A program made the position numbers and the translations under genes. From Roseateles sp. (GTDB lineage: Bacteria > Pseudomonadota > Gammaproteobacteria > Burkholderiales > Burkholderiaceae_C), in the NCBI GenBank assembly GCA_016790285.1, contig JAEUPJ010000041.1:124001-188000 (forward strand): a stretch of DNA of 64,000 nucleotides. Direction: 5' to 3'. Within the stretch, counting starts at the first letter, position 1. Every line of letters begins with the position of its first letter. The notes beneath the pieces were generated by a model, which saw only the letters and a list, made by a program, of their open reading frames with translations, had not been told where the DNA came from and did no database searches. Below are positions 1 through 64,000 of the stretch, in pieces.

Positions 1-284
1 TAGTCCTGGCCGATGTCCTTCCAGCCCTCGAAGTTGATGCCGAGCTTGAAGGTGGCGTTGGTGGCCGCCATGAACTCGGCTTCGTTGATGCCCAGCAGGT
101 TGTGGAAGGTGTGCAGCGCGGGGATGGTGGCTTCGCCCACGCCCACGGTGCCGATCTCCTCGGACTCGACGAGCTTGATGTCGAGCTGCTTGCCGAGCAG
201 CTTGCTCATGAGGGCCGCCATCATCCAGCCGGCGGTGCCGCCGCCCGCGATGACGACGCGGTTGAAGGGCTTGGAGGTGTTCAT
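1..284 (-). CDS. Flavin-dependent (tryptophan-type) halogenase, N-terminal part
   Basis: The first 94 codons of a tryptophan-halogenase family protein are visible; the rest lies left of the window. The family uses FADH2, oxygen and halide to halogenate aromatic substrates. The FAD-binding motif GGGTAGW sits at residues 14-20, a GVGEATIP motif at about 48-55, and the lysine equivalent to the catalytic Lys of PrnA at residue 80 (ATFKLG). The ATG overlaps the TGA of the upstream cupin-like gene (ATGA), so the two are translationally coupled. It is the last visible gene of the halogenase-SapC-cupin-halogenase row behind the TonB receptor. Family assignment is firm. The substrate is unknown, and free tryptophan should not be assumed because homologues beside TonB receptors mostly lack a known substrate. 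Confidence 0.9.
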   Translation of the reverse strand, partial: MNTSKPFNRVVIAGGGTAGWMMAALMSKLLGKQLDIKLVESEEIGTVGVGEATIPALHTFHNLLGINEAEFMAATNATFKLGINFEGWKDIGQD

Positions 285-1294
285 CGCTTCAATTGGTTGA
301 GGAGTTGGGTGCGGGCCTGGCGGGACAGGGTCTCGTCGATGGGCCCGAGCAGGCCGCGCGCGGCTTCGGGGATGTGCTCCCAGGTGTGCGGGTCGTCGTT
401 GAAGACAAAGTGCTGCAGGTGGTGCTGCCAGATGCGCTTTTCCTTCTCGGGCAGGTCGCGCAGCGTCATCAGGGCCAGACGCAGGGTGCTCAGCGGCGAG
501 TCCACGTACTCGGGCGTTTGGCGCCACCAGGCGTTGATGAGGAGGTTGACCGGCGCAAGGCCCTCCACGTGGTGGAACCACATGCTCGGGATGTAGAGCG
601 CGTCGCCCGGCTCCATCTCGGCCACTTCGCCCGCTTGCAGCGCCTGCGCGAAGCGTGGGAAGCGCTCGAAGTCGGGCGCGGCGAAATCGACCAGGCTGAT
701 CGGCTGGCCGGCGGGGGTCGGGTCGAGCGGGCCGACGTAGAGGTTCTTGATCTGCTCCGGCGGGAAGACCGTGAAGCGGCGCCGGCCCGCCGCGACGACG
801 GCGAGGTTGTCCGGCAGGTCGTAGTGGGCGGCGATGCGCGTGCGGTTGCCCAGCCACAGGCTCACGAGCGCGTCGCGCGCGCCCAGGCCCATGACGTTGG
901 CTTCCATGAAACCCGGCAGCACGGCCTCGACGGTGGTGGAGCCGACGTACAGCGCCGGCGGCTCGGGCGTCTCGCTCAGGCCCAGCAGGCCCGCCAGCAC
1001 CTGGTCCAGTGTGGCGCCGTGGCGGCTGAAGTTGAAGCTGCTGAGGGTCTCGTCCGCGTAGAAGACCCGGCCCCGCGCTTCGGGCGGCATCTGGAACAGG
1101 CCGACGCGCACCCCGTTGTACAGGCCCATCAGGTAGCGCGCCAGGGCCTCGTCGGACTGGCGCGCGGCCTGCACCACGGGCCAGTGCGCGAAGGCGCCGC
1201 GCACGACGTAGGGGCGCTCGGCCGTGAGGAGTGCGTCCGGCAGCGTGCTCGGGTCGAACGCGCCGGGCCAGTTGGGAATCTCGCGCAAGGGCAT
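281..1294 (-). CDS. Cupin-like / JmjC-type Fe(II)-2-oxoglutarate oxygenase family protein
   Basis: This 337-residue protein resembles the Cupin_8/JmjC-like family of iron- and 2-oxoglutarate-dependent oxygenases. The metal triad is visible as HYD (H157, D159) and a distal histidine in the segment MWFHH (about 241-242). The start chosen is the ATG that gives MPLREIPNWPG. A longer frame reaching 1351 would run into a repetitive inverted repeat and has no ribosome site. The stop overlaps the ATG of the next halogenase. Members of this family recur beside SapC and tryptophan-halogenase genes in TonB-receptor loci, so it probably acts in the same unknown pathway, perhaps hydroxylating a product or protein. 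The substrate cannot be read from the sequence. Confidence 0.85.
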   Translation of the reverse strand: MPLREIPNWPGAFDPSTLPDALLTAERPYVVRGAFAHWPVVQAARQSDEALARYLMGLYNGVRVGLFQMPPEARGRVFYADETLSSFNFSRHGATLDQVLAGLLGLSETPEPPALYVGSTTVEAVLPGFMEANVMGLGARDALVSLWLGNRTRIAAHYDLPDNLAVVAAGRRRFTVFPPEQIKNLYVGPLDPTPAGQPISLVDFAAPDFERFPRFAQALQAGEVAEMEPGDALYIPSMWFHHVEGLAPVNLLINAWWRQTPEYVDSPLSTLRLALMTLRDLPEKEKRIWQHHLQHFVFNDDPHTWEHIPEAARGLLGPIDETLSRQARTQLLNQLKR

Positions 1295-1317
1295 GCTGCT
1301 ATCGAGCCGACAAAGTG

Positions 1318-1396
1318 CCACAGAGGCACAGAGCCACAGAGAGACCGTCAAGCCGGGGCGTCAGGGCCATGTCTCTGTGTCTCCGTGTCTCTGGGG
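1318..1396. repeat. CACAGAG-rich imperfect inverted repeat
   Basis: A left arm rich in CACAGAG units (about 1318-1346) is mirrored by a right arm rich in CTCTGTG/GTCTCTG units (about 1371-1396), separated by about 24 bases. It fills the gap between sapC and the cupin-like gene. CACAGAG-type inverted repeats occur dispersed in other bacterial genomes in my recollection, so this may be a REP- or MITE-like unit. In transcripts it would form a long hairpin that could protect or end the upstream mRNA. Confidence 0.7.
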
Positions 1397-1407
1397 CTGT
1401 GTTCACT

Positions 1408-2127
1408 TCAAGCGCGCCCCACCCCGCTCGCGCGCTCCAGCAGCAGGGGCAGTTGCGCGAGCGAGGCGATCTGCATGTAGATCGGCAGCAGGTGGCCGTC
1501 GCGCGCCAGCGCCTCCAGCGCTGCGCCGGGCAGCGCAGCCAGGCGTTCCTCGTTGATGGTGAAGAGGCCCGTCAGGCGGCCCTGTTCGCCGCTCGGGGTC
1601 TCGATGTCGATGACGAAGGGCTCGAGCAGCTGGTGGCGCGTGAGGGCCTCGATGAAGACGGGCAGCTGCTGGGCCTGGGCATGCAGGTGCTCCATCAGCT
1701 GCACGATGTGGTCGAGGTAGTCGCTGAAGCCGCCATGGGGCATGAAGAGCGCGGTGCCGACCTCGCCCTCCTCGGGGCGCACGATGCGGGGGCTGTCCAT
1801 GTCGATGTGCAGCTGCAGCGTGTCGTCGGGTGCGCGGCCGATCATGAAGGGGTCGCGCTGCAGTGCCATGGGCATGACGGTCGCGTCCCAGCCCGTGGGC
1901 GTGAGGAAGAGGTTCTGGCCTTCTTCCAGCCCGAACAGCGCCACGGGCTGGAAGCCCACGCCGCCTTCGACCAGCTGGAAGGCGATGGGGAAGTGGGCCT
2001 GGAGCTGGCGGAACTCGGCCGGCAGGGCCAGGCACGACTGGCGGTCGTCGCCGAGGGCGGCCGAGCGCCCGGTGTGGATGCGCAGCTGGCGGTGGGTGAC
2101 GTTGTCGAGCAGGGCGGGGCGGGTCAT
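1408..2127 (-). CDS. SapC family protein
   Basis: This 239-residue protein matches the SapC family (named for a protein near S-layer genes). The whole length looks like one domain, with the typical segments FPIAFQLVEGG, LFGLEEGQNLF and PFMIGRAPDD. It has no signal peptide or membrane segment. The ATG overlaps the TGA of the upstream halogenase (ATGA), so the two should be coupled. SapC genes are recurrent partners of tryptophan halogenases and cupin-like genes behind TonB receptors. Their biochemical role is unknown, and a link to carbohydrate uptake is inferred from this context only. The reading frame stays open upstream, but that part is only a shadow of the halogenase gene. Confidence 0.9.
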   Translation of the reverse strand: MTRPALLDNVTHRQLRIHTGRSAALGDDRQSCLALPAEFRQLQAHFPIAFQLVEGGVGFQPVALFGLEEGQNLFLTPTGWDATVMPMALQRDPFMIGRAPDDTLQLHIDMDSPRIVRPEEGEVGTALFMPHGGFSDYLDHIVQLMEHLHAQAQQLPVFIEALTRHQLLEPFVIDIETPSGEQGRLTGLFTINEERLAALPGAALEALARDGHLLPIYMQIASLAQLPLLLERASGVGRA

Positions 2128-3656
2128 GTCTCGGTCTTGTGGATGTGGTCGATCAGGCTGCGGTGGCTGGGCAGGCCCGGCACGAAGCGGCGGGCCTGGC
2201 GGGCGGCCTCGTCGAAGCAGGCCTGGGCGGCCTGAAGCCGCGCCGGGGCGAGGGGCTGCACCTCGGGCCGGAAGCCCATGCCGTACAGCACGTACTGGTA
2301 GCTGGCGGACGGGAAGACCTCGTCGAGCCGGCCGAAGTCGTGCCGGGCCGGCGCGCGCAGCCGCCACATGGGCAGCAGCTCGCGCAGCCGCTCGGGCCAG
2401 GTGGCCGGGTCGCGGTGGGCGCGCCAGTAGGGGCTGTCGTCGCGCTGGGTCAGCACGTAGTGGAGCTTCAGGAAATCGATGACGCGCGCCCAGCGGTAGG
2501 CGAAGTCGTCGTTGAAGCGGCGCGCGACGGCGGGCAGGGTGGCGCGCGTCATGGGGAGCTCGTCGCACAGGCGCTGGGCGGAGAGTTCCACCATGGCCAG
2601 GGCAGAGGCCTCCAGGGGCTCGATGAAGCCGCTGGACAGCCCGATGGCGACGCAGTTGCGCACCCAGAACTGCTGGCGGTAGCCGGGGTCGTAGCGGATG
2701 GAGCGCGGTGCCGGGCGCTCGCGCGGGGCGCCCGTGGCGTCGAGGTAGGCCTGCAGGGCGGCCTGGGCTTCGTCGTCGCTGGCGTGGGCGCGTGAGTAGA
2801 CGCAGCCGACGCCCCGCCGCGTGGGCAGGCCGATGTCCCAGATCCAGCCCTTGGCCCAGGCGGTGGCGATGGTGCAGGTGGCCAGCGGCGCGTCCGGCTG
2901 CGCATGGGGCACCTGCACGGGCAGGGCGGCGTCGTTGAAGAGCACGTCGCGCTCGCTCTTGAGCCCGACGCCGAAGTGCTCGCCGATGAGCCGGGCCGAC
3001 AGGCCCGAGCAGTCGATGAAGAGGTCGCCGGCGATCGGCCCGTGGCTGCGCGTCTGCAGGGCCGTGATGTCACCGTCTTCGGCGCTGAGCACGGCGTCGA
3101 CGTGGTCGACGAGGTGCCGCACGCCCAGCCGGCTGACGGCGTGTTCGCGCAGCATCTGGGCGAAGAGCCCGGCGTCGAAGTGGTAGGCGTAGTTGGCGAC
3201 GGCGCCAAAGCCGGGCGTCTGCACCTGCTTGGGTGCGCGGCCGGCCTCGCAGACCTGCACCGAGGGGCTGACGACGTCGGCGAACGGATGGTCGGGCCGG
3301 GTGGCGAGCCAGGCCTGCACCAGGTCGGCGTCGCCGTAGCCGACGGGCAGCATGAAGGGGTGGTAGTAGCGGTCGCCTGCCGCGCCGGCCTCGCCGCGGG
3401 CCCAGCCATCGAAGCGCGAGCCCTGCTTGAAGGAGACCTGGCAGCGGCGGATGAACTCGGCCTCGTCCAGGCCGATGCGGCGCAGGGTGTCGCGCATGGA
3501 CGGCCAGGTGCCTTCGCCGACACCGATGGTGGGCACGTCGGTGGATTCGATCAACGTGATGCGCAAGTCGCCGTGTTCAGCTGCCAGCAGGCCCGCCACG
3601 AGCCAGCCGGCCGACCCGCCGCCCAGCACCACCACATCACGCACTCGCTCGTCCAC
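2124..3656 (-). CDS. Flavin-dependent (tryptophan-type) halogenase
   Basis: This is a complete halogenase of 510 residues, the usual family length. The FAD motif GGGSAGW is at 12-18, GVGEGTWPS at about 45-53, the catalytic lysine at 77 (VSFKQGS), and the diagnostic WxWxIP region reads WIWDIGLP (about 268-275), with Gly replacing the usual Pro. I chose a GTG start because a strong GGAGG lies 8 bases before it. The in-frame ATG at 3671 has no ribosome site and directly follows the T-run of a terminator-like hairpin. The gene is coupled to sapC downstream and lies behind the TonB receptor. The substrate is unknown. The protein may halogenate a compound taken up by the receptor, or may brominate rather than chlorinate, as reported for some related TonB-linked enzymes. 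Confidence 0.92.
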   Translation of the reverse strand: MDERVRDVVVLGGGSAGWLVAGLLAAEHGDLRITLIESTDVPTIGVGEGTWPSMRDTLRRIGLDEAEFIRRCQVSFKQGSRFDGWARGEAGAAGDRYYHPFMLPVGYGDADLVQAWLATRPDHPFADVVSPSVQVCEAGRAPKQVQTPGFGAVANYAYHFDAGLFAQMLREHAVSRLGVRHLVDHVDAVLSAEDGDITALQTRSHGPIAGDLFIDCSGLSARLIGEHFGVGLKSERDVLFNDAALPVQVPHAQPDAPLATCTIATAWAKGWIWDIGLPTRRGVGCVYSRAHASDDEAQAALQAYLDATGAPRERPAPRSIRYDPGYRQQFWVRNCVAIGLSSGFIEPLEASALAMVELSAQRLCDELPMTRATLPAVARRFNDDFAYRWARVIDFLKLHYVLTQRDDSPYWRAHRDPATWPERLRELLPMWRLRAPARHDFGRLDEVFPSASYQYVLYGMGFRPEVQPLAPARLQAAQACFDEAARQARRFVPGLPSHRSLIDHIHKTET

Positions 3657-3671
3657 GCCACGCGCCTCCAT

Positions 3672-3697
3672 AAACAAAAAGGGCCGCTTGCGCGGCC
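3672..3697 (-). terminator. Intrinsic terminator-like hairpin just before the halogenase start
   Basis: On the minus strand GGCCGC-GCAA-GCGGCC is followed by CTTTTTGTTT. It lies between the TonB receptor stop (3845) and the halogenase start (3656). It could simply end the receptor transcript, or act as a partial terminator that keeps halogenase expression below receptor expression. Confidence 0.8.
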
Positions 3698-3844
3698 TCG
3701 CCAAACGGCGAACAAGGGCGGTACCTCAAAAGCGCAAGCACCGCCGAACCAGACTTTGCCTCACAAGGACCCGTCGTTGGGTCCCGACTTACCTTGACCT
3801 CCGCGGAGGTGGGGCCAGCCGCAGCCGGCCCCCGAGGCGCAATC

Positions 3845-6800
3845 TCAGAACTTGTAACGCGCGCCGATCATGACGCGACGGCCCAGCTGCGTGACGGCGC
3901 CGATCTGGTTCTCGTTGCGCAGGTGCGTGCGGGTGTACTCGTCGGTCAGGTTGATGGCTTCGAGCTGCAGGCGCAGGTGGCGGTTGACGTTGTAGCCCAC
4001 GCTCACGTCGAGCTGACCGTAGGGCTCCACGTACAGCGGCTGGGCGCCTTCCGCGCCGCCGTAGTTGGCCGCGAGGAACTTGCCGCGCCAGTTGTAGGCC
4101 AGCCGGGTGGACCAGGTGTCGTCCTCGTAGAAGCCGACCAGGTTGCCCGAATCGCCCAGGCCCACCAGCACGTCCGTCTGCGCGCCGGCCTTGTTGTTGT
4201 TGTAGCTGAGGTTGGAGCGCACCTTGGTGAAGTTGGCCGAGACGCCGAAGCCGGTGTTGCCGAAGATGTGCTGGGCGTTGAACTCGATGCCGTTGAGCTT
4301 GCTCGTGCGCTGGTTGTTCACGAAGGTGCCCAGCTTGAACATCAGCAGCGGGTCGGTGGGTTGGGCCGTGATCGTGCCCTTGTCCGGCCCTGCCGCCGGG
4401 TTCGGGCTGACACCGGGCGCCGTCGAGAAGTTGGTGAAGATGTACTCGCGGATACAGCTGGATTGATTGGAAGCGTTCACGCAGGCCGCACGCCCTTGGT
4501 TGTAGGCGGCATTGCCGATGGGCGTGCGCAGGCCGAAGAGGTTCGTTTCCGTGATGATCGCTTCGTTGTAGTCCTTGAGCGACTTGTGGAAGTAGCTCGC
4601 GGCGACGTAGCTGCTCTTGGCGTAGTAGTGCTCTGCCGAGAAGTCGAAGTTGCTGGAGTGCAGCGGCTTCAGATCCGGGTTGCCGACGCTGGCCGAGCCG
4701 CCGTCCACGCGGGCCAGCGGGTCCAGCCGCTGACCGCCCTGGATGGCGTTCCAACCCGGGCGGCCGATCGTCTGGCCGTAGCTGACGCGCAGCTTGGTGT
4801 CGTGGGTGAGATCGGCACTGAGGTCGATGGACGGCAGGAAGTAGCCATAGCTGCCGGAGCGCTCGGCCGAGCGCGTGCCGTTGAAGCTGATGGGCACTTC
4901 GTTGTCGGCCACCCAGGCGACCGACACAGGGATCTTCTCGACCGACGGCGAGTTGACCTTGGTGCGTTCATAGCGGGCGCCGATGGACGCGTCCATCGGC
5001 ACACCCCAGTCCCAGGCCAGGTTGTACTGGCCGAAGACGGCCTGCGACTTCTCGGTCGTGCGGAAGTCATCCTGCCAGTCGAACGAGGCCTTGAGCAGCG
5101 CGTCGGATCCCAGGGCCTTGATGGCCGCAGCGCGCAGGTCCTCGAAGTTGAAATAGAAGAACTGGTTGAACAGCCGCGGGTCGTTGGAGCCCGGGATCCG
5201 GCTGAAGTACTTGCTGATGGAGTCGGCCTTCCAGATGTCGTCGGGCATGGCGGCCGGGCCGCCGGCGGCGCCGCCACCCCAGGTGTCGCGCTGGACGTTG
5301 GCGAAGGCCGAGCGGTTCTTGACGTCGGTCAGGGTCAGGCCGAAGTCCAGGCTGCTGTCGGCGTCGATCTTCCAGTTGCCCTTGGTCTGGATCTGGCTGA
5401 TCTGGTTCTTCTGGTAGCTGTTGCCGAACACCGAGCCTTGCAGTTCCATCAGCTTGGGGTCGAGCACGCTGCCCTTGATGCCCAGCACCGGGAACTTGTT
5501 GGTGAAGTCGACGAAGGTGTCGCCGCGGTTCAGCGAGGCGGTGCCCATCGTCACGCTGGTGCCCAGCGGGTCGTTGGCGCCGGAGGTGGCTGTGGCGTGG
5601 TGGGCATCGAAGTCGAAGCTCAGCGCGTCGCTGGCCTTCCACTTCAGGTTCAGGCCGATCTGCTGGTTCTTGTTCTTGGTCTGGATGCGCGAGGCGCCCA
5701 TGGCCAGGTCGGAGTTCGTCATGTGCTCGCCGTAGATGATGGGCGAGGAGGGCGAGCCCTGCTGGTATTCACCGAACTGCCCGCCGTAGTTGAACCAGGC
5801 GGAGATGTCGTTGCGGCGCTGGCGGAACTTCTGCTCGGACATGATGAAGTCCAGCGTGCCGACCACGTCCTTCACGGGCTTGAGCTGCAGCACGATCTGG
5901 CCGTTCAGGCGCTCGCGGTGCACGCCGGTGAACGAGTAGTTCATGTTCTGCGGCACGCTGTAGATCGAGTCCTTCGCCGGGCGGTTCTTGATGTCGCCCG
6001 TCGAGGCGGGCGGCAGGCCGCCCCACACGGCGTTGTTACCGCTCCAGTCGTTGTCCTTGATGCCGTCGAAGGTCTTCCAGCCGCTGCTGACGTTGGCCTG
6101 CGAGTAGCCGGAGTCGCGCACCTGGTAGGTGCCCATCAGCGCGATGCCGAAGGTGCCGTCCGCGCTTTGCGTGCTGTAGATGCCGCTGAGCTCGGGCGTG
6201 GCGCTCTTGCCCTGCTCTTCGCCCGGCAGGCGGCGGGCGGAGTCGTCACGCACCAGCTTCACGCCGACCTGGGCGATGGTTTCCTTGATGTCGAAGGGGC
6301 GCTGGGTGCGCACGTTGATCGTCGCGCCCATGCCGCCGGTGGGGCTGCTGGCGCGGCTGGTCTTGTAGACCTCCAGCGCGGCCACGCCGTCGGAGGCGAG
6401 GTTGGAGAAGTCGAAGGAGCGCGAGCTGGGTGCGCTGCCGTCGATGCTGGAGGCGGGCATCTGGCGGCCGTTCAGCAGCACCAGGTTGAAGTCCGGGCCC
6501 ATGCCGCGCACGGTCACGCGGGTGCCTTCGCCATTGCTGCGGTCGATGGAGACACCGGAGATGCGGCTCAGCGACTCGGCGAGGTTGGTGTCGGGGAACT
6601 TGCCGATGTCCTCGGCCACGATGCCGTCAACCAGGCCCGACGAGGAGCGCTTGAGATTGACCGAGGTCTCCAGCGACCGGCGGATGCCCGTCACGACGAC
6701 GGTCTCCAGCTGCGTGGTGCTGGCCAGCGCCTGCGGCACGGAAGAGCTCGGCGTGGGGCCGGCGCCCGGCTGCTGGGCCTGGGCGGCAGCGCCCACGAAC

Positions 6801-6859
6801 AGCAGGCCACTCGCGGTGGCCAGGGTTGTGAGGCGAAGGGCAGGGCGAAGCTGTCTCAT
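3845..6859 (-). CDS. TonB-dependent receptor (oligosaccharide-type)
   Basis: This 1004-residue outer-membrane receptor fits the large TonB-dependent receptor class common in Xanthomonas and Caulobacter carbohydrate loci. A signal peptide (about 1-28, ending AQAQ) is followed by a TonB-box-like stretch (ETVVVTGIR, about 52-60), the plug (about 60-180, with FPDTNLAESLSRISGV and VRGMGPDFN) and a long barrel ending in a terminal aromatic (RYKF). There is no secretin-like N-terminal signalling domain, so transcriptional control must come from elsewhere. Two LacI-type palindromes lie 51 and 77 bases upstream, and a GGAGA ribosome site precedes the ATG. The likely cargo is beta-glucan oligosaccharides made by the neighbouring GH16 enzymes, which is inference. 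Confidence 0.95.
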   Translation of the reverse strand: MRQLRPALRLTTLATASGLLFVGAAAQAQQPGAGPTPSSSVPQALASTTQLETVVVTGIRRSLETSVNLKRSSSGLVDGIVAEDIGKFPDTNLAESLSRISGVSIDRSNGEGTRVTVRGMGPDFNLVLLNGRQMPASSIDGSAPSSRSFDFSNLASDGVAALEVYKTSRASSPTGGMGATINVRTQRPFDIKETIAQVGVKLVRDDSARRLPGEEQGKSATPELSGIYSTQSADGTFGIALMGTYQVRDSGYSQANVSSGWKTFDGIKDNDWSGNNAVWGGLPPASTGDIKNRPAKDSIYSVPQNMNYSFTGVHRERLNGQIVLQLKPVKDVVGTLDFIMSEQKFRQRRNDISAWFNYGGQFGEYQQGSPSSPIIYGEHMTNSDLAMGASRIQTKNKNQQIGLNLKWKASDALSFDFDAHHATATSGANDPLGTSVTMGTASLNRGDTFVDFTNKFPVLGIKGSVLDPKLMELQGSVFGNSYQKNQISQIQTKGNWKIDADSSLDFGLTLTDVKNRSAFANVQRDTWGGGAAGGPAAMPDDIWKADSISKYFSRIPGSNDPRLFNQFFYFNFEDLRAAAIKALGSDALLKASFDWQDDFRTTEKSQAVFGQYNLAWDWGVPMDASIGARYERTKVNSPSVEKIPVSVAWVADNEVPISFNGTRSAERSGSYGYFLPSIDLSADLTHDTKLRVSYGQTIGRPGWNAIQGGQRLDPLARVDGGSASVGNPDLKPLHSSNFDFSAEHYYAKSSYVAASYFHKSLKDYNEAIITETNLFGLRTPIGNAAYNQGRAACVNASNQSSCIREYIFTNFSTAPGVSPNPAAGPDKGTITAQPTDPLLMFKLGTFVNNQRTSKLNGIEFNAQHIFGNTGFGVSANFTKVRSNLSYNNNKAGAQTDVLVGLGDSGNLVGFYEDDTWSTRLAYNWRGKFLAANYGGAEGAQPLYVEPYGQLDVSVGYNVNRHLRLQLEAINLTDEYTRTHLRNENQIGAVTQLGRRVMIGARYKF

Positions 6860-6909
6860 TCACTTGTCTCCAGAGTTGTGATCTTTTCGAGTGATGCTCG
6901 ATGACGAGC

Positions 6910-6923
6910 TGAAAGCGCTTTCA
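6910..6923. promoter_or_regulatory. LacI-family operator O1, TonB receptor
   Basis: TGAAAGCGCTTTCA is a perfect palindrome with the central CG typical of LacI-family sites. It begins 51 bases upstream of the receptor ATG. A tentative promoter (TTGAAA 6950-6945, TATTCT 6929-6924, short 15-base spacer) lies between O1 and O2. The 363-base gap 6860-7222 holds this site, O2, O3, another palindrome and no supported gene. Confidence 0.85.
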
Positions 6924-6935
6924 AGAATACGCGAG

Positions 6936-6949
6936 TGGAAGCGCTTTCA
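6936..6949. promoter_or_regulatory. LacI-family operator O2, TonB receptor
   Basis: TGGAAGCGCTTTCA differs from O1 by one base in one arm. Its centre is 26 bases from the O1 centre. It overlaps the candidate -35 element, so binding would block the receptor promoter. Confidence 0.82.
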
Positions 6950-7026
6950 ACCTAGGCAACACCCTCAGTTTGCGGTGTGGACGCAACGACCGAGGGCGCG
7001 CGGCGGGGCTGCCTGGGCGGCTTCGG

Positions 7027-7044
7027 CATGGGAACGCTCCCATG
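7027..7044. promoter_or_regulatory. Second type of LacI-like palindrome
   Basis: CATGGGAACGCTCCCATG is an 18-base near-perfect palindrome around a central CG, but its half-site (TGGGA) differs from the TGAAAG half-site of the other operators. It may bind another LacI-family regulator not in this window, or be fortuitous. Confidence 0.4.
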
Positions 7045-7114
7045 GGGCGAAGCGTGCCGAGCGGACCGGTTTGGGGAAGTCCCGGGTTGAAAAGCGGCCC
7101 ATCGCTGAAAGCAA

Positions 7115-7128
7115 TGAAAGCGCTTTCA
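7115..7128. promoter_or_regulatory. LacI-family operator O3, between lacI-type gene and receptor
   Basis: TGAAAGCGCTTTCA is identical to O1. It lies 95 bases past the regulator's stop and about 205 bases from O1 centre to centre. This distance would suit DNA looping between auxiliary and main operators. Confidence 0.75.
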
Positions 7129-7222
7129 GCAAATCATCCGGCGCAGAAGAGGGATCGGCCACATGGTTTACCCGGGCCGAACAACAGTCGATGGGGTGGG
7201 GCGCGGCGGGCGCGCCGGGCTG

Positions 7223-8272
7223 TCAGCGCTGCATGCGCCGGGTGCTCTCGCGCACCACGAGCTCGGGCGCGGGCAACTGCGCGCGCGGCACGCCCCCGCG
7301 CAGCATCTCGAGCATGGCGGTGGCGGCCTCCACGCCGATCTCGTAGACCGACTGGCGCACGGTCGTCAGCGGCGGCATGGCGTAGCGGGCCATGATGAGG
7401 TCGTCGAAGCCCACGAGGGAGACGTCGTCCGGCACCCGCAGGTTGCGCCGGTGCAGGCCGAGGCAGGCCCCGATGGCCATCTGGTCGTTGGAGGCGAAGA
7501 GCGCCGTGAAGTGCGCGTCGCGCTCCAGCAACCGCGTCACGGACAGCATGCCGCCGGCCTCGGTGTAGTCGCTCTGCACGATGAGGTTGTTGTCCACGGG
7601 GATGCCCGCCGCGGCCAGGGCGTCGAAGTAGCCGTTCTGGCGCTCCACCGCGTCGTCGTGCATCAGGTCGCCGGCAATGAACGCGATGCGGCGGTGGCCC
7701 TGGTCGACCAGATGCTGGGTGGCCAGCCGCGCGCCCTCGCGGTTGTCGAAGCTGAAGCTGAAGAGCTGCGGGCCCGAGAGCTGGCGCCCGACGACGATGA
7801 CGGGCAGGCTGTCGGAGACCTTGGTCAGCTCCGCGTCGGAGATGCGCCCGGCCAGCACGATGACGCCGTCCACGCGGCGCGACAGGAGCGTCTCGATGGC
7901 CTTGCGCTCGTCGTCTTCATGCCAGTTGCCCGACACGAAGAGCGGCACGTAGCCGGCACGTTCCAGCTCGCGCTCGATGCCCAGCAGCGCCTCGCCGTAG
8001 AACGGGCTGGAAATGATCTGCGTGACCACGCCGATGCTCAGCGTGCGACCGCCGGCCAGCCCGCGCGCCACCGGGTTGGGCCGAAAGCCCAGGTCCTGGA
8101 TGGCGGCCTGCACGGCGTCCTTCTTGGCCTGGCTGACGGCGGCCGTGCCGTTGAGGATGCGCGAGACAGTGCTCGGCGACACGCCTGCGGCTTCCGCCAC
8201 CTGCTCCAGCGTGACGACGCCGTCGGGGCGGGCCGTGGGTGCTTTCTTGGCGGGCGGTTTGTTGTTGTCCAT
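7223..8272 (-). CDS. LacI-family transcriptional regulator
   Basis: This 349-residue regulator has an N-terminal helix-turn-helix (about residues 20-41, with VAEAAGVSPSTVSRILNG), a hinge with the GLAGGRT segment, and a periplasmic-binding-like effector domain (about 77-340) with typical LVGFDD and LTTVRQ segments. It has a basic N-terminal extension of about 18 residues before the DNA-binding domain. It is the only local candidate to bind the TGAAAGCGCTTTCA palindromes before the TonB receptor, the GH16-CBM6 gene and the binding-protein operon. No copy of that palindrome was found directly before its own start, so it may not be strongly autoregulated. The effector is probably a beta-glucan oligosaccharide or glucose derivative, which is inference. 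Confidence 0.93.
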   Translation of the reverse strand: MDNNKPPAKKAPTARPDGVVTLEQVAEAAGVSPSTVSRILNGTAAVSQAKKDAVQAAIQDLGFRPNPVARGLAGGRTLSIGVVTQIISSPFYGEALLGIERELERAGYVPLFVSGNWHEDDERKAIETLLSRRVDGVIVLAGRISDAELTKVSDSLPVIVVGRQLSGPQLFSFSFDNREGARLATQHLVDQGHRRIAFIAGDLMHDDAVERQNGYFDALAAAGIPVDNNLIVQSDYTEAGGMLSVTRLLERDAHFTALFASNDQMAIGACLGLHRRNLRVPDDVSLVGFDDLIMARYAMPPLTTVRQSVYEIGVEAATAMLEMLRGGVPRAQLPAPELVVRESTRRMQR

Positions 8273-8503
8273 GGGCAGCAGAAGTGATCAAGATGGAGTT
8301 TAGGGGTCGGGTGCGGCCGGATGGCGTTTCGTGGCGGCCTGCAGGTGATTGAGGGCCGCCAAAAGCGAACTCGTGGAAACGATGGCTTGTGAGTGCCGGC
8401 AATCGTTAGCGTTCCCATCGTCACGCCTTGCGAGCGCTTGGTTTTGCTGCTGCCGCGGTGTCGCCAATTTGCCGCGCATGCTTACCGCCAGCACGAGATC
8501 CCC

Positions 8504-9604
8504 ATGCCATCACAACACTGCCCCCCCAAGCGAGCATTTGCTTCCTCCATCCAAGACTTCCTTGGCCTGGGCCGCATGCTGTCGATCGTGCTCGCGCTTT
8601 GGGCGGCCACGTGCGGCGCTCCGTCGCATGCGCAGGCATTGCAGAGCATCGCGTTCGAGCCTGCCATCGGCACGCTGAAGGCGACACCGACGGCGGGAGT
8701 TCTCTACGCGGGCGCGCTGGTCTACACCTTCAGCTACCCGACCACGGTGTCGTCGGGTTCCGTGTTCTACGGCTTGCCGCTCGGCTCCACGCGCAGGTTG
8801 CTCGCTGGCATGGCCAACCTATACATCGCCGCAACGGGTGCACCGATCTACACGCGAATTGCAGGTTCCGGCTGCCCCGTCAATACCAAAGGCGGGACTC
8901 AGCCGGCCATGGGGACTGACATCTCCGCGGTTTTTGCCTTCATGAACGCCATATGCACGTTCACGATCACACTGCCCGTCGTGATTACCAAAGATGCGGG
9001 CGCGGTGACGGGTGCCTTTCCAGGGACGCAGTTCCGGGCGTCAGCCACCACCCAGATGCCCTGCGGCGCCCAGACCGTCGGCTGGGTCGTCTGGTGGATT
9101 GAAGGTGGAGCCTGCCCTGCCTATTCCGCGCCAGGTACCGGAAGTGCCGTCCCGGGCTACCCCACCATTCCCTACGTGAACATCGGGTGCACGCTGTCTC
9201 CGGCTGTGTACACCGTGAACCTCCCGACTGCTGCGGCGACATCTCTGAACACTGCCGGTGCCTTCACGACGCCTCCCGTCCCGTTGAACATCACGTTCAC
9301 GGGCTGCGGCTGGTCCAACACGAGCATCCCATCGGTCGTTGCCAGTGCGACGTGGTCCTTCACGCCGATCGGCGCGGCGAACAACGCCATTGCCACCGGT
9401 ATCACGAACCTGGGCGTGCAGATCCTTGATCCGAATGGGAATCCCGTCGTCAACGGATCGACGACGACCCTCGGCACCGTGCTGCGCACGAGCCCGACGC
9501 TGACCAGCACCCACGGCGTGCGGTACATCGCCGTGGGAGGGGCTGCGGGTACCGGGAGCTTCACGAACGCCACCGCCACGTTCAACCTCTCCTACAACTG
9601 AAGG
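8504..9604 (+). CDS. Fimbrial-adhesin-like secreted protein (pilin C-terminal domain)
   Basis: This secreted protein of about 366 residues has a long signal sequence (hydrophobic MLSIVLALWAATCGAPSHA). A first domain with cysteines is followed by a C-terminal domain (about 245-366) that looks like a chaperone-usher pilin fold: a conserved cysteine after the first strand, NLGVQILD, and a terminal aromatic-ended strand TATFNLSYN. The layout recalls two-domain tip adhesins of the FimH type. No chaperone or usher gene is in the window, so it may depend on machinery elsewhere. The ATG chosen gives a signal peptide; an earlier in-frame start at 8393 would add a non-signal-like extension. Codon use looks slightly less GC-biased than in its neighbours, which could suggest transfer. 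The exact role is unknown. Confidence 0.65.
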
Positions 9605-9685
9605 CATCGAACGCAGCCTTGACGGGCGTCGCTGCCACGCGATGCCCGTGATGCTGCGCGATGTGGCCAGAGGGCGCGAGGCCGG

Positions 9686-10822
9686 TCACAACCTCGTGAA
9701 CTTGATCCAATTCACGTTCCACCCGCCGCGCGGCGCGAACACGCCCACGTTGTAGGTGCCCGCATTGATGTTCACCGTGTGCGAGATCGTCGTCCAGTTC
9801 TGCCAGCCACCGGTGGCCGGCACGCCGAGCTGGCCGAGCTGGATCGTGCCGGCGTTCAGGTCCAGCGACAGCGTGCCGCCACTGGGGCTGGCCACGCGGT
9901 ACTCCACGCGGTAGTTGCCGCTGGTGGGGAAGTTGATGCTGTTGTAGGCCATCCAGTCGTTGGTATCGATCCAGCCGACATTCAGGCCCCCTTCCGAGCA
10001 GGCCTCGGTCTGCACGCCGGCCTGGGCACTGAAGGCCTCGGCTTCGATCTGGCGGGCCCACACGGGAGCGTAGACGCGCACGTAGTCCACGTGCATCTTG
10101 GCCGGCAGCGCGGCGGTGTTGACGTTGAAGCCCGGCCAGTTGCCACCGATGGCGAAGTTCAGCAGCAGGAAGAAGTCCTTCTGGAACTCGTCGGTGCCGT
10201 TCACGCCATTGGCGATGTTGACCTCGTGGTACTTGTTGCCGTCCACATACCAGCGGATGGCGTTGGTGTCCCACTCGACCGCGTACACATGCCAGTCGGT
10301 CACCGTGGTGGCGGTGTTGCCGCCGTACTGGGCGTACTGGTTGTTGTTGTCCTTCCAATGGATGGTGCCGTAGACGCGGTTCTCGTCGTTGACGTGCTCC
10401 ATCACGTCGATCTCGCCGGAGGCCGGCCAGCCGACCTGCGGCAGGTTGGCCCCCAGCATCCAGAACGCGGGCCACGCGCCCAGGAAGGACGGCAGCTTCA
10501 TGCGGGCCTCGATGCGGCCGAACTTGAAGGTCTTCAGGCCCTGCGTCTTCATGCGGGCCGACGTGTAGGCCATGCCGCCGAAGTTCTCGCGCCGGGCCGT
10601 GATGACGAGCGCGCCGTTCTCGATCGTGGCGTTCTCGCGCCGGTAGTACTGCAGTTCGTTGTTGCCCCAGCCGCCGGCGCCGGTCTCGAAGACCCAGTTC
10701 GGGCCGATGCTGCCGTTGAACTCGTCGCTCCAGACGAGCTGCCACTGGGCATGGGCGAGGCCAGTGGCGGCCATCAGGAGGCCCGCGAGGGCGGGCCGGA
10801 TCAGGGAAAGCAGTCGTTTCAT
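9686..10822 (-). CDS. Secreted GH16 beta-1,3-glucanase (laminarinase-type) with CBM6-like domain
   Basis: This 378-residue secreted glucanase has a signal peptide (1-25, ending AHA) and a GH16 domain (about 27-250). The active site is GEIDVMEH, giving nucleophile E137, D139 and acid/base E142. The ExDxxE spacing with an extra residue is that of beta-1,3-glucanases rather than lichenases. A C-terminal CBM6-like beta-sandwich (about 255-378, with IEAEAFSAQAGV at its start) should bind beta-glucan. The start has a GGAGA ribosome site 7 bases upstream, and the longer in-frame start at 10900 would run through the operator. Two overlapping LacI-type sites lie 52-77 bases upstream, the same distance as at the TonB receptor. 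It probably releases oligosaccharides for that receptor. Confidence 0.93.
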   Translation of the reverse strand: MKRLLSLIRPALAGLLMAATGLAHAQWQLVWSDEFNGSIGPNWVFETGAGGWGNNELQYYRRENATIENGALVITARRENFGGMAYTSARMKTQGLKTFKFGRIEARMKLPSFLGAWPAFWMLGANLPQVGWPASGEIDVMEHVNDENRVYGTIHWKDNNNQYAQYGGNTATTVTDWHVYAVEWDTNAIRWYVDGNKYHEVNIANGVNGTDEFQKDFFLLLNFAIGGNWPGFNVNTAALPAKMHVDYVRVYAPVWARQIEAEAFSAQAGVQTEACSEGGLNVGWIDTNDWMAYNSINFPTSGNYRVEYRVASPSGGTLSLDLNAGTIQLGQLGVPATGGWQNWTTISHTVNINAGTYNVGVFAPRGGWNVNWIKFTRL

Positions 10823-10873
10823 GGGTTTGTCTCCAACAGGGGGTGGTGCTGCCTGCCGCCTGTGTCGGCGGCT

Positions 10874-10899
10874 TGAAAGCGCTTGCGAAAGCGCTTTCA
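10874..10899. promoter_or_regulatory. Double LacI-family operator, GH16-CBM6 gene
   Basis: Two overlapping copies, TGAAAGCGCTTGCG (10874-10887) and CGAAAGCGCTTTCA (10886-10899), lie 12 bases apart centre to centre. They start 52 bases upstream of the GH16 ATG, matching the spacing at the TonB receptor. Confidence 0.82.
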
Positions 10900-10972
10900 A
10901 GTGTGTCCGCAGAGAACCCGGGTGGGCAACCCGGGTCTGTGCCCGAACGCAGGGACGGGGGAACCCTGGGGC

Positions 10973-11004
10973 GGCGCGCGGCCACCGGGCGGTCGCCGCG
11001 CGCC
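10973..11004. terminator. GC-rich hairpin after the GH18 gene
   Basis: A perfect 10-bp stem (GGCGCGCGGC and GCCGCGCGCC) with a 12-base loop lies directly downstream of the GH18 stop at 11016. There is no T-run, so it may be a weak or Rho-assisted terminator or an mRNA-end stabiliser. Confidence 0.5.
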
Positions 11005-11015
11005 GGGTGGCCGGC

Positions 11016-12629
11016 TCAGGGCAGCGCGTTGAGCGCGTTGCGCACGCTGCGCGAGAACGCCAGGCCGTCCTTCTTGTCCCAGTTGATGGACCAGGTCATC
11101 ACGCCGCGCAGCGTGGGGTAGGGCGTTGCCGGCTTGATGGCGCCGCATTGGGTCAGGCGGGTCAGGCAGTTCAGCGCGGCCGTGATGGTGGCCACGCTCG
11201 CCTGCCCGGTGTTGGCCGAGGACGGCCCGGACGGCAGCCCGAACGCCACCTGGTCGGGCCGCAAGCCGCGGAAGACATAGGGCCCGCTGCCGTTGTTGGT
11301 CGTGAAGCCCTCGATGAGCATGCGGCTGGCGGCCACGAGCATGTCGGCGCTGCCTTCGGCCAGCCCCGCGGTCGAGTAGGGCGTGTAGACGGCGCCATTG
11401 TTGTAGTACTGCACGTGCAGCACGCTGAGCTCGTCGCGCAGGCCGTCGATCAGGGGCAGGTAGGCGCCCCAGATGCCCCCGTAGGCGACGTAGCCGCCCT
11501 GCACATAAGGGTGCTCCGGCGCCATCGACAGGTAGAAGCCGCTGCCCAGGCGGGCCTTGAGCTGCTTCACCGCGGTGACGAGGTTGCCCACCACCGGCGC
11601 GCCTGCGGTGACGCCTGCGCCGCTCTCGAGGTCGATGTCGATGCCGTCGAAGCCGTACTTGCGCAGGATGGCTTCCACGCTGTTCACAAAGTTGGCGACC
11701 TGCGTGGCGTTGGTCAGCGTGACCGTGCCGTTCTGCCCGCCGAAGGACAGCACCACTTTCTTGCCCTTGGCGCGCGCCGCGGCGATGTCGGCGATGAAGC
11801 GCGCCTCGCCACCGGAGCCGCCGTCGAGGTTGAAGGTGATGTTGCCGTTGCCGCCGTCGTCGGCGAAGGCCACGACGATGACGTCGTAGTCCGCCGGCAC
11901 CTCGCTGATCGGGAAGGTCGGCCCGGACGGGTTGGTGAAGTTGTGCCAGTAGCCGATGAGCTGGTGCTTGCCGGGCGACGGTGACGGGGCTGGCGACGGT
12001 GAAGGAGAGGGTGACGGCGAAGGCGAGGGGCTGGGCGACGGCGTCGGGGCCGGGGTGGGCGCAGGCGTGGGGGCTGGCGTCGGGGCGGGTGACGGTGCGC
12101 CGCCGCAGGCGCCTTGCGATGTCCACGGCTGCCCGCTGCCGGCGGGGCCGCTGCTGGTGGCGGGGTCGTTGCCCTGCGTCCACCAGTTGGCCTTGTAGTT
12201 GGTGCTGGCCTTGCTGGCGATCTGGCCGCCGGTGTAGGCGGTGCCGCTGGACCAGGCTGGCGCGCAGTTGCCGCTGGGGGCCGGGGCGGGCGTCGGGGCG
12301 GGCGTGGGCGCCGGGGTCGGCGTCGGCGTGGGTGCCGGGGTGGGTGCCGGGGTGGGTGCTGGCGTCGGTGCCGGCGCAGGCCCGGAGGCGGCGCCGATGT
12401 CGGTCCACAGCGACGCGTTGGTGGGGTTCCAGCCGGTGCTGGCGTAGTCGGTCTGGTTGACCAGCGCGCGGTAGAGCCGGCCGTTGAAGTTCACGACCGT
12501 GCCGGCCGTGTAGTAGGTGTCGGGCTGCCAGGCCGGGTAGCTCTGGGCCAGGGCAGGTTGCGACAGCAGCAGGGCGCCGGCGAGCAGCCAGGGGCTGGCC
12601 GCGCGCGGCAGGGGTGGGCGCGAGATCAT
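11016..12629 (-). CDS. Secreted GH18 chitinase with two chitin-binding modules
   Basis: This 537-residue secreted enzyme has a signal peptide (1-29) and a CBM5/12-like chitin-binding module (about 30-80, rich in Trp/Tyr). A Pro/Ala/Thr linker (83-118), a second CBM5/12-like module (120-175), a second Pro/Ser/Thr linker (179-219) and a GH18 domain (about 221-537) follow. The catalytic signature is DGIDIDLE with acid E335; the SxGG motif is SFGG (about 295-298). GH18 enzymes cut chitin with substrate-assisted retention. It lies 85 bases behind a second chitinase whose binding modules are nearly identical in DNA. A GGAGA-type site precedes the ATG. No GAAAGCGCTTTC palindrome lies close to this gene, so it may follow another regulator. 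Confidence 0.93.
12391..12475. repeat. 85-bp segment identical to 14216-14300
   Basis: This segment codes for part of the first chitin-binding module of the downstream chitinase and is base-for-base identical to the matching segment of the upstream chitinase, including third codon positions. This points to recent duplication or gene conversion. Confidence 0.9.
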
Positions 12630-12647
12630 GGGCGTCTCCAGGACGAT

Positions 12648-12678
12648 GGAAAAGGCCGCCGCACCCGGGGTGCGGCGG
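12648..12678 (-). terminator. Terminator-like hairpin between the two chitinase genes
   Basis: On the minus strand an 11-bp stem (CCGCCGCACCC with GGGTGCGGCGG) with a one-base loop is followed by CCTTTTCC. It lies 38 bases upstream of the second chitinase start and 37 bases past the first chitinase stop. It may be the terminator of the first gene or an attenuator of the second. Confidence 0.65.
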
Positions 12679-12685
12679 CGGGCGG

Positions 12686-12704
12686 GGCCTGAGCGGCTCA
12701 GGCC
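12686..12704. terminator. Perfect 9-bp hairpin after the first chitinase
   Basis: GGCCTGAGC and GCTCAGGCC pair perfectly around a single base, 11 bases past the stop at 12715. Together with the next hairpin it forms a tandem pair. There is no T-run of its own. Confidence 0.5.
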
Positions 12705-12714
12705 GTGCGTGGCA

Positions 12715-14457
12715 TCACTTCCACGGCGCGTTCTGCAGCGCCGGGTCGTCCACGAGGTTCAACAGGCCGGCGGCCTTTTTGCCGATGCTGCCGGGCGAGG
12801 CCAGCGGCGCGCTGCCGCAGCTGCCGGAGGCCGTCTTGAGGGCCTGCCACAGCATGGCGCCGTCACGCGGGTTGCGGTTGGCCAGCGTGCTGGTCGTCAC
12901 CGCGTTCAGGTAGCGTTCCACCGAGTAGGGCTGGTTGATGTTCGCGCCGTAGCTGTTCTGCAGGATGACCGAACCCGTGCACTGCGCGTCGGCGTTGTTC
13001 ACCACCAGCTGCCCGCCGGCCCAGCCTTCGGGCGCGGTCTCGAAACCGATGGACACGATGGTGCTGCTCGGGAAGAGCTGGCGGTACTGCTTCCAGGCGG
13101 TCACGCCGTCGTAGTGCTCGAAGCGGGCGTCGTAGCTCATGATGTTCACGAGGTCGAAGGCCGACTTCAGCGCCGGGTAGCTGTTGACGAGCTGGCGCTC
13201 CAGGCCGGCCTTGCCACCCCAGTAGCTCACGCCCACGCCCGCGCATTGCGCGTCGTTGGCGGTGGCACCGGTGCAGTCCGCGCCGGTGGACCAGGCGGCC
13301 ACGGTCAGGATGCGCCCGCCGCCGGCCAGGTCCACCGCCTTGCGCATGGCCTTCACGGCGCCGGCGTAGCCGTCCAGGCCTTCGATCTCGAAGTCCACGT
13401 CCAGGCCGTCAAAGCCCACGTCTTTCATGATGTTGGCCAGCGCCGTGATGGTCGGCCCGCTGCCGGCGTGGCCTTCGGCGGCCAGCGTGCCCCAGCTGTT
13501 GTAGGTGGCGCCGCCCACGGCCAGGATGACCTTGATGTTGCGGGCGTGCAGCACGTCGATGGCCGCCTTGATGTCCGAGGGCCGGCCGTTGAAGTTGATG
13601 CCGGTGCCCGACCAGTTGTTGGCCGCCATGCCGCCCCAGCTGAAGTTGGGTTGCGCGAACGCCGCCACCACGTGGGTGTAGTTGGCCGGGATGCGCGCGA
13701 AGTTGCTGGCCTGGAAGACCTGGTTCATGGTCTTGCCGGTGGCATCGAACCAGTTGTCGCTCCAGCTCGGGTAGTAGACCGTGTAGGCGCGGCCGTTCTG
13801 GTTGGCCGACTTGGCGGCCGGGTCGCTCAGGCCCGGGGCGGGTGCGGGTGACGGGGCCGGGGAGGGCGACGGGGACGGGGACGGGCTGGGGGAAGGCGAC
13901 GGGGACGGAGACGGGGACGGAGACGGGGAAGGCGACGGCCCCGTGGTGCAGGCGCCTTGCGACGTCCACGGCTGGCCGCTGCCCACCGGGCCGTTGTTGG
14001 TGGCGGGGTCGTTGCCCTGCGTCCACCAGTTGGCCTTGTAGTTGGTGGTGCCCTTGCTGGCGATGGTGCCGCCGCTGTAGGCCGTGGCGCTGGACCAGAC
14101 CGGCGCGCAGGTGCCGCTGGGGGCGGGTGATGGAGAGGGGGACGGCGTCGGCGCCGGGGTGGGCGCGGGGGTCGGAGCCGGCGTGGGGGCGGGCGAAGGC
14201 GCCGGGCCCGAGGCCGCGCCGATGTCGGTCCACAGCGACGCGTTGGTGGGGTTCCAGCCGGTGCTGGCGTAGTCGGTCTGGTTGACCAGCGCGCGGTAGA
14301 CGCGGCCCTGGTAGGTCACGACGGTGCCGGCCGTGTAGTAGACGTCGGGCGCCCACGTCGGGTAGGTCTGGGCGCCGGCGCTGAGGGCGAAGGCGGCGGC
14401 GGAGATGGCGGCGAGGCGACGCAATTGGTGCATCGGGATGCGGGTGGGCTGCTTCAT
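12715..14457 (-). CDS. Secreted GH18 chitinase with two chitin-binding modules
   Basis: This 580-residue secreted enzyme has a signal peptide (1-29, ending AGA) and a CBM5/12-like module (about 31-82). A Pro/Ala/Thr/Ser linker (83-115), a second CBM5/12-like module (117-170), a long Ser-Pro linker (173-209) and a GH18 domain (about 224-580) follow. The catalytic signature is DGLDVDFE with E357; the SxGG motif appears as AVGG (about 313-316). The GH18 domain differs clearly from that of the neighbour, while the binding modules are nearly identical, so the modules were copied and the catalytic domains come from different subfamilies. The start has an AGGA ribosome site; longer in-frame ATGs at 14478 and 14526 lack a signal-peptide-like beginning. 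The two enzymes probably attack chitin in complementary ways. Confidence 0.93.
   Translation of the reverse strand: MKQPTRIPMHQLRRLAAISAAAFALSAGAQTYPTWAPDVYYTAGTVVTYQGRVYRALVNQTDYASTGWNPTNASLWTDIGAASGPAPSPAPTPAPTPAPTPAPTPSPSPSPAPSGTCAPVWSSATAYSGGTIASKGTTNYKANWWTQGNDPATNNGPVGSGQPWTSQGACTTGPSPSPSPSPSPSPSPSPSPSPSPSPSPAPSPAPAPGLSDPAAKSANQNGRAYTVYYPSWSDNWFDATGKTMNQVFQASNFARIPANYTHVVAAFAQPNFSWGGMAANNWSGTGINFNGRPSDIKAAIDVLHARNIKVILAVGGATYNSWGTLAAEGHAGSGPTITALANIMKDVGFDGLDVDFEIEGLDGYAGAVKAMRKAVDLAGGGRILTVAAWSTGADCTGATANDAQCAGVGVSYWGGKAGLERQLVNSYPALKSAFDLVNIMSYDARFEHYDGVTAWKQYRQLFPSSTIVSIGFETAPEGWAGGQLVVNNADAQCTGSVILQNSYGANINQPYSVERYLNAVTTSTLANRNPRDGAMLWQALKTASGSCGSAPLASPGSIGKKAAGLLNLVDDPALQNAPWK
14216..14300. 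repeat. 85-bp segment identical to 12391-12475
   Basis: Partner copy, in the first chitin-binding module of the upstream chitinase. A further run of about 50 identical bases joins the second modules (near 12170 and 14010). Confidence 0.9.
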
Positions 14458-14486
14458 GAGTCGGTCCTGTGCGGGCATGGGCTCGT

Positions 14487-14524
14487 GGAAAAGGCTGCCG
14501 CTCCCCGGGTCTTCGAGGGGGAGC
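14487..14524 (-). terminator. Hairpin plus CCTTTTCC in the chitinase 5' leader
   Basis: On the minus strand GCTCCCC and GGGGAGC form a stem with an 11-base loop, followed after five bases by CCTTTTCC. It lies 43 bases before the chitinase ATG. No gene upstream on this strand needs a terminator here, so an attenuator or structured leader is more likely. Confidence 0.5.
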
Positions 14525-14565
14525 AACGGCCGCGGCGGCCCGCCTCTCCGTGCGGGCTCTAGGAG

Positions 14566-14633
14566 CTGGTTTCAACTGGTATGCATCCAGTTTGCGACTG
14601 CTACCACCTCTTGAATACCACTTTGCAAACCAG
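14566..14633. promoter_or_regulatory. Nested TGGT/ACCA dyads between chitinase and transporter operons
   Basis: The 337-base divergent gap 14458-14794 holds a nested dyad. CTGGTTT (14566) pairs with AAACCAG (14627), and TGGTAT (14577) pairs with ATACCA (14615). Inside lies the 19-base dyad AACTGG-N7-CCAGTT (14574-14592). The half-site recalls the GntR/DasR site ACTGGTCTAGACCAGT, with one extra spacer base. It may be the control site of the chitinase genes. The rest of the gap shows the leader hairpin and the LacI site. Confidence 0.5.
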
Positions 14634-14773
14634 CCGCCGCCGCGTCACGGGGAGAAACCCGGGGTTATGGTGTCAAAACGTAGCGGCATGGCCTCGATGG
14701 GCGTCACCGAGCCTTCGCGCCCGATGGGCCTAGGGTTTGTGCTGCTGGGGCGCCGGACGGCTTCACGCACAAT

Positions 14774-14791
14774 CTTGAAAGCGCTTTCAAG
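14774..14791. promoter_or_regulatory. LacI-family operator over the start of the transporter operon
   Basis: CTTGAAAGCGCTTTCAAG is a perfect 18-base palindrome ending three bases before the ATG of the binding-protein gene. It covers the place of the ribosome site, so the gene has only a weak Shine-Dalgarno sequence. A repressor here would act as a roadblock just after the promoter. Confidence 0.85.
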
Positions 14792-14794
14792 ACC

Positions 14795-16063
14795 ATGCCA
14801 GACTCCTTCACCTTCCCCCGCCGTCACCTGCTCGCCGCCGCCTTCGGCAGCGCCGCGGGCCTGGCGCATGGCAAGACGGAGCAGCCGCTGACCGTGGCCG
14901 CCTTCCCGCTGGTGGACGTCATCGCCAAGGACCTGCTCAAGGGCTGGTCCGCACGCCACCCGGAGGTGCGCACCCAGGTCATCAGCCGCCAGTACGACGA
15001 CCACCACACCGCCATGACCACGGCGCTGTCCACGTCCGGGCACCTGCCCGACGTCATCGCGCTGGAGACGAGCTACCTGGGCCGCTTCTCGCTGGGCACG
15101 GGCCTGGAGGACCTGTCCGCGCCCGCGTTCGGTGCCGAGCAGTTTCGCGACCGCTTCGTGCCGTTTGCCATCGACACCGCCCGCAACCGCGAGGGCCGCA
15201 TCGTCGCCATGCCCACCGACATCGGGCCGGGGTCGCTCTTCTACCGCCATGACCTGCTCGCGCAGGCGGGCCTGCAGGAGCGCGACCTGACGGCCTCGTG
15301 GGAGAGCTACGTGGAGGCCGGCGCCCAGCTCAAGGCGCGCACCGGGGCCTACCTCATCGGCGACGTGCGGCTGCTCAAGGATGTCATCGTGCGCGGCGGC
15401 ACGCCCGCGGGCGAAGGGCAGTTCTTCGACAACCAGCAGCGCCCGCAGATCACCTCGCCGCGTTTCGTGCGGGCCTTCGAGCTGGCGCGCAAGGTGCGCA
15501 AGCTGGGCCTGGATGCGCGCGTGGAGGTGTGGTTCAACGACTGGGCCGAGATGCTCAAGCGCGGGCGCCTGGCCACCGAGATCTCGGGCGGCTGGATGGC
15601 CGGCCAGATGGCCAACTGGGTCGCACCCGGCACGGCGGGCAAGTGGCGCGTGGCGCAGCTGCCCGAGAACACCTTCTGCTCCTACGGCGGCACCTACTAC
15701 GCCATCCCGCGGCGCTCCGCGCCCGAGAAGAAGCAGCTCGCCTGGCAGCTCATCCAGGAGCTCACGCTCGACCGCCAGCGCCAGCTCGACGCCTTCCGCG
15801 CGCAGGACGCCTTCCCCGCGCTGCTCGCCGCGCAGGAAGACCCCTTCTTCGAGCAGCCCGTGCCCTTCCTGGGCGGGCAGCAGGCGCGCGTGCTGTGGCG
15901 CGAGGCCGCGCGGCGCATCCCCGTCGTGAAGATGCACCGCCAGCACAAGTTCGCCGACGAGGTCATCAACGCCGAGCTCGACAACGTGCTCGAGTACGGC
16001 AAGCCCATCCCCCAGGCGCTGGAAGACGCCCAGGCCCTGCTGCTGCACCGCGCCAACCGATGA
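14795..16063 (+). CDS. Sugar ABC transporter substrate-binding protein (family 1)
   Basis: This 422-residue periplasmic binding protein has a Tat-like signal (FPRRHLLAAAFGSAAG, about 8-23) ending near LAHG. The body shows family-1 sugar-binding features such as LPDVIALE and the late SGGWMAGQMANW segment. It delivers oligosaccharides to the two permeases that follow; its TGA overlaps the first permease ATG. The perfect LacI-type palindrome directly before the start places this operon under the local regulator. No ATPase is in the operon. The likely cargo is a beta-glucan oligosaccharide, judged from the GH1 and GH16 genes downstream. The in-frame ATG is the only reasonable start, although its ribosome site is weak. 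Confidence 0.92.
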   Translation: MPDSFTFPRRHLLAAAFGSAAGLAHGKTEQPLTVAAFPLVDVIAKDLLKGWSARHPEVRTQVISRQYDDHHTAMTTALSTSGHLPDVIALETSYLGRFSLGTGLEDLSAPAFGAEQFRDRFVPFAIDTARNREGRIVAMPTDIGPGSLFYRHDLLAQAGLQERDLTASWESYVEAGAQLKARTGAYLIGDVRLLKDVIVRGGTPAGEGQFFDNQQRPQITSPRFVRAFELARKVRKLGLDARVEVWFNDWAEMLKRGRLATEISGGWMAGQMANWVAPGTAGKWRVAQLPENTFCSYGGTYYAIPRRSAPEKKQLAWQLIQELTLDRQRQLDAFRAQDAFPALLAAQEDPFFEQPVPFLGGQQARVLWREAARRIPVVKMHRQHKFADEVINAELDNVLEYGKPIPQALEDAQALLLHRANR

Positions 16064-16959
16064 GCCGCTTTCGCATCCCCGCCAGCTGGGCGCCCTACCT
16101 CCTGGTCAGCCCTTTCCTGATCCTGTTCGCGGTCTTCGGGCTGTTCCCGCTGCTGTTCTCGCTGTGGCTGGCCTTCCAGTCCTGGGAGCCCACGAGCGGC
16201 CTGGGCGCGATGACGTTCGTGGGCCTGGACAACTTCGTCTTCGCACTCACCGACGGCTGGTTCTGGAAATCGTTGCGCAACACGCTGTGGCTGGCCATCG
16301 CCTCGGGCGTGCCGCAGCACCTGGTGGCGCTGCCGCTGGCCGTCTTCCTGCATCAGGCCTTCGGGCGCTGGCGCGGCGTGGTCTCGGGCGCCTACTTCCT
16401 GCCCTACATCACGTCCACGGTCGCCATCGCGATGCTGTTCGGCTCGCTGTTCTCCAACGACTACGGCCTCGTGAACCAGGCGCTGCACGGCCTCTTCGGC
16501 ATGGAGCACATCAACTGGCTGCGCTCGCCCGAGGCCATCAAGCCGGCGGTCGCCATCGTGGTGTTCTGGCGCTACGTGGGCTTCAACCTGGTGCTGTACC
16601 TCGCGGCGCTGCAGACCATCCCGCAAGACCTCTACCAGGCCGCCAAGCTCGACGGCGCCGGCCCCTGGCAGCAGTTCCTGCGCATCACGCTGCCGGGCCT
16701 CAAGCCCATGATCCTCTTCGGCGTGACGCTCTCCGTCATCGGCGGGCTGCAGCTGTTCGAGGAGCCCTTCATCCTGACCAACGGCAAGGGCGGCGCCGAC
16801 CAGCAGGCCATGACCGTGGGCATCTACCTGTACCGCCTGGCTTTCGACTTCAGCGATTTCGGCGGCGCCAGCGCCCTGGCCTGGATCATGTTCGGCGTCA
16901 TCGGGCTGATGACCTGGCTTACGAACAAGGCGTTCGCGGAAAGGCGCGCCGCCACATGA
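16060..16959 (+). CDS. Sugar ABC transporter permease (MalF/UgpA-like)
   Basis: This 299-residue inner-membrane permease has six hydrophobic segments, the first at about 11-35. The EAA loop that contacts the ATPase is visible as DLYQAAKLDGAGPWQQFLRI (about 188-207). The ATG overlaps the TGA of the binding-protein gene, and its own stop overlaps the next permease, so the three are tightly coupled. It forms a heterodimer with the next permease. The energising ATPase is missing here; the closest candidate is the MsmK/UgpC-type ATPase encoded at 27060-28121. Confidence 0.95.
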   Translation: MSRFRIPASWAPYLLVSPFLILFAVFGLFPLLFSLWLAFQSWEPTSGLGAMTFVGLDNFVFALTDGWFWKSLRNTLWLAIASGVPQHLVALPLAVFLHQAFGRWRGVVSGAYFLPYITSTVAIAMLFGSLFSNDYGLVNQALHGLFGMEHINWLRSPEAIKPAVAIVVFWRYVGFNLVLYLAALQTIPQDLYQAAKLDGAGPWQQFLRITLPGLKPMILFGVTLSVIGGLQLFEEPFILTNGKGGADQQAMTVGIYLYRLAFDFSDFGGASALAWIMFGVIGLMTWLTNKAFAERRAAT

Positions 16960-17774
16960 AGACCACCCCGAAGCTGCTCGCCTACGCCCTCGTGGGCATC
17001 GGCGCGCTCATCATGCTGGCGCCGTTCTACTTCATGTTCGTGTTCGCCACGCAATCGCGCACCGACATCTTCAACGTGCCGCCGCCGCTGTTCTTCAGCA
17101 GCGAGCTGCTCAACAACATCGCCGTGCTCACCACGCGCCTGCCGTTCTGGAAGAACGTCGGCTGGAGCCTGTACGTGGGCCTGATGTCCACGGCGCTCAC
17201 GCTGCTGTTCTGCTCGATGGCGGGGTATGCCTTCGCGATGCTGGAGTTCCGCTTCAAGAAGGCGCTCTTCGCTCTCGTCATGGCCACGATGATGGTGCCG
17301 GCCTTCATGAACATGATCCCGATGTTCATGGTGATGGACACCCTGGGCTGGATCGACACGCACCGCGCGCTCTACCTGCCGGGCGCGGCCAGCGCCTTCG
17401 GCATCTTCCTGATGCGCCAGTTCGCCGCCAGCACCGTGCCCAAGGAGCTGCTCAACGCGGCGCGCATCGACGGCGCGAGCGAGCTGGGCATCTACTGGCG
17501 CATCGCACTGCCGCTGATGAAGCCCGCCCTCGGCACGCTCGGCCTCATCACCTTCATCAGTTCATGGAACAACTTCATGAACCCGCTGATCGTCATGCGC
17601 ACGGCCGAGAACTACACGCTGCCGCTGGCCCTGCGCAGCCTCTTCAGCACCACCAGCACGGAATGGGGGGCCTTGATGGCGGGCTCGGCCATTGCCACGC
17701 TGCCGCTCATCGTCCTCTTCGTCATCTCGTCGCGCCAACTCATCGCGGGCCTGACCGCCGGCGCCGTCAAATAA
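16956..17774 (+). CDS. Sugar ABC transporter permease (MalG/UgpE-like)
   Basis: This 272-residue permease is the second half of the transporter. Six hydrophobic segments are visible, beginning at about 8-30. The EAA loop reads ELLNAARIDGASELGIYWRI (about 165-184). It starts with an ATG overlapping the TGA of the first permease and ends 9 bases before the GH1 gene, so both uptake and cytoplasmic hydrolysis are transcribed together. The family imports mono- and oligosaccharides. The specificity cannot be read from the permease itself. Confidence 0.95.
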   Translation: MKTTPKLLAYALVGIGALIMLAPFYFMFVFATQSRTDIFNVPPPLFFSSELLNNIAVLTTRLPFWKNVGWSLYVGLMSTALTLLFCSMAGYAFAMLEFRFKKALFALVMATMMVPAFMNMIPMFMVMDTLGWIDTHRALYLPGAASAFGIFLMRQFAASTVPKELLNAARIDGASELGIYWRIALPLMKPALGTLGLITFISSWNNFMNPLIVMRTAENYTLPLALRSLFSTTSTEWGALMAGSAIATLPLIVLFVISSRQLIAGLTAGAVK

Positions 17775-17783
17775 GAACAGTCC

Positions 17784-19115
17784 ATGAATCCTCTGCACCG
17801 CCAGTTCCCGCCCGACTTCGTCTGGGGCGTCGCCACCAGCAGCTTCCAGATCGAGGGCGCGGCCCATGAGGACGGCAAGGGCGAGTCCATCTGGGACCGC
17901 TTCTGCCAGCAGCCCGGCGCCATCGCCGACGCGAGCAACGGCGACGTCGCCTGCGACCACTTCCACCGCCTGGAGAGCGACCTCGACCTGATCGCATCGC
18001 TCGGCGTCAACGCCTACCGCTTCTCCATCGCCTGGCCGCGCGTGCAGCCACTGGGCCATGGCGAGTTCAACCCCAAGGGCCTGGACTTCTACGAGCGGCT
18101 CGTGGATGGCCTGAAGCGCCGCGGCATCCAGGCCTGGGCCACGCTGAACCACTGGGACCTGCCGCAAGGCCTGCAGGACCGCGGCGGCTGGAACGACCGC
18201 GACACGGTGCACCGCTTCGTCGACTACGCCCGCCACGTGAACGCCCGCCTGGGCAGCCGCCTCACCGGCATCACGACGCACAACGAGCCCTGGGTGATTG
18301 CCGTGCTCGGTCACGACCAGGGCAACTTCGCCCCCGGCATCAAGAGCCGCAAGATCGCCACGCAGGTGTCGCACCACCTGCTGCTCAGCCACGGCCTGGC
18401 GCTGCAGGCGCTGCGGGCCGATGGCGCCAGGAGCGCGCTCGGCATCGTGCTCAACCTCGCCTCCACGGTGCCGGCCACCGCCATGCCGGCCGACATCGCC
18501 GCGGCCGACCTGGCCGACTCGCGCGGCCGCCGCTGGTACACCGACCCGCTCTTCAAGGGCCACTACCCGGCCGACGTGATCGCCGAGCTCGGCGCCGACG
18601 CCCCGGTGGTGCACGACGGCGACATGGCCGCCATCGCCCAGCCGATGGACTACCTCGGCGTCAACTACTACACGCGCACGGTCGTCTCGGCCAGCGGTGA
18701 AGAGTGGAACGCCAAGGGCCGCGGCCTGCCGGTGTCCGACATGGACTGGGAGATCTACCCCCAGGGCCTGACCGACCTGCTGTGCCTGCTGCACCGCGAC
18801 TACCCCGGCCTGCCACCGGTCTACATCACCGAGAACGGCGGCGCCTTCAAGGACGACACGCTGGCCCAGGGCCGCGTGCAGGACGACGACCGCATCGCCT
18901 ACCTGCAGGAGCACATCGCCGCCGTCGCGCGCGCCCTGCAGCAAGGCGTGCCCATGGCGGGCTACATGGTCTGGAGCCTGATGGACAACTTCGAGTGGGC
19001 CAGCGGCTACCTCAAGCGCTTCGGCATCGTGCACGTCGACTACGAGACCCAGGCGCGCACGCCCAAGGCCAGCGCCGAGTGGTACCGCGCCTTCCTCCGC
19101 GACTGGCGCGGTTGA
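17784..19115 (+). CDS. GH1 beta-glucosidase
   Basis: This 443-residue enzyme covers the whole GH1 barrel. The acid/base sits in THNEPW (E168) and the nucleophile in YITENGG (E350); the start FPPDFVWGVATSSFQIEG is the classical GH1 N-terminus. There is no signal peptide, so it works in the cytoplasm on imported disaccharides and short oligosaccharides and releases glucose. It follows the transporter permease by 9 bases and precedes a GH16 lipoprotein by 46 bases. Given the two GH16 glucanases in the locus, laminaribiose-type substrates are more likely than cellobiose, which is inference. Confidence 0.95.
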   Translation: MNPLHRQFPPDFVWGVATSSFQIEGAAHEDGKGESIWDRFCQQPGAIADASNGDVACDHFHRLESDLDLIASLGVNAYRFSIAWPRVQPLGHGEFNPKGLDFYERLVDGLKRRGIQAWATLNHWDLPQGLQDRGGWNDRDTVHRFVDYARHVNARLGSRLTGITTHNEPWVIAVLGHDQGNFAPGIKSRKIATQVSHHLLLSHGLALQALRADGARSALGIVLNLASTVPATAMPADIAAADLADSRGRRWYTDPLFKGHYPADVIAELGADAPVVHDGDMAAIAQPMDYLGVNYYTRTVVSASGEEWNAKGRGLPVSDMDWEIYPQGLTDLLCLLHRDYPGLPPVYITENGGAFKDDTLAQGRVQDDDRIAYLQEHIAAVARALQQGVPMAGYMVWSLMDNFEWASGYLKRFGIVHVDYETQARTPKASAEWYRAFLRDWRG

Positions 19116-19161
19116 GCGCTCGCACCTCCCCACCCCATTCCCACAAGAACACGGAGACTCC

Positions 19162-20082
19162 ATGCCCCTGATTGCCCCGCGCCCCTGGCGCCACGCCCTG
19201 CCTGCCATCGCCGCCGTGCTGACCGCCTGTGGCGGCGGTGGGGGTTCGGCCACGGCCGCCCCTGCTGCGCCCGCACCCGCACCCGCTCCGGCTCCCGCGC
19301 CTGCACCGGCACCGGCACCGTCCAACAGCTGGACGCTCGTCTGGAGCGACGAGTTCGACGCCGCCGCCGGCACCGTGCCCAAGGTGGCCAACTGGAACTA
19401 CGACCTCGGCAATGCCGAATCCAACGGCTGGGGCAACCACGAGTTCCAGTACTACACGTCCAACGCGCGCAACGCCCAGCATGACGGCGCCGGCATGCTC
19501 GTCATCACCGCCGAGAAGGCCACCAACCCAGGCCCGTGCTGGAACGGCAAGCCCTGCGACTACACCTCGGCCCGCATCCACAGCAACGGCAAGGTCAGCT
19601 TCACCTACGGCAAGGTCGAGGCGCGCATGAAGCTGCCCGCGGGCGCCGGCATCTGGCCCGCCTTCTGGGCCCTGGGCACCGACCTCGCCACGGCCGGCTG
19701 GCCCAAGTCGGGCGAGATCGACATCATGGAGTTCGTCGGCAAGACGCCCAACACCGTCTACGGCACGCTGCACGGCCCCGGCTACTCGGGCGCACAGGGC
19801 ATCAACAAGCCCTACGAGATGGGGGCGCCGGTGTCGGCCGACTTCCACACCTACACCATCATCAAGCGGCCCAACGAGATCATCTGGCAGGTCGACGGCA
19901 AGGAATACCACCGCCTCTCGCCCGCGAGCCTGCCCGCGGGCGGCACCTGGGTGTTCGAGAAGCCCTTCTTCGTCATCCTCAACCTGGCGGTCGGCGGCGA
20001 CTGGCCCGGCGCGCCCGATGCGGCCACCGTGTTCCCGGCGCAGATGAAGGTCGACTGGGTGCGGGTCTACAAGGAAGACTGA
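19162..20082 (+). CDS. GH16 beta-1,3-glucanase lipoprotein
   Basis: This 306-residue protein has a lipoprotein signal with lipobox LTAC (C23), a glycine cluster and an Ala-Pro repeat linker (about 33-53) before a single GH16 domain (about 56-306). The active site is GEIDIMEF (E185, D187, E190), the beta-bulge type of beta-1,3-glucanases. No carbohydrate-binding module is attached, unlike the other GH16 in the locus. It is probably anchored to the outer membrane, where it would shorten glucan chains for the TonB receptor, or it may face the periplasm. It is the last gene of the operon, followed by a terminator at 20128-20152. A short GGAGACTCC ribosome region precedes the ATG. Confidence 0.93.
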   Translation: MPLIAPRPWRHALPAIAAVLTACGGGGGSATAAPAAPAPAPAPAPAPAPAPAPSNSWTLVWSDEFDAAAGTVPKVANWNYDLGNAESNGWGNHEFQYYTSNARNAQHDGAGMLVITAEKATNPGPCWNGKPCDYTSARIHSNGKVSFTYGKVEARMKLPAGAGIWPAFWALGTDLATAGWPKSGEIDIMEFVGKTPNTVYGTLHGPGYSGAQGINKPYEMGAPVSADFHTYTIIKRPNEIIWQVDGKEYHRLSPASLPAGGTWVFEKPFFVILNLAVGGDWPGAPDAATVFPAQMKVDWVRVYKED

Positions 20083-20127
20083 CCGCGCAGGCCTGCTGGC
20101 ATCGCCGGCAGGTGCGGCAGAAAAGAC

Positions 20128-20152
20128 AAAGGGCCGCTTCGAGCGGCCCTTG
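20128..20152. terminator. Bidirectional intrinsic terminator
   Basis: A strong stem AGGGCCGCT/AGCGGCCCT with a 3-base loop lies between the convergent GH16 and PEP-CTERM genes. The minus strand has the better T-rich tail (CTTTGTCTTTT). Confidence 0.88.
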
Positions 20153-20183
20153 TGTCAGGTGTGGCGCGCGAGCGCCGCGGAAC

Positions 20184-20768
20184 TCAGGCCGCCTTCTGGC
20201 GGCGGCGCCACAGGCCCAGGCCGGCGAGGCCGGCGGCCAGCATCAGGTAGCTCTCGGGCTCCGGCACGGCGGCCGCGACCTGCACGCTGCTGTCCACCGT
20301 CTGCACGGTGATGGTGGCCAGGTTGCTGTCCAGGAAGGTCGTGTCCGCTGCGACGAAGGTCAGCGGGCTGGTGCCGGTGCCGATGGCGCTCAGGTGCACC
20401 GTCAGCAGCGTGCCGTTGCCGCTCACGCCCGGGATGGCGCCGATCAGGCTGTTGTAGGCAAACGAAATGGTGCCGGCCGTGTTGTCCACGGTGCCGGTGT
20501 CGCCGGTCGTGGTGCCGCCCGTGGCCAGGAAGCTGCCGGTGTCGATGCTGGTGACCTGCAGCAGGCTCGCGTCGAACGTGAGGGAGAAGTTGTAGGCGTA
20601 CAGATCCGCCACGCCCGCGATCAGCACGCCGATGTCGAGGGTGCTGCCTTGCTGCGCCGGGTTGGGCGTGGCCACGAAGGTCACCTGCGGGGTGGCGGCC
20701 AGCGCCGGTGCGGCCCAGGCGCTGAGCGCCAGCAGGGCGGCCGACAGGCGGAACTTGGTCGAGGGCAT
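20184..20768 (-). CDS. PEP-CTERM protein with cohesin-like domain
   Basis: This 194-residue secreted protein has a signal peptide (about 1-24, ending ALAA) and one beta-rich domain (about 25-160). Its pattern fits cohesin domains of the scaffoldin type: VTFVATPNPAQQGSTLDIGV, then LYAYNFSLTFDASLLQV, then a glycine-rich turn. The C-terminus is a classic PEP-CTERM signal: VPEPES, a hydrophobic stretch and an RRRQ tail, read by an exosortase that is not in this window. The start has an AAGGAG site 8 bases upstream. A protease with a dockerin-like tail is encoded divergently 0.8 kb away, so a cohesin-dockerin contact is possible. The cohesin assignment is from pattern only. Confidence 0.75.
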   Translation of the reverse strand: MPSTKFRLSAALLALSAWAAPALAATPQVTFVATPNPAQQGSTLDIGVLIAGVADLYAYNFSLTFDASLLQVTSIDTGSFLATGGTTTGDTGTVDNTAGTISFAYNSLIGAIPGVSGNGTLLTVHLSAIGTGTSPLTFVAADTTFLDSNLATITVQTVDSSVQVAAAVPEPESYLMLAAGLAGLGLWRRRQKAA

Positions 20769-20912
20769 GACGGAACTCCTTGGATGCGATGGGCGTTGAG
20801 CCACTCCCGAGAGCGGTCGACGCGAAATCTTAGGCGCGCAGACTAGCGCGGCTGGCGACGCCCGCGCACGAGGGTTTGCCGTGCCGTCGTCCGAAAACCT
20901 CAGCGGCCTCCC

Positions 20913-21398
20913 TCATCTCGGGGGGTGGTCGACCCCAGCCTTGCGGGCGGTCTGCGTGACGGCGTCGATCACTTCCGCCAACGCTGGCGGCCCGGCCTCG
21001 CCGCGGCGAAAGACCTGCTGGCTGGTGCCGTCGGCGTGCTCGATGCGCAGGAGCTGCCACGGGCCGTCCTGCGTCTGCGGGTCGACGAACTCCTCGCCCA
21101 TCCGGCCCAGGCCGCGCGCCTGCCAGAGCTCGGCCACGGCGGCGAAATCTTCAGGGCTGACACGGCCCTGGCGTGTTTCGTCGGTGGTGCCGAGCCGCGC
21201 CTTGCCGAGCTGCTGCCACTGGATGACCCCGTCGGCCATCAGCACGATGCGCGTGCCCGTGGGGCAGCCGTTGCAGTCGGTCTCCAGGGAGATCTGCCGG
21301 GGCAGTGCCGGCAGGCCCCCGGCACCGGCGGCGCCGGCCAGAGCAGCCTCCAGACCGAGGGCCAGCGCCAGTGCGCGCCGTGGCTTGGTGTTGAACAT
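20913..21398 (-). CDS. DUF6438-like secreted protein
   Basis: This 161-residue protein begins with a basic, then hydrophobic signal-like stretch (MFNTKPRRALALALGLEAAL). A single domain follows, with a cysteine pair in DCNGCPTG and an IVLMADGVIQWQQ strand, which resembles DUF6438. That family has no assigned function. The ATG chosen gives the signal sequence; earlier in-frame starts reach 21545 but lack one. It reads in the same direction as the cohesin-like gene, 144 bases upstream of it, and diverges from the metalloprotease gene across a 161-base gap, so the three could share control. Confidence 0.7.
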   Translation of the reverse strand: MFNTKPRRALALALGLEAALAGAAGAGGLPALPRQISLETDCNGCPTGTRIVLMADGVIQWQQLGKARLGTTDETRQGRVSPEDFAAVAELWQARGLGRMGEEFVDPQTQDGPWQLLRIEHADGTSQQVFRRGEAGPPALAEVIDAVTQTARKAGVDHPPR

Positions 21399-21559
21399 CG
21401 CGTTATCCCGGACTTTGGGCCGTGTCGGCTCGCATACATTTTCCGCGTCCGTCCGTGAGCTTGTGCAGAAATTGCGACCCAAGTGGCTGTTTTCTCGCTC
21501 ACGGCACCAACTGTCGTGTCGGGCGGCCGGACCCTGCCCAGGCACCCCAAGGGATGTCG

Positions 21560-24550
21560 ATGAATACCTTCTCTGTTCGCCCGTCGAGGGTTGCGGCCGC
21601 TGTGGCCCGTGTCGTGATGCTGTCTTCGGGCCTGGCCCTGGCCGCTGTGCCGGCCGTCGCCGCGCCCGCGGCCACGGCTGCTGCCGTGACGCAGAGTTCG
21701 GCCAGCTTCTGGCAGGACGTGAGTTCGCGCCTGAGCGCGCAGTCGGCCAGCAACGCGCGCGCCGTGCTGCAGCCCACCAAGTTCCGCGCGGCGATGCTGG
21801 ACAAGGCTGGCATCACCGCCTTCGCCGCGACCGCGCCTCTGGAGCGCAGCGCGGGTGCTGCGGTGTCGCCGCTGGTCATCTCCCTGCCGCACCCCGACGG
21901 TGGCTTCCAGCGCTTCGCCCTGGTGGAGTCGCCCATCATGGAAGAGGGCCTGGCCGCCAAGTTCCCCGAGATCAAGACCTACGCCGGCAAGGGGCTGGAC
22001 GACCCGCGCGCCACGCTGCGCATGGACATCACGCCGCTGGGCCTGCACGCTTCCGTGCGCTCGCCCAATGGCGCCTGGTATGTGGACCCCTACTACCACC
22101 TGGACGACAGCGTCTACGCCAGCTACTTCGCGCGCAACCTGCCCAACCCGCGCACGGCGCTCGTGGAGCCCACCGAGTCGATCGCCGCGCAGCTCTCGCT
22201 GTCGCGCAGCTTCTATCACGCGGCTGACACCGTCGAGGTGCGCGGCGCCGGCTTCGGCGCGGGTGCCACCGTCACCGTGACCGTGCGCGCCGAGGGCGGC
22301 TCGGGCACCGGCCAGACGCTGCAGGTCACCGCCGACGCCGAGGGCGTCATCAGTGCCACCTTCCCCGCCGACCCCGGCCGCGGCCAGGGTGGCTATGAAG
22401 TCACGGCCCAGGCGGGTGAAACCGCCGCCACCACGGCCTACCACGTCGTGGACGACGCGCTCGCGCCGGCCGCCGCCGTGGCGCCGCAGCTGCGCGTGTA
22501 CCGTCTGGCCCTGCTGACGGATCCGTCCTACGCCACCTACTTCGGCGGCACCGCGGCCAACGTGCTGGCCGCCAAGGTCACGCTGATCAACCGCGTCACG
22601 CAGGTCTACGAGGACGAGACCTCGATCCGCCTGCTGCTGATCAACGATTCCGACAAGCTCAACCTCGACACCGCCGCCAAGATGACGGGCACCAACGGCC
22701 CCTGCGGCGGTGCGGCCTGCTTCACCACCGCCCAGGCGGCCAGCTGCGGCGGCGGCACGCTGACGCGCAACCGCCAGGTCATCGGCCTGCTGGTGGGCGC
22801 CAGCGCCTTCGACATCGGCCACATCGGCCTGGGCCTGAACGGCGGCGGCATCGCCTCGCTGGGCGTGGTGGGTGGCGGCAGCAAGGCGCAGGGCTGCACG
22901 GGCATCCCGACGCCGGTGGGCGACTTCTACGCGGTCGACTACGTCGCCCACGAGATGGGTCACCAGTTCAGCGGCAACCACACCTTCAACGGCACCATCT
23001 CCAACTGCTCCACAGGCAACCGCAATGCCGGCACGTCGGTGGAGCCGGGTTCGGGCTCGTCGATCATGGCGTATGCCGGCATCTGCGGCACCGACAACCT
23101 GCAGCCGCACAGCGACCCGTACTGGTCGCAGCGCAGCTTCGACGAGATCGTGGCCTACACCTCGACGGCCGAGTCCAACATCGCCGAAGTGCAGATGGGC
23201 GTGCTGACGGGCTACACCGCCAACGGTCTGCAGTTCCAGTTCAAGTACAACGGCACGCTGAGCGCGGCCATCACGCGTGGCACCAACTTCACGGCGAGCG
23301 GCATCAAGGGCGCCATCGAGGGGCTGCCCGGCTGGCCTGCGGCTGCGACCGTCACCGCCAGCTCGATCACTGACAACGCGTTCACGCTGACCTTCGCAGC
23401 GGCCGCCGGCGATGTCCCCAACCTGGAGCTTGTGCCTGTGAGCGCGGGCGTCACCGGCTACGTCGGCGAAATCGCCAAGGGTGGCCTCACCACCCGCGGT
23501 GGCTTCCAGAAGCTGGCCACCGGCAACAACGCACCCAGCGTGACCGCACCGGCCACCTACACCATCCCGGTGCGCACGCCGTTCGCGCTGACCGGTGCCG
23601 CGACCGACCCCGATGGCGACACCGTCACCTACCTGTGGGAGCAGAACGACCGTGGCGCCACCGGCACCTCGGCAGGCACCGGCCTCATCACGCAGCCCAA
23701 GCTCAACGGCCCGCTGTTCCGCCAGTTCGGCACCCGCGCCGTCGTCAGCAACACCGACACGCTGCAATACGGCTCGCCGGGTGAGAACGCGGTGACGACC
23801 AACCCGACGCGCGTCTTCCCCGACATGGCGCAGATCCTGGCCAACAACACCAATGCCGAGACCGGTAACTGCTCGCTGGTCAACGCCAGCGCCCCGACGG
23901 CTTCCGAGATCGACTGCTTCTCCGAGTTCCTGCCGACGGCCGCCTATGTGGGTGCGTCCGGTGTGAACGCGAGCCCGGCGTCGCTGAACTTCCGCCTCAC
24001 GGCCCGTGACGGCCGCGGCGGTGTCAACAGCGCCAACACGCAGCTGATCCTGGCGGCCAACGCCGGCCCGTTCCTCGTGACTTCGCCCAACACGGCCGTC
24101 ACGCTGGATTCCGGCAAGCAGACCGTGACCTGGGCCGTGGCCAACACCAACGTCGCCCCGGTCAACACGGCCAACGTGAAGATCTCCCTGTCCACCGACA
24201 GCGGCCTGACCTTCCCCACCGTGCTCGCCGCGAGCGTGCCCAACACCGGCAGCGCGCTCGTCACGCTGCCGGCCGTGGCCACGAGCAAGGCCCGCGTCAA
24301 GGTGGAGGCGCTCGACAACGTCTTCTTCGATGTCTCCAACGCCGACTTCACCATCAAGGTGGCCGGCGACCTCAACGGTGACAACGTGGCCAACTGCGCT
24401 GACGTCGCCATCGTGCGGGCCTCGATGGGCAAGCGCACCGGCCAGCCGGGCTTCGACGCCCGCGCCGACGTCGACAAGAACGGTGTAGTCGACGTGCGCG
24501 ACCTCGCCTACGTGACCCAGCGCCTGGCGGCCGGCACCAGCTGCAGCTGA
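21560..24550 (+). CDS. Secreted metzincin (reprolysin-like) zinc protease with dockerin-like C-terminus
   Basis: This 996-residue secreted protease has a signal peptide (about 1-32), a propeptide-like region (about 40-190), a beta-sandwich insert (about 200-280) and the catalytic domain. The metzincin motif HEMGHQFSGNH gives zinc ligands H464, H468 and H474 with E465. Ig-like domains follow (one with APATYTIPVRTPFALTG). The end (about 936-996) looks like a dockerin type I module with two calcium-loop repeats, GDLNGDNVANCADV and DVDKNGVVDVRDL. The second of two close ATGs is favoured because AAGGG lies six bases before it. It probably digests protein or glycoprotein outside the cell. A cohesin-like PEP-CTERM protein is encoded nearby. 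Confidence 0.92.
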   Translation: MNTFSVRPSRVAAAVARVVMLSSGLALAAVPAVAAPAATAAAVTQSSASFWQDVSSRLSAQSASNARAVLQPTKFRAAMLDKAGITAFAATAPLERSAGAAVSPLVISLPHPDGGFQRFALVESPIMEEGLAAKFPEIKTYAGKGLDDPRATLRMDITPLGLHASVRSPNGAWYVDPYYHLDDSVYASYFARNLPNPRTALVEPTESIAAQLSLSRSFYHAADTVEVRGAGFGAGATVTVTVRAEGGSGTGQTLQVTADAEGVISATFPADPGRGQGGYEVTAQAGETAATTAYHVVDDALAPAAAVAPQLRVYRLALLTDPSYATYFGGTAANVLAAKVTLINRVTQVYEDETSIRLLLINDSDKLNLDTAAKMTGTNGPCGGAACFTTAQAASCGGGTLTRNRQVIGLLVGASAFDIGHIGLGLNGGGIASLGVVGGGSKAQGCTGIPTPVGDFYAVDYVAHEMGHQFSGNHTFNGTISNCSTGNRNAGTSVEPGSGSSIMAYAGICGTDNLQPHSDPYWSQRSFDEIVAYTSTAESNIAEVQMGVLTGYTANGLQFQFKYNGTLSAAITRGTNFTASGIKGAIEGLPGWPAAATVTASSITDNAFTLTFAAAAGDVPNLELVPVSAGVTGYVGEIAKGGLTTRGGFQKLATGNNAPSVTAPATYTIPVRTPFALTGAATDPDGDTVTYLWEQNDRGATGTSAGTGLITQPKLNGPLFRQFGTRAVVSNTDTLQYGSPGENAVTTNPTRVFPDMAQILANNTNAETGNCSLVNASAPTASEIDCFSEFLPTAAYVGASGVNASPASLNFRLTARDGRGGVNSANTQLILAANAGPFLVTSPNTAVTLDSGKQTVTWAVANTNVAPVNTANVKISLSTDSGLTFPTVLAASVPNTGSALVTLPAVATSKARVKVEALDNVFFDVSNADFTIKVAGDLNGDNVANCADVAIVRASMGKRTGQPGFDARADVDKNGVVDVRDLAYVTQRLAAGTSCS

Positions 24551-24567
24551 CGCTCCTCCCCAGCTTG

Positions 24568-24610
24568 AAGGCCGGCTTCTCCTTCGGGAGGGGCCGGCCT
24601 TTGCTTTGGC
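24568..24610 (+). terminator. Intrinsic terminator of the metalloprotease gene
   Basis: AAGGCCGGC and GCCGGCCTT pair around a 16-base loop, followed by TTGCTTTGG. It begins 18 bases past the stop. Confidence 0.85.
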
Positions 24611-24671
24611 TTGAGGCAGGATGGCGGTCTCGCGCGCCCCGGAGCGCGCTGGCTGCCCTGACTTCGCATCG

Positions 24672-26213
24672 ATGCCCCTCCGACGATTCCCGGCGTTTGC
24701 ACGCCTGACCCCCTGTCTGCTTGCCTTGCCGGCGTTGATGCTGCTCTGCGGTGCGCCCGCCGCCTCGGCGCAGGCGAGCGAAACCGGCTCGCTCACGCGC
24801 GACAGCGGGCTCTTCACGCTCGAGTACCAGACGGTGAAGGTGCCCGGCGACCGCCCCATCGACTTCTTCGGCGCGCACGCCTACCACCGGCTGACCGACA
24901 GCCTGTATGCGGGCGCCGGCTTCTACGCGCCGCTGGCCAAGGGCGAGTACGGCGGCTTCATCGCGGCCGACCTCGGCGTGCACCTGCGCCACCGGCTCGG
25001 CGGGCGGGTGTACGGGGTGGCGGGGCTCTCCGCGGGTGGCGGCGGCGGCGGGCGCGATGTCGAGCACAGCAAGCGGCTTTCCGGCAGCGGCGGCTTCGGC
25101 AAGGGCTATGCCGGCCTGAGCTACGACTTCGGCGCGTTCACCGCGGGCGCCACCGTCTCGCGCATGAAGTTCCGCAACGCCCTCATCGACAGCACGCAGC
25201 TCAACCTGCTTGTCGAGGTCCCGTTCACGTACCTCACGGGCCCGTACGGCGCCCAGGGCCAGCGGCTGTCGCCGGCCGACGATGCCGTGGCGGCCCGCGA
25301 GATGGGCGAGACCATGCTCACGCTCAGCCTGGACAACTACGCGCAGCAGTCGCCGCGCGGCAGCAACCGCTCCACCATCCGGCTGGCCGACCTGCAGTAC
25401 GCGCACTTCTTCGCGCCCGACAGCTACTGGTTCGCGTCGCTGGGCATGGGCTACGCCGGGCTGCCGCTGTACAACCAGTTGCTCGGCGGCGTGGGTCAGC
25501 GTGTGCGCCTCACGCCGCAGTGGAGCCTGTATGGACAGTTGGGCCTGGGTTCGGGCGGCTATGCGCCCGACGTGGTCGACACGCGCGCGGGCCTGCTCGT
25601 CTACCCGCGCGTGGCGGCTGAAGTCGCGCTGACGCGTGACCTCGGCCTGGCACTCACGGCCGGCGCCATGGTCGCGCCCACCGGCAGCGCCCGCAACCTC
25701 ACGTACGGCCTGAGCCTCACCCGCCACCTGCGTGCCGGGCAGGGGAGCGACGCGTCAGGCCCGGCGGTGTACCAGGGCTTGCGGCTGTCGGTGTTGCACC
25801 AGACGGACTTCAACCTGCGCTACCGCGAGGTCCGGCGCCCGGCCGTGCAGATGCTCGGCCTGCAGCTCGACGTGCCGCTCGGCCCGCGCGCCTACCTGCC
25901 GCTGCAGGCCTCGGGCGCCTACAACGCCTACCTGGGCTACCCGGGCTATGCCGAGATCCTCGGCGGCCTGGGCCTGCAGACGCTGGCTGCACCCGGGGAC
26001 CGCTGGCAGGCCTATGCGCAGGGCCTGGTCGGCGCCAATGTGCATGGCCGCACGGCCAAGGTCTCGGCGGGGCTGCGCTGGCTGCTGGACGAGCGGTTGG
26101 CGGTGAACGCCGGCGTGGGTCGCGTGTCGGCCCGCAGCAGCTCGGGCGGTCGCTTCGAGGCCGACAACGTGTCGCTGGGCCTGGACTACCGCTTCTCCGT
26201 TCCGGCGCGCTGA
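24672..26213 (+). CDS. Predicted outer-membrane beta-barrel protein, unknown function
   Basis: I do not recognise a named family. This protein of 513 residues has a signal peptide (about 1-35, ending ASAQA), then alternating, aromatic- and glycine-rich strands through to a terminal LGLDYRFSVPAR. This is typical of a porin-like or surface barrel. A glycine run (AGGGGGGRDVEHSK, about 119-132) may be an exposed loop. The ATG chosen starts a good signal peptide but lacks a clear ribosome site; an in-frame ATG at 24621 has an AGGCAGG nearby and would add 17 residues. It is monocistronic between a terminator and a convergent gene. It could be an adhesion or export barrel. Confidence 0.7.
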   Translation: MPLRRFPAFARLTPCLLALPALMLLCGAPAASAQASETGSLTRDSGLFTLEYQTVKVPGDRPIDFFGAHAYHRLTDSLYAGAGFYAPLAKGEYGGFIAADLGVHLRHRLGGRVYGVAGLSAGGGGGGRDVEHSKRLSGSGGFGKGYAGLSYDFGAFTAGATVSRMKFRNALIDSTQLNLLVEVPFTYLTGPYGAQGQRLSPADDAVAAREMGETMLTLSLDNYAQQSPRGSNRSTIRLADLQYAHFFAPDSYWFASLGMGYAGLPLYNQLLGGVGQRVRLTPQWSLYGQLGLGSGGYAPDVVDTRAGLLVYPRVAAEVALTRDLGLALTAGAMVAPTGSARNLTYGLSLTRHLRAGQGSDASGPAVYQGLRLSVLHQTDFNLRYREVRRPAVQMLGLQLDVPLGPRAYLPLQASGAYNAYLGYPGYAEILGGLGLQTLAAPGDRWQAYAQGLVGANVHGRTAKVSAGLRWLLDERLAVNAGVGRVSARSSSGGRFEADNVSLGLDYRFSVPAR

Positions 26214-26230
26214 GCCCAGCGCGGGCCCGC

Positions 26231-26950
26231 TCAGTCGCGGCGGAAGGCGATCTCCACGTCGACGGTGCGCGGCTGCGGCAGCGGGGCGAACTGCCACTGC
26301 AGGACGGCGTCGATGGCGGGCCTGGCCAGTCGGCGCGGCACGCCGGGCGCGGCATCGGCCTGGCTCACGCGGCCATTGGCCTGCACGGTGAAGCGCACCT
26401 TGACGTTGCGCGAGCCGGCGCCCAGCGTGGACTGCAGCGCGGGCGTGATGACCGGCGCGACGAAGCTCTGCAGCTGCAAGGCCCCGTCGTCCGCGTCATC
26501 GCCCTCGGGCTCTGCTTCGGGCGGCAACGTGGCCGGCAGGGTGTTCAGCACGGCGGCGGCCAGCGGCGCGGCCGTGGGGGCCGGTGCGGTGAGTGCGGCG
26601 TGCTCCAGCGCGGGCAGTGCCTCCGCGGCGGCGAGGGCCGCTGCGGGCTTGATGGGCGGTGCGGCCGGTGCGGCGGCCCCCGCAACGACCGCTTCTGGTG
26701 CACGTGGCGGTGCAGCTGCGGCAGGCGGTGCCGTTGGGGCCGCCGCCGGCCGGGCCGGCTTGGGCGCCGGCTCGGCCGGCTTGGCCGGCACGGTCTGGAA
26801 CTTGATGAAGCTGAACACCTTCTCCGCGTCGCGGCGGGCGCGCTCGGCGTCGGTCATGGGGGCGGCCGGCTGGGCCAGGGCGTGCGGTAGCGGGCCGAAG
26901 GCGGCCAGGGCCATCAGGAACAGGCAGGTCAGTCGTGCAAGCTTGGGCAT
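26231..26950 (-). CDS. TonB C-terminal-domain protein
   Basis: This 239-residue protein starts with a hydrophobic segment (about 4-26) followed by AQP, which could be a cleaved signal peptide or an uncleaved anchor. A long Ala/Pro-rich middle (about 50-140) follows, then a TonB C-terminal-like domain (about 170-239, with VRFTVQANGRVSQADAAPG and VLQWQFAPLP). TonB proteins couple proton-motive force to outer-membrane receptors, but no exbB or exbD is nearby. If the signal is cleaved, the protein would be a free periplasmic form. It could serve the TonB receptor of this locus. No ribosome site is evident, and longer frames upstream look non-coding. Confidence 0.75.
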   Translation of the reverse strand: MPKLARLTCLFLMALAAFGPLPHALAQPAAPMTDAERARRDAEKVFSFIKFQTVPAKPAEPAPKPARPAAAPTAPPAAAAPPRAPEAVVAGAAAPAAPPIKPAAALAAAEALPALEHAALTAPAPTAAPLAAAVLNTLPATLPPEAEPEGDDADDGALQLQSFVAPVITPALQSTLGAGSRNVKVRFTVQANGRVSQADAAPGVPRRLARPAIDAVLQWQFAPLPQPRTVDVEIAFRRD

Positions 26951-27059
26951 GGCAGGGAAGTCGCGCGTGGCCGGGCGGCGGGTGGGCCGGCCGGCCGGCG
27001 ATTGCAACAGGTCTTCGTGACAGCTGCATGCTTCGTGCCAGCGGCCACCCGCAGCGCCG

Positions 27060-28121
27060 TCAGACCGGCAGCCGCTCGCCCGCTGCGTCGAACCACAGCG
27101 TTTTGCCCGCATCGAAGCCCAGGCGCACGCGGGTGCCTTCCTGCACCTCCGGCTGGCCCGGCAGCACGGCCGACAGCGTCACGCCGCCGCTGCTCATCCA
27201 CACCACGTGCTGGTTGCCCAGGGGCTCCACGAGCTGCACCGTGGCTTCCCACGCCTCAGCGGGGCCCACACGCACGTTTTCGGGGCGGATCGCCAGCGTC
27301 AGGGCCTCGCCCTGGGCGCGCGCCGCCAGCGCGGCGGGCAGCGGTAGGCTGAACGCGGGCGACGCGAACACGCCGCCTTCGCCCACCTGGCCTTCCACGC
27401 GGTTGATGGCCGGCGAGCCGACGAAGCCGGCCACGCGCAGGTTCTTTGGCTTCTCGTAGACCTCGGCCGGTGTGCCGATCTGCTGGATCACGCCCTGGTG
27501 CATGACGACGATGCGCGTGGCCAGCGTCATCGCCTCCACCTGGTCGTGGGTCACGTAGATCATCGTGTTGCCCAGGCGGGCATGCAGTTGCTTGAGCTCG
27601 CGACGCAGGTCGGTGCGCAGCTTGGCGTCGAGGTTGGACAGCGGCTCGTCCAGCAGCAGCACCTTGGCCTCGCGCACCACCGCGCGGCCAATGGCCACGC
27701 GCTGGCGCTGGCCGCCGGAGAGCTGCCCCGGGCGGCGCTCCAGCAGCGGCTGCAGCTGCAGCATGTCGGCGGCGGCCGCCACGCGCTTTTCCAGCTCGGC
27801 CTTGGGTGTCTTGGCCATCTTGAGCGGGAAGGCGAGGTTCTCCTTCACCGTCATCGTCGGGTACAGGGCATAGCTCTGGAACACCATGCCCACGCCGCGC
27901 TGGCTGGGCTCGGCGCGCGTCATGTCCTGCTCGCCGATGTGGATGCTGCCGCCGCTGACTGGGTTCAGGCCGGCGATGGTGTGCAGCAGCGTGGATTTGC
28001 CGCAGCCCGAGGGGCCGAGCAGCACGAGAAACTCGCCGCTGTGCACGTCCAGGTCCAGGCCCTTGATGACGTCGTGGTTGCCGAATCGGATGCTGAGGTC
28101 CTGGATGTGGACGCGGGTCAT
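27060..28121 (-). CDS. Sugar ABC transporter ATPase (MsmK/UgpC-type)
   Basis: This 353-residue ATPase carries Walker A GPSGCGKST (36-44), signature LSGGQ (134-138) and Walker B LLLDEP (155-160). A C-terminal regulatory TOBE-like domain (about 235-353) is typical of carbohydrate-importing CUT1 ATPases. Its ATG overlaps the TGA of the upstream binding-protein gene (ATGA). No permease is in this operon, while the permeases at 16060-17774 lack an ATPase. MsmK-type ATPases are known to serve several sugar importers, so this one may energise the beta-glucan transporter as well as a system elsewhere. Confidence 0.95.
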   Translation of the reverse strand: MTRVHIQDLSIRFGNHDVIKGLDLDVHSGEFLVLLGPSGCGKSTLLHTIAGLNPVSGGSIHIGEQDMTRAEPSQRGVGMVFQSYALYPTMTVKENLAFPLKMAKTPKAELEKRVAAAADMLQLQPLLERRPGQLSGGQRQRVAIGRAVVREAKVLLLDEPLSNLDAKLRTDLRRELKQLHARLGNTMIYVTHDQVEAMTLATRIVVMHQGVIQQIGTPAEVYEKPKNLRVAGFVGSPAINRVEGQVGEGGVFASPAFSLPLPAALAARAQGEALTLAIRPENVRVGPAEAWEATVQLVEPLGNQHVVWMSSGGVTLSAVLPGQPEVQEGTRVRLGFDAGKTLWFDAAGERLPV

Positions 28122-29356
28122 GGGAGTCTCCTGTTGTCGGTGTTGTTCAGGACGGCGGCGATGCGCTGCTGCGCCGCCGGCGCGGGGATGTCCTGGTTCC
28201 AGTAGTCGCTGACGGCACGCTCGAGCGCCGTCAGCCGCTCGGGCGCCAGCAGCAGCTCGGTGTTGCCCACCAGCCGGGCGGGGTTGCGCAGCGCGGCGGC
28301 GCCTTGCTGCGCGCAGGCGTCGAGCCCGCGGGTGTCGAGGTCGGTGCGCACGGGCACCGAGCCCTTGCGCGCGCTGAAGGCGAGCTGCGTGGCCGGGGCC
28401 GTGGCCACGCGCGCGAGCAGCTGCTGCGCCGGCACGGCGCTGGCGTCGGTGCCGCGTGGGAAGACGAGCACGTCACCCCCCACCACGTACGGCGCCTGCG
28501 GGTGCAGGCCCGGCGCGCAGCCGTAGTCGCGCCCGGGCAGCTGGCCCGCGGCCGTGAACTCGCCCTTGACCCAGTCGCCCATGAACTGGAAGCCCGCCCG
28601 GCCGCTGATGAGCAGCGCCGTCGTGTCGTTCCAGCTGCGGCCGAGCGAGGCGCCGTCCACATAACGGCGCAGCTTCTTGTACGTGAGGAGCACCTGGCGC
28701 AGCGGCTCGCCCTGCAGGGCGGCCGGGTTGCGGTCGCGCAGCACCGCCAGGTAGAGCTCGCGGCCGCCCTGGTTGGCCAGCACCGCCGTGAAGAGGTTCA
28801 GGTCCTGCCAGGGCTGGCCGCCGTGGGCCAGCGGCACGAGGCCGGCGGCCTGCAGGCGGTCCAGCGCGCCGAAGAGCTCGTCCATGGAGCGGGGCTCGGC
28901 CTTGATGCCCGCCTTGGCGAGCGCGGCGCGTGAGCTCCACAGCCACAGCGGGCTGTGCACGCTCAGCGGCGCGGCGTAGACGTGGCCGTCCACGCGGATG
29001 GCGTCCATCAGCACGGCGGGCAGCACGTGGGCCCAGCCGTCGCGCGTGGCGAGTTCGTCCAGCGTGTTGAGCCGCCCTTCGCGCGCCAGCTGCACGAACT
29101 CCAGCGACGGGTTGAACTGCGCGGCCAGCGGCGGGTTGCCGGCCCGGATGCGCGACTGCACCACGCCGCGCGCCTGCTCCGACGCCACCAACGCCAGGTC
29201 GCGCCAGTGGCCGCCCGCGGCGCGGTAGGCATCGGCCAGCGCGTGCTTGGCCGCCACCTCGCCGGGCGACGTCCACCAATGAACCACGTCCGCCTGCGGC
29301 CCTGCGTGGGCCGAAGCGGCCAGCAGCAGGCAGGCGAGGGCGCGGACGGGGATCAT
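28118..29356 (-). CDS. Sugar ABC transporter substrate-binding protein (family 1)
   Basis: This 412-residue periplasmic binding protein has a signal peptide (about 1-18, ending AHA). It has a family-1 fold with VVHWWTSPGE near the mature N-terminus, which is typical of glucose and mannose-type binders. It is coupled to the MsmK-type ATPase gene but no permease follows. It diverges from a two-component system across about 137 bases, an arrangement seen with glucose-type transporters controlled by a response regulator. It may deliver to the permeases at 16060-17774, to permeases elsewhere, or present ligand to the sensor kinase. The reading frame is open upstream to 29722, but that part runs through the promoter region. 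Confidence 0.9.
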   Translation of the reverse strand: MIPVRALACLLLAASAHAGPQADVVHWWTSPGEVAAKHALADAYRAAGGHWRDLALVASEQARGVVQSRIRAGNPPLAAQFNPSLEFVQLAREGRLNTLDELATRDGWAHVLPAVLMDAIRVDGHVYAAPLSVHSPLWLWSSRAALAKAGIKAEPRSMDELFGALDRLQAAGLVPLAHGGQPWQDLNLFTAVLANQGGRELYLAVLRDRNPAALQGEPLRQVLLTYKKLRRYVDGASLGRSWNDTTALLISGRAGFQFMGDWVKGEFTAAGQLPGRDYGCAPGLHPQAPYVVGGDVLVFPRGTDASAVPAQQLLARVATAPATQLAFSARKGSVPVRTDLDTRGLDACAQQGAAALRNPARLVGNTELLLAPERLTALERAVSDYWNQDIPAPAAQQRIAAVLNNTDNRRLP

Positions 29357-29385
29357 CCCGGCATGATTACCGAGAATTAATAAAC

Positions 29386-29400
29386 TTAATATCGTATTAA
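29386..29400. promoter_or_regulatory. AT-rich palindrome in the divergent promoter region
   Basis: TTAATATCGTATTAA is a perfect dyad (6-bp arms, 3-base spacer) in a 34-base AT-rich island within otherwise very GC-rich DNA, 30 bases before the binding-protein ATG. It is a candidate site for the adjacent response regulator. Confidence 0.5.
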
Positions 29401-29492
29401 CCAGAACCGCTGATTCCCCGCCCATGGGCTCTGGACTTGCATCGCGCCGCGCCACAGGGCGGCGCGGCCGGTGGCCGCTACAGTCCGGGCCC

Positions 29493-30161
29493 ATGAATCT
29501 GCTGCTCGCCGAAGACGACCCCCTGCTGGCCGACGCGCTGCAGCAGCAGTTGTCCAACGCGTCCTTCAAGGTCGAGTGGGCCGAGAACGGCGCGGTGGCC
29601 GAGTACCTGCTGCGCAAGCAGGAGTTCGACGTCGCCATCCTCGACCTCGGCCTGCCGCTGGTGGACGGCCTCACCGTGCTCAAGCGCGTGCGCGAGGCCG
29701 GGCGCACGCTGCCCATCCTCATCCTGACCGCGCTGGACGCGCTGGAGCACCGCGTGGCCGGCCTGCAGGCGGGCGCCGACGACTACCTCACCAAGCCCTT
29801 CGACTTCCCCGAGCTCGAAGCCCGGCTGCATGCGCTGATGCGCCGCGGCCGGCCGGCCACGCAAAGCCAGCAGCTGCGCCGCCTGAGCCTGGACCGCGCG
29901 GCACGGCGCGCCAGCATCGGCGGCGAGGTGCTGGAGCTGAGCCCGCGCGAGTGGACGCTGCTGGACCTGCTCATCACCGAGCGCGACCGTGTCGTCACCA
30001 AGCCCCAGATCGTCGCCGCCTGGGGCAGCGAGGACAGCGCGGGCGGCTCCATCGAGGTCTACATCCACCGCCTGCGCAAGAAGCTCGAAGGCTCGGGCCT
30101 GGCCGTGCGCACCGTGCGCGGCCTGGGCTACCTGCTGGAGGCGACCGCGTCGCCCGCGTGA
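29493..30161 (+). CDS. OmpR-family response regulator (TctD/QseB-like)
   Basis: This 222-residue regulator has a receiver domain (1-115) with acidic pocket EDD (7-9), phosphoacceptor D51 in ILDLGLP, and lysine K102 in TKPF. A winged-helix DNA-binding domain (about 125-222, with LSPREWTLLDLL and VYIHRLRKKL) follows. The TGA overlaps the ATG of the sensor kinase. It is divergent from the sugar-binding protein and ATPase genes and is likely to control them, perhaps through the AT-rich palindrome between. The start chosen gives the usual N-terminus MNLLLAEDDP; longer in-frame starts are unlikely. Confidence 0.95.
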   Translation: MNLLLAEDDPLLADALQQQLSNASFKVEWAENGAVAEYLLRKQEFDVAILDLGLPLVDGLTVLKRVREAGRTLPILILTALDALEHRVAGLQAGADDYLTKPFDFPELEARLHALMRRGRPATQSQQLRRLSLDRAARRASIGGEVLELSPREWTLLDLLITERDRVVTKPQIVAAWGSEDSAGGSIEVYIHRLRKKLEGSGLAVRTVRGLGYLLEATASPA

Positions 30162-31552
30162 TGGCTCCGGGGCGCTCCCTGCACCGGCAGCTGCTGCTGT
30201 GGCTGCTGCTGCCGCAGATCGTGCTGTGGCTGGTGGCCGCGTTCGGCGCCTACCGCGTGGCCAGCCGCCACGCCGACGAGCTTGTGGACGCCAGCCTGCT
30301 GCAGGCCGCCCGGGCGCTCGCGCGCCAGATCAAGCCCACGGCCAGCGGCCTCTTCGTGGACCTGCCGCGCTCGGCGCAGGACATCCTGAGCGCCGACCCC
30401 GACGACCGCGTCATGTACACGGTCAGCTCCCCGCCGGGGCAGTTCCTGCTGGGTGACGCCCGCATGCCGCCCACGCCGGGCGCGCCGTCCCTGGGCGAGC
30501 CGGTGTTCTACGACGCCACCGTGCCGGAGCCGATGCGGGTCGTCTCGCTGGACCTGCACCTGGGGGCGCCGGGTGCGGCGGAGTCGGCCCTGCGTGTGCA
30601 GATCGCGCGGGCCAGCGCGCCGCGGGAGCTGCTGGCGCGGCGCATGCTGCTGGACACGGCGCTGCCGCTGTCGGTGCTGATTGCGCTGATGAGCGTGGGC
30701 GTGTGGGCCGGCATCCGCCGTGGCCTGCGGCCGCTGGCGGAACTGCAGCGCCAGATGGAGGGCCGCCGCGCCGATGCGCTGGACCCGGTGCAGCTGCGCG
30801 CGGCCCCACCCGAGGTGAGCGCGCTGGCGGGGGCGCTCAACGAACTGCTCGGCCAGGTGCAGCAGAGCCTGGCCACGCAGCGCCGCTTCATCAGCGACGC
30901 CGCCCACCAGCTGCGCACGCCGCTGGCGGGCCTGAAGAGCCAGACCGAGCTGGCGCTGGCCGCCGCCACCGACCCCGCACTGCGCCAGCGCCTGGAGCGT
31001 GTGCACGAGAGCGCCGTGCGCGGCGCCCGGCTCGTGTCGCAGCTGCTCGTGCTGGCGCGCTCCGAGCCCGAGGCGGTGGCGGCACAAGGCTGGGCGGAGG
31101 TGGACTGCAGCGAACTCGTCAACCGCACGGTGGCCGACTGGGTGCCGCGCGCCCTGGTCGCGGGCTGCGACCTGGGCGTGGAGATCGCCACCGAGGGCCT
31201 GCGCGTGCACGGGGTGGCGCTGCTGCTGGGCGAGGCGCTCGTCAACCTCGTGGACAACGCCATCCGCTATGCCGGCGCCGGCGCCACCGTGACCGTGCGG
31301 CTGCGGCGCGTGGGCGACGACGTCTGGCTGGACGTGGAGGACAACGGCCCGGGCCTCGCGCCCGAGCTGCGCGAGCGGGCGTTCGAGCGTTTCGTGCGCG
31401 GCTCGACCGCCGGGGAGGGCTGCGGCCTGGGCCTGGCCATCGTGCGCGAGATCGCCGAGCGGCATGGGGGCAGCGCGCAGCTGCTGCCCGCCGCCCCGCA
31501 CGGTTGCATCGCGCGGCTTGCTTTGCCGGTGGCGTCGGGCGGCCAAGCGTGA
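30161..31552 (+). CDS. Sensor histidine kinase (TctE/QseC-like)
   Basis: This 463-residue membrane kinase has a first membrane segment (about 9-29) and a periplasmic region resembling the 2CSK_N domain (LVDASLLQAARALARQI, then DDRVMYTVSSPPGQFLLGD). A second membrane segment (about 166-190) is followed by a short HAMP-like linker. The phosphoacceptor helix SDAAHQLRTPL holds H249, and the ATP-binding domain has N, G1 and G2 boxes (NLVDNAIRYA, DNGPGL, GCGLGLAIVREI). It is coupled to the response regulator by an ATGA overlap. Its ligand is unknown; sugar-loaded binding protein encoded divergently is one possibility. A terminator follows at 31563-31598. Confidence 0.94.
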   Translation: MAPGRSLHRQLLLWLLLPQIVLWLVAAFGAYRVASRHADELVDASLLQAARALARQIKPTASGLFVDLPRSAQDILSADPDDRVMYTVSSPPGQFLLGDARMPPTPGAPSLGEPVFYDATVPEPMRVVSLDLHLGAPGAAESALRVQIARASAPRELLARRMLLDTALPLSVLIALMSVGVWAGIRRGLRPLAELQRQMEGRRADALDPVQLRAAPPEVSALAGALNELLGQVQQSLATQRRFISDAAHQLRTPLAGLKSQTELALAAATDPALRQRLERVHESAVRGARLVSQLLVLARSEPEAVAAQGWAEVDCSELVNRTVADWVPRALVAGCDLGVEIATEGLRVHGVALLLGEALVNLVDNAIRYAGAGATVTVRLRRVGDDVWLDVEDNGPGLAPELRERAFERFVRGSTAGEGCGLGLAIVREIAERHGGSAQLLPAAPHGCIARLALPVASGGQA

Positions 31553-31562
31553 CGGGTTTCTC

Positions 31563-31598
31563 GCGGCAGCGCTGATTGCGCGGTGCCGCTGGTTTTTG
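31563..31598 (+). terminator. Intrinsic terminator of the two-component operon
   Basis: GCGGCA and TGCCGC enclose an inner GCGC/GCGC pairing and are followed by TGGTTTTTGTCGTTTT, starting 11 bases past the kinase stop. Confidence 0.8.
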
Positions 31599-31686
31599 TC
31601 GTTTTCTTCGCTGGACCGGTGCGTTAGGCAGCGCCTAGCATCCGCCGATCAGGCATACCCTGCCTTCATCCCGACCTGCGCACGCC

Positions 31687-33651
31687 ATGAACCCGACCCA
31701 GGCCTCCCCGCCCGCAGCTCGCTCCCTCAGCGACTTCTTCCGCTACCACGGCTGGCTCGCCCCGGGCATCCGGCTCTTTCGGCGGCTGTCGTTCACGGCC
31801 AAGGCGCTCTGGATCGCGGCGGCCTTCCTCGTGCCGTTGGTGGTGATGCTGTTCTTCCTGTGGTCGGGCGCCCAGGAGGTCATTTCGGTCGCGCGGGCCG
31901 AGGCACAGGGTGTCGAGTACCTGCGCCCCACGCTGCAGCTGCTGCGCGCCACGCAGGACCGCCGCGCTGCGGCCGCGCAGGGCGACGCCGCCACCGAGCC
32001 GCTGCGCCGCGCGGACGAAGCCATGGGCCAGCTGGCCGCGGTGGAGCGCACGCTGGGCAAGGACCTCGGCTCCGCCAAGGCGTTTGCCGACGTGAAACGC
32101 CTGCACGAAGGCCTGCGCAGCGCGCCCGCTGGCGGCGTCGACGCGACGATGTCGGCCTACGGCGCCCTCACCGATGCGCTGCTGGCCCTCGTTACCGACG
32201 TGGCTGACGGCTCGCAGCTGAGCCTGGACCCGGAGCTGGACACGTATCACATGATGATCGTGTCGGTGCTGCGCGGGCCGGTGCAGACCGAAACCACCGC
32301 CCGGATGCGCGACGTGGGCGGCGCGGTGCTCAAGGCGCGTGAGTCGACCCCGGCGCAGCATGACCAGCTGGGCCGCTGGGCGGCGGTCCAGGCGTTCGTC
32401 GATGCCGACATCGAGCGCTCCTTCCGCCAGGGCGTGGCGGCGTTCCCGGAGGTCGCGCGCACCATGGACATGGCCGGCACCGATGCCGCCTTCGACGCCT
32501 TCATGAAGGCCGCCCAGGCGCAGTTGCTCGGCGGCGAGATCAATGGCGAGGCGGCCGGCTTCCTGCAGCTGGGCCAGGCCGCGGTGCTCAAGCAGAACCG
32601 CCTGAACGACCAGGTGCTGGAGCGGCTGTCGGTGCGCCTGCAGGAGCGCATCGCCCAGCAGCACGCAGGCCTGATGCTCAAGTTCGGCATCGCCGCGGCC
32701 GGCCTGCTGGTGGCCACCTACCTGCTGCTGAGCTTCTACCGCGTCATGATGGGCGGCCTGGACGAGGTCGCCGGCCACCTGCGCGCCATCACGCAGGGCA
32801 ACCTCACCACCGCACCGCGCCCCTGGGGCAGCGACGAAGCCGCGCGCCTGATGCTGACCATGGGCGAGATGCAGACCGCGCTGCGCCGCATCGTGGGCGA
32901 AGTGCTCCAGGGCTCGGCCCAGGTGCGCACGTCCAGCCAGGAGATCGCCAGTGCGTCGCTGGACCTCTCCGCCCGCACCGAGCAGACGGCGGCCAACCTG
33001 GAGCAGACGGCCGCCACCATGGAGCAGATCTCGGCCCAGGTGCAGAACGCGGGCCGCACGGTGAGCCAGGCCAACGGGCTCATGAAGGACAACGCGCGGG
33101 CCGCGGCCGACTGCGGCGCGGCCATCGGCGACGTGGTGCAGACCATGGACGGCATCCGCGCTGCCTCCTCGCGCATCGGGGAGGTCATCGGCGTCATCGA
33201 CGGCATTGCCTTCCAGACCAACATCCTGGCGCTCAATGCGGCCGTCGAGGCGGCCCGCGCGGGCGAGCAGGGCCGCGGCTTCGCCGTCGTGGCCAGCGAG
33301 GTGCGCGCGCTGGCCAGCCGCTCGGCCGAGGCCGCCAAGGAGGTCAAGAGCCTCATCGGCTCCAGCATGGACCAGGTCGAGGCGGGCCACGGGGTCGTGG
33401 GCCGGGCGCAGGCCATGATGACCTCCATCGTCGACAAGGCCGGCCAGATGGCCGCGATGATGGACGAGATTGCCCTGCTCACGCAGCAGCAGGGCCAGGG
33501 TGTCGTGGAGGTGGGCCAGGCTGTGCGCGCGCTGGACAACGCCACGCAGCAGAACGCGGCGCTGGTGGAGGAAACCTCGGCGGCGTCCAAGGCGCTGGCC
33601 GGGCAGTCCGAGCGGCTGAGCGACGAGATCAGCTACTTCAAGCTGCGCTGA
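31687..33651 (+). CDS. Methyl-accepting chemotaxis protein
   Basis: This 654-residue chemoreceptor has membrane segments at about 41-59 and 333-353. A helical periplasmic domain of about 270 residues lies between them, followed by HAMP (about 354-410) and a long cytoplasmic signalling coiled coil. The highly conserved hairpin tip [20 protein letters not shown] is at about 504-523. An N-terminal cytoplasmic tail of about 40 residues before the first membrane segment is longer than usual. There is no CheR-docking pentapeptide at the C-terminus (ends YFKLR). Its ligand cannot be told from the sequence. It follows the two-component operon beyond a terminator and is probably transcribed alone. Confidence 0.95.
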
Positions 33652-33733
33652 AGCGGTCCAGGCTGGCCACCGGCCGCTGGCTCAGGCGCGGGTGGCATGT
33701 GCCAACTCTGACGACGGCTTTGCCAACTGGCGA

Positions 33734-33763
33734 CAATCGCGGTTCCGCACAGAACCGCGATTG
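33734..33763 (+). promoter_or_regulatory. Perfect 12-bp stem-loop directly before a start codon
   Basis: CAATCGCGGTTC and GAACCGCGATTG pair perfectly around a 6-base loop, ending two bases before the ATG of the molybdopterin oxidoreductase. No Shine-Dalgarno sequence is visible. It could be an operator dyad or an RNA hairpin controlling translation. TGCCAACT occurs twice just upstream (33699 and 33721). Confidence 0.6.
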
Positions 33764-33765
33764 CC

Positions 33766-35769
33766 ATGTCCACCCGCACCGTCTTCGGCGCCTGCCCCCA
33801 CGATTGCCCTGACACCTGCGCGCTGCAGGTCACCGTCGAGAACGAACGCGTCATCAAGGTGCAGGGCCGGGCCGAACACCCCAGCACCCATGGCGCGCTG
33901 TGCACCAAGGTCTCGCGCTACGCCGAGCGCACCTACCACGCCGAGCGCGTGCTGCACCCGCTCAAACGCGTCAGCAAGAAGACCGAGGCACCCGCCTTCG
34001 TGCGCGTGAGCTGGGCCGAGGCGCTGGCCGACATTGCGGCACGCCTGAACGCGATTGCCGCGCGCGACCCGCAGCGCATCCAGCCCTACAGCTACGCCGG
34101 CACCATGGGCCTGCTGCAGGGCGAGGCCATGGCTGGCCGGTTGTGGAACGCGCTGGGCGCCGCCCGCCTGGACCGCACCATCTGCGCCTCCGCCGGCGGC
34201 GCGGGCCTGGCGATGACGTACGGCCACAAGCTCGGCATGCACACGCGCCACTTCGCGGGGGCGAAGCTCATCGTCATCTGGGGCAGCAACAGCATCACGT
34301 CCAACCTGCACTTCTGGACCTACGCCAACCAAGCCAAGCGCGAGGGCGCCAAGCTCATCTGCATCGACCCACGCAAGACCGAGACCGCCGACAAGTGCCA
34401 CCAGCACATCGCCGTGCTGCCCGGCACCGACGGCGCGCTCGCCCTGGGCCTGATGCACGAACTCATCCAGCACGACTGGCTGGACCACGACTACATCGCC
34501 CGCCACGTGGATGGCTGGGACGAGCTGCGCGCCAAGGCCCTGGCCTGGCCGCCCGAGCGTGTGGCCGAGGTCTGCGGCATCAGCCCCGACGAGGTGCGTG
34601 GCCTGGCGCGCGATTACGGCACCACGCAGCCCGCGGCCATCCGCATGAACTACGGCCTGCAGCGCGTGCGCGGCGGCGGCAATGCGGTGCGGCTGATCGC
34701 GCTGCTGCCCTGCCTGACCGGCGCCTGGCGCCACGCCAGCGGCGGCGTGCTGCTGTCGGCCTCGGGCTGGTTCGCGCCCTTCAAGAACCCGAACCTGGAG
34801 CGCCCTGACCTGCTCGCGGGGCGCGCGCCGCGCATGGTCAACATGAGCACCATCGGCGACGCGCTGCTGCAGGCCGACCCGCCCATCGAGGCCCTGGTCG
34901 TCTACAACAGCAACCCGGTGGCCGTGGCGCCCGAGTCGCCGAAGGTGGTGAAAGGCTTCCAGCGCGAGGACCTCTTCACCGTGGTGCTCGAGCACTTCAT
35001 GACCGACACGGCGGACCTGGCCGATTACGTGCTGCCCGCCACCACGCAGCTGGAGCACCTGGACGTGCACACCAGCTACGGCCACACCGACGTGCTGATG
35101 AACCAGCCGGCGGTGGCGCCACTGGGCGAAGCCAAGCCCAACACGCAGATCTTCCGCGAGCTGGCCGCCGCGATGGGCCTGACCGACCCCGCCTTCAGCG
35201 ACACCGACGAGCAGCTCGCCGCCCAGGCCTTCACGGCCGACATCGACCTCGGCGTGCTGCGCGAGCAGGGCTGGCAGCCGCTGCCCATCCCCGAGGCGCC
35301 GTTCGCCGACGGCGGCTTTCGCACCGCCAACGGCCGTGCCCAGGCGGCGGGCGCCGACTTCGTGCCGAACTACGAGAGTGTGCTGACCGCACCGGAGCTG
35401 GCCGCGCGCTACCCGCTGGCCATGATCTCGCCGCCGGCGCGCAACTTCCTCAACAGCAGCTTCGTCAACGTGAAGAGCCTGCGCGACATGGAAGGCGAGC
35501 CCCTCATCGAGATGCATGCCGACGACGCCGCCGCGCGAGGCCTGGCCGATGGCGGGCTCGTGGCTGCCTTCAACGACCGGGGCCGGTATGTGGCGCGGCT
35601 CAAGGTCAGCCCGCGGGCGCGGCCGGGCGTGGTCAACGGCCTCGGCGTGTGGTGGCGAAAGCTCGGGGCCCGGGGTACCAACGTCAACGAGGTGACCCAC
35701 CAGCGCCTGACCGACATGGGCGAGGCGCCGGCCTTCTACGACTGCCTGGTGCAGGTCGAAGCCGCTTGA
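33766..35769 (+). CDS. Molybdopterin-dependent oxidoreductase (formate dehydrogenase/NapA-like superfamily)
   Basis: This 667-residue protein belongs to the bis-MGD molybdopterin family. A [4Fe-4S] site is shown by C10, C14, C18 and C46 (CPHDCPDTC and GALCTK). The Mo-ligand position appears to be C140 in TICASAGG, comparable to the Cys of NapA. The C-terminal cofactor-binding beta domain (about 555-660) is present. There is no Tat or Sec signal, so it is cytoplasmic, and there is no electron-transfer subunit gene beside it. The substrate is unknown. It starts after a perfect stem-loop and overlaps the next gene, a lipoprotein peptidase, by four bases, which suggests an operon without an obvious functional link. 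Confidence 0.9.
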   Translation: MSTRTVFGACPHDCPDTCALQVTVENERVIKVQGRAEHPSTHGALCTKVSRYAERTYHAERVLHPLKRVSKKTEAPAFVRVSWAEALADIAARLNAIAARDPQRIQPYSYAGTMGLLQGEAMAGRLWNALGAARLDRTICASAGGAGLAMTYGHKLGMHTRHFAGAKLIVIWGSNSITSNLHFWTYANQAKREGAKLICIDPRKTETADKCHQHIAVLPGTDGALALGLMHELIQHDWLDHDYIARHVDGWDELRAKALAWPPERVAEVCGISPDEVRGLARDYGTTQPAAIRMNYGLQRVRGGGNAVRLIALLPCLTGAWRHASGGVLLSASGWFAPFKNPNLERPDLLAGRAPRMVNMSTIGDALLQADPPIEALVVYNSNPVAVAPESPKVVKGFQREDLFTVVLEHFMTDTADLADYVLPATTQLEHLDVHTSYGHTDVLMNQPAVAPLGEAKPNTQIFRELAAAMGLTDPAFSDTDEQLAAQAFTADIDLGVLREQGWQPLPIPEAPFADGGFRTANGRAQAAGADFVPNYESVLTAPELAARYPLAMISPPARNFLNSSFVNVKSLRDMEGEPLIEMHADDAAARGLADGGLVAAFNDRGRYVARLKVSPRARPGVVNGLGVWWRKLGARGTNVNEVTHQRLTDMGEAPAFYDCLVQVEAA

Positions 35770-36821
35770 ACCCACGCCTGCTGCTGGCGGTGCTGGCGCT
35801 GCTGCTCAGCGGCTGCAGCACGCTCGGCCACTGGAGCCAGGCGGCGGCCGGCCACCTGGGCGTGCTGCGCGCCGCCCGGCCGGTGCCCGAGGTGCTGGCC
35901 GACCCGGCCACGCCGCCGGAGCTGGCCGAGCGCCTGCGGCTGTCGCAGCGCATGCGCGATTTCGCCAGCCAGCAGCTGGCGCTCCCGGAGAACAACAGCT
36001 ACCGGCGCTACGCCGAGCTGGGCCGGCCGGCGGCGGTGTGGAACATCGTCGCGGCGCCGGCCTTCAGCTTGCAGCTCAAGACCTGGTGCTACCCGCTGAT
36101 GGGCTGCGCCGGCTACCAGGGCTGGTTCGACCGCGCCGCGGCCGACGAGCACGCCGCTGAGTTGCGCGCCCAGGGCTGGGAGGTGCAGGTGCAGCCCATC
36201 CCCGCCTACTCCACGCTCGGCTGGAGCCGCTGGCTGGGCGGCGACCCATTGCTCAACACCTTCATCCGCTACCCCGAGGGCGAGCTGGCGGCCATGGTGT
36301 TCCACGAGTTGGCGCACCAGCGCGTGTACGTGAACGACGACACCGGCTTCAACGAGTCCTATGCCGCGGCGGTGGAGCGGCTCGGTGCGCGGCAGTGGCT
36401 GGCGGCCAAGCCCGAGGCGCTCGCGGCGTTCGACGCTGGCCGCGCGCGGCGCGAGCGCTTCCTGGCGCTGGCGCGCGAGGGGCGCTCACGGCTGCTGGCG
36501 GTGTACGCGGGCGCGCCCGAACCCCGCGCGGCGGCCAAGGCGGCCGTGCTGGCCGACCTGCGCGAGCGCGCGCCGCGTGAGGCGCCGGGCTATGAGGCGT
36601 GGTTCGAGCGGGCCAACAACGCGAGCTTTGCCATCCTGTCGGCCTACGACGAACTCGTGCCGGCCTTCGAGCAGTTGTTCGAGCGCGAAGGGCGCGACTG
36701 GGCGCGCTTTCACGCCGCCGTCGAGGCGCTCAAACCTCTGGCACGGGACGATCGCCGTGCTACCTTGCGCGGACAAGGAGGAGCCCATGAGCCTGACCAT
36801 CCGCCGCGCCAAGGCCAGTGA
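35766..36821 (+). CDS. Putative aminopeptidase lipoprotein (PF10023-like)
   Basis: This 351-residue protein begins with a lipoprotein signal, NPRLLLAVLALLLSGCS, with the acylated Cys at residue 17. A zinc-protease signature HELAHQR (HExxH) lies at about 181-187 and a downstream NESYAAAVE segment could supply the third ligand. This fits the putative aminopeptidase family PF10023, whose substrates are unknown. The start is a TTG overlapping the TGA of the oxidoreductase gene (TTGA). It is preferred because the lipoprotein signal begins exactly there. The C-terminus overlaps the following acetyltransferase gene by 35 bases in another frame. Confidence 0.88.
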   Translation: MNPRLLLAVLALLLSGCSTLGHWSQAAAGHLGVLRAARPVPEVLADPATPPELAERLRLSQRMRDFASQQLALPENNSYRRYAELGRPAAVWNIVAAPAFSLQLKTWCYPLMGCAGYQGWFDRAAADEHAAELRAQGWEVQVQPIPAYSTLGWSRWLGGDPLLNTFIRYPEGELAAMVFHELAHQRVYVNDDTGFNESYAAAVERLGARQWLAAKPEALAAFDAGRARRERFLALAREGRSRLLAVYAGAPEPRAAAKAAVLADLRERAPREAPGYEAWFERANNASFAILSAYDELVPAFEQLFEREGRDWARFHAAVEALKPLARDDRRATLRGQGGAHEPDHPPRQGQ

Positions 36822-37317
36822 CGCCGCGGCCATCGCCGAGCAGTTCAGCGACCCCGACGTCTACGGCGGCACCCTGCAGCTGCCCTACCCGAGCGAGGAG
36901 CTCTGGGCCCAGCGCCTGGCCGCCAACAACCCGCCCGCTGCCGGCTCCAACGAGATGGTGCTGGCCGCCGTCATCGACGACCGGGCCGTCGGCCTGGCCG
37001 GGCTGCATCCGGTGGGTCCGTCGGTGCGGCGCCGCCACGCGATGAGCCTGGGCATCACGGTGGCGCAGTCGCACCAGCGCCAGGGTGTCGGGCAGGCGCT
37101 GATGACGGCGCTGCTGGACTATGCCGACAACTGGGCGCAGATCCTGCGCATCGAGCTGACCGTCTACCACGACAACCAGCGCGCCATCCGCCTGTACGAG
37201 CGCCATGGCTTCTTCCCCGAGGGGCGCTTGAAGGCCTACGCACTGCGCAACGGTGCCTTCGAGGACGTGCTGACGATGGCGCGGCTGCATCCGAAGCAGC
37301 CGCTCGTGGGCGCCTGA
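36787..37317 (+). CDS. GNAT-family N-acetyltransferase
   Basis: This 176-residue protein is a single GNAT domain. The acetyl-CoA loop is visible as SHQRQGVGQALMTALLDYAD (about 96-115), followed by IELTVYHDNQRAIRLYERHGF, the usual final motif. It resembles L-amino-acid or L-PhnO/YhhY-type acetyltransferases (MSLGITV strand), but the substrate is unknown. A strong GGAGG site lies before the ATG inside the end of the peptidase gene, so translation is probably independent of the 35-base overlap. It is the last gene of a three-gene plus-strand row and converges with the aldo-keto reductase. Confidence 0.9.
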   Translation: MSLTIRRAKASDAAAIAEQFSDPDVYGGTLQLPYPSEELWAQRLAANNPPAAGSNEMVLAAVIDDRAVGLAGLHPVGPSVRRRHAMSLGITVAQSHQRQGVGQALMTALLDYADNWAQILRIELTVYHDNQRAIRLYERHGFFPEGRLKAYALRNGAFEDVLTMARLHPKQPLVGA

Positions 37318-37330
37318 GCGCCGCGCGCCC

Positions 37331-38293
37331 TCAGGGCAGGGCCTGCCCGCGCGCCGTCACGTAGAGCCGGTACCACTCGTCGCGGCTCAGCGTGAGGCGC
37401 GTCGCGTCGCCGCAGGCGCGGATGCGCGCCGGGTTGCCGGTGCCGATGACGGGCTGGATGCCGGCCGGGTGGCGCAGCAGCCAGGCCAGCAGCACGGCGT
37501 TGGCGGTGGTGCGGTGGGTTTCGGCGATCTCGTGCACGGCCTGCGCCGCGGGTGAGGCTGCCGGGTCGTTGAAGCGGCCCTGCGCCAGCGACCCCCAGGC
37601 CTGCAGTTGCACGCCGTGCTGCTGCGCGTACTCCAGCGTGCCGGCCCAGGCGATGCCGCCGGGGCGCGAGGCCGCCTGCGGGTCGTTGAAGGTGGTGCCT
37701 ACGTCGATGGCGTCGAGCTTGGCCAGGCTGATTTCCAACTGGTTGGCGACCAGCGGCTCGCCGAGCGCTGTCTGCAGCCAGCGCATCTGCCCGGCGTGCA
37801 TGTTGGACACGCCCAGGTGGCCGACCTTGCCCGCTGCCTTCAGGCGCCCGAAAGCGTGCGCGACCTCCGCCGGCTCCATCAGCGCGTCGGGGCGGTGCAG
37901 CAGCAGGATGTCCAGCCGCTCCACGCCCAGGCGCTGCAGGCTGGCTTCGACGCTGGCCTCGATGTAGGCGGCGCTCAGGTCGTAGCGGCCGACGTGGTGT
38001 TCGTCGGCGAAGCGGATGCCGCACTTGCTTTGCAGCCGCAGCCGCTGGCGCAGCGCCGGGTTGCGGCGCAGCACCTCGCCGAACACCGCCTCGGCCTTGC
38101 CGCGGCGGTAGATGTCGGCGTGGTCGAAGAGGGTGATGCCGATGTCCAGCGCGGCCTCGATGGCGGCGTGGGCCTGGGCGATGTCGGCCTCCGAGAGCGG
38201 GCCGCCGGCCCAGTCGCCGCCAAGCGCCATGCAGCCGTAGACGAGCGGGCTGGCGTCGGTGAAGTGGGTGTGCAGGGGCAGGGCAGCGGGCAT
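37331..38293 (-). CDS. Aldo-keto reductase
   Basis: This 320-residue enzyme is a TIM-barrel aldo-keto reductase of the YdhF type. The NADPH and catalytic features are visible: FDHADIYRRGKAEAVFGEVL with the catalytic Asp and Tyr, the lysine in LQSKCGIR, and the histidine in LLLHRPD. The late segment PVIGTGNPARIRA binds cofactor phosphate. It reduces carbonyl compounds in the cytoplasm, but the true substrate is unknown. Its ATG lies two bases past the stop of the upstream Sel1 gene, so the two are likely cotranscribed. The long open frame upstream of the ATG is a shadow. Confidence 0.93.
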   Translation of the reverse strand: MPAALPLHTHFTDASPLVYGCMALGGDWAGGPLSEADIAQAHAAIEAALDIGITLFDHADIYRRGKAEAVFGEVLRRNPALRQRLRLQSKCGIRFADEHHVGRYDLSAAYIEASVEASLQRLGVERLDILLLHRPDALMEPAEVAHAFGRLKAAGKVGHLGVSNMHAGQMRWLQTALGEPLVANQLEISLAKLDAIDVGTTFNDPQAASRPGGIAWAGTLEYAQQHGVQLQAWGSLAQGRFNDPAASPAAQAVHEIAETHRTTANAVLLAWLLRHPAGIQPVIGTGNPARIRACGDATRLTLSRDEWYRLYVTARGQALP

Positions 38294-38295
38294 GG

Positions 38296-39066
38296 TCAGG
38301 CGATGGAGGTGGGGCCGGAGTCGTGGGCGAAGTTGCGCGAGGAGCGCCCCTCGAAGAGGGCGGCGAGCAGCGCCGTGAGGGCCGCGCCGCAGGCGGCGAT
38401 GCGGCCGAAGCGGGCCATCACCCGGTGGCGGCGCTGGCGGTGCAGCATGGCCTGCCGTTCGGGCTGGTGGCGGAGTTCGAGCGTGCGGGCGATGTCCTGC
38501 TGGCGCTCGGCGATGACGCGCAGCAGCTCGCTGCCGTCTTCCAGCCGCCGGGCGAGGTCGCGCACGGCGCCGATCTCGCGCTCGCGGATGCGCAGGCCCG
38601 GCGCCTTCAGCGGGCTGCCGAGCGCGCGTGCACGCAGGAACAGGGCCTTGGCGGCGAGGCGGTCGGGCTGGCAGCCCCAGCCGGCTTCCAGGCAGGCGGC
38701 GAGGTTGAAGGTGGCGTCCGCATGGCCACGTGCGGCGGCGGCCTGGTAGAGGGCGACGCCGCGGGCGGCATCGGGCTCGCCGCCCCAGCCCGAGACCAGG
38801 GCGCGGCCAAGGTGGAACTGCGCCAGCAGGCTGCCCCGCGCCGTGGCCGCCTCCAGCGCCACGCGGGCGCTCACGACGTCGCGCGGCAGGCCCAGGCCTT
38901 CGAGCTGGCAGAAGGCGAGCAGCGCCTGGGCCTCCAGGTCGCCGGCGTCGGCGGCCAGCGTGAACCAGTAGACGGCCTGCTCGTGGTCGGGGTCGGGGGC
39001 GTTGAAGTGCAGCAGCCCCTGGCTGAGCGGGTCGGCGCGCTGCGGATCGGTGTCGTCGGGGCCCAT
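38296..39066 (-). CDS. Sel1-repeat protein with C-terminal membrane segment
   Basis: This 256-residue protein has Sel1/TPR-like repeats over about residues 20-150 (for example AVYWFTLAADAGDLEAQALL and GVALYQAAAARGHADATFNLA). A charged helical stretch (about 165-215) and one hydrophobic segment near the C-terminus (about 222-239) follow. With no signal peptide, the repeats probably face the cytoplasm and the protein is tail-anchored. Sel1 repeats mediate protein contacts; a partner is not evident. GAGGGAGA precedes the ATG. It is divergent from the PHA-system gene and coupled to an aldo-keto reductase. Confidence 0.8.
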   Translation of the reverse strand: MGPDDTDPQRADPLSQGLLHFNAPDPDHEQAVYWFTLAADAGDLEAQALLAFCQLEGLGLPRDVVSARVALEAATARGSLLAQFHLGRALVSGWGGEPDAARGVALYQAAAARGHADATFNLAACLEAGWGCQPDRLAAKALFLRARALGSPLKAPGLRIREREIGAVRDLARRLEDGSELLRVIAERQQDIARTLELRHQPERQAMLHRQRRHRVMARFGRIAACGAALTALLAALFEGRSSRNFAHDSGPTSIA

Positions 39067-39194
39067 GCTGTCTCCCTCGCGTGGGCTCGGCGGCCCGCCT
39101 TTCTGGCGCCGAAGTATGCGTGCAAATGGGCCGGCCCGGGTGCCGGGGGGCGGCCGGCGTTAGAGTGCGCGGCACACCACAAGGAGGGCCGCCG

Positions 39195-39521
39195 ATGGCC
39201 GAGATCCGCATTCACCGAGAACACGCCCTGGGCCTGAAGAAGGCGCGCGAGATCGCCTGGAAATGGGCCGAGCAGGTCGAAGAGAAGTTCGACATGGACT
39301 GCACCGTCATCGAGGGCGACGACGGCGACACCGTCGAGTTCACACGCTCCGGCGTCAAGGGCGAGCTGACCGTGGCCGCCGACCACTTCGAGCTCGTGGC
39401 CCAGCTCGGCTTCCTGCTCGGCGCCTTCAAGGGCACGATCGAGGCCGAGATCCAGAAGGAGCTCGACACGCTGCTGGCCGACAGCAAGAAGAAGGCACCG
39501 GCCAAGAAGAAGGCCGGCTGA
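39195..39521 (+). CDS. Polyhydroxyalkanoic acid system family protein
   Basis: This 108-residue basic-tailed protein matches the PHA_gran_rgn family. It shows IHREHALGLKKAREIAWKWA at about 5-24, the CTVIEGDDGDTVEFTRSGVKG region, and a C-terminal lysine/alanine tail (SKKKAPAKKKAG) like those of PhaF-type DNA- or granule-binding proteins. It is thought to act at storage granules or the nucleoid. A strong AAGGAGG lies before the ATG. It sits near acyl-CoA-binding and wax-ester-synthase-like genes, which suggests a storage-lipid theme. The 226 bases that follow hold no supported gene, only a short GGCCTC/GAGGCC hairpin near 39543. Confidence 0.88.
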   Translation: MAEIRIHREHALGLKKAREIAWKWAEQVEEKFDMDCTVIEGDDGDTVEFTRSGVKGELTVAADHFELVAQLGFLLGAFKGTIEAEIQKELDTLLADSKKKAPAKKKAG

Positions 39522-39747
39522 CCTTCCTCCTGCAAATACAAGCGGCCTCACGACGAGGCCGGCCGGCGGGCGATGTGCTTGGCGGCCACGCCGGCAAGCA
39601 TCGCCGTCCCATTGGGGGCTGAGGCCGGACACGTGGCGCCCGGTGGGCGGCGCGTGCCTGCCGAAGGGCTGCGGCACTGCCGCAGCGCGGTCTGCAAGAC
39701 CGGCTGGGCTGGCCGCGTTCAGCAGGCCAGACCAGCCGAGGGGCACA

Positions 39748-39999
39748 TCACTTCAGTGATTCGATGAGATCGACGTACTGCTGCATCGCCTCGTCTTGCG
39801 ACGTGCCCTTGAGCTCGTTCCAGGCGTCCCACTTGGCGCGGCCGACCATGTCGGTGAAGCCGGGGCGCTTGCCGTCCACGTCGCCGCTGCTGCCTTGCTT
39901 GTACAGAGCGTAGATCTTGAGCAGCGTCATGTTGTCCGGGCGCTCAGGCAGGTTCTTGGAGTCGGCGACGGCGGCTTCGAATTGGTCTTTCAGGCTCAC
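39748..39999 (-). CDS. Acyl-CoA-binding protein (ACBP)
   Basis: This 83-residue protein covers the whole four-helix ACBP domain. The conserved segments LLKIYALYKQGSSGDVDGKR (about 26-45) and AKWDAWNELKGTSQDEAMQQ (about 54-73) include the acyl-CoA-binding Tyr and Lys residues. It carries long-chain acyl-CoA in the cytoplasm. The start is GTG with a GGAGA site six bases upstream. It diverges from a WS/DGAT acyltransferase across 99 bases, an apt neighbour because that enzyme uses acyl-CoA. Bacterial ACBPs are uncommon but well known in this order. Confidence 0.95.
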   Translation of the reverse strand: MSLKDQFEAAVADSKNLPERPDNMTLLKIYALYKQGSSGDVDGKRPGFTDMVGRAKWDAWNELKGTSQDEAMQQYVDLIESLK

Positions 40000-40098
40000 G
40001 GGGTTCTCCAGGCTGATCAGGGGCGTCGATTCTCATGACAATCGGTCGACGGGCCCGTTGAGTTTAGGCCCGCCCAACAACGATTCCGAGGAGACGCA

Positions 40099-41544
40099 GT
40101 GGCCCAGTTGAGCGAACGCATGTCCAAGGTGGACACCGCCTGGCTGCGCATGGACACCGAGGCCAACCTGATGATGATCGTCGGGGTCTGGTCCATCCGC
40201 CCTGGCATCACGCTGGCCGCCTTGCGCGAGCGCGTGGCCGAGCGGCTGCTGCAGTACCCGCGCTTTCGGCAGAAGGTCGAGGAGGACGCGCTGCTCGGCG
40301 CGCAGTGGGTGCTCGACAAGGACTTCGACATCGCCCGCCACGTCATCGCCGAGGTGCCCCTGCCGCTGCGCGGCCAGAGCCGCGACGCCGTGCTGCGCGA
40401 GCGCGTGGGCGAGCTGTGCTCGCAGCCGCTGGACCCGGCGCACCCGCTGTGGCAGTTCCAGCTCATCGAGGACATGGGCGACGGCAGCAGCGCGCTGATC
40501 GCCCGCATCCACCACTGCATCGCCGACGGCATCGCACTCATCGCCGTGATGCTCTCCATCACCGACGGCGGCAAGGCGCCACCGCAGCGCAAGGCGCGCG
40601 CGCCCGAGGCTCATGAGCATCACGAGGCGGACTGGCTGCTCGACGCCTTCCTGCGCCCCATGACCAACATGACCGTCAAGGCCATCGGCATGACGGGCAA
40701 AGGCATGGCCAAGGGTGTGGACCTGGCCCTGCACGGCAGCACGCCCATGGACTCTTCGCTGGAGATGGCGCGCATGGGCTACCAGGCGGTGTCCGACGTC
40801 GCTGCCTTTGCGCTGATGCCGGACGACTCGCACACGCGCCTGAAGGGCAAGCCCGGCGTGGGCAAGACGGTGGCCTGGGACGACAGCCTGTCGCTGGACG
40901 AGGTCAAGGCCGTGGGCAAGGCGCTGGGTGCGTCCATCAACGACGTGCTGCTGTCCTGCGCCGCGGGCGCCATCGGCAAGTACCTGGCCGACAAGGGCGA
41001 GGACCCGGCGGGCAAGGAGATCCGCGCGATGGTGCCCGTGAACCTGCGCCCGCTGGAACATGCGTGGCAGCTGGGCAACCGCTTCGGCCTCGTGCCGCTG
41101 GTGCTGCCCATCGGCATTGCCAACCCGGTGGAGCGGCTGTTCGCGGTGCGGGCGCGCATGAGCGAGTTGAAGGGCAGCTTCCAGCCGGTGATGGCCTTCG
41201 GGCTGCTGTCGGTGGCGGGGCTGCTGATCAAGCCCGTGCAGCACGCGATGCTCAACGTCTTCGCCAAGAAGGCCACCGCCGTCATGACCAACGTGCCCGG
41301 CCCGGCCGAGGCGCTGAAGTTCTGCGGCTCGACGGTCGAGAAGGTGATGTTCTGGGTGCCGCAGTCCGGCGACATCGGCATGGGCGTGAGCATCCTGACC
41401 TATGCCGGGCGTGTGCAGTTCGGCCTCATCACCGACACCGGCCTGTGCCCCGACCCCGAGGCCATCATTGCCAACTTCGGGCCGGAGTTCGAGAAGCTGC
41501 TGCTGCTGTCGCTGATGCTGCCGTGGGGAGCGGACGGCGCCTGA
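40099..41544 (+). CDS. WS/DGAT-type wax ester synthase / diacylglycerol acyltransferase
   Basis: This 481-residue acyltransferase has the catalytic motif HHCIADG (138-144) in the form HHxxxDG. The family's N-terminal acyl-CoA domain (start LSERMSKVDTAWLRMDTEAN) and C-terminal domain (NDVLLSCAAGAIGKYL and the PGP-containing AVMTNVPGPAE) are complete. Such enzymes esterify acyl-CoA to fatty alcohols or diacylglycerol to make storage lipid. GTG start with a GAGGAGA site upstream. The divergent ACBP gene suggests joint control. Whether wax esters or triacylglycerols are made cannot be told from the sequence. Confidence 0.93.
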   Translation: MAQLSERMSKVDTAWLRMDTEANLMMIVGVWSIRPGITLAALRERVAERLLQYPRFRQKVEEDALLGAQWVLDKDFDIARHVIAEVPLPLRGQSRDAVLRERVGELCSQPLDPAHPLWQFQLIEDMGDGSSALIARIHHCIADGIALIAVMLSITDGGKAPPQRKARAPEAHEHHEADWLLDAFLRPMTNMTVKAIGMTGKGMAKGVDLALHGSTPMDSSLEMARMGYQAVSDVAAFALMPDDSHTRLKGKPGVGKTVAWDDSLSLDEVKAVGKALGASINDVLLSCAAGAIGKYLADKGEDPAGKEIRAMVPVNLRPLEHAWQLGNRFGLVPLVLPIGIANPVERLFAVRARMSELKGSFQPVMAFGLLSVAGLLIKPVQHAMLNVFAKKATAVMTNVPGPAEALKFCGSTVEKVMFWVPQSGDIGMGVSILTYAGRVQFGLITDTGLCPDPEAIIANFGPEFEKLLLLSLMLPWGADGA

Positions 41545-41977
41545 GCGTGGCGCAGCGGCGGGCCCATCAGTGCCGCCGTGGGGCGGGTGGGGCGCTGGTG
41601 CGATCGCCCCTTGCCTGGGGCGCGGTGACGCGCGGGCGAGTGGCGCGTGAAGGCTGAGCGAGCTGGCCCGAGCGGGCGGCAATCGAGCCGCCAGCGCTCC
41701 CACATCAGCGCCTTCTGCCGAGCCGAGTCGTCGATGCGCGGTCGCTGCCTCAAGTTCAACACGCCTTCGGCCGCGGCGGCCTCCGTTGCCCGTTGCCTAT
41801 CAGCCCGGCGACCGCCGATGCCTGTCGTCGCCAACGTTTGACCAGGCGCAAACGAGCGCGGCGCCGGTTAATGCCCTCCTAAGGCAGCCACACCAGAATG
41901 GGTTCACGGCAGGCGGCCACGGTGCTGCGGCCGCCTTGCACCTGTCGTCGGTTCATCGTCGCAACAGGAGACCGCCC
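41545..41977. other. 433-base gap without a supported gene
   Basis: Several short open frames occur on both strands, but none has a ribosome site or recognisable product. No clear terminator follows the acyltransferase stop. The right end must hold the promoter of the PepSY-flavin operon; I see no convincing -35/-10 pair. I recognise nothing else. Confidence 0.5.
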
Positions 41978-42403
41978 ATGAGACATCCCGGCTTGTCGCG
42001 CCATGGCCTGGTGGTGCTGGCCCTTGGCCTGATCGCGCTCCCCGCGCGGGCCGGCGAAGACTGCGATGCGCCGCTGAGCCGCTGGCAGACGCGCGAGGCG
42101 GTTCGGCAGATGGCGTCGGCCCAGGGCTGGCAGATCCAGCGGCTGAAGATCGACGACGGCTGCTACGAGATCCGTGGCACCGACGCGCAAGGCCGGCATT
42201 TCAAGGCCAAGCTCGACCCGGAAACGCTGAAGGTGCTGAAGCTCAAGCAAGACGAGCACCGGCGCGCCCGGCCCCATGACCGGCAGGGCGGACAGGGCGC
42301 AGAGGCGGCCCGACAGCCGCCGCCGCCGCCCGGCGCGGCGTCGGCGCCCACCACCCCGCCCACCACCCCGCCCGAGCCCAGGCCGCGCGGCCAGATCGAC
42401 TGA
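41978..42403 (+). CDS. Periplasmic PepSY-domain protein
   Basis: This 141-residue protein has a signal peptide (about 1-26, ending ARAG). A single PepSY domain (about 33-90, with AVRQMASAQGWQIQRLKIDD and FKAKLDPETLKVLKL) and a proline-rich, disordered tail (about 105-141) follow. A cysteine pair (C29 and C57, approximate) may form a disulfide. An AGGAG site precedes the ATG. It is the first gene of a four-gene row with a DUF2271 protein, a PepSY-flavodoxin reductase and an ApbE-like transferase, a set associated with electron transfer across the inner membrane. Its role there is unproven. Confidence 0.85.
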   Translation: MRHPGLSRHGLVVLALGLIALPARAGEDCDAPLSRWQTREAVRQMASAQGWQIQRLKIDDGCYEIRGTDAQGRHFKAKLDPETLKVLKLKQDEHRRARPHDRQGGQGAEAARQPPPPPGAASAPTTPPTTPPEPRPRGQID

Positions 42404-42424
42404 CCCCTTTCCCCAGGAGCAACC

Positions 42425-42901
42425 GTGCACAAACCTCTGATGACTGTCGTGGCCAGCGCCTGCGCGCTCGCGCTGCCTGCCGTGGCGTACGGCCGCACCC
42501 TCACGCTGACCGCGCAGCTCAAGAACTACGGCGGCGACGGCGCCTACCTCGCGGCCTACCTGACCGATGCCAAGGGCGCCTATGTGCGCACGCTGTGGGT
42601 GGCCGGCGGCAAGGCCAAGTACTACAAGCATCTGTCCGACTGGCACCGCCTGTCCGCCGCGGACGGCAAGCGCCTGGACGGCGTCACCGGTGCCAGCGTC
42701 GGCGCCGGGCGCACGCTCCAGGTCACCGCCGAACTGGCGGATGCCCTGATCGATGCCGGCTACGAGATCCGCCTCGACGCCGCTGCGGAAGACATGCGAG
42801 ACAGCCCGTCGGAGGTGCGTATGCCGCTGTCCAGCCAGAACGCCGGCAAGCCGCAGGCGGGCAGGCAGTACATCCAGGCTGTGAGTTTCCAGCTCAAGTA
42901 G
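42425..42901 (+). CDS. DUF2271 periplasmic protein with candidate flavinylation motif
   Basis: This 158-residue protein has a signal peptide (about 1-23) and a DUF2271 domain over the rest. A segment LDGVTGASVG (84-93) fits the ApbE flavinylation pattern Dxx(S/T)GA(S/T), in which FMN is attached to the last Thr or Ser, here S91. An ApbE-like transferase is encoded two genes downstream, and DUF2271 proteins have been linked to flavinylation-based extracytoplasmic electron transfer. GTG start with AGGAG upstream. The inferred role is a periplasmic flavin carrier that receives electrons from the membrane reductase encoded next. Confidence 0.85.
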   Translation: MHKPLMTVVASACALALPAVAYGRTLTLTAQLKNYGGDGAYLAAYLTDAKGAYVRTLWVAGGKAKYYKHLSDWHRLSAADGKRLDGVTGASVGAGRTLQVTAELADALIDAGYEIRLDAAAEDMRDSPSEVRMPLSSQNAGKPQAGRQYIQAVSFQLK

Positions 42902-42903
42902 GC

Positions 42904-45102
42904 ATGGGCTGGAAGGCGATCCACCGCTGGCTGGGGCTGACCGCGGGCCTGCTGGCCGTCGTGCTGGGCATCACCGGCGCCGTGCTGGCGACGGACCCGG
43001 TTCAACAGGCTTGGCAGGCACCCGCTGCGCCGGCCGCTCTGCCCGTGGCCACGCTGGTGGAGCGCGTGTCGCGCACGGTGCCGCAGGCCGAGGAGATCCG
43101 CCGTCTGCCCTCGGGAGCGATCGTGGTGTTCGGCTTCGCGGGCGATCGGCCGCAGGCGACCTATGTGGACCCGGCCGATGGCCGGGTGCTGGGCGCCTGG
43201 CAGCCCTCGACACTACCTCGCTGGGTCAAGAACCTCCACCGCTCGCTGTTGCTCGGCGATTTCGGGCGCTGGCTCGCCGCGGGCGTGGCGCTGGTGATGG
43301 GCGTACTGTGTGCGTCGGCCCTCGTGCTGCTGCTTCGGCGCATGGGCGGGTGGCGGCAGCTGGCGACCCGGGTGCGCGGCTCGCTGGCCCAGCGCATCCA
43401 CGTGGTTGCCGGCCGCGTGCTGCTCGCCGTGCTGTGCCTGACCTCGATCACGGCGTTGACGATGAGCGCCTCGACCCTGGGCCTGCTCTCCCTGGACGAG
43501 CCGCCGGAACCCGACACGCGATCGGTCGTACGCGGTGCACCGGCCGCGCCCGGCGACGGCCTGGCCGCGCTGCGCAGCATCACCGTGGGAAACCTGCGCA
43601 AGCTGAACCTTCCCGATGCCACCGACCCCGAGGACACCTGGCAGATCACCACCAGCCAGGGTCGGGGCTGGATGGACCGCTACTCGGGGCGGATGCTGGC
43701 CTGGCAGGACGCCAGCCTGGCGCAGCGCGTGAACGACTGGGCCCAGGTGCTGCACACCGGCGAGACGGCGTGGCCCTGGGCGGTGCTGCTGGGCATCGCC
43801 GGCGCCAGCATGCTGCTGTTCTGGCTGTCGGGCGTCCTCATCTGGTGGCAGGGGCGCCGCCAGATGCCTGCCGCCACGGGCAACGCGCCGCTGGCGCGGG
43901 CGGATGTGCTCATCTACGTGGCCAGCGAGGGCGGCAGCACCTGGGGCTTTGCGCAGACGCTGCACGACGCTCTCCAAGGCAACGGCCATCAGGTTCACAC
44001 GCAGGGGCTGGAGCACTTTCAGACAACGGCCACCGCGAGACAGGTCTTCGTGCTGGCAGCCACCTATGGCGACGGCCAGGCGCCCGCCCACGCCAGCCAG
44101 GCCCTAGCCCGCATCGCAAAGCTGCAGGCCGGCGTCGTGCCGGTCACGGTGCTGGGCTTTGGCGACCGGCAGTACCCCGCCTTCTGCGGCTTCGCTGTGG
44201 CGCTGGACCAGCTGCTGCGCGAGCGGGGCTGGCCCGCCCTGCTGCCGCTGGAGCGCATCCACCAGCAATCCGGCCAGCAGTTCGCGCGCTGGGGCGAGGC
44301 GCTGGGCCGGGCGCTGGGGGAAGCGCTGGTGCTGGCGCATGTGCCGCGCCTGCCGCCCAGCGCGCCACTCACGCTCACCGCGCGCCAGGACTATGCCGGC
44401 GCCGACGGCCAGCCCACGGCCATCCTGCGCTTTGCGTGGGCCGCCGCGGGCCAGACGGGCGCACACCGCCTGGCGACGTTCGCCGCGGGTGACCTCGTGG
44501 GCATCCTGCCGAATGGGTCCCCGGTGCCGCGCTACTACTCGCTGGCGTCGGGCTGGGAGGACGGCTTCGTCGAGATCTGTGTGCGCCAGATGCCCGGCGG
44601 GCTGTGCTCCACGCAATTGCTCGGGCTGCAGCCTGGGGATCGCATCGCCGCTTTCATCCGGCCCAACCCGGGCTTCGCCCTGCCGCGAACCGGCGGCGCG
44701 GTGCTGCTGATCGGGGCGGGCACCGGCGTGGCGCCGCTGGCCGGCTTCATCCGCTCCAACCAGCGGCGCCGGCCCCTGCACCTGTACTTTGGCGGGCGGG
44801 CACCGGATCGGGACTTCTACTTCGGCCCGGAAATCCGGCGTTGGCTGGCCGAGGGCCGCCTGACGACGCTGACCGCCGTCTTCTCACGCGTGCCCGACGG
44901 CGGCGGCTATGTGCAGGACGCTCTGCGCCGCGATGCCGAACGCCTGCGCAAGCTGCTGGAGCAAGGTGCCCTGGTGCGCGTCTGCGGCAGCCACGCCATG
45001 GCAGCGGGCGTGGCGCAGGCGCTCGATGAGCTGCTCACGCCGCTGGGCCTGAGCGTGTCCATCCTGAAGGCGAAGCAGCGCTATGCCGAAGACGTCTTCT
45101 GA
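42904..45102 (+). CDS. PepSY membrane / flavodoxin / ferredoxin-reductase fusion
   Basis: This 732-residue fusion has an N-terminal PepSY-associated membrane region with segments near 11-31, 118-140, 165-185 and 295-317. A flavodoxin-like domain (about 335-470, LIYVASEGGSTWGFAQTL, FVLAATYGDGQAP) and a FAD/NADPH reductase domain (about 485-732, with PRYYSLAS for FAD, LLIGAGTGVAPLAGFI for NADPH and a C-terminal YAEDVF) follow. It should move electrons from cytoplasmic NADPH through FAD and FMN to an acceptor across the membrane. It lies between the DUF2271 gene and apbE, overlapping the latter by 20 bases, which supports a flavin-based electron chain to the periplasm. Start ATG right after the DUF2271 stop. 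Confidence 0.9.
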   Translation: MGWKAIHRWLGLTAGLLAVVLGITGAVLATDPVQQAWQAPAAPAALPVATLVERVSRTVPQAEEIRRLPSGAIVVFGFAGDRPQATYVDPADGRVLGAWQPSTLPRWVKNLHRSLLLGDFGRWLAAGVALVMGVLCASALVLLLRRMGGWRQLATRVRGSLAQRIHVVAGRVLLAVLCLTSITALTMSASTLGLLSLDEPPEPDTRSVVRGAPAAPGDGLAALRSITVGNLRKLNLPDATDPEDTWQITTSQGRGWMDRYSGRMLAWQDASLAQRVNDWAQVLHTGETAWPWAVLLGIAGASMLLFWLSGVLIWWQGRRQMPAATGNAPLARADVLIYVASEGGSTWGFAQTLHDALQGNGHQVHTQGLEHFQTTATARQVFVLAATYGDGQAPAHASQALARIAKLQAGVVPVTVLGFGDRQYPAFCGFAVALDQLLRERGWPALLPLERIHQQSGQQFARWGEALGRALGEALVLAHVPRLPPSAPLTLTARQDYAGADGQPTAILRFAWAAAGQTGAHRLATFAAGDLVGILPNGSPVPRYYSLASGWEDGFVEICVRQMPGGLCSTQLLGLQPGDRIAAFIRPNPGFALPRTGGAVLLIGAGTGVAPLAGFIRSNQRRRPLHLYFGGRAPDRDFYFGPEIRRWLAEGRLTTLTAVFSRVPDGGGYVQDALRRDAERLRKLLEQGALVRVCGSHAMAAGVAQALDELLTPLGLSVSILKAKQRYAEDVF

Positions 45103-46060
45103 GCCCGCCGCGCCGGGCAGGCGCGTCACTCTGCACGGCCCGGCCATGGGTACGCGCTGGTCGGCCACCCTCGACGCTGAAGTCGGCATGGACCTGGCCG
45201 CCCTGCAACGTGACCTGGCCGCTGCGGTCACCCGGGTGGACGAGCAAATGTCGCCCTGGAAGCCGGCCAGCGGCCTCATGCAGCTGAACCGCGCACCGGT
45301 GGACGACTGGGTGGACCTGCCCGCGGAGATGCTGGAGGTGCTGGCCTGCGCACTCGACGTGCACCGCCTGAGCGACGGCGCATTCAATCCCTGCCTGGGT
45401 GCGCTCGTCGATGCTTGGGGCTTTGGCCCGGTGCGTGACCTGCCCGATGCCCAGGCCATCCGGGCCGCCCACGGCTCGGCCCCGGTGCACGCCGATCAAG
45501 CCTTGGTGCTGGACCGTGACGCGGGGCGCGCACGCAAGCGGGTGCCCTTGCAGCTGGACCTCTGCGGCATTGCCAAGGGATACGCGGTGGACCTGATGGC
45601 CGAGGTGCTGCAGCGGCATGGCGGCCGGCACGCGCTGCTCGCGCTGGATGGCGAACTGCGCGCCGTGGGCGCTCAGGCTGGCGCTCAACCCTGGGCCGTG
45701 GCGCTGGAGCGCCCCGACGCCGAGCGCCGCGCGGTCCAGGGCGTCATCGAGCTGCAAGACATGGCCGTGGCCACCTCAGGCGACTACCGGCGCTTTGTGG
45801 AAGTGGGTAGAGCCCGCCTGGCGCACACCATGGACCCGCAGCGCCGGGCGCCCGTCAACAACGCGGTCGCCTCGGTCACTGTGCTGGCGCCCAGTTGCAT
45901 GTGGGCCGACGCGTGGGCCACGGCCCTGCTGGTGGCGGGCCCGACCCAGGGGCTGGCCCTGGCTCAGCGCTTGCGCCTGGATGTGCTGTTCCTGATGCGT
46001 GATGCCCAGGGCCTGACGGCGCTGGGGCTGGGCCGGTTCGGCGCATCGGCCGACCATTGA
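45083..46060 (+). CDS. apbE: FAD:protein FMN transferase (ApbE-like)
   Basis: This 325-residue protein matches the ApbE family, which attaches FMN to Ser or Thr of target proteins. Recognisable parts are GPAMGTRWSATL near the N-terminus, GAFNPCLGALVDAWGFG (about 97-113), LQLDLCGIAKGYAVDLM (about 156-172) and the metal-binding ADAWATALLVAG (about 275-286). Cys replaces a usual Gly in DLCGIAKG. No clear signal peptide or lipobox is visible, so the protein may act in the cytoplasm or an unrecognised N-terminus may direct export. The ORF begins inside the reductase gene with a 20-base overlap. The likely target is the DUF2271 protein of this operon. Confidence 0.88.
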   Translation: MPKTSSEPAAPGRRVTLHGPAMGTRWSATLDAEVGMDLAALQRDLAAAVTRVDEQMSPWKPASGLMQLNRAPVDDWVDLPAEMLEVLACALDVHRLSDGAFNPCLGALVDAWGFGPVRDLPDAQAIRAAHGSAPVHADQALVLDRDAGRARKRVPLQLDLCGIAKGYAVDLMAEVLQRHGGRHALLALDGELRAVGAQAGAQPWAVALERPDAERRAVQGVIELQDMAVATSGDYRRFVEVGRARLAHTMDPQRRAPVNNAVASVTVLAPSCMWADAWATALLVAGPTQGLALAQRLRLDVLFLMRDAQGLTALGLGRFGASADH

Positions 46061-46365
46061 CGCCGCGCGGCTCGGCGCTGGCTTCAGGCCGAAGTCCAGC
46101 ACCAGCAGAAAGCTCAGCGAAAAGCTTGGGACGCGCGCGCCTGACGCCGGCGACACGCTGCGTCAGTTCCCGATCGCCTCGATGACTTTGGGAGCACAGG
46201 CCACTCCCCAGGCATCCGCACTGCGCACGCTGGACTCGATCCGATCATCAAGGCCACCTCCCACGTCGGGGTTCGCGCGCAGGGCGCCGGGCCAACGGCC
46301 TGATCTGGCCCGCACAAACGCAAAAGGCGCTCCGAGGAGCGCCTTCTTGCTGGAGCCAGGCCTGA
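46061..46365. other. 305-base gap without a supported gene
   Basis: Only a shared terminator at its right end (46322-46348) is recognised. Short open frames on both strands show no familiar product or ribosome site; the stretch could be degenerate coding DNA. Confidence 0.5.
46322..46348. terminator. Bidirectional intrinsic terminator
   Basis: AAGGCGCTCC and GGAGCGCCTT form a 10-bp stem with a two-base loop. The minus strand continues with a T-rich tail (TTTTGCGTTT) and serves the gene ending at 46366; the plus strand has CTT only. Confidence 0.88.
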
Positions 46366-46704
46366 TTACAGGCGGAAGGGCTCGGCCTTCTTCTTGGCGG
46401 TCGGGCGGCCGGCGGCGGTCGGGTAGGCGGCCATCACCTTGGCCGGGTCGGCCTTGTCCAGGTAGGCGGCGTACTGGTCGTTCGTGCAGGGCAGCAGCTT
46501 GCCCGGCTTGGCTTCACCCTTGTACTTGCCGTTGGCGTAGACGAACTGGTATTCGTTGGCGGCAACCGGCGTCGCGATGCTGCTGGTCGTCTCGTAGCTC
46601 TTGGCGCACTCGGCGCGCAGTTCGGCCTGCTCGGGCGTGGCGTTGTTGGCGGCCTGGGCGGCGAAGACGGTGACGGCAGCGAAAGCGGGGATCAGGAACT
46701 TCAT
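46366..46704 (-). CDS. Small secreted protein, unknown function
   Basis: I do not recognise a family. This 112-residue protein has a signal peptide (about 1-18, ending AQA). A compact domain with two cysteines (about C32 and C73) may form a disulfide. The C-terminus is lysine-rich (TAKKKAEPFRL). The ATG chosen gives MKFLIPAFAAVTVFAAQA; a longer frame to 46770 lacks a signal. The terminator at 46322-46348 follows directly. It is monocistronic, downstream of the TPR gene on the same strand with a 132-base gap. Confidence 0.7.
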   Translation of the reverse strand: MKFLIPAFAAVTVFAAQAANNATPEQAELRAECAKSYETTSSIATPVAANEYQFVYANGKYKGEAKPGKLLPCTNDQYAAYLDKADPAKVMAAYPTAAGRPTAKKKAEPFRL

Positions 46705-46836
46705 GGCGCGGTCTCGTGTGGGGGGTGGCTGATGGGTACGAAGCTTACGCCCGGGGCCCGCGGCGTGCACCCCCGAAAGACGGGAGGGCCCCTGTGACGC
46801 ATTTCACGCGCCGCGGGCGGCGCCGTGAAGGATTGC

Positions 46837-47610
46837 TCACTCCTCGAGTTCTTCCTTGGCCAGCTCGATGTCCAGCAGCTCCATCGCGTCCATGGCCTCG
46901 CAGGCGGCGGCGTCGGCATAGAGCTTTTCGGCTTCCTTCATGCGCTTGTCGCCTTCGAGCATGACCAGGCCGTTGGCGCGCTCGATCATCGCGATGGCGC
47001 TCGTCGGGTTGAGCTTCAGGGCCTGCTCGAACATCTTCAGGCCGGTGGCGGTGTCGGCGCCCTGCGTCTTGCCCAGCAGCTTGCCGACCTTGTCGATCAC
47101 CTCGGCATGGAAGGCGCCCAGCGCGATGTGGGCGTCGGCGTGCTTGGGCGCGAGCTTGATGGTGGTCTCGAGCGCGCCCTTGACCTTCGTGCCCAGGCCC
47201 TGCGCCAGCGCCTTGGCCACGCTGATGCCCTGGCCGTAGCGGCCCAGCGCGTAGGCCTGCCAGTAGTAGGCATTGGCGTTCTTGGGCTCCTCGGCCTGCT
47301 GGCCTTCAGCCCGCTCGGCGATCTCCAGGAACATCTCCAGCTTCACCTTCTCCTTCTTCTCGAGGTAGTTGGCGTAGATGCCCTGGGCCTTGTTGGCCAC
47401 CGTGAGGCCGGCGCCGCCGGCGGCCAGCCCGGCGTCATAGGCGGCCTGGAAGTCGCCGGCGTGGAAGTGGATCCAGGCCTGCACGACGTCGGCGTCCTTG
47501 GGGAAGGGCTCGGCATCGCCGGCATGCAGCCGGGCCCAGTGTTTCTTCAGCGTCGCGGGCGTGTAGACGAAGGCGCTGTTGTCGTAGGGGAAGGCGGTCC
47601 ACTTGGCCAT
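46837..47610 (-). CDS. Tetratricopeptide-repeat protein
   Basis: This 257-residue protein has TPR-like helices over most of its length (for example ANAYYWQAYALGRYGQGISVA, then TGLKMFEQALKLNPTSAIAMI, then EAEKLYADAAACEAMDAMEL). There is no signal peptide, so it is probably cytoplasmic. An AGGAGA site sits before the ATG inside the end of the upstream TetR gene's spacer (10 bases between the two). It is probably cotranscribed with the TetR regulator. TPR proteins scaffold others; no partner is evident, and its role is unknown. Confidence 0.85.
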   Translation of the reverse strand: MAKWTAFPYDNSAFVYTPATLKKHWARLHAGDAEPFPKDADVVQAWIHFHAGDFQAAYDAGLAAGGAGLTVANKAQGIYANYLEKKEKVKLEMFLEIAERAEGQQAEEPKNANAYYWQAYALGRYGQGISVAKALAQGLGTKVKGALETTIKLAPKHADAHIALGAFHAEVIDKVGKLLGKTQGADTATGLKMFEQALKLNPTSAIAMIERANGLVMLEGDKRMKEAEKLYADAAACEAMDAMELLDIELAKEELEE

Positions 47611-47620
47611 GGCATGTCTC

Positions 47621-48280
47621 CTAGGATGATTGGTATTGACCGGCGAGCTTGAAGAGGTGGTCTTTGGACGCGGGCTCGAGGTAGGGTAGCAGCAGGCTGA
47701 GGGCGTGGAAGGCACCCCGCATCAGCGCGCTGCCTGCGCGGTCGGGCTCCAGTGCGTGGCGCGGGTCGCGCACGTACTCGTAGCTCAGCCAGTAGCTCAC
47801 CACCACCACCATCGCGTTGGCCGTGGGTGCGGCCTCGCGCAGGTCCATCTTGAGTGCGCCGCCCAGGTGCAGGCCCGACAGCACGTGGCGCATGGCCTGC
47901 TCCTTGGCGGCCAGCAGCGTCTGGAAATGGGTTTCCAGTCGGCGGTTCTTGAACAGCAGGTCGTTCAGGTCGCGGTAGAGGAACCGGTGCTTCCAGATCA
48001 GCTCGAACAGCATGTGGAAGAAGAGCCACGCGTCCTCCACGTTGCGCACGTTGTCTGCGGCGGCGAGCAGCTCGCTCAGCTCGGCCTCGTAGCGGCCGAA
48101 CAGCGCGTTGACGAGCTCGTCCTTGGCCGGGTAGTGGTAGTAGAGGTTGCCCGGGCTGATCTTCAATTCGGCCGAGATCAGCGTGGTCGACACGTTTGGC
48201 TCGCCGAAGGCATTGAAGAGGTCCAGCGTGACCTCCAGGATGCGCTCGGCGGTGCGGCGGGGGCGTTTCGGGGTGGGCAT
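47621..48280 (-). CDS. TetR-family transcriptional regulator
   Basis: This 219-residue regulator has an N-terminal TetR helix-turn-helix (about 8-55, with AERILEVTLDLFNAFGEPNVS and ISPGNLYYHYPAKDELV). A helical ligand-binding domain follows (about 60-219). It diverges from the ABC-2 exporter operon across 61 bases, a common arrangement for a repressor of the exporter. It reads into the TPR gene. The residues following the helix-turn-helix resemble PhaD-type regulators of polyhydroxyalkanoate genes, but that specific role is not established. The ligand is unknown. Confidence 0.93.
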   Translation of the reverse strand: MPTPKRPRRTAERILEVTLDLFNAFGEPNVSTTLISAELKISPGNLYYHYPAKDELVNALFGRYEAELSELLAAADNVRNVEDAWLFFHMLFELIWKHRFLYRDLNDLLFKNRRLETHFQTLLAAKEQAMRHVLSGLHLGGALKMDLREAAPTANAMVVVVSYWLSYEYVRDPRHALEPDRAGSALMRGAFHALSLLLPYLEPASKDHLFKLAGQYQSS

Positions 48281-48341
48281 CGTGGGTGATTCTGGCAGTG
48301 AACGGGCTGCTGGAAGGCGCGACTTCTAGAATCGTGCGCTT

Positions 48342-49265
48342 ATGCCCAGTCCGACCGCTTCCCCGCCCGCCATCTCCTTCGAGAACGTCAAGAAAACCTA
48401 CCGGGGAGGGCAGGTCAAGGCGCTGAACGGGGTCAGCTTCGACATCCCCTGCGGCGAATTCTTCGGCCTGCTCGGCCCCAACGGCGCGGGCAAGACCACC
48501 CTCATCAGCGTGCTCGCGGGCCTGGCGCGGGCGACCGAAGGCCGCGTGCGCGTCATGGGCCACGACGTGGTGGACGACTACGCCGCCGCCCGCAAGGCCC
48601 TCGGCGTGGTGCCGCAGGAGCTGGTGTTCGACCCCTTCTTCAGCGTGCGCGAGTCACTGCGCATCCAGAGCGGCTACTTCGGCGTGCAGCGCAACGACGA
48701 CTGGATCGACGAGCTGCTCAGCAACCTGGGCCTCGCCGACAAGGCCAACGCCAACATGCGCCAGCTCTCCGGCGGCATGAAGCGCCGCGTGCTGGTGGCG
48801 CAGGCCCTGGTGCACCGCCCGCCCGTCATCGTGCTGGACGAGCCCACGGCCGGGGTTGACGTCGAGCTGCGGCAGACCCTCTGGCAGTTCATCGCCCGCC
48901 TCAACAAGGAGGGCCACACCGTGCTGCTGACCACCCACTACCTCGAAGAAGCCGAGGCCCTGTGCCAGCGCATCGGCATGCTCAAGGGCGGGCGGCTGGT
49001 GGCGCTGGACCGCACCTCGCAGCTGCTCGCGGGCACGGCGCACACGATGCTGCGCTTCAAGACCGACGTCGCGCTGCCGCCTGAGGTCGCCGCGCGGGCC
49101 CGCGTGACCGGCCGCATCGTGCAGGTCACCGCCCACGATGCGACCGAGGTCGAGACGACCCTGGCCACGCTGCGCGCCGCCGGCGTGCCGGTCGAAGACC
49201 TGGAGATCGGCCGGGCCGACCTCGAAGACGTGTTCCTCAACATCATGCAAGGGGAGCACGCATGA
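48342..49265 (+). CDS. ABC-2 type exporter ATPase (YadG-like)
   Basis: This 307-residue ATPase has Walker A GPNGAGKT (45-52), signature LSGGM (142-146) and Walker B VLDEP (164-168). The C-terminal region of about 70 residues after the ATPase core is typical of DrrA/YadG-type exporter subunits. It is coupled to the permease gene by an ATGA overlap. Substrates of YadGH-type exporters are not well known. In related Burkholderiales an ABC exporter of this kind often precedes bolA and the his genes, so its place here is conserved. A divergent TetR regulator may control it. Confidence 0.95.
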   Translation: MPSPTASPPAISFENVKKTYRGGQVKALNGVSFDIPCGEFFGLLGPNGAGKTTLISVLAGLARATEGRVRVMGHDVVDDYAAARKALGVVPQELVFDPFFSVRESLRIQSGYFGVQRNDDWIDELLSNLGLADKANANMRQLSGGMKRRVLVAQALVHRPPVIVLDEPTAGVDVELRQTLWQFIARLNKEGHTVLLTTHYLEEAEALCQRIGMLKGGRLVALDRTSQLLAGTAHTMLRFKTDVALPPEVAARARVTGRIVQVTAHDATEVETTLATLRAAGVPVEDLEIGRADLEDVFLNIMQGEHA

Positions 49266-50017
49266 ACGGCGCGTCCACTCTGTTCAAGAAGGAAGTGCTG
49301 CGCTTCTGGAAGGTCAGCTTCCAGACCGTGGCCGCGCCGGTGCTCACCGCCTGCATGTACCTGCTCGTCTTCGGCCACACGCTGGAAGACCACGTGAAGG
49401 TCTACGACACCGTGGGCTACACGCAGTTCCTCATCCCCGGCCTGGTGATGATGAGCGTGCTGCAGAACGCCTTCGCCAACAGCTCCTCCAGCCTCATCCA
49501 GAGCAAGATCACCGGCAACCTCGTGTTCCTGCTGCTCACACCGCTCTCACCCTTGGCCTGGTTCGTGGCCTATGTGGGTGCGGCCATCGTGCGCGGCCTG
49601 GCCGTGGGCACGGGCGTGCTGCTCGTCACCGCCTGGTTCGCACCGCCGGGGCTGGACAACCTGCTGTGGGTGCTGACCTTCACCGTGCTCGGCGCGGGCC
49701 TGATGGGCACGCTTGGCCTGATCGCGGGCCTGTGGGCCGAGAAGTTCGACCAGCTCGCCGCCTTCCAGAACTTCATCATCATGCCGATGACGTTCCTGTC
49801 GGGCGTCTTCTACTCGGTGCACTCGCTGCCGGGCTTCTGGCAGGGCGTGAGCCACCTGAACCCGTTTTTCTACATGATCGACGGCTTCCGGCGCGGCTTT
49901 TTCGGCGTGAGCGACGTGTCGCCGTGGCTGAGCTTCGCGGTGGTGGCGTCCGCCTTCGCGATCACCGCCGGGCTGGCCCTGTCGCTGCTCAAGCGCGGTT
50001 ACAAGATTCGTTCCTGA
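49262..50017 (+). CDS. ABC-2 type exporter permease (YadH-like)
   Basis: This 251-residue membrane protein has six hydrophobic segments (about 24-44, 58-80, 105-130, 140-163, 174-195 and 225-247). The conserved ABC-2 motifs are LLTPLSPLAWF and FLSGVFYSVHSLPGFWQ followed by NPFFYMIDGFRRGF. It forms the membrane part of the exporter with the ATPase encoded directly upstream. Exported substrate unknown. Its stop is followed 76 bases later by bolA, so the exporter and the his operon may be transcribed together. Confidence 0.94.
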   Translation: MNGASTLFKKEVLRFWKVSFQTVAAPVLTACMYLLVFGHTLEDHVKVYDTVGYTQFLIPGLVMMSVLQNAFANSSSSLIQSKITGNLVFLLLTPLSPLAWFVAYVGAAIVRGLAVGTGVLLVTAWFAPPGLDNLLWVLTFTVLGAGLMGTLGLIAGLWAEKFDQLAAFQNFIIMPMTFLSGVFYSVHSLPGFWQGVSHLNPFFYMIDGFRRGFFGVSDVSPWLSFAVVASAFAITAGLALSLLKRGYKIRS

Positions 50018-50093
50018 AGCGGGCTTTGCGCGGCGCCGAAGGCGGCCTGCGCGAACCCTCCCTAAAATCGCGGGTTTCCCAGAAGGACCCGTG

Positions 50094-50333
50094 ATGGCCG
50101 ACCCGACCCCGCTCGAAGTACGCGATTTCATTGCCGCAGGCCTGCCCTGCGCGCACCTGGAAGTCGAGGGCGACGGTCGACATTTCTTCGCGACCATCGT
50201 GTCGGCGGAGTTTGCAGGCCTCACGCGCATCAAGCGCCACCAGCGCGTCTACGCGGCCCTGGGCGAGCGCATGCGCGAGCAGATCCATGCGCTGTCGATG
50301 AAGACGCTCACGCCCGAGGAGTACCAGGCATGA
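50094..50333 (+). CDS. BolA-family protein (IbaG-like)
   Basis: This 79-residue protein is a single BolA domain ([19 protein letters not shown], then [16 protein letters not shown], with the C-terminal [14 protein letters not shown]). BolA proteins bind glutaredoxin-linked iron-sulfur clusters or DNA. The internal ATG follows an AGAAGGA site; a GTG one codon earlier is possible. Its stop overlaps the ATG of hisG (ATGA). In related genomes murA usually sits between this gene and hisG; here it is absent. Confidence 0.93.
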
Positions 50334-51004
50334 GCGTGGCCGCCAACCAGGGCCTGACGCTGGCTCTCTCCAAGGGCCGCATCTTCGAAGAGACGCTGCC
50401 GCTGCTGCGCGCCGCCGGCATCGAGGTGCTGGAAGACCCCGAAACCTCGCGCAAGCTCATCCTGCCGACCAACCGCGACGGCGTGCGCGTCGTGCTGGTG
50501 CGCGCGAGCGACGTGCCCACCTATGTGCAGTACGGCGGCGCGGACCTCGGCGTGGCCGGCCGCGACGTGCTGCACGAGCAGGCCCTGGCCCAGGGCGGCT
50601 CGCACGGGCTGTACCAGCCGCTGGACCTGAAGATCGCCCGCTGCCGCATGAGCGTGGCCACGCGCGCCGACTTCGACTACGCCGCCGCCGTCAAGCAGGG
50701 CTCGCGCATCCGCGTGGCCACCAAGTACACCGAGATCGCCCGCCAGCACTTCGCCGACAAGGGCGTGCACGTGGACCTGATCAAGCTCTACGGCTCCATG
50801 GAGCTCGCGCCGCTGACGGGCCTGGCCGACGCCATCGTCGACCTCGTCTCCACCGGCGGCACGCTGCGCGCCAACAAGCTCGTCGAGGTGGAGCAGATCA
50901 TGGACATCTCCTCGCGCCTCGTCGTCAACCAGGCCGCGCTCAAGCTGAAGCGTGACACCCTGCGCCCCCTCATCGACGCCTTTGCCGGCGCCGTCTCCGC
51001 ATGA
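50330..51004 (+). CDS. hisG: ATP phosphoribosyltransferase, short form
   Basis: This 224-residue HisG catalyses the first step of histidine synthesis, joining ATP and PRPP. It is the short form without the C-terminal regulatory domain; the phosphate-binding segment [14 protein letters not shown] (about 165-178) is clear. Short HisG needs the HisZ partner, which is not in this window and in this order usually lies near purA. It is coupled to bolA upstream and to hisD downstream by ATGA overlaps. Confidence 0.97.
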
Positions 51005-52308
51005 GCCTGATCCGCCAACTCTCGACCGCCGACGCCGATTTCTCTGCCCAGTTCGAGCGCCTGCGCCATTGGTCGGCGGAGACGGACGCCGCGATCGAGG
51101 GCCGCGTGGCCGAGATCCTGGCCGACGTGCAGCAGCGCGGCGACGCCGCCGTGCTCGACTACACCGCGCGCTTCGACCGCCTGACGGTCGATGGCATGGC
51201 CGCGCTGGAGATCACGCAGGCCGAGCTGCAAGCCGCGCTCGCCGCCATCCCGGCGGCCCAGCGCGAGGCGCTGCAGGCCGCCGCCAGGCGTGTGCGGGCC
51301 TACCACGAGCGCCAGCTGGAGGCCTCGGGCCGCAGCTGGAGCTACCGCGACGAAGACGGCACGCTGCTGGGCCAGAAGGTCACGCCGCTGGACCGCGTCG
51401 GCATCTACGTGCCCGGCGGCAAGGCCGCCTACCCGAGCAGCGTGCTGATGAACGCCATTCCCGCCCACGTGGCCGGCGTGCAGGACATCATCATGGTGGT
51501 GCCCACGCCCGACGGCGTGCGCAACCCGCTGGTCCTGGCCGCCGCGGCCGTGGCCGGTGTGCACCGGGCCTTCACCATCGGCGGCGCGCAGGCCGTGGCG
51601 GCGCTGGCCTATGGCACGGCCACCGTGCCGCGCGTGGACAAGATCACCGGCCCGGGCAACGCCTACGTGGCCTCGGCCAAGAAGCGCGTGTTCGGCCAGG
51701 TCGGCATCGACATGATCGCCGGCCCCAGCGAGATCCTCGTCATCGCCGACGGCAGCACGCCGCCCGACTGGGTGGCCATGGACCTCTTCAGCCAGGCCGA
51801 GCACGACGAGCTGGCGCAGAGCATCCTGCTCAGCCCCGACGCCGGCTTCCTGGCCGCGGTGCACGCGAGCATGGAGCGCCTGCTGCCGACGCTGCCCCGC
51901 GAGGCCATCATCCGTGCCTCGCTGCAGGGCCGCGGCGCCCTCATCCACACGCGCTCGATGGAAGAGGCCTGCGAGATCAGCAACAGCATCGCGCCCGAGC
52001 ACCTGGAGATCAGCGCCGCCGAGCCGGCCCGCTGGGAGCCGCTGCTGCGCCATGCCGGCGCCATCTTCATGGGCGCCTACACGAGCGAGAGCCTGGGCGA
52101 CTACTGCGCCGGCCCCAACCACGTGCTGCCCACGGCCAGCACGGCGCGCTTCTCGTCGCCGCTGGGCGTGTACGACTTCCAGAAGCGCAGCAGCCTCATC
52201 GAGGTGAGCGAGCAGGGCGCCCAGGTGCTGGGCGCCATCGCGTCCACGCTCGCGCACGGCGAGGGCCTGCAGGCCCACGCGCGCGCGGCGGAACTTCGCT
52301 TGAAGTGA
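51001..52308 (+). CDS. hisD: Histidinol dehydrogenase
   Basis: This 435-residue enzyme oxidises histidinol to histidine in the last two steps. The signature [16 protein letters not shown] (about 217-232) and the catalytic APEHLEI (Glu-His, about 331-337) are present. Length is normal for the family. It starts with an ATG overlapping the hisG stop. Downstream the operon breaks: five kilobases of other genes come before hisC. A convergent GNAT-like gene starts its stop 14 bases later. Confidence 0.97.
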
Positions 52309-52322
52309 CCCGCGCCTGAAGC

Positions 52323-53636
52323 TCAGGCCGCGTCGGCTGGCGCGGCCTTGAACGGGCTGCGTTCAGGCGGCTCGTCGTGCTCGGCCGTGCGCGTGAGCGC
52401 GGTCGTGATCCAGTTCAGCGCCGACACGCGGTGGCGCACCGCGCAACTCAGCGGCTCCGGCTTGGCACCCATCTTGGCCTTGGGTTCCAGCGCCGTGCGG
52501 CCCAGGCTCAGGCGTGACGACCCGAAGGCGATCGCGTCCTGCACCGTGGACTGCAGCAGGCTCAGGTACAGCGGCGCGCTGGCGTTGGCCGCGCGGTCGT
52601 AGCCGATGTAGTAGCCCAGGGTCGTGTCGCCATCGTGCACGCTGGTGACGAAGCCGAGCCAGCGGCCGTCGGCATGCTCGGCCACCCGGCAGCGAAAGCG
52701 CGGGCCCAGGGCCTGCGCCAGGGCGGGCAGGTAGCCCGGCGTGAGGGTGGCCAGGCGCAGGCCCTGGGCCTGGTGCACCTGGCCGTACAGGCCGTACAGC
52801 TCGTCGGCGCGGGCCTGCATCTCGTCGGCCGAAGCTTCTCGCAGCGTCACGCCCGCGGCGGCGCAATCCTTGAGCAGCTTCTTGGCCGCGCTGCGGTAGC
52901 CCGAGGTCATGCTGGCAAGGTAGTCGTCCCAGCTGCGCCACTCGGGCCGCAGCGTCAGCACCATGTCGGGCTCGGTCTCGACGCTGCGGTAGCCCAGCAG
53001 GCGCAGGGCCGGTGGCACGTCGGCGCCGGGCAGGGCGAGGTCCTTGATGAGGGCGAGGTCGGACTGGCCATTGAGCTTGTCGGCGCGGCGCAGCCGGTAG
53101 ATGGCTTCGCACACGCCGTGCCACAGCTGCTCGGTGTCGGTGTGCGGCGCCAGCGCCATCGACCGCGGCCCCCAGACGAGCAGGTTGCCGCAGACGAGCA
53201 GGTGTTCCTTGAGCCCGGCCATGGGCGCGTCCACCAGCCGCGTGCTGCCGGGCTTGCGCAGCTGGGCGCCACCCACGGCCACACGCTGCAGCAGCAGCGC
53301 GGCCACGGGCTCGCCCTCGGCGTAGGCCATGGCGTAGCGGGGTTCGAGGTTGTCGGGTGCGTGCTGCTCCAGCACGCGCAAGTACTCGCGCGACAGGAAG
53401 ACGGTCTGCGCCGCCAGGCTGTCCCAGTGCGCCGGGTTCAGGAAGTCCACGCGGTCGGCCAGCACCAGCTGCAGCCCCGAACTGCTGCGCCGGGCGACGC
53501 GGCGTGCCTTGATGTCGTGCAGCGCCTGCACCGGGTGCACCGGCTGCGGCTTGAGCTTGCCCAGCGCGCGCCCGGTGCGCTTGAGCTTGGCCACCGTGGC
53601 CAGGAGGGGCTTCTTGACGAGGCGTGATGCCGACAT
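52323..53636 (-). CDS. GNAT/FemAB-like acetyltransferase family protein
   Basis: This 437-residue protein is convergent with hisD. The C-terminal half (about 235-400) has a BioF2/FemAB-like GNAT pattern (YLASMTSGYRSAAKKLLKDC, then DTTLGYYIGYDRAANASAPLYL). The N-terminus is basic with poly-Lys/Arg runs (LVKKPLLATVAKLKRTG). There is no signal peptide. Such proteins are often linked to cell-envelope or exopolysaccharide genes, but no partner is present here. The ATG chosen follows a short upstream frame of nine residues. It is part of the material lying between hisD and hisC. Function unknown. Confidence 0.75.
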   Translation of the reverse strand: MSASRLVKKPLLATVAKLKRTGRALGKLKPQPVHPVQALHDIKARRVARRSSSGLQLVLADRVDFLNPAHWDSLAAQTVFLSREYLRVLEQHAPDNLEPRYAMAYAEGEPVAALLLQRVAVGGAQLRKPGSTRLVDAPMAGLKEHLLVCGNLLVWGPRSMALAPHTDTEQLWHGVCEAIYRLRRADKLNGQSDLALIKDLALPGADVPPALRLLGYRSVETEPDMVLTLRPEWRSWDDYLASMTSGYRSAAKKLLKDCAAAGVTLREASADEMQARADELYGLYGQVHQAQGLRLATLTPGYLPALAQALGPRFRCRVAEHADGRWLGFVTSVHDGDTTLGYYIGYDRAANASAPLYLSLLQSTVQDAIAFGSSRLSLGRTALEPKAKMGAKPEPLSCAVRHRVSALNWITTALTRTAEHDEPPERSPFKAAPADAA

Positions 53637-53729
53637 CGTGCAGGCGAGAGTTGTGGAGCGCACAGACTACCCGAGTCGCGAACAGGGGCGATGGGCGGGC
53701 CGGGCGGCGGCGTCGGCTAGGCTGGTGCC

Positions 53730-54584
53730 ATGAGCGTGCGCCGTCGAGATCTGCTGCTGTCCGGTGCGGGGGCGTCCCTGCTGCCTGCCCATGGCGCGCT
53801 GCGCCGCCTGCGCATCCCGCGCGTGTCGGCCCGGGCCGACATGGCGCACGCCTACCCCGCGTTGCTGCTGGAGCAGGCGCTCGCTGCGGCCGGCGTTGCG
53901 GCGGAGCTGGTGCAGACGGACGAGCTCATCCCGCAGAACCGCGCGCTGCAGGCGCTGGGCCGTGAAACCGACCGGCTCGACGTGGTCTGGACCATGACGA
54001 CGGTGGAGCGCGAGCAGCAGGCCCGCGCCGTCCGCGTGCCGCTGTTCAAGGGGCTGTTCAGCTGGCGGCTCCTGCTGGCCGGGCCGGCGATGGCCGAGCG
54101 GCTGCGGCGGGTGCAGACGCTGGAGGAGCTGCGTGGCTTCTCGTTGGTGCAGGGCCTGGACTGGCCGGACACGGAGATCCTGCGTGCCAACCGGCTGCAG
54201 GTCATCGCCTCGCCCACCTACGAGGCCATGTTCAAGCAGCTGCGCCTGGGCCGGGCAGACGCCTTTCCGCGTTCCATCGAGGAGGTCTGGTGGGAGCACA
54301 AGCGCTCCGGCCAGGGCCTGGTCGTCGTGCCGGACCTGTGCCTGCACTACCCGACCGCGGTCTTCTACTTCGTGGGCCCCGCCGATGAAGCGCTCGGCAC
54401 GGCCATCGAGCTGGGCCTGCAGCGCCTGCGGGCCAGCGGGGCCTTCGACCGGCTCTTCCTGAAGCACCATGGCGAGGACATCGCCCGGGCGCAGCTGGGC
54501 AGGCGCCGCGTCATCGAGCTGCACAACCCGCTGCTGCCCAAGCAGACGCCGCTGGACCGGGCGGAACTCTGGTTCAGCCCCTGA
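53730..54584 (+). CDS. Periplasmic substrate-binding-like protein (SBP family 3 type)
   Basis: This 284-residue protein has a Tat-like signal (VRRRDLLLSGAGASLLPAHG, about 3-22) and a bilobed SBP-3-like fold (LLLAGPAMAERLRRVQTLEELRGFSLVQG; AYEAMFKQLRLGRADAFPRS-like segment near 165). No ABC permease or ATPase is beside it, so it may be a sensor partner rather than a transporter part. It converges with a chemoreceptor gene 18 bases away. It belongs to the block between hisD and hisC. Ligand unknown. Confidence 0.72.
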   Translation: MSVRRRDLLLSGAGASLLPAHGALRRLRIPRVSARADMAHAYPALLLEQALAAAGVAAELVQTDELIPQNRALQALGRETDRLDVVWTMTTVEREQQARAVRVPLFKGLFSWRLLLAGPAMAERLRRVQTLEELRGFSLVQGLDWPDTEILRANRLQVIASPTYEAMFKQLRLGRADAFPRSIEEVWWEHKRSGQGLVVVPDLCLHYPTAVFYFVGPADEALGTAIELGLQRLRASGAFDRLFLKHHGEDIARAQLGRRRVIELHNPLLPKQTPLDRAELWFSP

Positions 54585-54602
54585 GCGCCTGGCCAGGGGC
54601 CG

Positions 54603-56165
54603 TCACCGCACGCGGAAGACGGAGATGGCGTCCACCAGCTTGGTCGACTGGTTCTGCAGGGATTCCGCAGCTGCGGCGGCTTCCTCCACGAGCGCGGCGT
54701 TCTGCTGCGTGCTGCGGTCCATCTCCTGGATGCTCTTGTTGACGTCGGCGATGCTGCCCGCCTGTTCATGCGTGGCCAGGGTGATCTCCGACACCAGGGT
54801 CTCGACCTGGCCGATGGCGTCCACGATGCGCTGGATGGATTCGCCCGCCACCTTGACCCGCTGGCCGCCCTGGTCGACCTGCTCGACCGATGCGCTGATC
54901 AGGCTGCGAATCTCCTTGGCGGCATCGCCGCTGCGGCCGGCCAGGCTGCGCACCTCGCTGGCAACCACCGCGAAACCCCGGCCGTGCTCGCCCGCGCGGG
55001 CCGCCTCGACAGCGGCATTCAGCGCCAGGATGTTGGTCTGGAAGGCGATGCCGTCGATGGTCGCGATGATCTCGCTGATGCGCCGGGCGTGGACGCTGAT
55101 CGCGTCCATCGTGCTCACCACCTGACTGAAGGCCTGGCCGCCCTCGCGCGCCATCTGCGTGGCGCTGCCGGCAAGCTGGTTGGCCTGCTGGGAGGTCTCC
55201 GCGCTCTGGCGCACGCTCTGCGTGAGCTCGACCAGGGCGGAGGCCGTCTGCTGCAGGGCCGACGCGGCCTGCTCGGTGCGGTGCGCCAGGTCCGTGTTGC
55301 CGATCGAGATCTCGCGCGAGGCGGTGTCGATCTCGTCGGCCGAGCTGCGGATGTGCGCCACCATCTGGTTGAAGCGGTCCGCGGTGTCCTGCAGCGCCAC
55401 GAGCACGCGGCCGGTGGCGTCGCGCCCGGGGTCGGCGACAGGGTCCATGGCGAGGTTGCCGCTGGCCAGTTCGCCAGCGATCTCCCGAGCCCGCAGCAGC
55501 GGGCGCGAGATGAGCGCCGCGCACCACCAGGTGGCTGCGCCGGACAGCGCCAGCGCGATGATCAACATGACCACGGTGCTTGTGCGCGAGCGGGCCACGG
55601 TGGCCTGGGTTGCCTCGGACTTGTCCTTCACGATGACCGACTGCGCATCGACGAGTTCCGTCATCAGCTTGGAGAGCTTCTCGTGCGAGTCGGTCGCGGT
55701 GGCCATCATGGCTGCGGCCGCGGACAGGCCGCCGCTTTTCATGTCCAGCGTGTCGCTCGCGAGCTTGCTGAACTTCTGGTAGGCCTTGGCGGCCTCGCCC
55801 AGCTTGGCGGCCTCGCTCTCCCCAGTGAACTGCGCCTTGGCCGCCTCGAACATCTGCGCGACCTGCTTGAGTTCGGACACCACGAACTTGTCCGCCGCCT
55901 CGATCTTGTCGGCCTTCTCGCCCGCGCCCTCCAGCGCCAGGCTGCGCATGACCTGGCCGTTCAGCGCCGTGACGCGTTCGCGGATCTGCGAGGCGGTGGC
56001 CACCTTGGGCAGGGCCTGGTTGGCGAGTTCATCGACAGCAGCACCGGTCTGCCGCCCGTTCCACAGCGATTGCGCCGCCAGGATGACCAGGCACAGGGCC
56101 ACGATGGCCGGGGCCAGCGCCACCTTCAGGGCAACGGGCAGGCTCTTCACGAAGGCCAGAATCAT
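54603..56165 (-). CDS. Methyl-accepting chemotaxis protein
   Basis: This 520-residue chemoreceptor has membrane segments at about 12-33 and 190-212. A four-helix-bundle-like periplasmic domain of about 155 residues lies between, then HAMP (about 213-265) and the signalling coiled coil with tip [20 protein letters not shown] (about 364-383). The C-terminus (VFRVR) has no docking pentapeptide. The ATG has a GGGAGA site upstream; longer frames are shadows. It lies 74 bases downstream of a secreted Cache protein gene on the same strand, so the Cache protein may be its ligand-binding partner. Confidence 0.94.
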   Translation of the reverse strand: MILAFVKSLPVALKVALAPAIVALCLVILAAQSLWNGRQTGAAVDELANQALPKVATASQIRERVTALNGQVMRSLALEGAGEKADKIEAADKFVVSELKQVAQMFEAAKAQFTGESEAAKLGEAAKAYQKFSKLASDTLDMKSGGLSAAAAMMATATDSHEKLSKLMTELVDAQSVIVKDKSEATQATVARSRTSTVVMLIIALALSGAATWWCAALISRPLLRAREIAGELASGNLAMDPVADPGRDATGRVLVALQDTADRFNQMVAHIRSSADEIDTASREISIGNTDLAHRTEQAASALQQTASALVELTQSVRQSAETSQQANQLAGSATQMAREGGQAFSQVVSTMDAISVHARRISEIIATIDGIAFQTNILALNAAVEAARAGEHGRGFAVVASEVRSLAGRSGDAAKEIRSLISASVEQVDQGGQRVKVAGESIQRIVDAIGQVETLVSEITLATHEQAGSIADVNKSIQEMDRSTQQNAALVEEAAAAAESLQNQSTKLVDAISVFRVR

Positions 56166-56239
56166 GTTCTCTCCCAAGTCGGGACGTGAGGGCACGCCGG
56201 CGTGCCAGGCAGCCGGCGTCGTGCGGGCGCGCTCAGCGC

Positions 56240-56704
56240 TCAGCGGTAGATGCCGACGCCGATGAAGCCGTCGAAGTCGGGCACCTTGCGCACCAGCGTG
56301 CTCTTGCCCTCGACCTTCTTGGTGGTCGGGTTGGCCCAGTCGTAGTCCACCCAGCCGCCAGCGGGCGAGGACTTGGCTTGCTTGGCCATCTCCCCGACCG
56401 TGAACAGTCCGCTGGGCGTCTTCATCTCCGAGAAGTCCTTGCCGACCATCTTCGGGTTGGCGCCGTTGACCACGGCGATGCCGTTCATCGTGAAGCCGAT
56501 GACGTAGAGGTCTTTCTTGGTCCAGGCGGCCTTGTCGTTGTTGAAGTCGGCGAAGGCCTTCTCGTGGCCCACCTTCTTGATGTGAGCCATGGCCGACTCC
56601 AGCAGTGCGGTGGCTTCGGCCTTGGAGCCCTTCTCCTGGGCCAGGGCTGGCAACGCCATGCAGGCGGTCAGCGTGAGGCACAGCAAGTGGCGGCGAGCAA
56701 GCAT
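56240..56704 (-). CDS. Secreted single Cache-domain protein
   Basis: This 154-residue protein has a signal peptide (about 1-22, ending ALAQ). A single small-molecule-binding Cache domain follows (about 30-150, with LLESAMAHIKKVGHEKAFADF, DLYVIGFTMNGIAVVNGANPKMVGK and a C-terminal VPDFDGFIGVGIYR). Cache domains usually form the outer part of a chemoreceptor or kinase, but here the domain is a free periplasmic protein. The chemoreceptor gene directly downstream has only a helical outer domain, so the two may work as a split receptor. A GGAGA site lies before the ATG. Confidence 0.85.
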   Translation of the reverse strand: MLARRHLLCLTLTACMALPALAQEKGSKAEATALLESAMAHIKKVGHEKAFADFNNDKAAWTKKDLYVIGFTMNGIAVVNGANPKMVGKDFSEMKTPSGLFTVGEMAKQAKSSPAGGWVDYDWANPTTKKVEGKSTLVRKVPDFDGFIGVGIYR

Positions 56705-56875
56705 GGGGGTCTCCTTCGTTCAAAGATCCGGGGGCGCCCATGTCGACTTGTCGCGCACTGTGCTTCTTATCGACGCCCCTAGACCGAACTTTGATCTGCG
56801 CACAAGTGCTCCCCATCGTAGGAAGCCCACCCCGGAGCGGCGAGGAACAAAGTCACACAGCCGCCATGGCTGGCG

Positions 56876-56905
56876 ACACGAACTTCGTGTTCCACGAACT
56901 TCGTG
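56876..56905. promoter_or_regulatory. Tandem operator palindromes before the vapB-like gene
   Basis: ACACGAACTTCGTGT (56876-56890) and CACGAACTTCGTG (56893-56905) are perfect palindromes sharing the core CGAA-C-TTCG, with centres 16 bases apart. The second ends 14 bases before the vapB-like ATG. Twin palindromes like these are typical of autoregulated toxin-antitoxin operons. Confidence 0.8.
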
Positions 56906-56919
56906 ATACCCTGCGGGTC

Positions 56920-57138
56920 ATGAAGAACGTCACCGTGTCCATGGACGACGCCGTGGCCGAATGGGCCCGGCTGGAGGCTGCGCGGCGCAACACCAGCGTG
57001 TCGCGGCTGCTGGGCGAGCTGCTCGCCGAGAAGATGCGGCACGACGACGCCTACCAGCGCGCGCTGCAGGACTGGCAGCACCGCGAGCGGTCCTGGTCGT
57101 CTGACGGCCAGCCCTACCCGGGCCGGGGCGTGCTGTGA
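56920..57138 (+). CDS. VapB-like antitoxin
   Basis: This 72-residue protein starts with a ribbon-helix-helix-like motif (NVTVSMDDAVAEWARLEAARR, about 3-23). A helical segment and a flexible, proline- and glycine-containing end ([14 protein letters not shown]) follow. It likely binds the PIN-domain toxin encoded next and represses the pair through the two palindromes upstream. The stop overlaps the GTG of the toxin gene (GTGA). It lies between the chemosensory block and hisC. No transposon remnant was seen around it. Confidence 0.8.
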   Translation: MKNVTVSMDDAVAEWARLEAARRNTSVSRLLGELLAEKMRHDDAYQRALQDWQHRERSWSSDGQPYPGRGVL

Positions 57139-57578
57139 GCGCGGCGCTGGTTTTCGTGGACACCTCGGTGCTGCTGTTCAGCGAGGACGGCGCGCACCCC
57201 GCCGAGCGCGAGCAGGTGCTGGCCTGGCTGCGCACGCTGTGGGCCACGCGCACGGGCCGCGTCTCGGTGCAGGTGCTCAATGACTTCTACCTGCTGGCCA
57301 CGCAGCGCGTCTCGCCCCCCATGCCGCAGGGCGACGTGCGCGCCGAAGTGCGCCGCTACCAGCACTGGCGCCCCTGGCAGACCGACCAGGCCACCGTCGA
57401 GTCCGCCTGGTCGCTGGAGAGCCGCTTCGGCCTGCCCTTCGTCGACGCCCTCGTCGTGGCCAGCGCCAAGGCCCAGGGCTGCAGCCTGCTGCTGAGCCTG
57501 GCGCTGCCGCACGAGGCCGTCTACGACAGCGTGCAGGTGCTCAACCCCCTCGTCACTCCCGCCCCCGTCGAACCATGA
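57135..57578 (+). CDS. VapC-like PIN-domain toxin (ribonuclease)
   Basis: This 147-residue protein is a PIN domain. The acidic metal-binding residues appear in [14 protein letters not shown] (D9 region), a conserved Glu/Asp in the middle, and [19 protein letters not shown] (Asp about 113). Such toxins cut RNA, often tRNA. The start is GTG overlapping the antitoxin stop. The TGA overlaps the ATG of hisC (ATGA), so toxin translation is coupled to histidine synthesis. This is unusual, and may mean that the pair is stably embedded in the operon. Confidence 0.85.
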
Positions 57579-58657
57579 CCGACTCGCTCGCACTCGCCCT
57601 GGACCGCATCCGCCCGGACGTGCGCGCCGCGCATGCGTACGTCGTGCAACCCAGCGCCGGCCTGCTCAAGCTCGACGCGATGGAGAACCCCTACCGCCTG
57701 CCGCCCGCGCTGCAGCAGGCGCTCGGCGCGCGGCTCAGCGCCCTGGCGCTGAACCGCTACCCGGCCGAGCGCACGGCAGAACTCGCGCGCGCCCTGGCCC
57801 GCCACGCGGGCGTGGGCGACGAGGTGGGCGTCACGCTGGGCAACGGGTCGGACGAACTCATCGGCCTGCTGACGCTGGCAGTGGCCAAGCCCGGCGCGGC
57901 CGTGCTGGCCCCCGTGCCGGGCTTCGTCATGTACGAGGCACTGGCGCGCCAGCACCGGCTGGACTTCATCGGCGTGCCGCTGCGCGCCGACGACTTCGAG
58001 CTGGACGAGCCCGCCATGCTGGCCGCCATCGAGCAGCACCAGCCGGCCCTCATCTACCTGGCCTACCCGAACAACCCCACGGCCACGCTGTGGGACGCCG
58101 CCGTCATCGAGCGCATCGCGCAGGCGTCCACGGGCCTGGTCGTCATGGACGAGGCCTACCAGCCCTTCGCCAGCGCCGACAGCCTGGCCCTGATGGCGCG
58201 CCAGAAGAATGTGCTCGTCATGCGCACGATGAGCAAGTTCGGCCTGGCCGGCGTGCGCATCGGCTACCTGCTGGGCGACGCGCAGCTGGTGGACCAGGTC
58301 GAGAAGCTGCGCCCGCCCTACAACATCAGCGTGCTCAACGCCGAAGCGGCCTTCTTTGCGCTGGAGCATGCCGACGTCTACGCCGCGCAGGCGGCCGAGC
58401 TGCGCGCCGAGCGCGAGCGCGTGAGCGCGGCACTCGCGGCAATGCCCCGTGTGCAGGTATGGCCCAGCCAGGGCAATATGATCCTTGCGAGAGTGCCCGA
58501 TGCGGCGGCGACCTTCGCCGCGCTCAAGGCCCGTGGCGTGCTGATCAAGAACGTCTCGGGGCTGCACCCGCTGCTCGCGAACTGCCTGCGTTTCACGGTC
58601 GGTACGCCCGACGAAAACACCCGTCTTCTCGCCGAACTCCCGAGCTGCCTGTCATGA
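57575..58657 (+). CDS. hisC: Histidinol-phosphate aminotransferase
   Basis: This 360-residue PLP enzyme makes histidinol phosphate in histidine synthesis. The PLP lysine is K221 in TMSKFGLAG, and the phosphate-binding and tail segments (ENPYRLP near the start, [13 protein letters not shown] near the end) are typical. It starts with an ATG overlapping the stop of the VapC-like toxin gene and overlaps hisB at its end. The usual direct hisD-hisC junction of this order is interrupted by about 5.3 kb. Confidence 0.97.
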
Positions 58658-59250
58658 CCACCCCCCGCATCGCCGAAGTCACCCGCAACACCCGCGAGAC
58701 GCGCATCACCGTGCGCGTGAACCTCGACGGCACGGGCCAGTCCAAGCTGCACACCGGCATCGGCTTCTTCGACCACATGCTCGACCAGATCGCCCGCCAC
58801 GGCCTGATCGACCTGGACATCCACTGCGAGGGCGACCTGCACATCGACGGCCACCACACGGTTGAAGACGTCGGCATCACACTCGGCATGGCGGTGGCGC
58901 AGGCCGTGGGCGACAAGGCCGGCCTCACGCGCTACGGCCACAGCTACGTGCCGCTGGATGAAGCCCTGTCGCGCGTCGTCATCGACCTCTCCGGCCGCCC
59001 GGGCCTGCACATGGACGTCAAGTTCACCGCCGGCAGCATCGGCGCCTTCGACACCCAACTCACTTTCGAGTTCTTCCAGGGCTTCGCCAACCTGGCGCTG
59101 GCGACCGTGCACATCGACAACCTCAAGGGCCACAACGCCCACCACCAGGCCGAGACGATGTTCAAGGCCTTCGGCCGCGCGCTGCGCATGGCGACCACGC
59201 CCGACCCGCGCTCGGCGGGTGTCATCCCGTCCACGAAAGGCTCGCTGTGA
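58654..59250 (+). CDS. hisB: Imidazoleglycerol-phosphate dehydratase
   Basis: This 198-residue enzyme dehydrates imidazoleglycerol phosphate. Metal-binding histidine motifs are clear: [27 protein letters not shown] and [14 protein letters not shown]. It is monofunctional, without the phosphatase domain of the enteric HisB. Coupled to hisC by an ATGA overlap and to hisH by a GTGA overlap. In many relatives a marC-like gene follows; here hisH follows directly. Confidence 0.97.
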
Positions 59251-59894
59251 GCAAGACGGTTGCCGTGGTGGATTACGGCATGGGCAACCTGCGCTCGGTG
59301 TCGCAGGCCGTCATCCATGCCGCCGAGGGCCAGGGGTTCGACGTGGCCATCACCTGCGACCCGGCCGTGATCCGTGCGGCCGACCGCGTCGTGCTGCCGG
59401 GGCAGGGCGCCATGCGCGACTGCATGGCCGAGCTCGCCGCCTCCGGCGCGAAGGACGCCGTGCTGGAGGCCGCCGCCACCAAGCCCCTGCTGGGCGTGTG
59501 CGTGGGCATGCAGATGCTGCTGGACCACAGCGAAGAGCAGGACACCCCCGGCCTCGGCCTCATCCCGGGGCGCGTGCAGCGCTTTCGCCTGGAAGGGCAG
59601 CTGCAGGAAGACGGCAGCCGCTTCAAGGTGCCGCAGATGGGCTGGAACCGCGTGCACCAGCCGCGTGCCCACCCAGTGTGGGATGGCATTCCCGACGAGA
59701 GCTGGTTCTACTTCGTGCACAGCTTCTACGCGACGACCGCGCAGCCCGAGCACAGTGCCGGCGAAACCGACTACGGCCTTCGCTTTACCTGCGCCGTGGC
59801 GCGGGATAACATTTTTGCGACCCAATTCCACCCTGAGAAAAGTGCTGCGCTGGGCCTCGCCCTCTACCGCAACTTCCTGCTCTGGAAGCCTTGA
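59247..59894 (+). CDS. hisH: Imidazole glycerol phosphate synthase, glutamine amidotransferase subunit
   Basis: This 215-residue class I amidotransferase supplies ammonia to HisF. The catalytic cysteine lies in GVCVGMQ (about 84-90) and His-Glu in FHPEKS (about 194-199). GTG start overlapping the hisB stop. Three tandem hairpins follow in the gap before hisA. Confidence 0.97.
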
Positions 59895-59905
59895 CCCACC
59901 CCCTA

Positions 59906-59964
59906 CCGACTTCGTCGGCCCCCTCAAGGGGGCGCCGTTGGTGGCCCGGCAAAGCCGGATCCAC
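59906..59964. repeat. Three tandem hairpins between hisH and hisA
   Basis: CCGAC-ttc-GTCGG (59906-59918), CCCCC-tcaa-GGGGG (59919-59932) and GTGG/CCAC around CCGGC-aaa-GCCGG (about 59941-59964) follow one another. I recall similar units scattered in related Burkholderiales genomes, so this is probably a REP-like element. It could process or stabilise the his mRNA. Confidence 0.7.
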
Positions 59965-60024
59965 GACGGCCGTTGAGTCAGGCACCACGTCCTTCAATCT
60001 CTCGTCTCCACTCCCCACTCGGCC

Positions 60025-60774
60025 ATGCTGCTGATCCCTGCCATCGACCTCAAAGACGGTCGCTGCGTCCGCCTGAAGCAAGGCGACATGAACGACTCGA
60101 CCACCTTCGGCGAGGACCCCGCCGCGATGGCCCGCCGATGGCTGGATGCCGGCGCGCGCCGCCTGCACTTGGTCGACCTGAACGGCGCCTTCGCGGGCAA
60201 GCCGGTCAACGAGTCGGCCATCAAGGCCATCATCAAGGAGGTGGGCGACGAGATCCCCATCCAGCTCGGCGGCGGCATCCGTGACCTCGACACCATCGAG
60301 CGCTACCTCGACGACGGCCTGTCCTACGTCATCATCGGCACGGCCGCGGTCAAGAACCCCGGCTTCCTGAAAGACGCCTGCAGCGCCTTCGGCGGCCACA
60401 TCATCGTGGGCCTGGACGCGAAAGACGGCAAGGTCGCGACCGACGGCTGGAGCAAGCTCACGGGCCACGAGGTCATCGACCTGGGCCGCAAGTTCCAGGA
60501 CTACGGCGTGGAAGGCATCATCTATACCGACATCGGCCGCGACGGCATGCTCACCGGCATCAACATCGAGGCCACCGTCAAGCTCGCCCAGGCGCTGACG
60601 ATCCCCGTCATCGCCTCCGGCGGCCTGTCCGACATCGCCGACATCGAGCGGCTGTGCGCCGTCGAGAGCGAAGGGGTGGAAGGCGTCATCTGCGGCCGCT
60701 CCATCTACACCGGCGCACTCGACTTCGCCGCCGCTCAGCGGCGAGCCGACGAACTGCTCGCCGCCGCGGGCTGA
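60025..60774 (+). CDS. hisA: ProFAR isomerase
   Basis: This 249-residue TIM barrel isomerises ProFAR in histidine synthesis. Catalytic Asp at D8 (IPAIDLKDG) and in the second half (YTDIGRDGM, about 169-177) are present, and phosphate-binding GGGIRDLDT (about 82-90) and ASGGLSD fit the family. Start ATG after the hairpin cluster, with no strong Shine-Dalgarno sequence. hisF does not follow directly; an antisense PEP-CTERM gene lies between. Confidence 0.96.
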
Positions 60775-60775
60775 C

Positions 60776-61375
60776 TCAGCCGCGCGCCGCGCTGCGGCGT
60801 CGGCGTGCTGCCAGCGCCAGCACGCCCAGGCCGCCGAGCATCAGCGCATACGTCTCCGGCTCCGGCACTGGCACCAGCAGTGCGCGGATCTCGCCGCCGG
60901 CGAATGCGCTCGAGTGCACGTTCAGGTAGGCGTTGCCGCTGTTCAGGCCGGCCACCAGGTCGTTGAAGGCCGTGCCCACCGTGTTCCCGTGCGCGGCGAT
61001 GAACGCTGCGTTGTAGCTGCTGGCCAGCGACATGTCGAAGGTGTGGTCGTAGGTGCCCGCCTTCACGCCCGTGGGGAAGCCCGTGAAGCTCGGCGTCTGC
61101 GAGGCCACGCCCACGTTGGACGCGCCGGGCGAGGCGGTGCAGCAGTGGATGTGTGCGGCCGTCACGTTGCCGACGAGGTCGGCGAAGCTGACCTGCACGC
61201 GCATCGTCATCAGGTCGAAGTCGAAGGTCACGGTCGCGTAGCCGCTGCCGGTGGTCGTCGCAGCCGGGATCTCGCTGCTGCCCAGCAGCGGGGCGGCATA
61301 GACCTGTTCATGGGCAAGGGCGGGCTGGGCACTGATCAGGGTGGCAGCCAGCAGGGCCGGGGCAAGCAGTCGCAT
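60776..61375 (-). CDS. PEP-CTERM protein with CHRD domain
   Basis: This 199-residue secreted protein has a signal peptide (about 1-21, ending ALAH) and a CHRD domain (about 25-165, with [34 protein letters not shown], then [20 protein letters not shown]). A PEP-CTERM tail follows (VPVPEPETY, hydrophobic stretch, [10 protein letters not shown]). Function of the domain is unknown in bacteria. The second of two ATGs is chosen because GGAG lies six bases before it. It lies antisense to the his operon between hisA and hisF and is the second PEP-CTERM protein of the window. Its stop abuts hisA. Confidence 0.85.
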
Positions 61376-61488
61376 CGTCATCTCCGTCGGGTGGGTTGAG
61401 CACCCGCGATTGGGCAGTCGTTTGCGCGGCCTGCGTAGCCCTAATCAGGAAAGGAATAATCCAGGCTGCTTTCCCGTCTACCCCGCTC

Positions 61489-62268
61489 ATGCTCGCCAAA
61501 CGCATCATTCCCTGTCTCGACGTCACCGCCGGCCGCGTGGTCAAGGGCGTCAACTTCGTCGGCCTGCGTGACGCGGGCGACCCCGTCGACATCGCCGCGC
61601 GCTACAACGAGCAGGGGGCCGACGAGCTCACCTTCCTCGACATCACCGCCACCAGCGACGGCCGCGACCTCATCCTGCACATCATCGAGGCGGTGGCCGC
61701 GCAGGTCTTCATCCCGCTGACGGTCGGCGGCGGCGTGCGCTCGGTGGCCGACGTGCGCCGGCTGCTCAACGCCGGGGCCGACAAGGTCAGCTTCAACTCC
61801 GCCGCCGTGGCCGACCCCGAACTCATCCGCGCCGCCAGCGACCGCTACGGCGCGCAGTGCATCGTCGTGGCCATCGACGCCAAGCGCCGCGTCGGCGACG
61901 ACCTCGCCGCGCGGGGCCCGGGCTGGGATGTCTACACCCACGGCGGCCGCAAGAACGTGGGCCTGGACGCCGTGGCCTGGGCCAGGCAGATGGCCGAGTT
62001 CGGCGCGGGTGAGATCCTGCTGACCAGCATGGACCGCGACGGCACCAAGAGCGGCTTCGACCTCGAACTGACCCGCGCCGTGAGCGACGCCGTGCCCGTG
62101 CCCGTCATCGCCTCGGGGGGCGTGGGCGGCCTGGAAGACCTGGCCGACGGCATCACCAAGGGCGGTGCCGACGCGGTGCTCGCCGCCAGCATCTTCCACT
62201 TCGGCCAGCACACGGTGGGTGAAGCCAAGGCGCTGATGGCGGCGCGCGGGATTGCGGTGCGGCAGTGA
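61489..62268 (+). CDS. hisF: Imidazole glycerol phosphate synthase, cyclase subunit
   Basis: This 259-residue TIM barrel is the cyclase partner of HisH. Catalytic Asp D11 (IPCLDV) and D130-equivalent in VVAIDAKRR are present, with GGGVRSVAD and ASGGVGG phosphate loops. It starts with an ATG about 114 bases past the antisense PEP-CTERM gene and should have its own promoter there. Its TGA overlaps a GTG of the next gene. hisI and hisE, which often follow in this order, are not here. Confidence 0.97.
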
Positions 62269-63713
62269 AGCCAGCCTGGCGCCGGCTCCTGGGCGGGGCC
62301 GCGGTTGCACTGGCCGGTGCCAGCGCCGCGGCGTCATCCGGTTTCGAGCAGGCCCTGGAGGCCACCGCCGTCGGCCAGCGGCCCGCCGGCGCCTACTTCC
62401 TCGTGCCGCTGCTGGCCGCGCAGGGCCAGCCTGAACGCGCGGAGCAGTTGCGCCGCGAACTCTGGCGGCTGCAGCTCGAACGGCTGCAGGGCGCCGAGGC
62501 GCCGCCCGCGCGCACCGTGGGCCAGCTCGTGACCGCGGGCGCCCAGCTGCCGCCGCTGGCCGAGAGCTTCGCACCCGCCTGGGAGTACGCCTACAACGTG
62601 GCGCTGGGCCTGACGTGGCCGCGCAGCGAAGCCGCCGACGAACGCTTGCGCATCACCCTCACCAACCGCGCACCCGACCCGCTGCCGCTGGTCGAGCTGC
62701 GCCTGCGCTTGGGCAGCGAGGCCAGTGGCGTCACGCTGCCTTGCCACACCGACCCCGCTCCCGCCGACATCCATGCGGCTTCACGCCAGGCGGTCGAGCC
62801 CGGGCGCGCCGTCGACCTCGTCTGCGAGGCGCCCGCCGATGCACGCAGCCGCGCCCTGCTGCCCGTGCTCGTCGGGGCCGCGCGCGACGGCGGCGAGCCG
62901 CCGCGGCTGCTGCCGGCCGGCCTGCGCGCCAAGAGGCCCCAGCCCGACCAGTGGCTCTGGCAGTTCTGGGGCCGCGTGGACGACCCGCTGGCCGCCTGGC
63001 AGCGCCGCTGGAAGACGGCGCAACGGGCCGAGAACACCGGCCGCACCTGGCAGGCCGCCACCTGGCCCGACCCACCCGCCCTGCAGCCCCTGCCGCCGAC
63101 CCTGTCGCAACGCGTCGGCGCGCGCAGCCAGCGCGCCTGGGATCGCGGCCTGCCGTTGCTGATCATCGGCAGCGTCGGGTGGGTGCTCTTCTTCGGCGTG
63201 CGCCTGTCGATGCGCCGCGCGGCGCTGGCAGCGCAGTCCCTGGTCTGCCTGGCCGCCGCCCTGGCGGTGAGCCTGCTCTACCTGGTGGTCAGCCGAGGCA
63301 GTTCGCATTTCGGGGGCGACGGCTGGTCCCGCTGGGGCGAACTGGGGGTGTGGCTGGGCGTGCTGTCGCTGGGCATGTCCGGCGCCGTGCTGGCCATCCT
63401 GATGCTGCGGCTGCATCGGCTGCTCGATGATGAAGGCCGCAGCTGGGGCCAGGCGATCGCCGACGGCTGGCGGCGCGCGCTGCAGCTGGGCGGCACGACT
63501 ACATCCGGCCAGTTCTGGGGCTTCGTCGCGTTTGCCGTCTGGGCCTGGGGCCTGGCCTCGCCCTGGGGCCAGCCCTGGAACCAGGCCGTGCTGGCGGCGG
63601 TGGGGCTGCCGTTGATCACCGTGAGCCTGCGGCGCCTGGCCTCGCTCACGGTCCGGGAGTTCGCGGTGCTGGTCCTGATGCTCCTGCTGCTGGTCGTCGA
63701 CTACTGGCTCTGA
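62265..63713 (+). CDS. Membrane protein, unknown function, DUF805-like C-terminus
   Basis: This 482-residue protein has a signal-like start (about 10-25) and a large non-membrane domain (about 30-290) without a recognised family. Membrane segments follow (about 298-318, 325-345, 361-386, 413-432, 441-455 and 462-480). The last third shows [20 protein letters not shown], which resembles DUF805. GTG start overlaps the hisF stop, so it is coupled to histidine synthesis by position only. It takes the place where hisI and hisE are found in relatives. Function unknown. Confidence 0.7.
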
Positions 63714-63730
63714 GCGCCGACAATCCCGGC

Positions 63731-64000
63731 ATGGGAGACATTCGCATCATCGGCGGCCAATGGAAGCGCTCCAAGCTGCCTGTGCCCGACCTGCCGGGCC
63801 TGCGCCCGACGCCCGACCGCATCCGCGAGACGCTGTTCAACTGGCTCGGGCAGACGCTGACCGGCTGGCGCGTGCTCGATGCCTTTGCCGGCAGCGGCGG
63901 CCTGGGCTTCGAGGCCGCCTCGCGGGATGCGGCCGAGGTGGTCCTCATCGAGCGCGAGGCCGCGCTGGTGGATGGCCTGCGGGAAAGCCAGCGCCGGCTC
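63731..64000 (+). CDS. rsmD: 16S rRNA (guanine-966-N2)-methyltransferase, N-terminal part
   Basis: The first 90 codons of an RsmD protein are visible; the rest lies right of the window. The start MGDIRIIGGQWKRSKLPVP, the motif RPTPDRIRETLFNWL and the SAM-binding motif DAFAGSGGLGFEAASR (about 50-65) are characteristic. The enzyme methylates guanine 966 of 16S rRNA. It follows the DUF805-like gene by 17 bases and could be its operon partner. Confidence 0.92.
   Translation, partial: MGDIRIIGGQWKRSKLPVPDLPGLRPTPDRIRETLFNWLGQTLTGWRVLDAFAGSGGLGFEAASRDAAEVVLIEREAALVDGLRESQRRL

Follow-up and report, generated by a model that had tools for sequence, protein, structure and literature searches.

Cohesins and dockerins are parts best known from cellulosomes, and the gene pair described here brings them together in a Gram-negative host. 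Cellulosomal type I pairs (2y3n, 1ohz, 2vn6) share with this pair their Pfam families, the (predicted) cohesin fold, and the two-loop dockerin. They differ in that the present genome holds no multi-cohesin scaffoldin, and in that most of the cargo families found are something other than plant-wall enzymes. Cellulosomal dockerins of Clostridium thermocellum carry S-T at positions 10-11, where the dockerin reported here has C-A and V-R. Non-cellulosomal cohesins of Archaeoglobus fulgidus (2xdh) and Clostridium perfringens (2jh2, 2vo8, 2w1n) are among the best fold matches listed for our cohesin, but the latter is distinguished by an exosortase tail and by a recurrent gene pair with many families of dockerin proteins in Gram-negatives.

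Secreted proteases can be kept at the Gram-negative cell surface by the GlyGly-CTERM/rhombosortase system, which relies on the enzyme's own C-terminal tag. In the locus described here, in contrast, it is a second protein that carries the sorting tag, and the attachment of the enzyme would be non-covalent. PEP-CTERM/exosortase proteins (Haft 2006, PMC1569441; PepA of Aquincola, PMC9850573) have the same signal peptide, VPEP tail, and genomic exosortases, but in our locus the PEP-CTERM protein would serve as a receptor to which a second secreted protein binds; neither cohesin nor dockerin is mentioned in PMC1569441. Among the papers searched, cohesin, dockerin, and exosortase are mentioned together in a single one, on ANME archaea, and none mentions PEP-CTERM with cohesin or with dockerin; PEP-CTERM papers as such are retrieved by the same kind of search. 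None of the titles listed in our literature searches describes a PEP-CTERM cohesin paired with a dockerin enzyme, although a mention is possible in Peer et al. 2009, a survey that reportedly touches on cohesins outside cellulosomes.

Here, we describe a locus in a window of 64,000 nucleotides (the whole stretch of DNA analyzed) from Roseateles sp. We propose, with a probability of roughly three in four, that a single-cohesin socket, sorted by an exosortase, retains an enzyme with a dockerin tag on the cell surface or within the exopolysaccharide. If true, this would assign a definite function to a group of PEP-CTERM proteins, as well as to cohesins and dockerins outside cellulosomes that have no known partner, and would provide a testable account of how Gram-negative biofilm or floc bacteria retain their secreted enzymes. 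Matched types of these modules would furthermore extend the bench toolkit by a new group of orthogonal protein connectors.

The cohesin protein and the dockerin protease

The assembly (5.9 Mb, 95.11% complete, 107 contigs) contains one match to the Pfam cohesin family (PF00963) and one to the type I dockerin family (Dockerin_1, PF00404), and these lie 3.7 kb apart in the window (Table 1). The initial annotation had read a cohesin-like domain and an exosortase sorting tail in one protein, and two dockerin-like calcium loops at the end of the other. Searches with the Pfam models alone, on which the domain calls in the window are based, return significant matches for all of these: the cohesin scores 52.6–53.5 bits against a curated cut-off of 24.1, the PEP-CTERM tail (PF07589) 29.3 bits against 20.7, and the dockerin 33.9 bits against 22.9 (residues 981–1035 of a 1042-codon open reading frame). 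The gene boundaries given there are likewise correct, with ATG start codons at 20768 for the cohesin gene and 21560 for the protease gene, the latter having a second ATG at 21554.

Table 1. Features of the cohesin–dockerin locus (positions within the window)
Feature	Position	Strand	Evidence
Small cohesin gene, 194 aa: signal peptide, one cohesin domain, PEP-CTERM tail	20184..20768	-	Profile matches and translation
Signal peptide of the cohesin protein, 24 residues, ending ...APALA	20697..20768	-	Read from translation, by eye
Cohesin domain	20277..20663	-	PF00963, E 1.1e-13; AlphaFold2 model, pLDDT 96.0; Foldseek
PEP-CTERM sorting tail: VPEP, hydrophobic stretch, RRR	20199..20270	-	PF07589
Terminator-like hairpin 3′ of cohesin gene	20129..20151	-	Weak
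Small secreted-looking protein, in-between gene	20913..about 21398	-	Start codon by eye; DUF6438 below cut-off
Secreted M12B (reprolysin-like) metalloprotease with C-terminal dockerin	21560..24550	+	Pfam and translation
Reprolysin_2 catalytic domain	22556..23113	+	E 1.4e-30
HExxHxxGxxH zinc motif, HEMGHQFSGNH	22949..22981	+	Sequence
Type I dockerin	24362..24526	+	PF00404, E 3.2e-9
Dockerin calcium loop 1, DLNGDNVANCAD	24368..24403	+	Sequence/alignment
Dockerin calcium loop 2, DVDKNGVVDVRD	24467..24502	+	Sequence/alignment
Terminator-like hairpin 3′ of protease gene	24566..24603	+	Weak

The cohesin protein has the features of an exosortase substrate (a signal peptide as judged by eye, a PEP motif, a hydrophobic stretch, and a basic end), in a genome with two exosortases and 65 PEP-CTERM matches. 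Its AlphaFold2 model has the predicted jelly-roll fold of cohesins, and all 50 of the 50 Foldseek matches listed are solved cohesin entries. The protease combines the catalytic domain of M12B reprolysin-like metallopeptidases with the HExxHxxGxxH zinc motif. Its dockerin has two calcium loops with ligands at positions 1, 3, 5, and 12, in line with the rule for dockerin calcium ligands, and contains two cysteines that are invariant in an alignment of dockerins (A4). The best solved relative of this dockerin by sequence is 2y3n_B (E 9.4e-11), and both chains of this solved complex, 2y3n, are hit by sequence, one by each partner. For a model of the Ig-like domain plus dockerin (pLDDT 93.2), the top Foldseek match is a type II X-dockerin (E 6.9e-5) with a TM score of only 0.32 over both domains, and many Ig-like matches are mixed in.

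These same module families are found in cellulosomes, and the cohesin protein could be thought of as a scaffoldin that collects many enzymes. We consider such a canonical cellulosome highly improbable, as the protein contains one cohesin and no Pfam match beyond cohesin and PEP-CTERM; for this genome it is rejected on the single Pfam match to each module in the assembly.

The initial annotation rightly placed the protease and cohesin genes within 4.4 kb, but missed that they are divergent and that a third gene lies between them on the minus strand, an arrangement by which a shared protease–cohesin operon is rejected for the window. Four terminator-like hairpins occur in the region, against a mean of 1.9 (sd 1.6) in shuffled sequence, which is a weak signal.

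Linkage in relatives

The gene pair recurs in relatives of the host. Among 299 genomes of the family, surveyed with the Pfam models alone, 22 have both Pfam families and 16 of these have both within 6 kb, against 0.10 expected under uniform gene placement; chance co-location is thereby rejected. A second set comprised 79 relatives of the protease, counted with profiles iterated from the window and hence not independent of it. Here, a cohesin gene lies within 6 kb in 48 of the 52 loci with a dockerin versus none of the 27 without (Fisher p 3e-17 over all loci and 2e-4 with four Oxalobacteraceae controls alone, both without correction for relatedness). The four dockerin-less proteases of Oxalobacteraceae make up one clade (SH-aLRT 100) that is nested in a dockerin-bearing group (SH-aLRT 96) and is also without the cohesin. 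Two gene layouts are seen, one divergent with a gene in between (Sphaerotilaceae) and one with the cohesin gene in tandem downstream (mostly Oxalobacteraceae), and the linkage has therefore outlived rearrangement. Relatives of the in-between gene adjoin the protease in 18 of 79 loci. These include the four that have a dockerin without a cohesin, and none of them has the tandem layout; for these reasons the gene was set aside as a part of the pair.

Within the sequence examined, four of the 52 dockerin proteases are without a cohesin neighbor, all from Rubrivivax MAGs (L186, L192, L193, and L198; at L192 only 0.9 kb is visible downstream). Their dockerins keep both cysteines and most calcium ligands, and have mostly lost basic residues that are kept by the others. 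Across the 49 rows of alignment A4 with a cohesin neighbor, 46 have K or R at position 123, and R is present in 46 at position 124 and likewise in 46 at position 145; the four rows without a cohesin have the expected residues in 0/4, 0/4, and 1/4, respectively.

That dockerin proteases are found near a cohesin gene, with both kept or lost together in many relatives, suggests that the enzyme is fastened to the surface or slime. A different explanation would be that the modules do not bind and are neighbors through a shared matrix-related gene set, with the dockerin serving as a calcium-stabilized C-terminal cap, which its two invariant cysteines may make stable, and the cohesin-like domain as an adhesin. 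This seems quite improbable to us, since a cohesin neighbor is associated with having a dockerin rather than with the protease itself, a nested clade is without both modules, and the four loci that lack a cohesin have lost basic dockerin residues.

In the tethering mechanism that we favor, the cohesin protein would be exported and then sorted by an exosortase via its PEP-CTERM tail, with its single cohesin exposed outward, either on the cell surface or within the exopolysaccharide matrix. The M12B protease would be secreted separately, and its calcium-loaded C-terminal dockerin would plug into the cohesin, thereby keeping the protease with the producing cell. The benefit would be that the enzyme and its products stay close to the cell. 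We infer this benefit, as well as the physical binding, its calcium dependence, and the anchoring site.

Other cargo and type matching

The initial reading of a putative surface-display pair for a protease is supported, in that both domain families match and the pair recurs in relatives, but its scope is too narrow. Similar small cohesins adjoin dockerins on C25 peptidases, GH10, phospholipase C, metallo-beta-lactamase (MBL)-fold, M20, GSDH, and other proteins; such pairs with many enzyme types occur in Burkholderiales, and cohesin–dockerin neighbors are also found elsewhere in the class. When scanned with the Pfam models alone, 29 of 31 small cohesins match PEP-CTERM and 23 match the Pfam cohesin at E<=0.01, the other eight falling below this threshold. 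For 30 dockerin proteins scanned in the same way, 25 are over the Pfam dockerin cut-off, four are under it, and one (L110) is without a match.

In most pairs there is one socket gene per enzyme gene, which would also fit a dedicated chaperone. The cohesin protein might thus bind its partner as a secretion partner, stabilizer, or inhibitor (e.g. shielding the enzyme until export), with the PEP-CTERM tail only routing the complex outward before release instead of forming a permanent tether; PMC9850573 indicates that PEP-CTERM proteins may undergo cleavage of the C-terminus, leaving its later fate open. We regard this as unlikely, because sockets of the same build are found beside unrelated partners (proteases, GH10, phospholipase C, and probably giant adhesins), as would be expected of a general-purpose anchor more than of a dedicated inhibitor. 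In PMC9850573, overexpression of a PEP-CTERM protein in a relative results in more cell-bound exopolysaccharide, which also speaks against such a role.

The sequences of the two modules track each other. Cohesin distance correlates with dockerin distance over 16 partner clusters (r 0.54, 0/10,000 permutations), and for 51 M12B pairs a correlation is retained after removal of the protease-body distance (r 0.31, 0/2000 permutations). The nearest foreign cluster is the same for both modules in only 17 of 33 non-M12B pairs. Two related MBL proteins have different dockerin types, each with the corresponding cohesin type (types assigned by eye). Tracking distances could come from modules that were inherited jointly, without contact; the matching of dockerin and cohesin types across enzyme clusters argues against modules that do not bind.

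We find it fairly probable that at least three dockerin/cohesin specificity types are common to unrelated cargo, as part of a general Gram-negative plug-and-socket display platform in which cargo is exchanged and socket and plug types stay matched. The cargo of this platform would then likely comprise metalloproteases, gingipain-like C25 peptidases, GH10, phospholipase C, MBL-fold proteins, beta-propellers, and probably giant adhesins. Each single-cohesin, exosortase-sorted socket would, on balance, be encoded beside its own dockerin-tagged cargo, using the modular logic of the cellulosome without a scaffoldin and fitted to an exopolysaccharide matrix.

Unpaired modules exist as well, as might be expected if the two did not bind. 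Among family loci, counted with the window-iterated profiles, 20 of 54 with a dockerin match are without a cohesin match, and two of 35 small PEP-CTERM cohesins are without a dockerin match in the locus. The unpaired dockerins include two on GH10 proteins that keep the KR and RD residues (L100 and L101), giant proteins, and contig ends.

Many of the cohesin and dockerin finds came from profiles iterated from the window, which brings in some circularity. A profile of whole cohesin proteins (A2) has matches in 141 of 330 genomes of the order; among the matches listed, these are mostly PEP-CTERM tails alone, and the profile served solely to choose full-length matches.

The gene pair in the window

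The window carries a small cohesin gene (the proposed "socket") and a gene for an enzyme bearing a dockerin (the proposed "plug"), divergently oriented, with a small gene between them (see table). The HExxHxxGxxH motif of the protease is intact, and both calcium loops of its dockerin are complete. Terminator-like hairpins follow both the protease and the cohesin gene, a weak signal: the region has four such hairpins, and shuffled sequence averages 1.9. In an alignment of the dockerin tails of M12B proteases (A4), positions 111 and 160 are cysteines in all 53 rows, one in calcium loop 1 and the other C-terminal; this sequence pattern points to a likely disulphide clasp joining the ends of the dockerin. 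Of 79 loci, 18 have a relative of the in-between gene beside the protease, among them all four where the protease has a dockerin and no cohesin gene was found. The product of the in-between gene may inhibit the protease or help it mature.

Features of the pair and related loci (L numbers denote DNA stretches from relatives)
Locus	Feature	Position	Strand	Description
Window	Cohesin gene	20184-20768	-	194 residues: signal peptide, a single cohesin domain (PF00963, E 1.1e-13), PEP-CTERM tail
Window	In-between gene	20913-21398	-	Secreted-looking product; DUF6438 match below threshold
Window	M12B metalloprotease gene	21560-24550	+	Predicted secreted; C-terminal type I dockerin
Window	Genes upstream of the pair	9686-20082		Apparent sugar ABC transporter genes, GH1 and GH16 enzymes
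Window	Second PEP-CTERM gene	60776-61381	-	CHRD domain (PF07452, E 2.5e-19)
L233	Cohesin gene	5717-6421	+	PEP-CTERM
L233	Giant frame	7089-19001	+	Runs off the stretch
L234	Cohesin gene	12612-13454	-	PEP-CTERM
L234	Giant frame	2-11944	-	Runs off the stretch
L145	Long frame with C-terminal cohesin	4295-6787
L243	Dockerin genes flanking one cohesin gene	3454-12000	-	Dockerin products of 580 and 433 aa
L094	Three-gene cluster	6777-11099	-
L144	Three-gene cluster	5962-10282	-
L095	Three-gene cluster	6624-10795	-

Predicted folds

The cohesin domain was modelled with a pLDDT of 96.0 from an alignment of 49 sequences, and all 50 Foldseek rows shown for this model are cohesin entries, among them the non-cellulosomal cohesins of Archaeoglobus fulgidus and Clostridium perfringens. 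By sequence, the closest solved relative of the dockerin is 2y3n chain B (E 9.4e-11); the cohesin profile hits chain A of this entry (E 2.1e-5). For the Ig-like domain and dockerin modelled together, confidence is high (pLDDT 93.2), but the Foldseek matches are weak, the top one being a type II X-dockerin.

Linkage of cohesin and dockerin in the family

The family survey covered 299 genomes: a cohesin match occurs in 35, a dockerin match in 54 and both in 22; in 16 of these 22 the two lie within 6 kb of each other, where uniform placement would give 0.10. Eighty stretches were fetched around family matches, leaving out some cohesin places in long frames, and profiles iterated from the window found cohesin in 45 open reading frames (ORFs) and dockerin in 55. 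With the window included, dockerin hits fall in 54 loci, of which 34 also contain a cohesin gene. These paired cohesins bear a PEP-type tail by eye in 33 cases, one reading VPAP; the exception is L095. A scan of 31 of them, omitting L080 and L088 as near-copies and L095 as tail-less, returned a PEP-CTERM match in 29 and Pfam cohesin at E<=0.01 in 23.

The 11 cohesin ORFs lacking a dockerin in their locus comprise one giant frame, three small genes, two of which bear a PEP-CTERM tail, and seven that form the C-terminus of long frames (766-1019 codons; L104-L108, L145 and L148). The three scanned from this last group (L105, L106 and L108) are secretins, each clustered with small genes; here the cohesin fold is put to another use.

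Protease relatives with and without a dockerin

Searching genome contigs with the protease alignment gave 79 loci, kept from the best 80 of 214 confirmed. A cohesin gene lies within 6 kb of 48 of the 52 proteases with a dockerin versus 0 of the 27 without (22 from Actinomycetota, one from Acidobacteriota and four from Oxalobacteraceae). Some stretches are clipped by contig ends, including three cohesin-less ones (L187, 0.3 kb upstream; L206, 1.4 kb upstream; L192, 0.9 kb downstream). Gene order follows two layouts: divergent with the in-between gene (Sphaerotilaceae), or with the cohesin in tandem downstream (mostly Oxalobacteraceae).

In a protease tree built by a quick method without bootstrap, some inner forks of which are weak, the four dockerin-less Oxalobacteraceae form one clade (SH-aLRT 100), nested in a 20-row group (SH-aLRT 96) whose remaining members have both dockerin and cohesin. 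This is most simply read as a single event in which both modules were lost jointly. The remaining exceptions are four Rubrivivax metagenome-assembled genomes (MAGs) with a dockerin, in which a cohesin was not found. Their dockerins retain both cysteines and most calcium ligands; of the basic residues at A4 positions 123 (K or R), 124 (R) and 145 (R), each present in 46 of the 49 rows that lie beside a cohesin, none of the four keeps the first or the second and one keeps the third. These cases perhaps represent two or three events rather than four.

Dockerin cargo and reach beyond the family

Pfam scans covered 30 dockerin proteins, one per locus; 28 of these loci have a cohesin, and L094 and L100 have none. 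The Pfam dockerin cut-off was passed by 25, with matches below it in L084, L142, L146 and L149 and no dockerin match in L110. Their cargo includes peptidases (M12B proteases, gingipain-like C25 cysteine peptidases and an M20 peptidase), other enzymes (GH10, a PF04185 phospholipase C, a metallophosphatase and a glucose/sorbosone dehydrogenase [GSDH]), metallo-beta-lactamase-fold (MBL) proteins and an IgGFc-binding-type protein; several have little besides the dockerin. The clusters in L094, L144 and L095 each encode a dockerin protein of 566-582 aa and two further proteins, of ~480-508 and 322-325 aa. The iterated profile finds a cohesin in the smallest of the three in L095 alone; the L094 version has no cohesin hit, and its residues 193-213 give an internal match to Pfam PEP-CTERM.

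In other families of the order, cohesin and dockerin genes occur together in six of 12 stretches searched with profiles iterated from the window (L230, L231, L235, L237, L239 and L241; the L237 dockerin is under the Pfam cut-off). A full-length match to a profile of whole cohesin proteins (A2) adjoins the dockerin gene in L232, where the cohesin profile has no hit, and in L236, L238 and L240 the profiles hit a cohesin alone. The cohesin gene of L233 and L234 lies ~0.67 kb upstream of the giant frame; their genomes have a dockerin ~25 kb off, in the interior of frames of 14,056 and 14,049 codons, which fits the giant frame being this dockerin-bearing ~14,000-codon frame. Four genomes of one genus in another family of the order (G336, G421, G492 and G521) have 2-8 dockerin matches each, many partial.

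Across 331 genomes of the class, cohesin was found in 21, dockerin in 37 and both in six, the window's genome included; all six have the modules in one frame or no more than ~4 kb apart. Fifteen stretches came from other families of the class, and in six of them (L242, L243, L247, L249, L250 and L255) a small cohesin gene lies within ~1 kb of a dockerin gene. Among these a clear PEP-CTERM tail is seen only in L250 (the L243 cohesin has no Pfam PEP-CTERM match), and the sorting tail can therefore be called a general feature of the Burkholderiales pairs only. The arrangement in L243 suggests one socket serving several plugs; its 433-aa dockerin protein is multicopper-oxidase-like, and a 613-aa protein there has a similar tail and no significant hit.

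Matching of cohesin and dockerin types

The distance comparison used 84 non-redundant pairs, grouped into 16 partner clusters by joining at phmmer E 1e-5; four duplicate loci were dropped and tail-less L095 was kept. Cohesin and dockerin distances correlate at r 0.77 over all pairs and 0.33 between different clusters only (each 0 of 500 permutations), at 0.54 when averaged by cluster (16 clusters; 0 of 10,000), and at 0.31 in 51 M12B pairs once protease-body distance is removed (0 of 2000). Inspection by eye sorts the pairs into roughly three types. Type A (GKR..GQ and V/I-R-D) occurs with M12B, GH10 and L076, with variants in M20 and one MBL protein; type B (NS-L-D loops, mostly ending PGPSAWH) with C25, its loops common to GSDH; and type C (PRDAN.DGKIT) with propeller-like and IgGFc-type proteins, the other MBL protein being close. 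These two MBL proteins are related, and each adjoins the cohesin nearest to its own type. Inheritance of module pairs as cassettes would leave the same type-matching pattern as contact between them, and the single nearest foreign cluster agrees in only 17 of 33 non-M12B pairs.

Proposed mechanism and genome background

The simplest and most likely account of these observations is that the cohesin protein and the dockerin enzyme would both be exported, that an exosortase would sort the cohesin protein, and that the latter would capture the enzyme by its dockerin. Cohesin-dockerin pairs, including non-cellulosomal ones, and PEP-CTERM sorting are already known. The literature searched, whose coverage did not extend to Peer et al. 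2009, the survey likeliest to mention such genes, contained no report of a socket-and-enzyme gene pair; within it, the new part is the combination of cohesin-dockerin pairing with PEP-CTERM sorting as a gene pair.

The assembly (95% complete) contains one Pfam cohesin and one Pfam dockerin, two exosortases, 65 PEP-CTERM matches and six secretins. A second PEP-CTERM gene lies in the window itself. The genes upstream of the pair, where the tested domain calls are GH1 and one GH16, are perhaps a beta-glucan utilisation locus.
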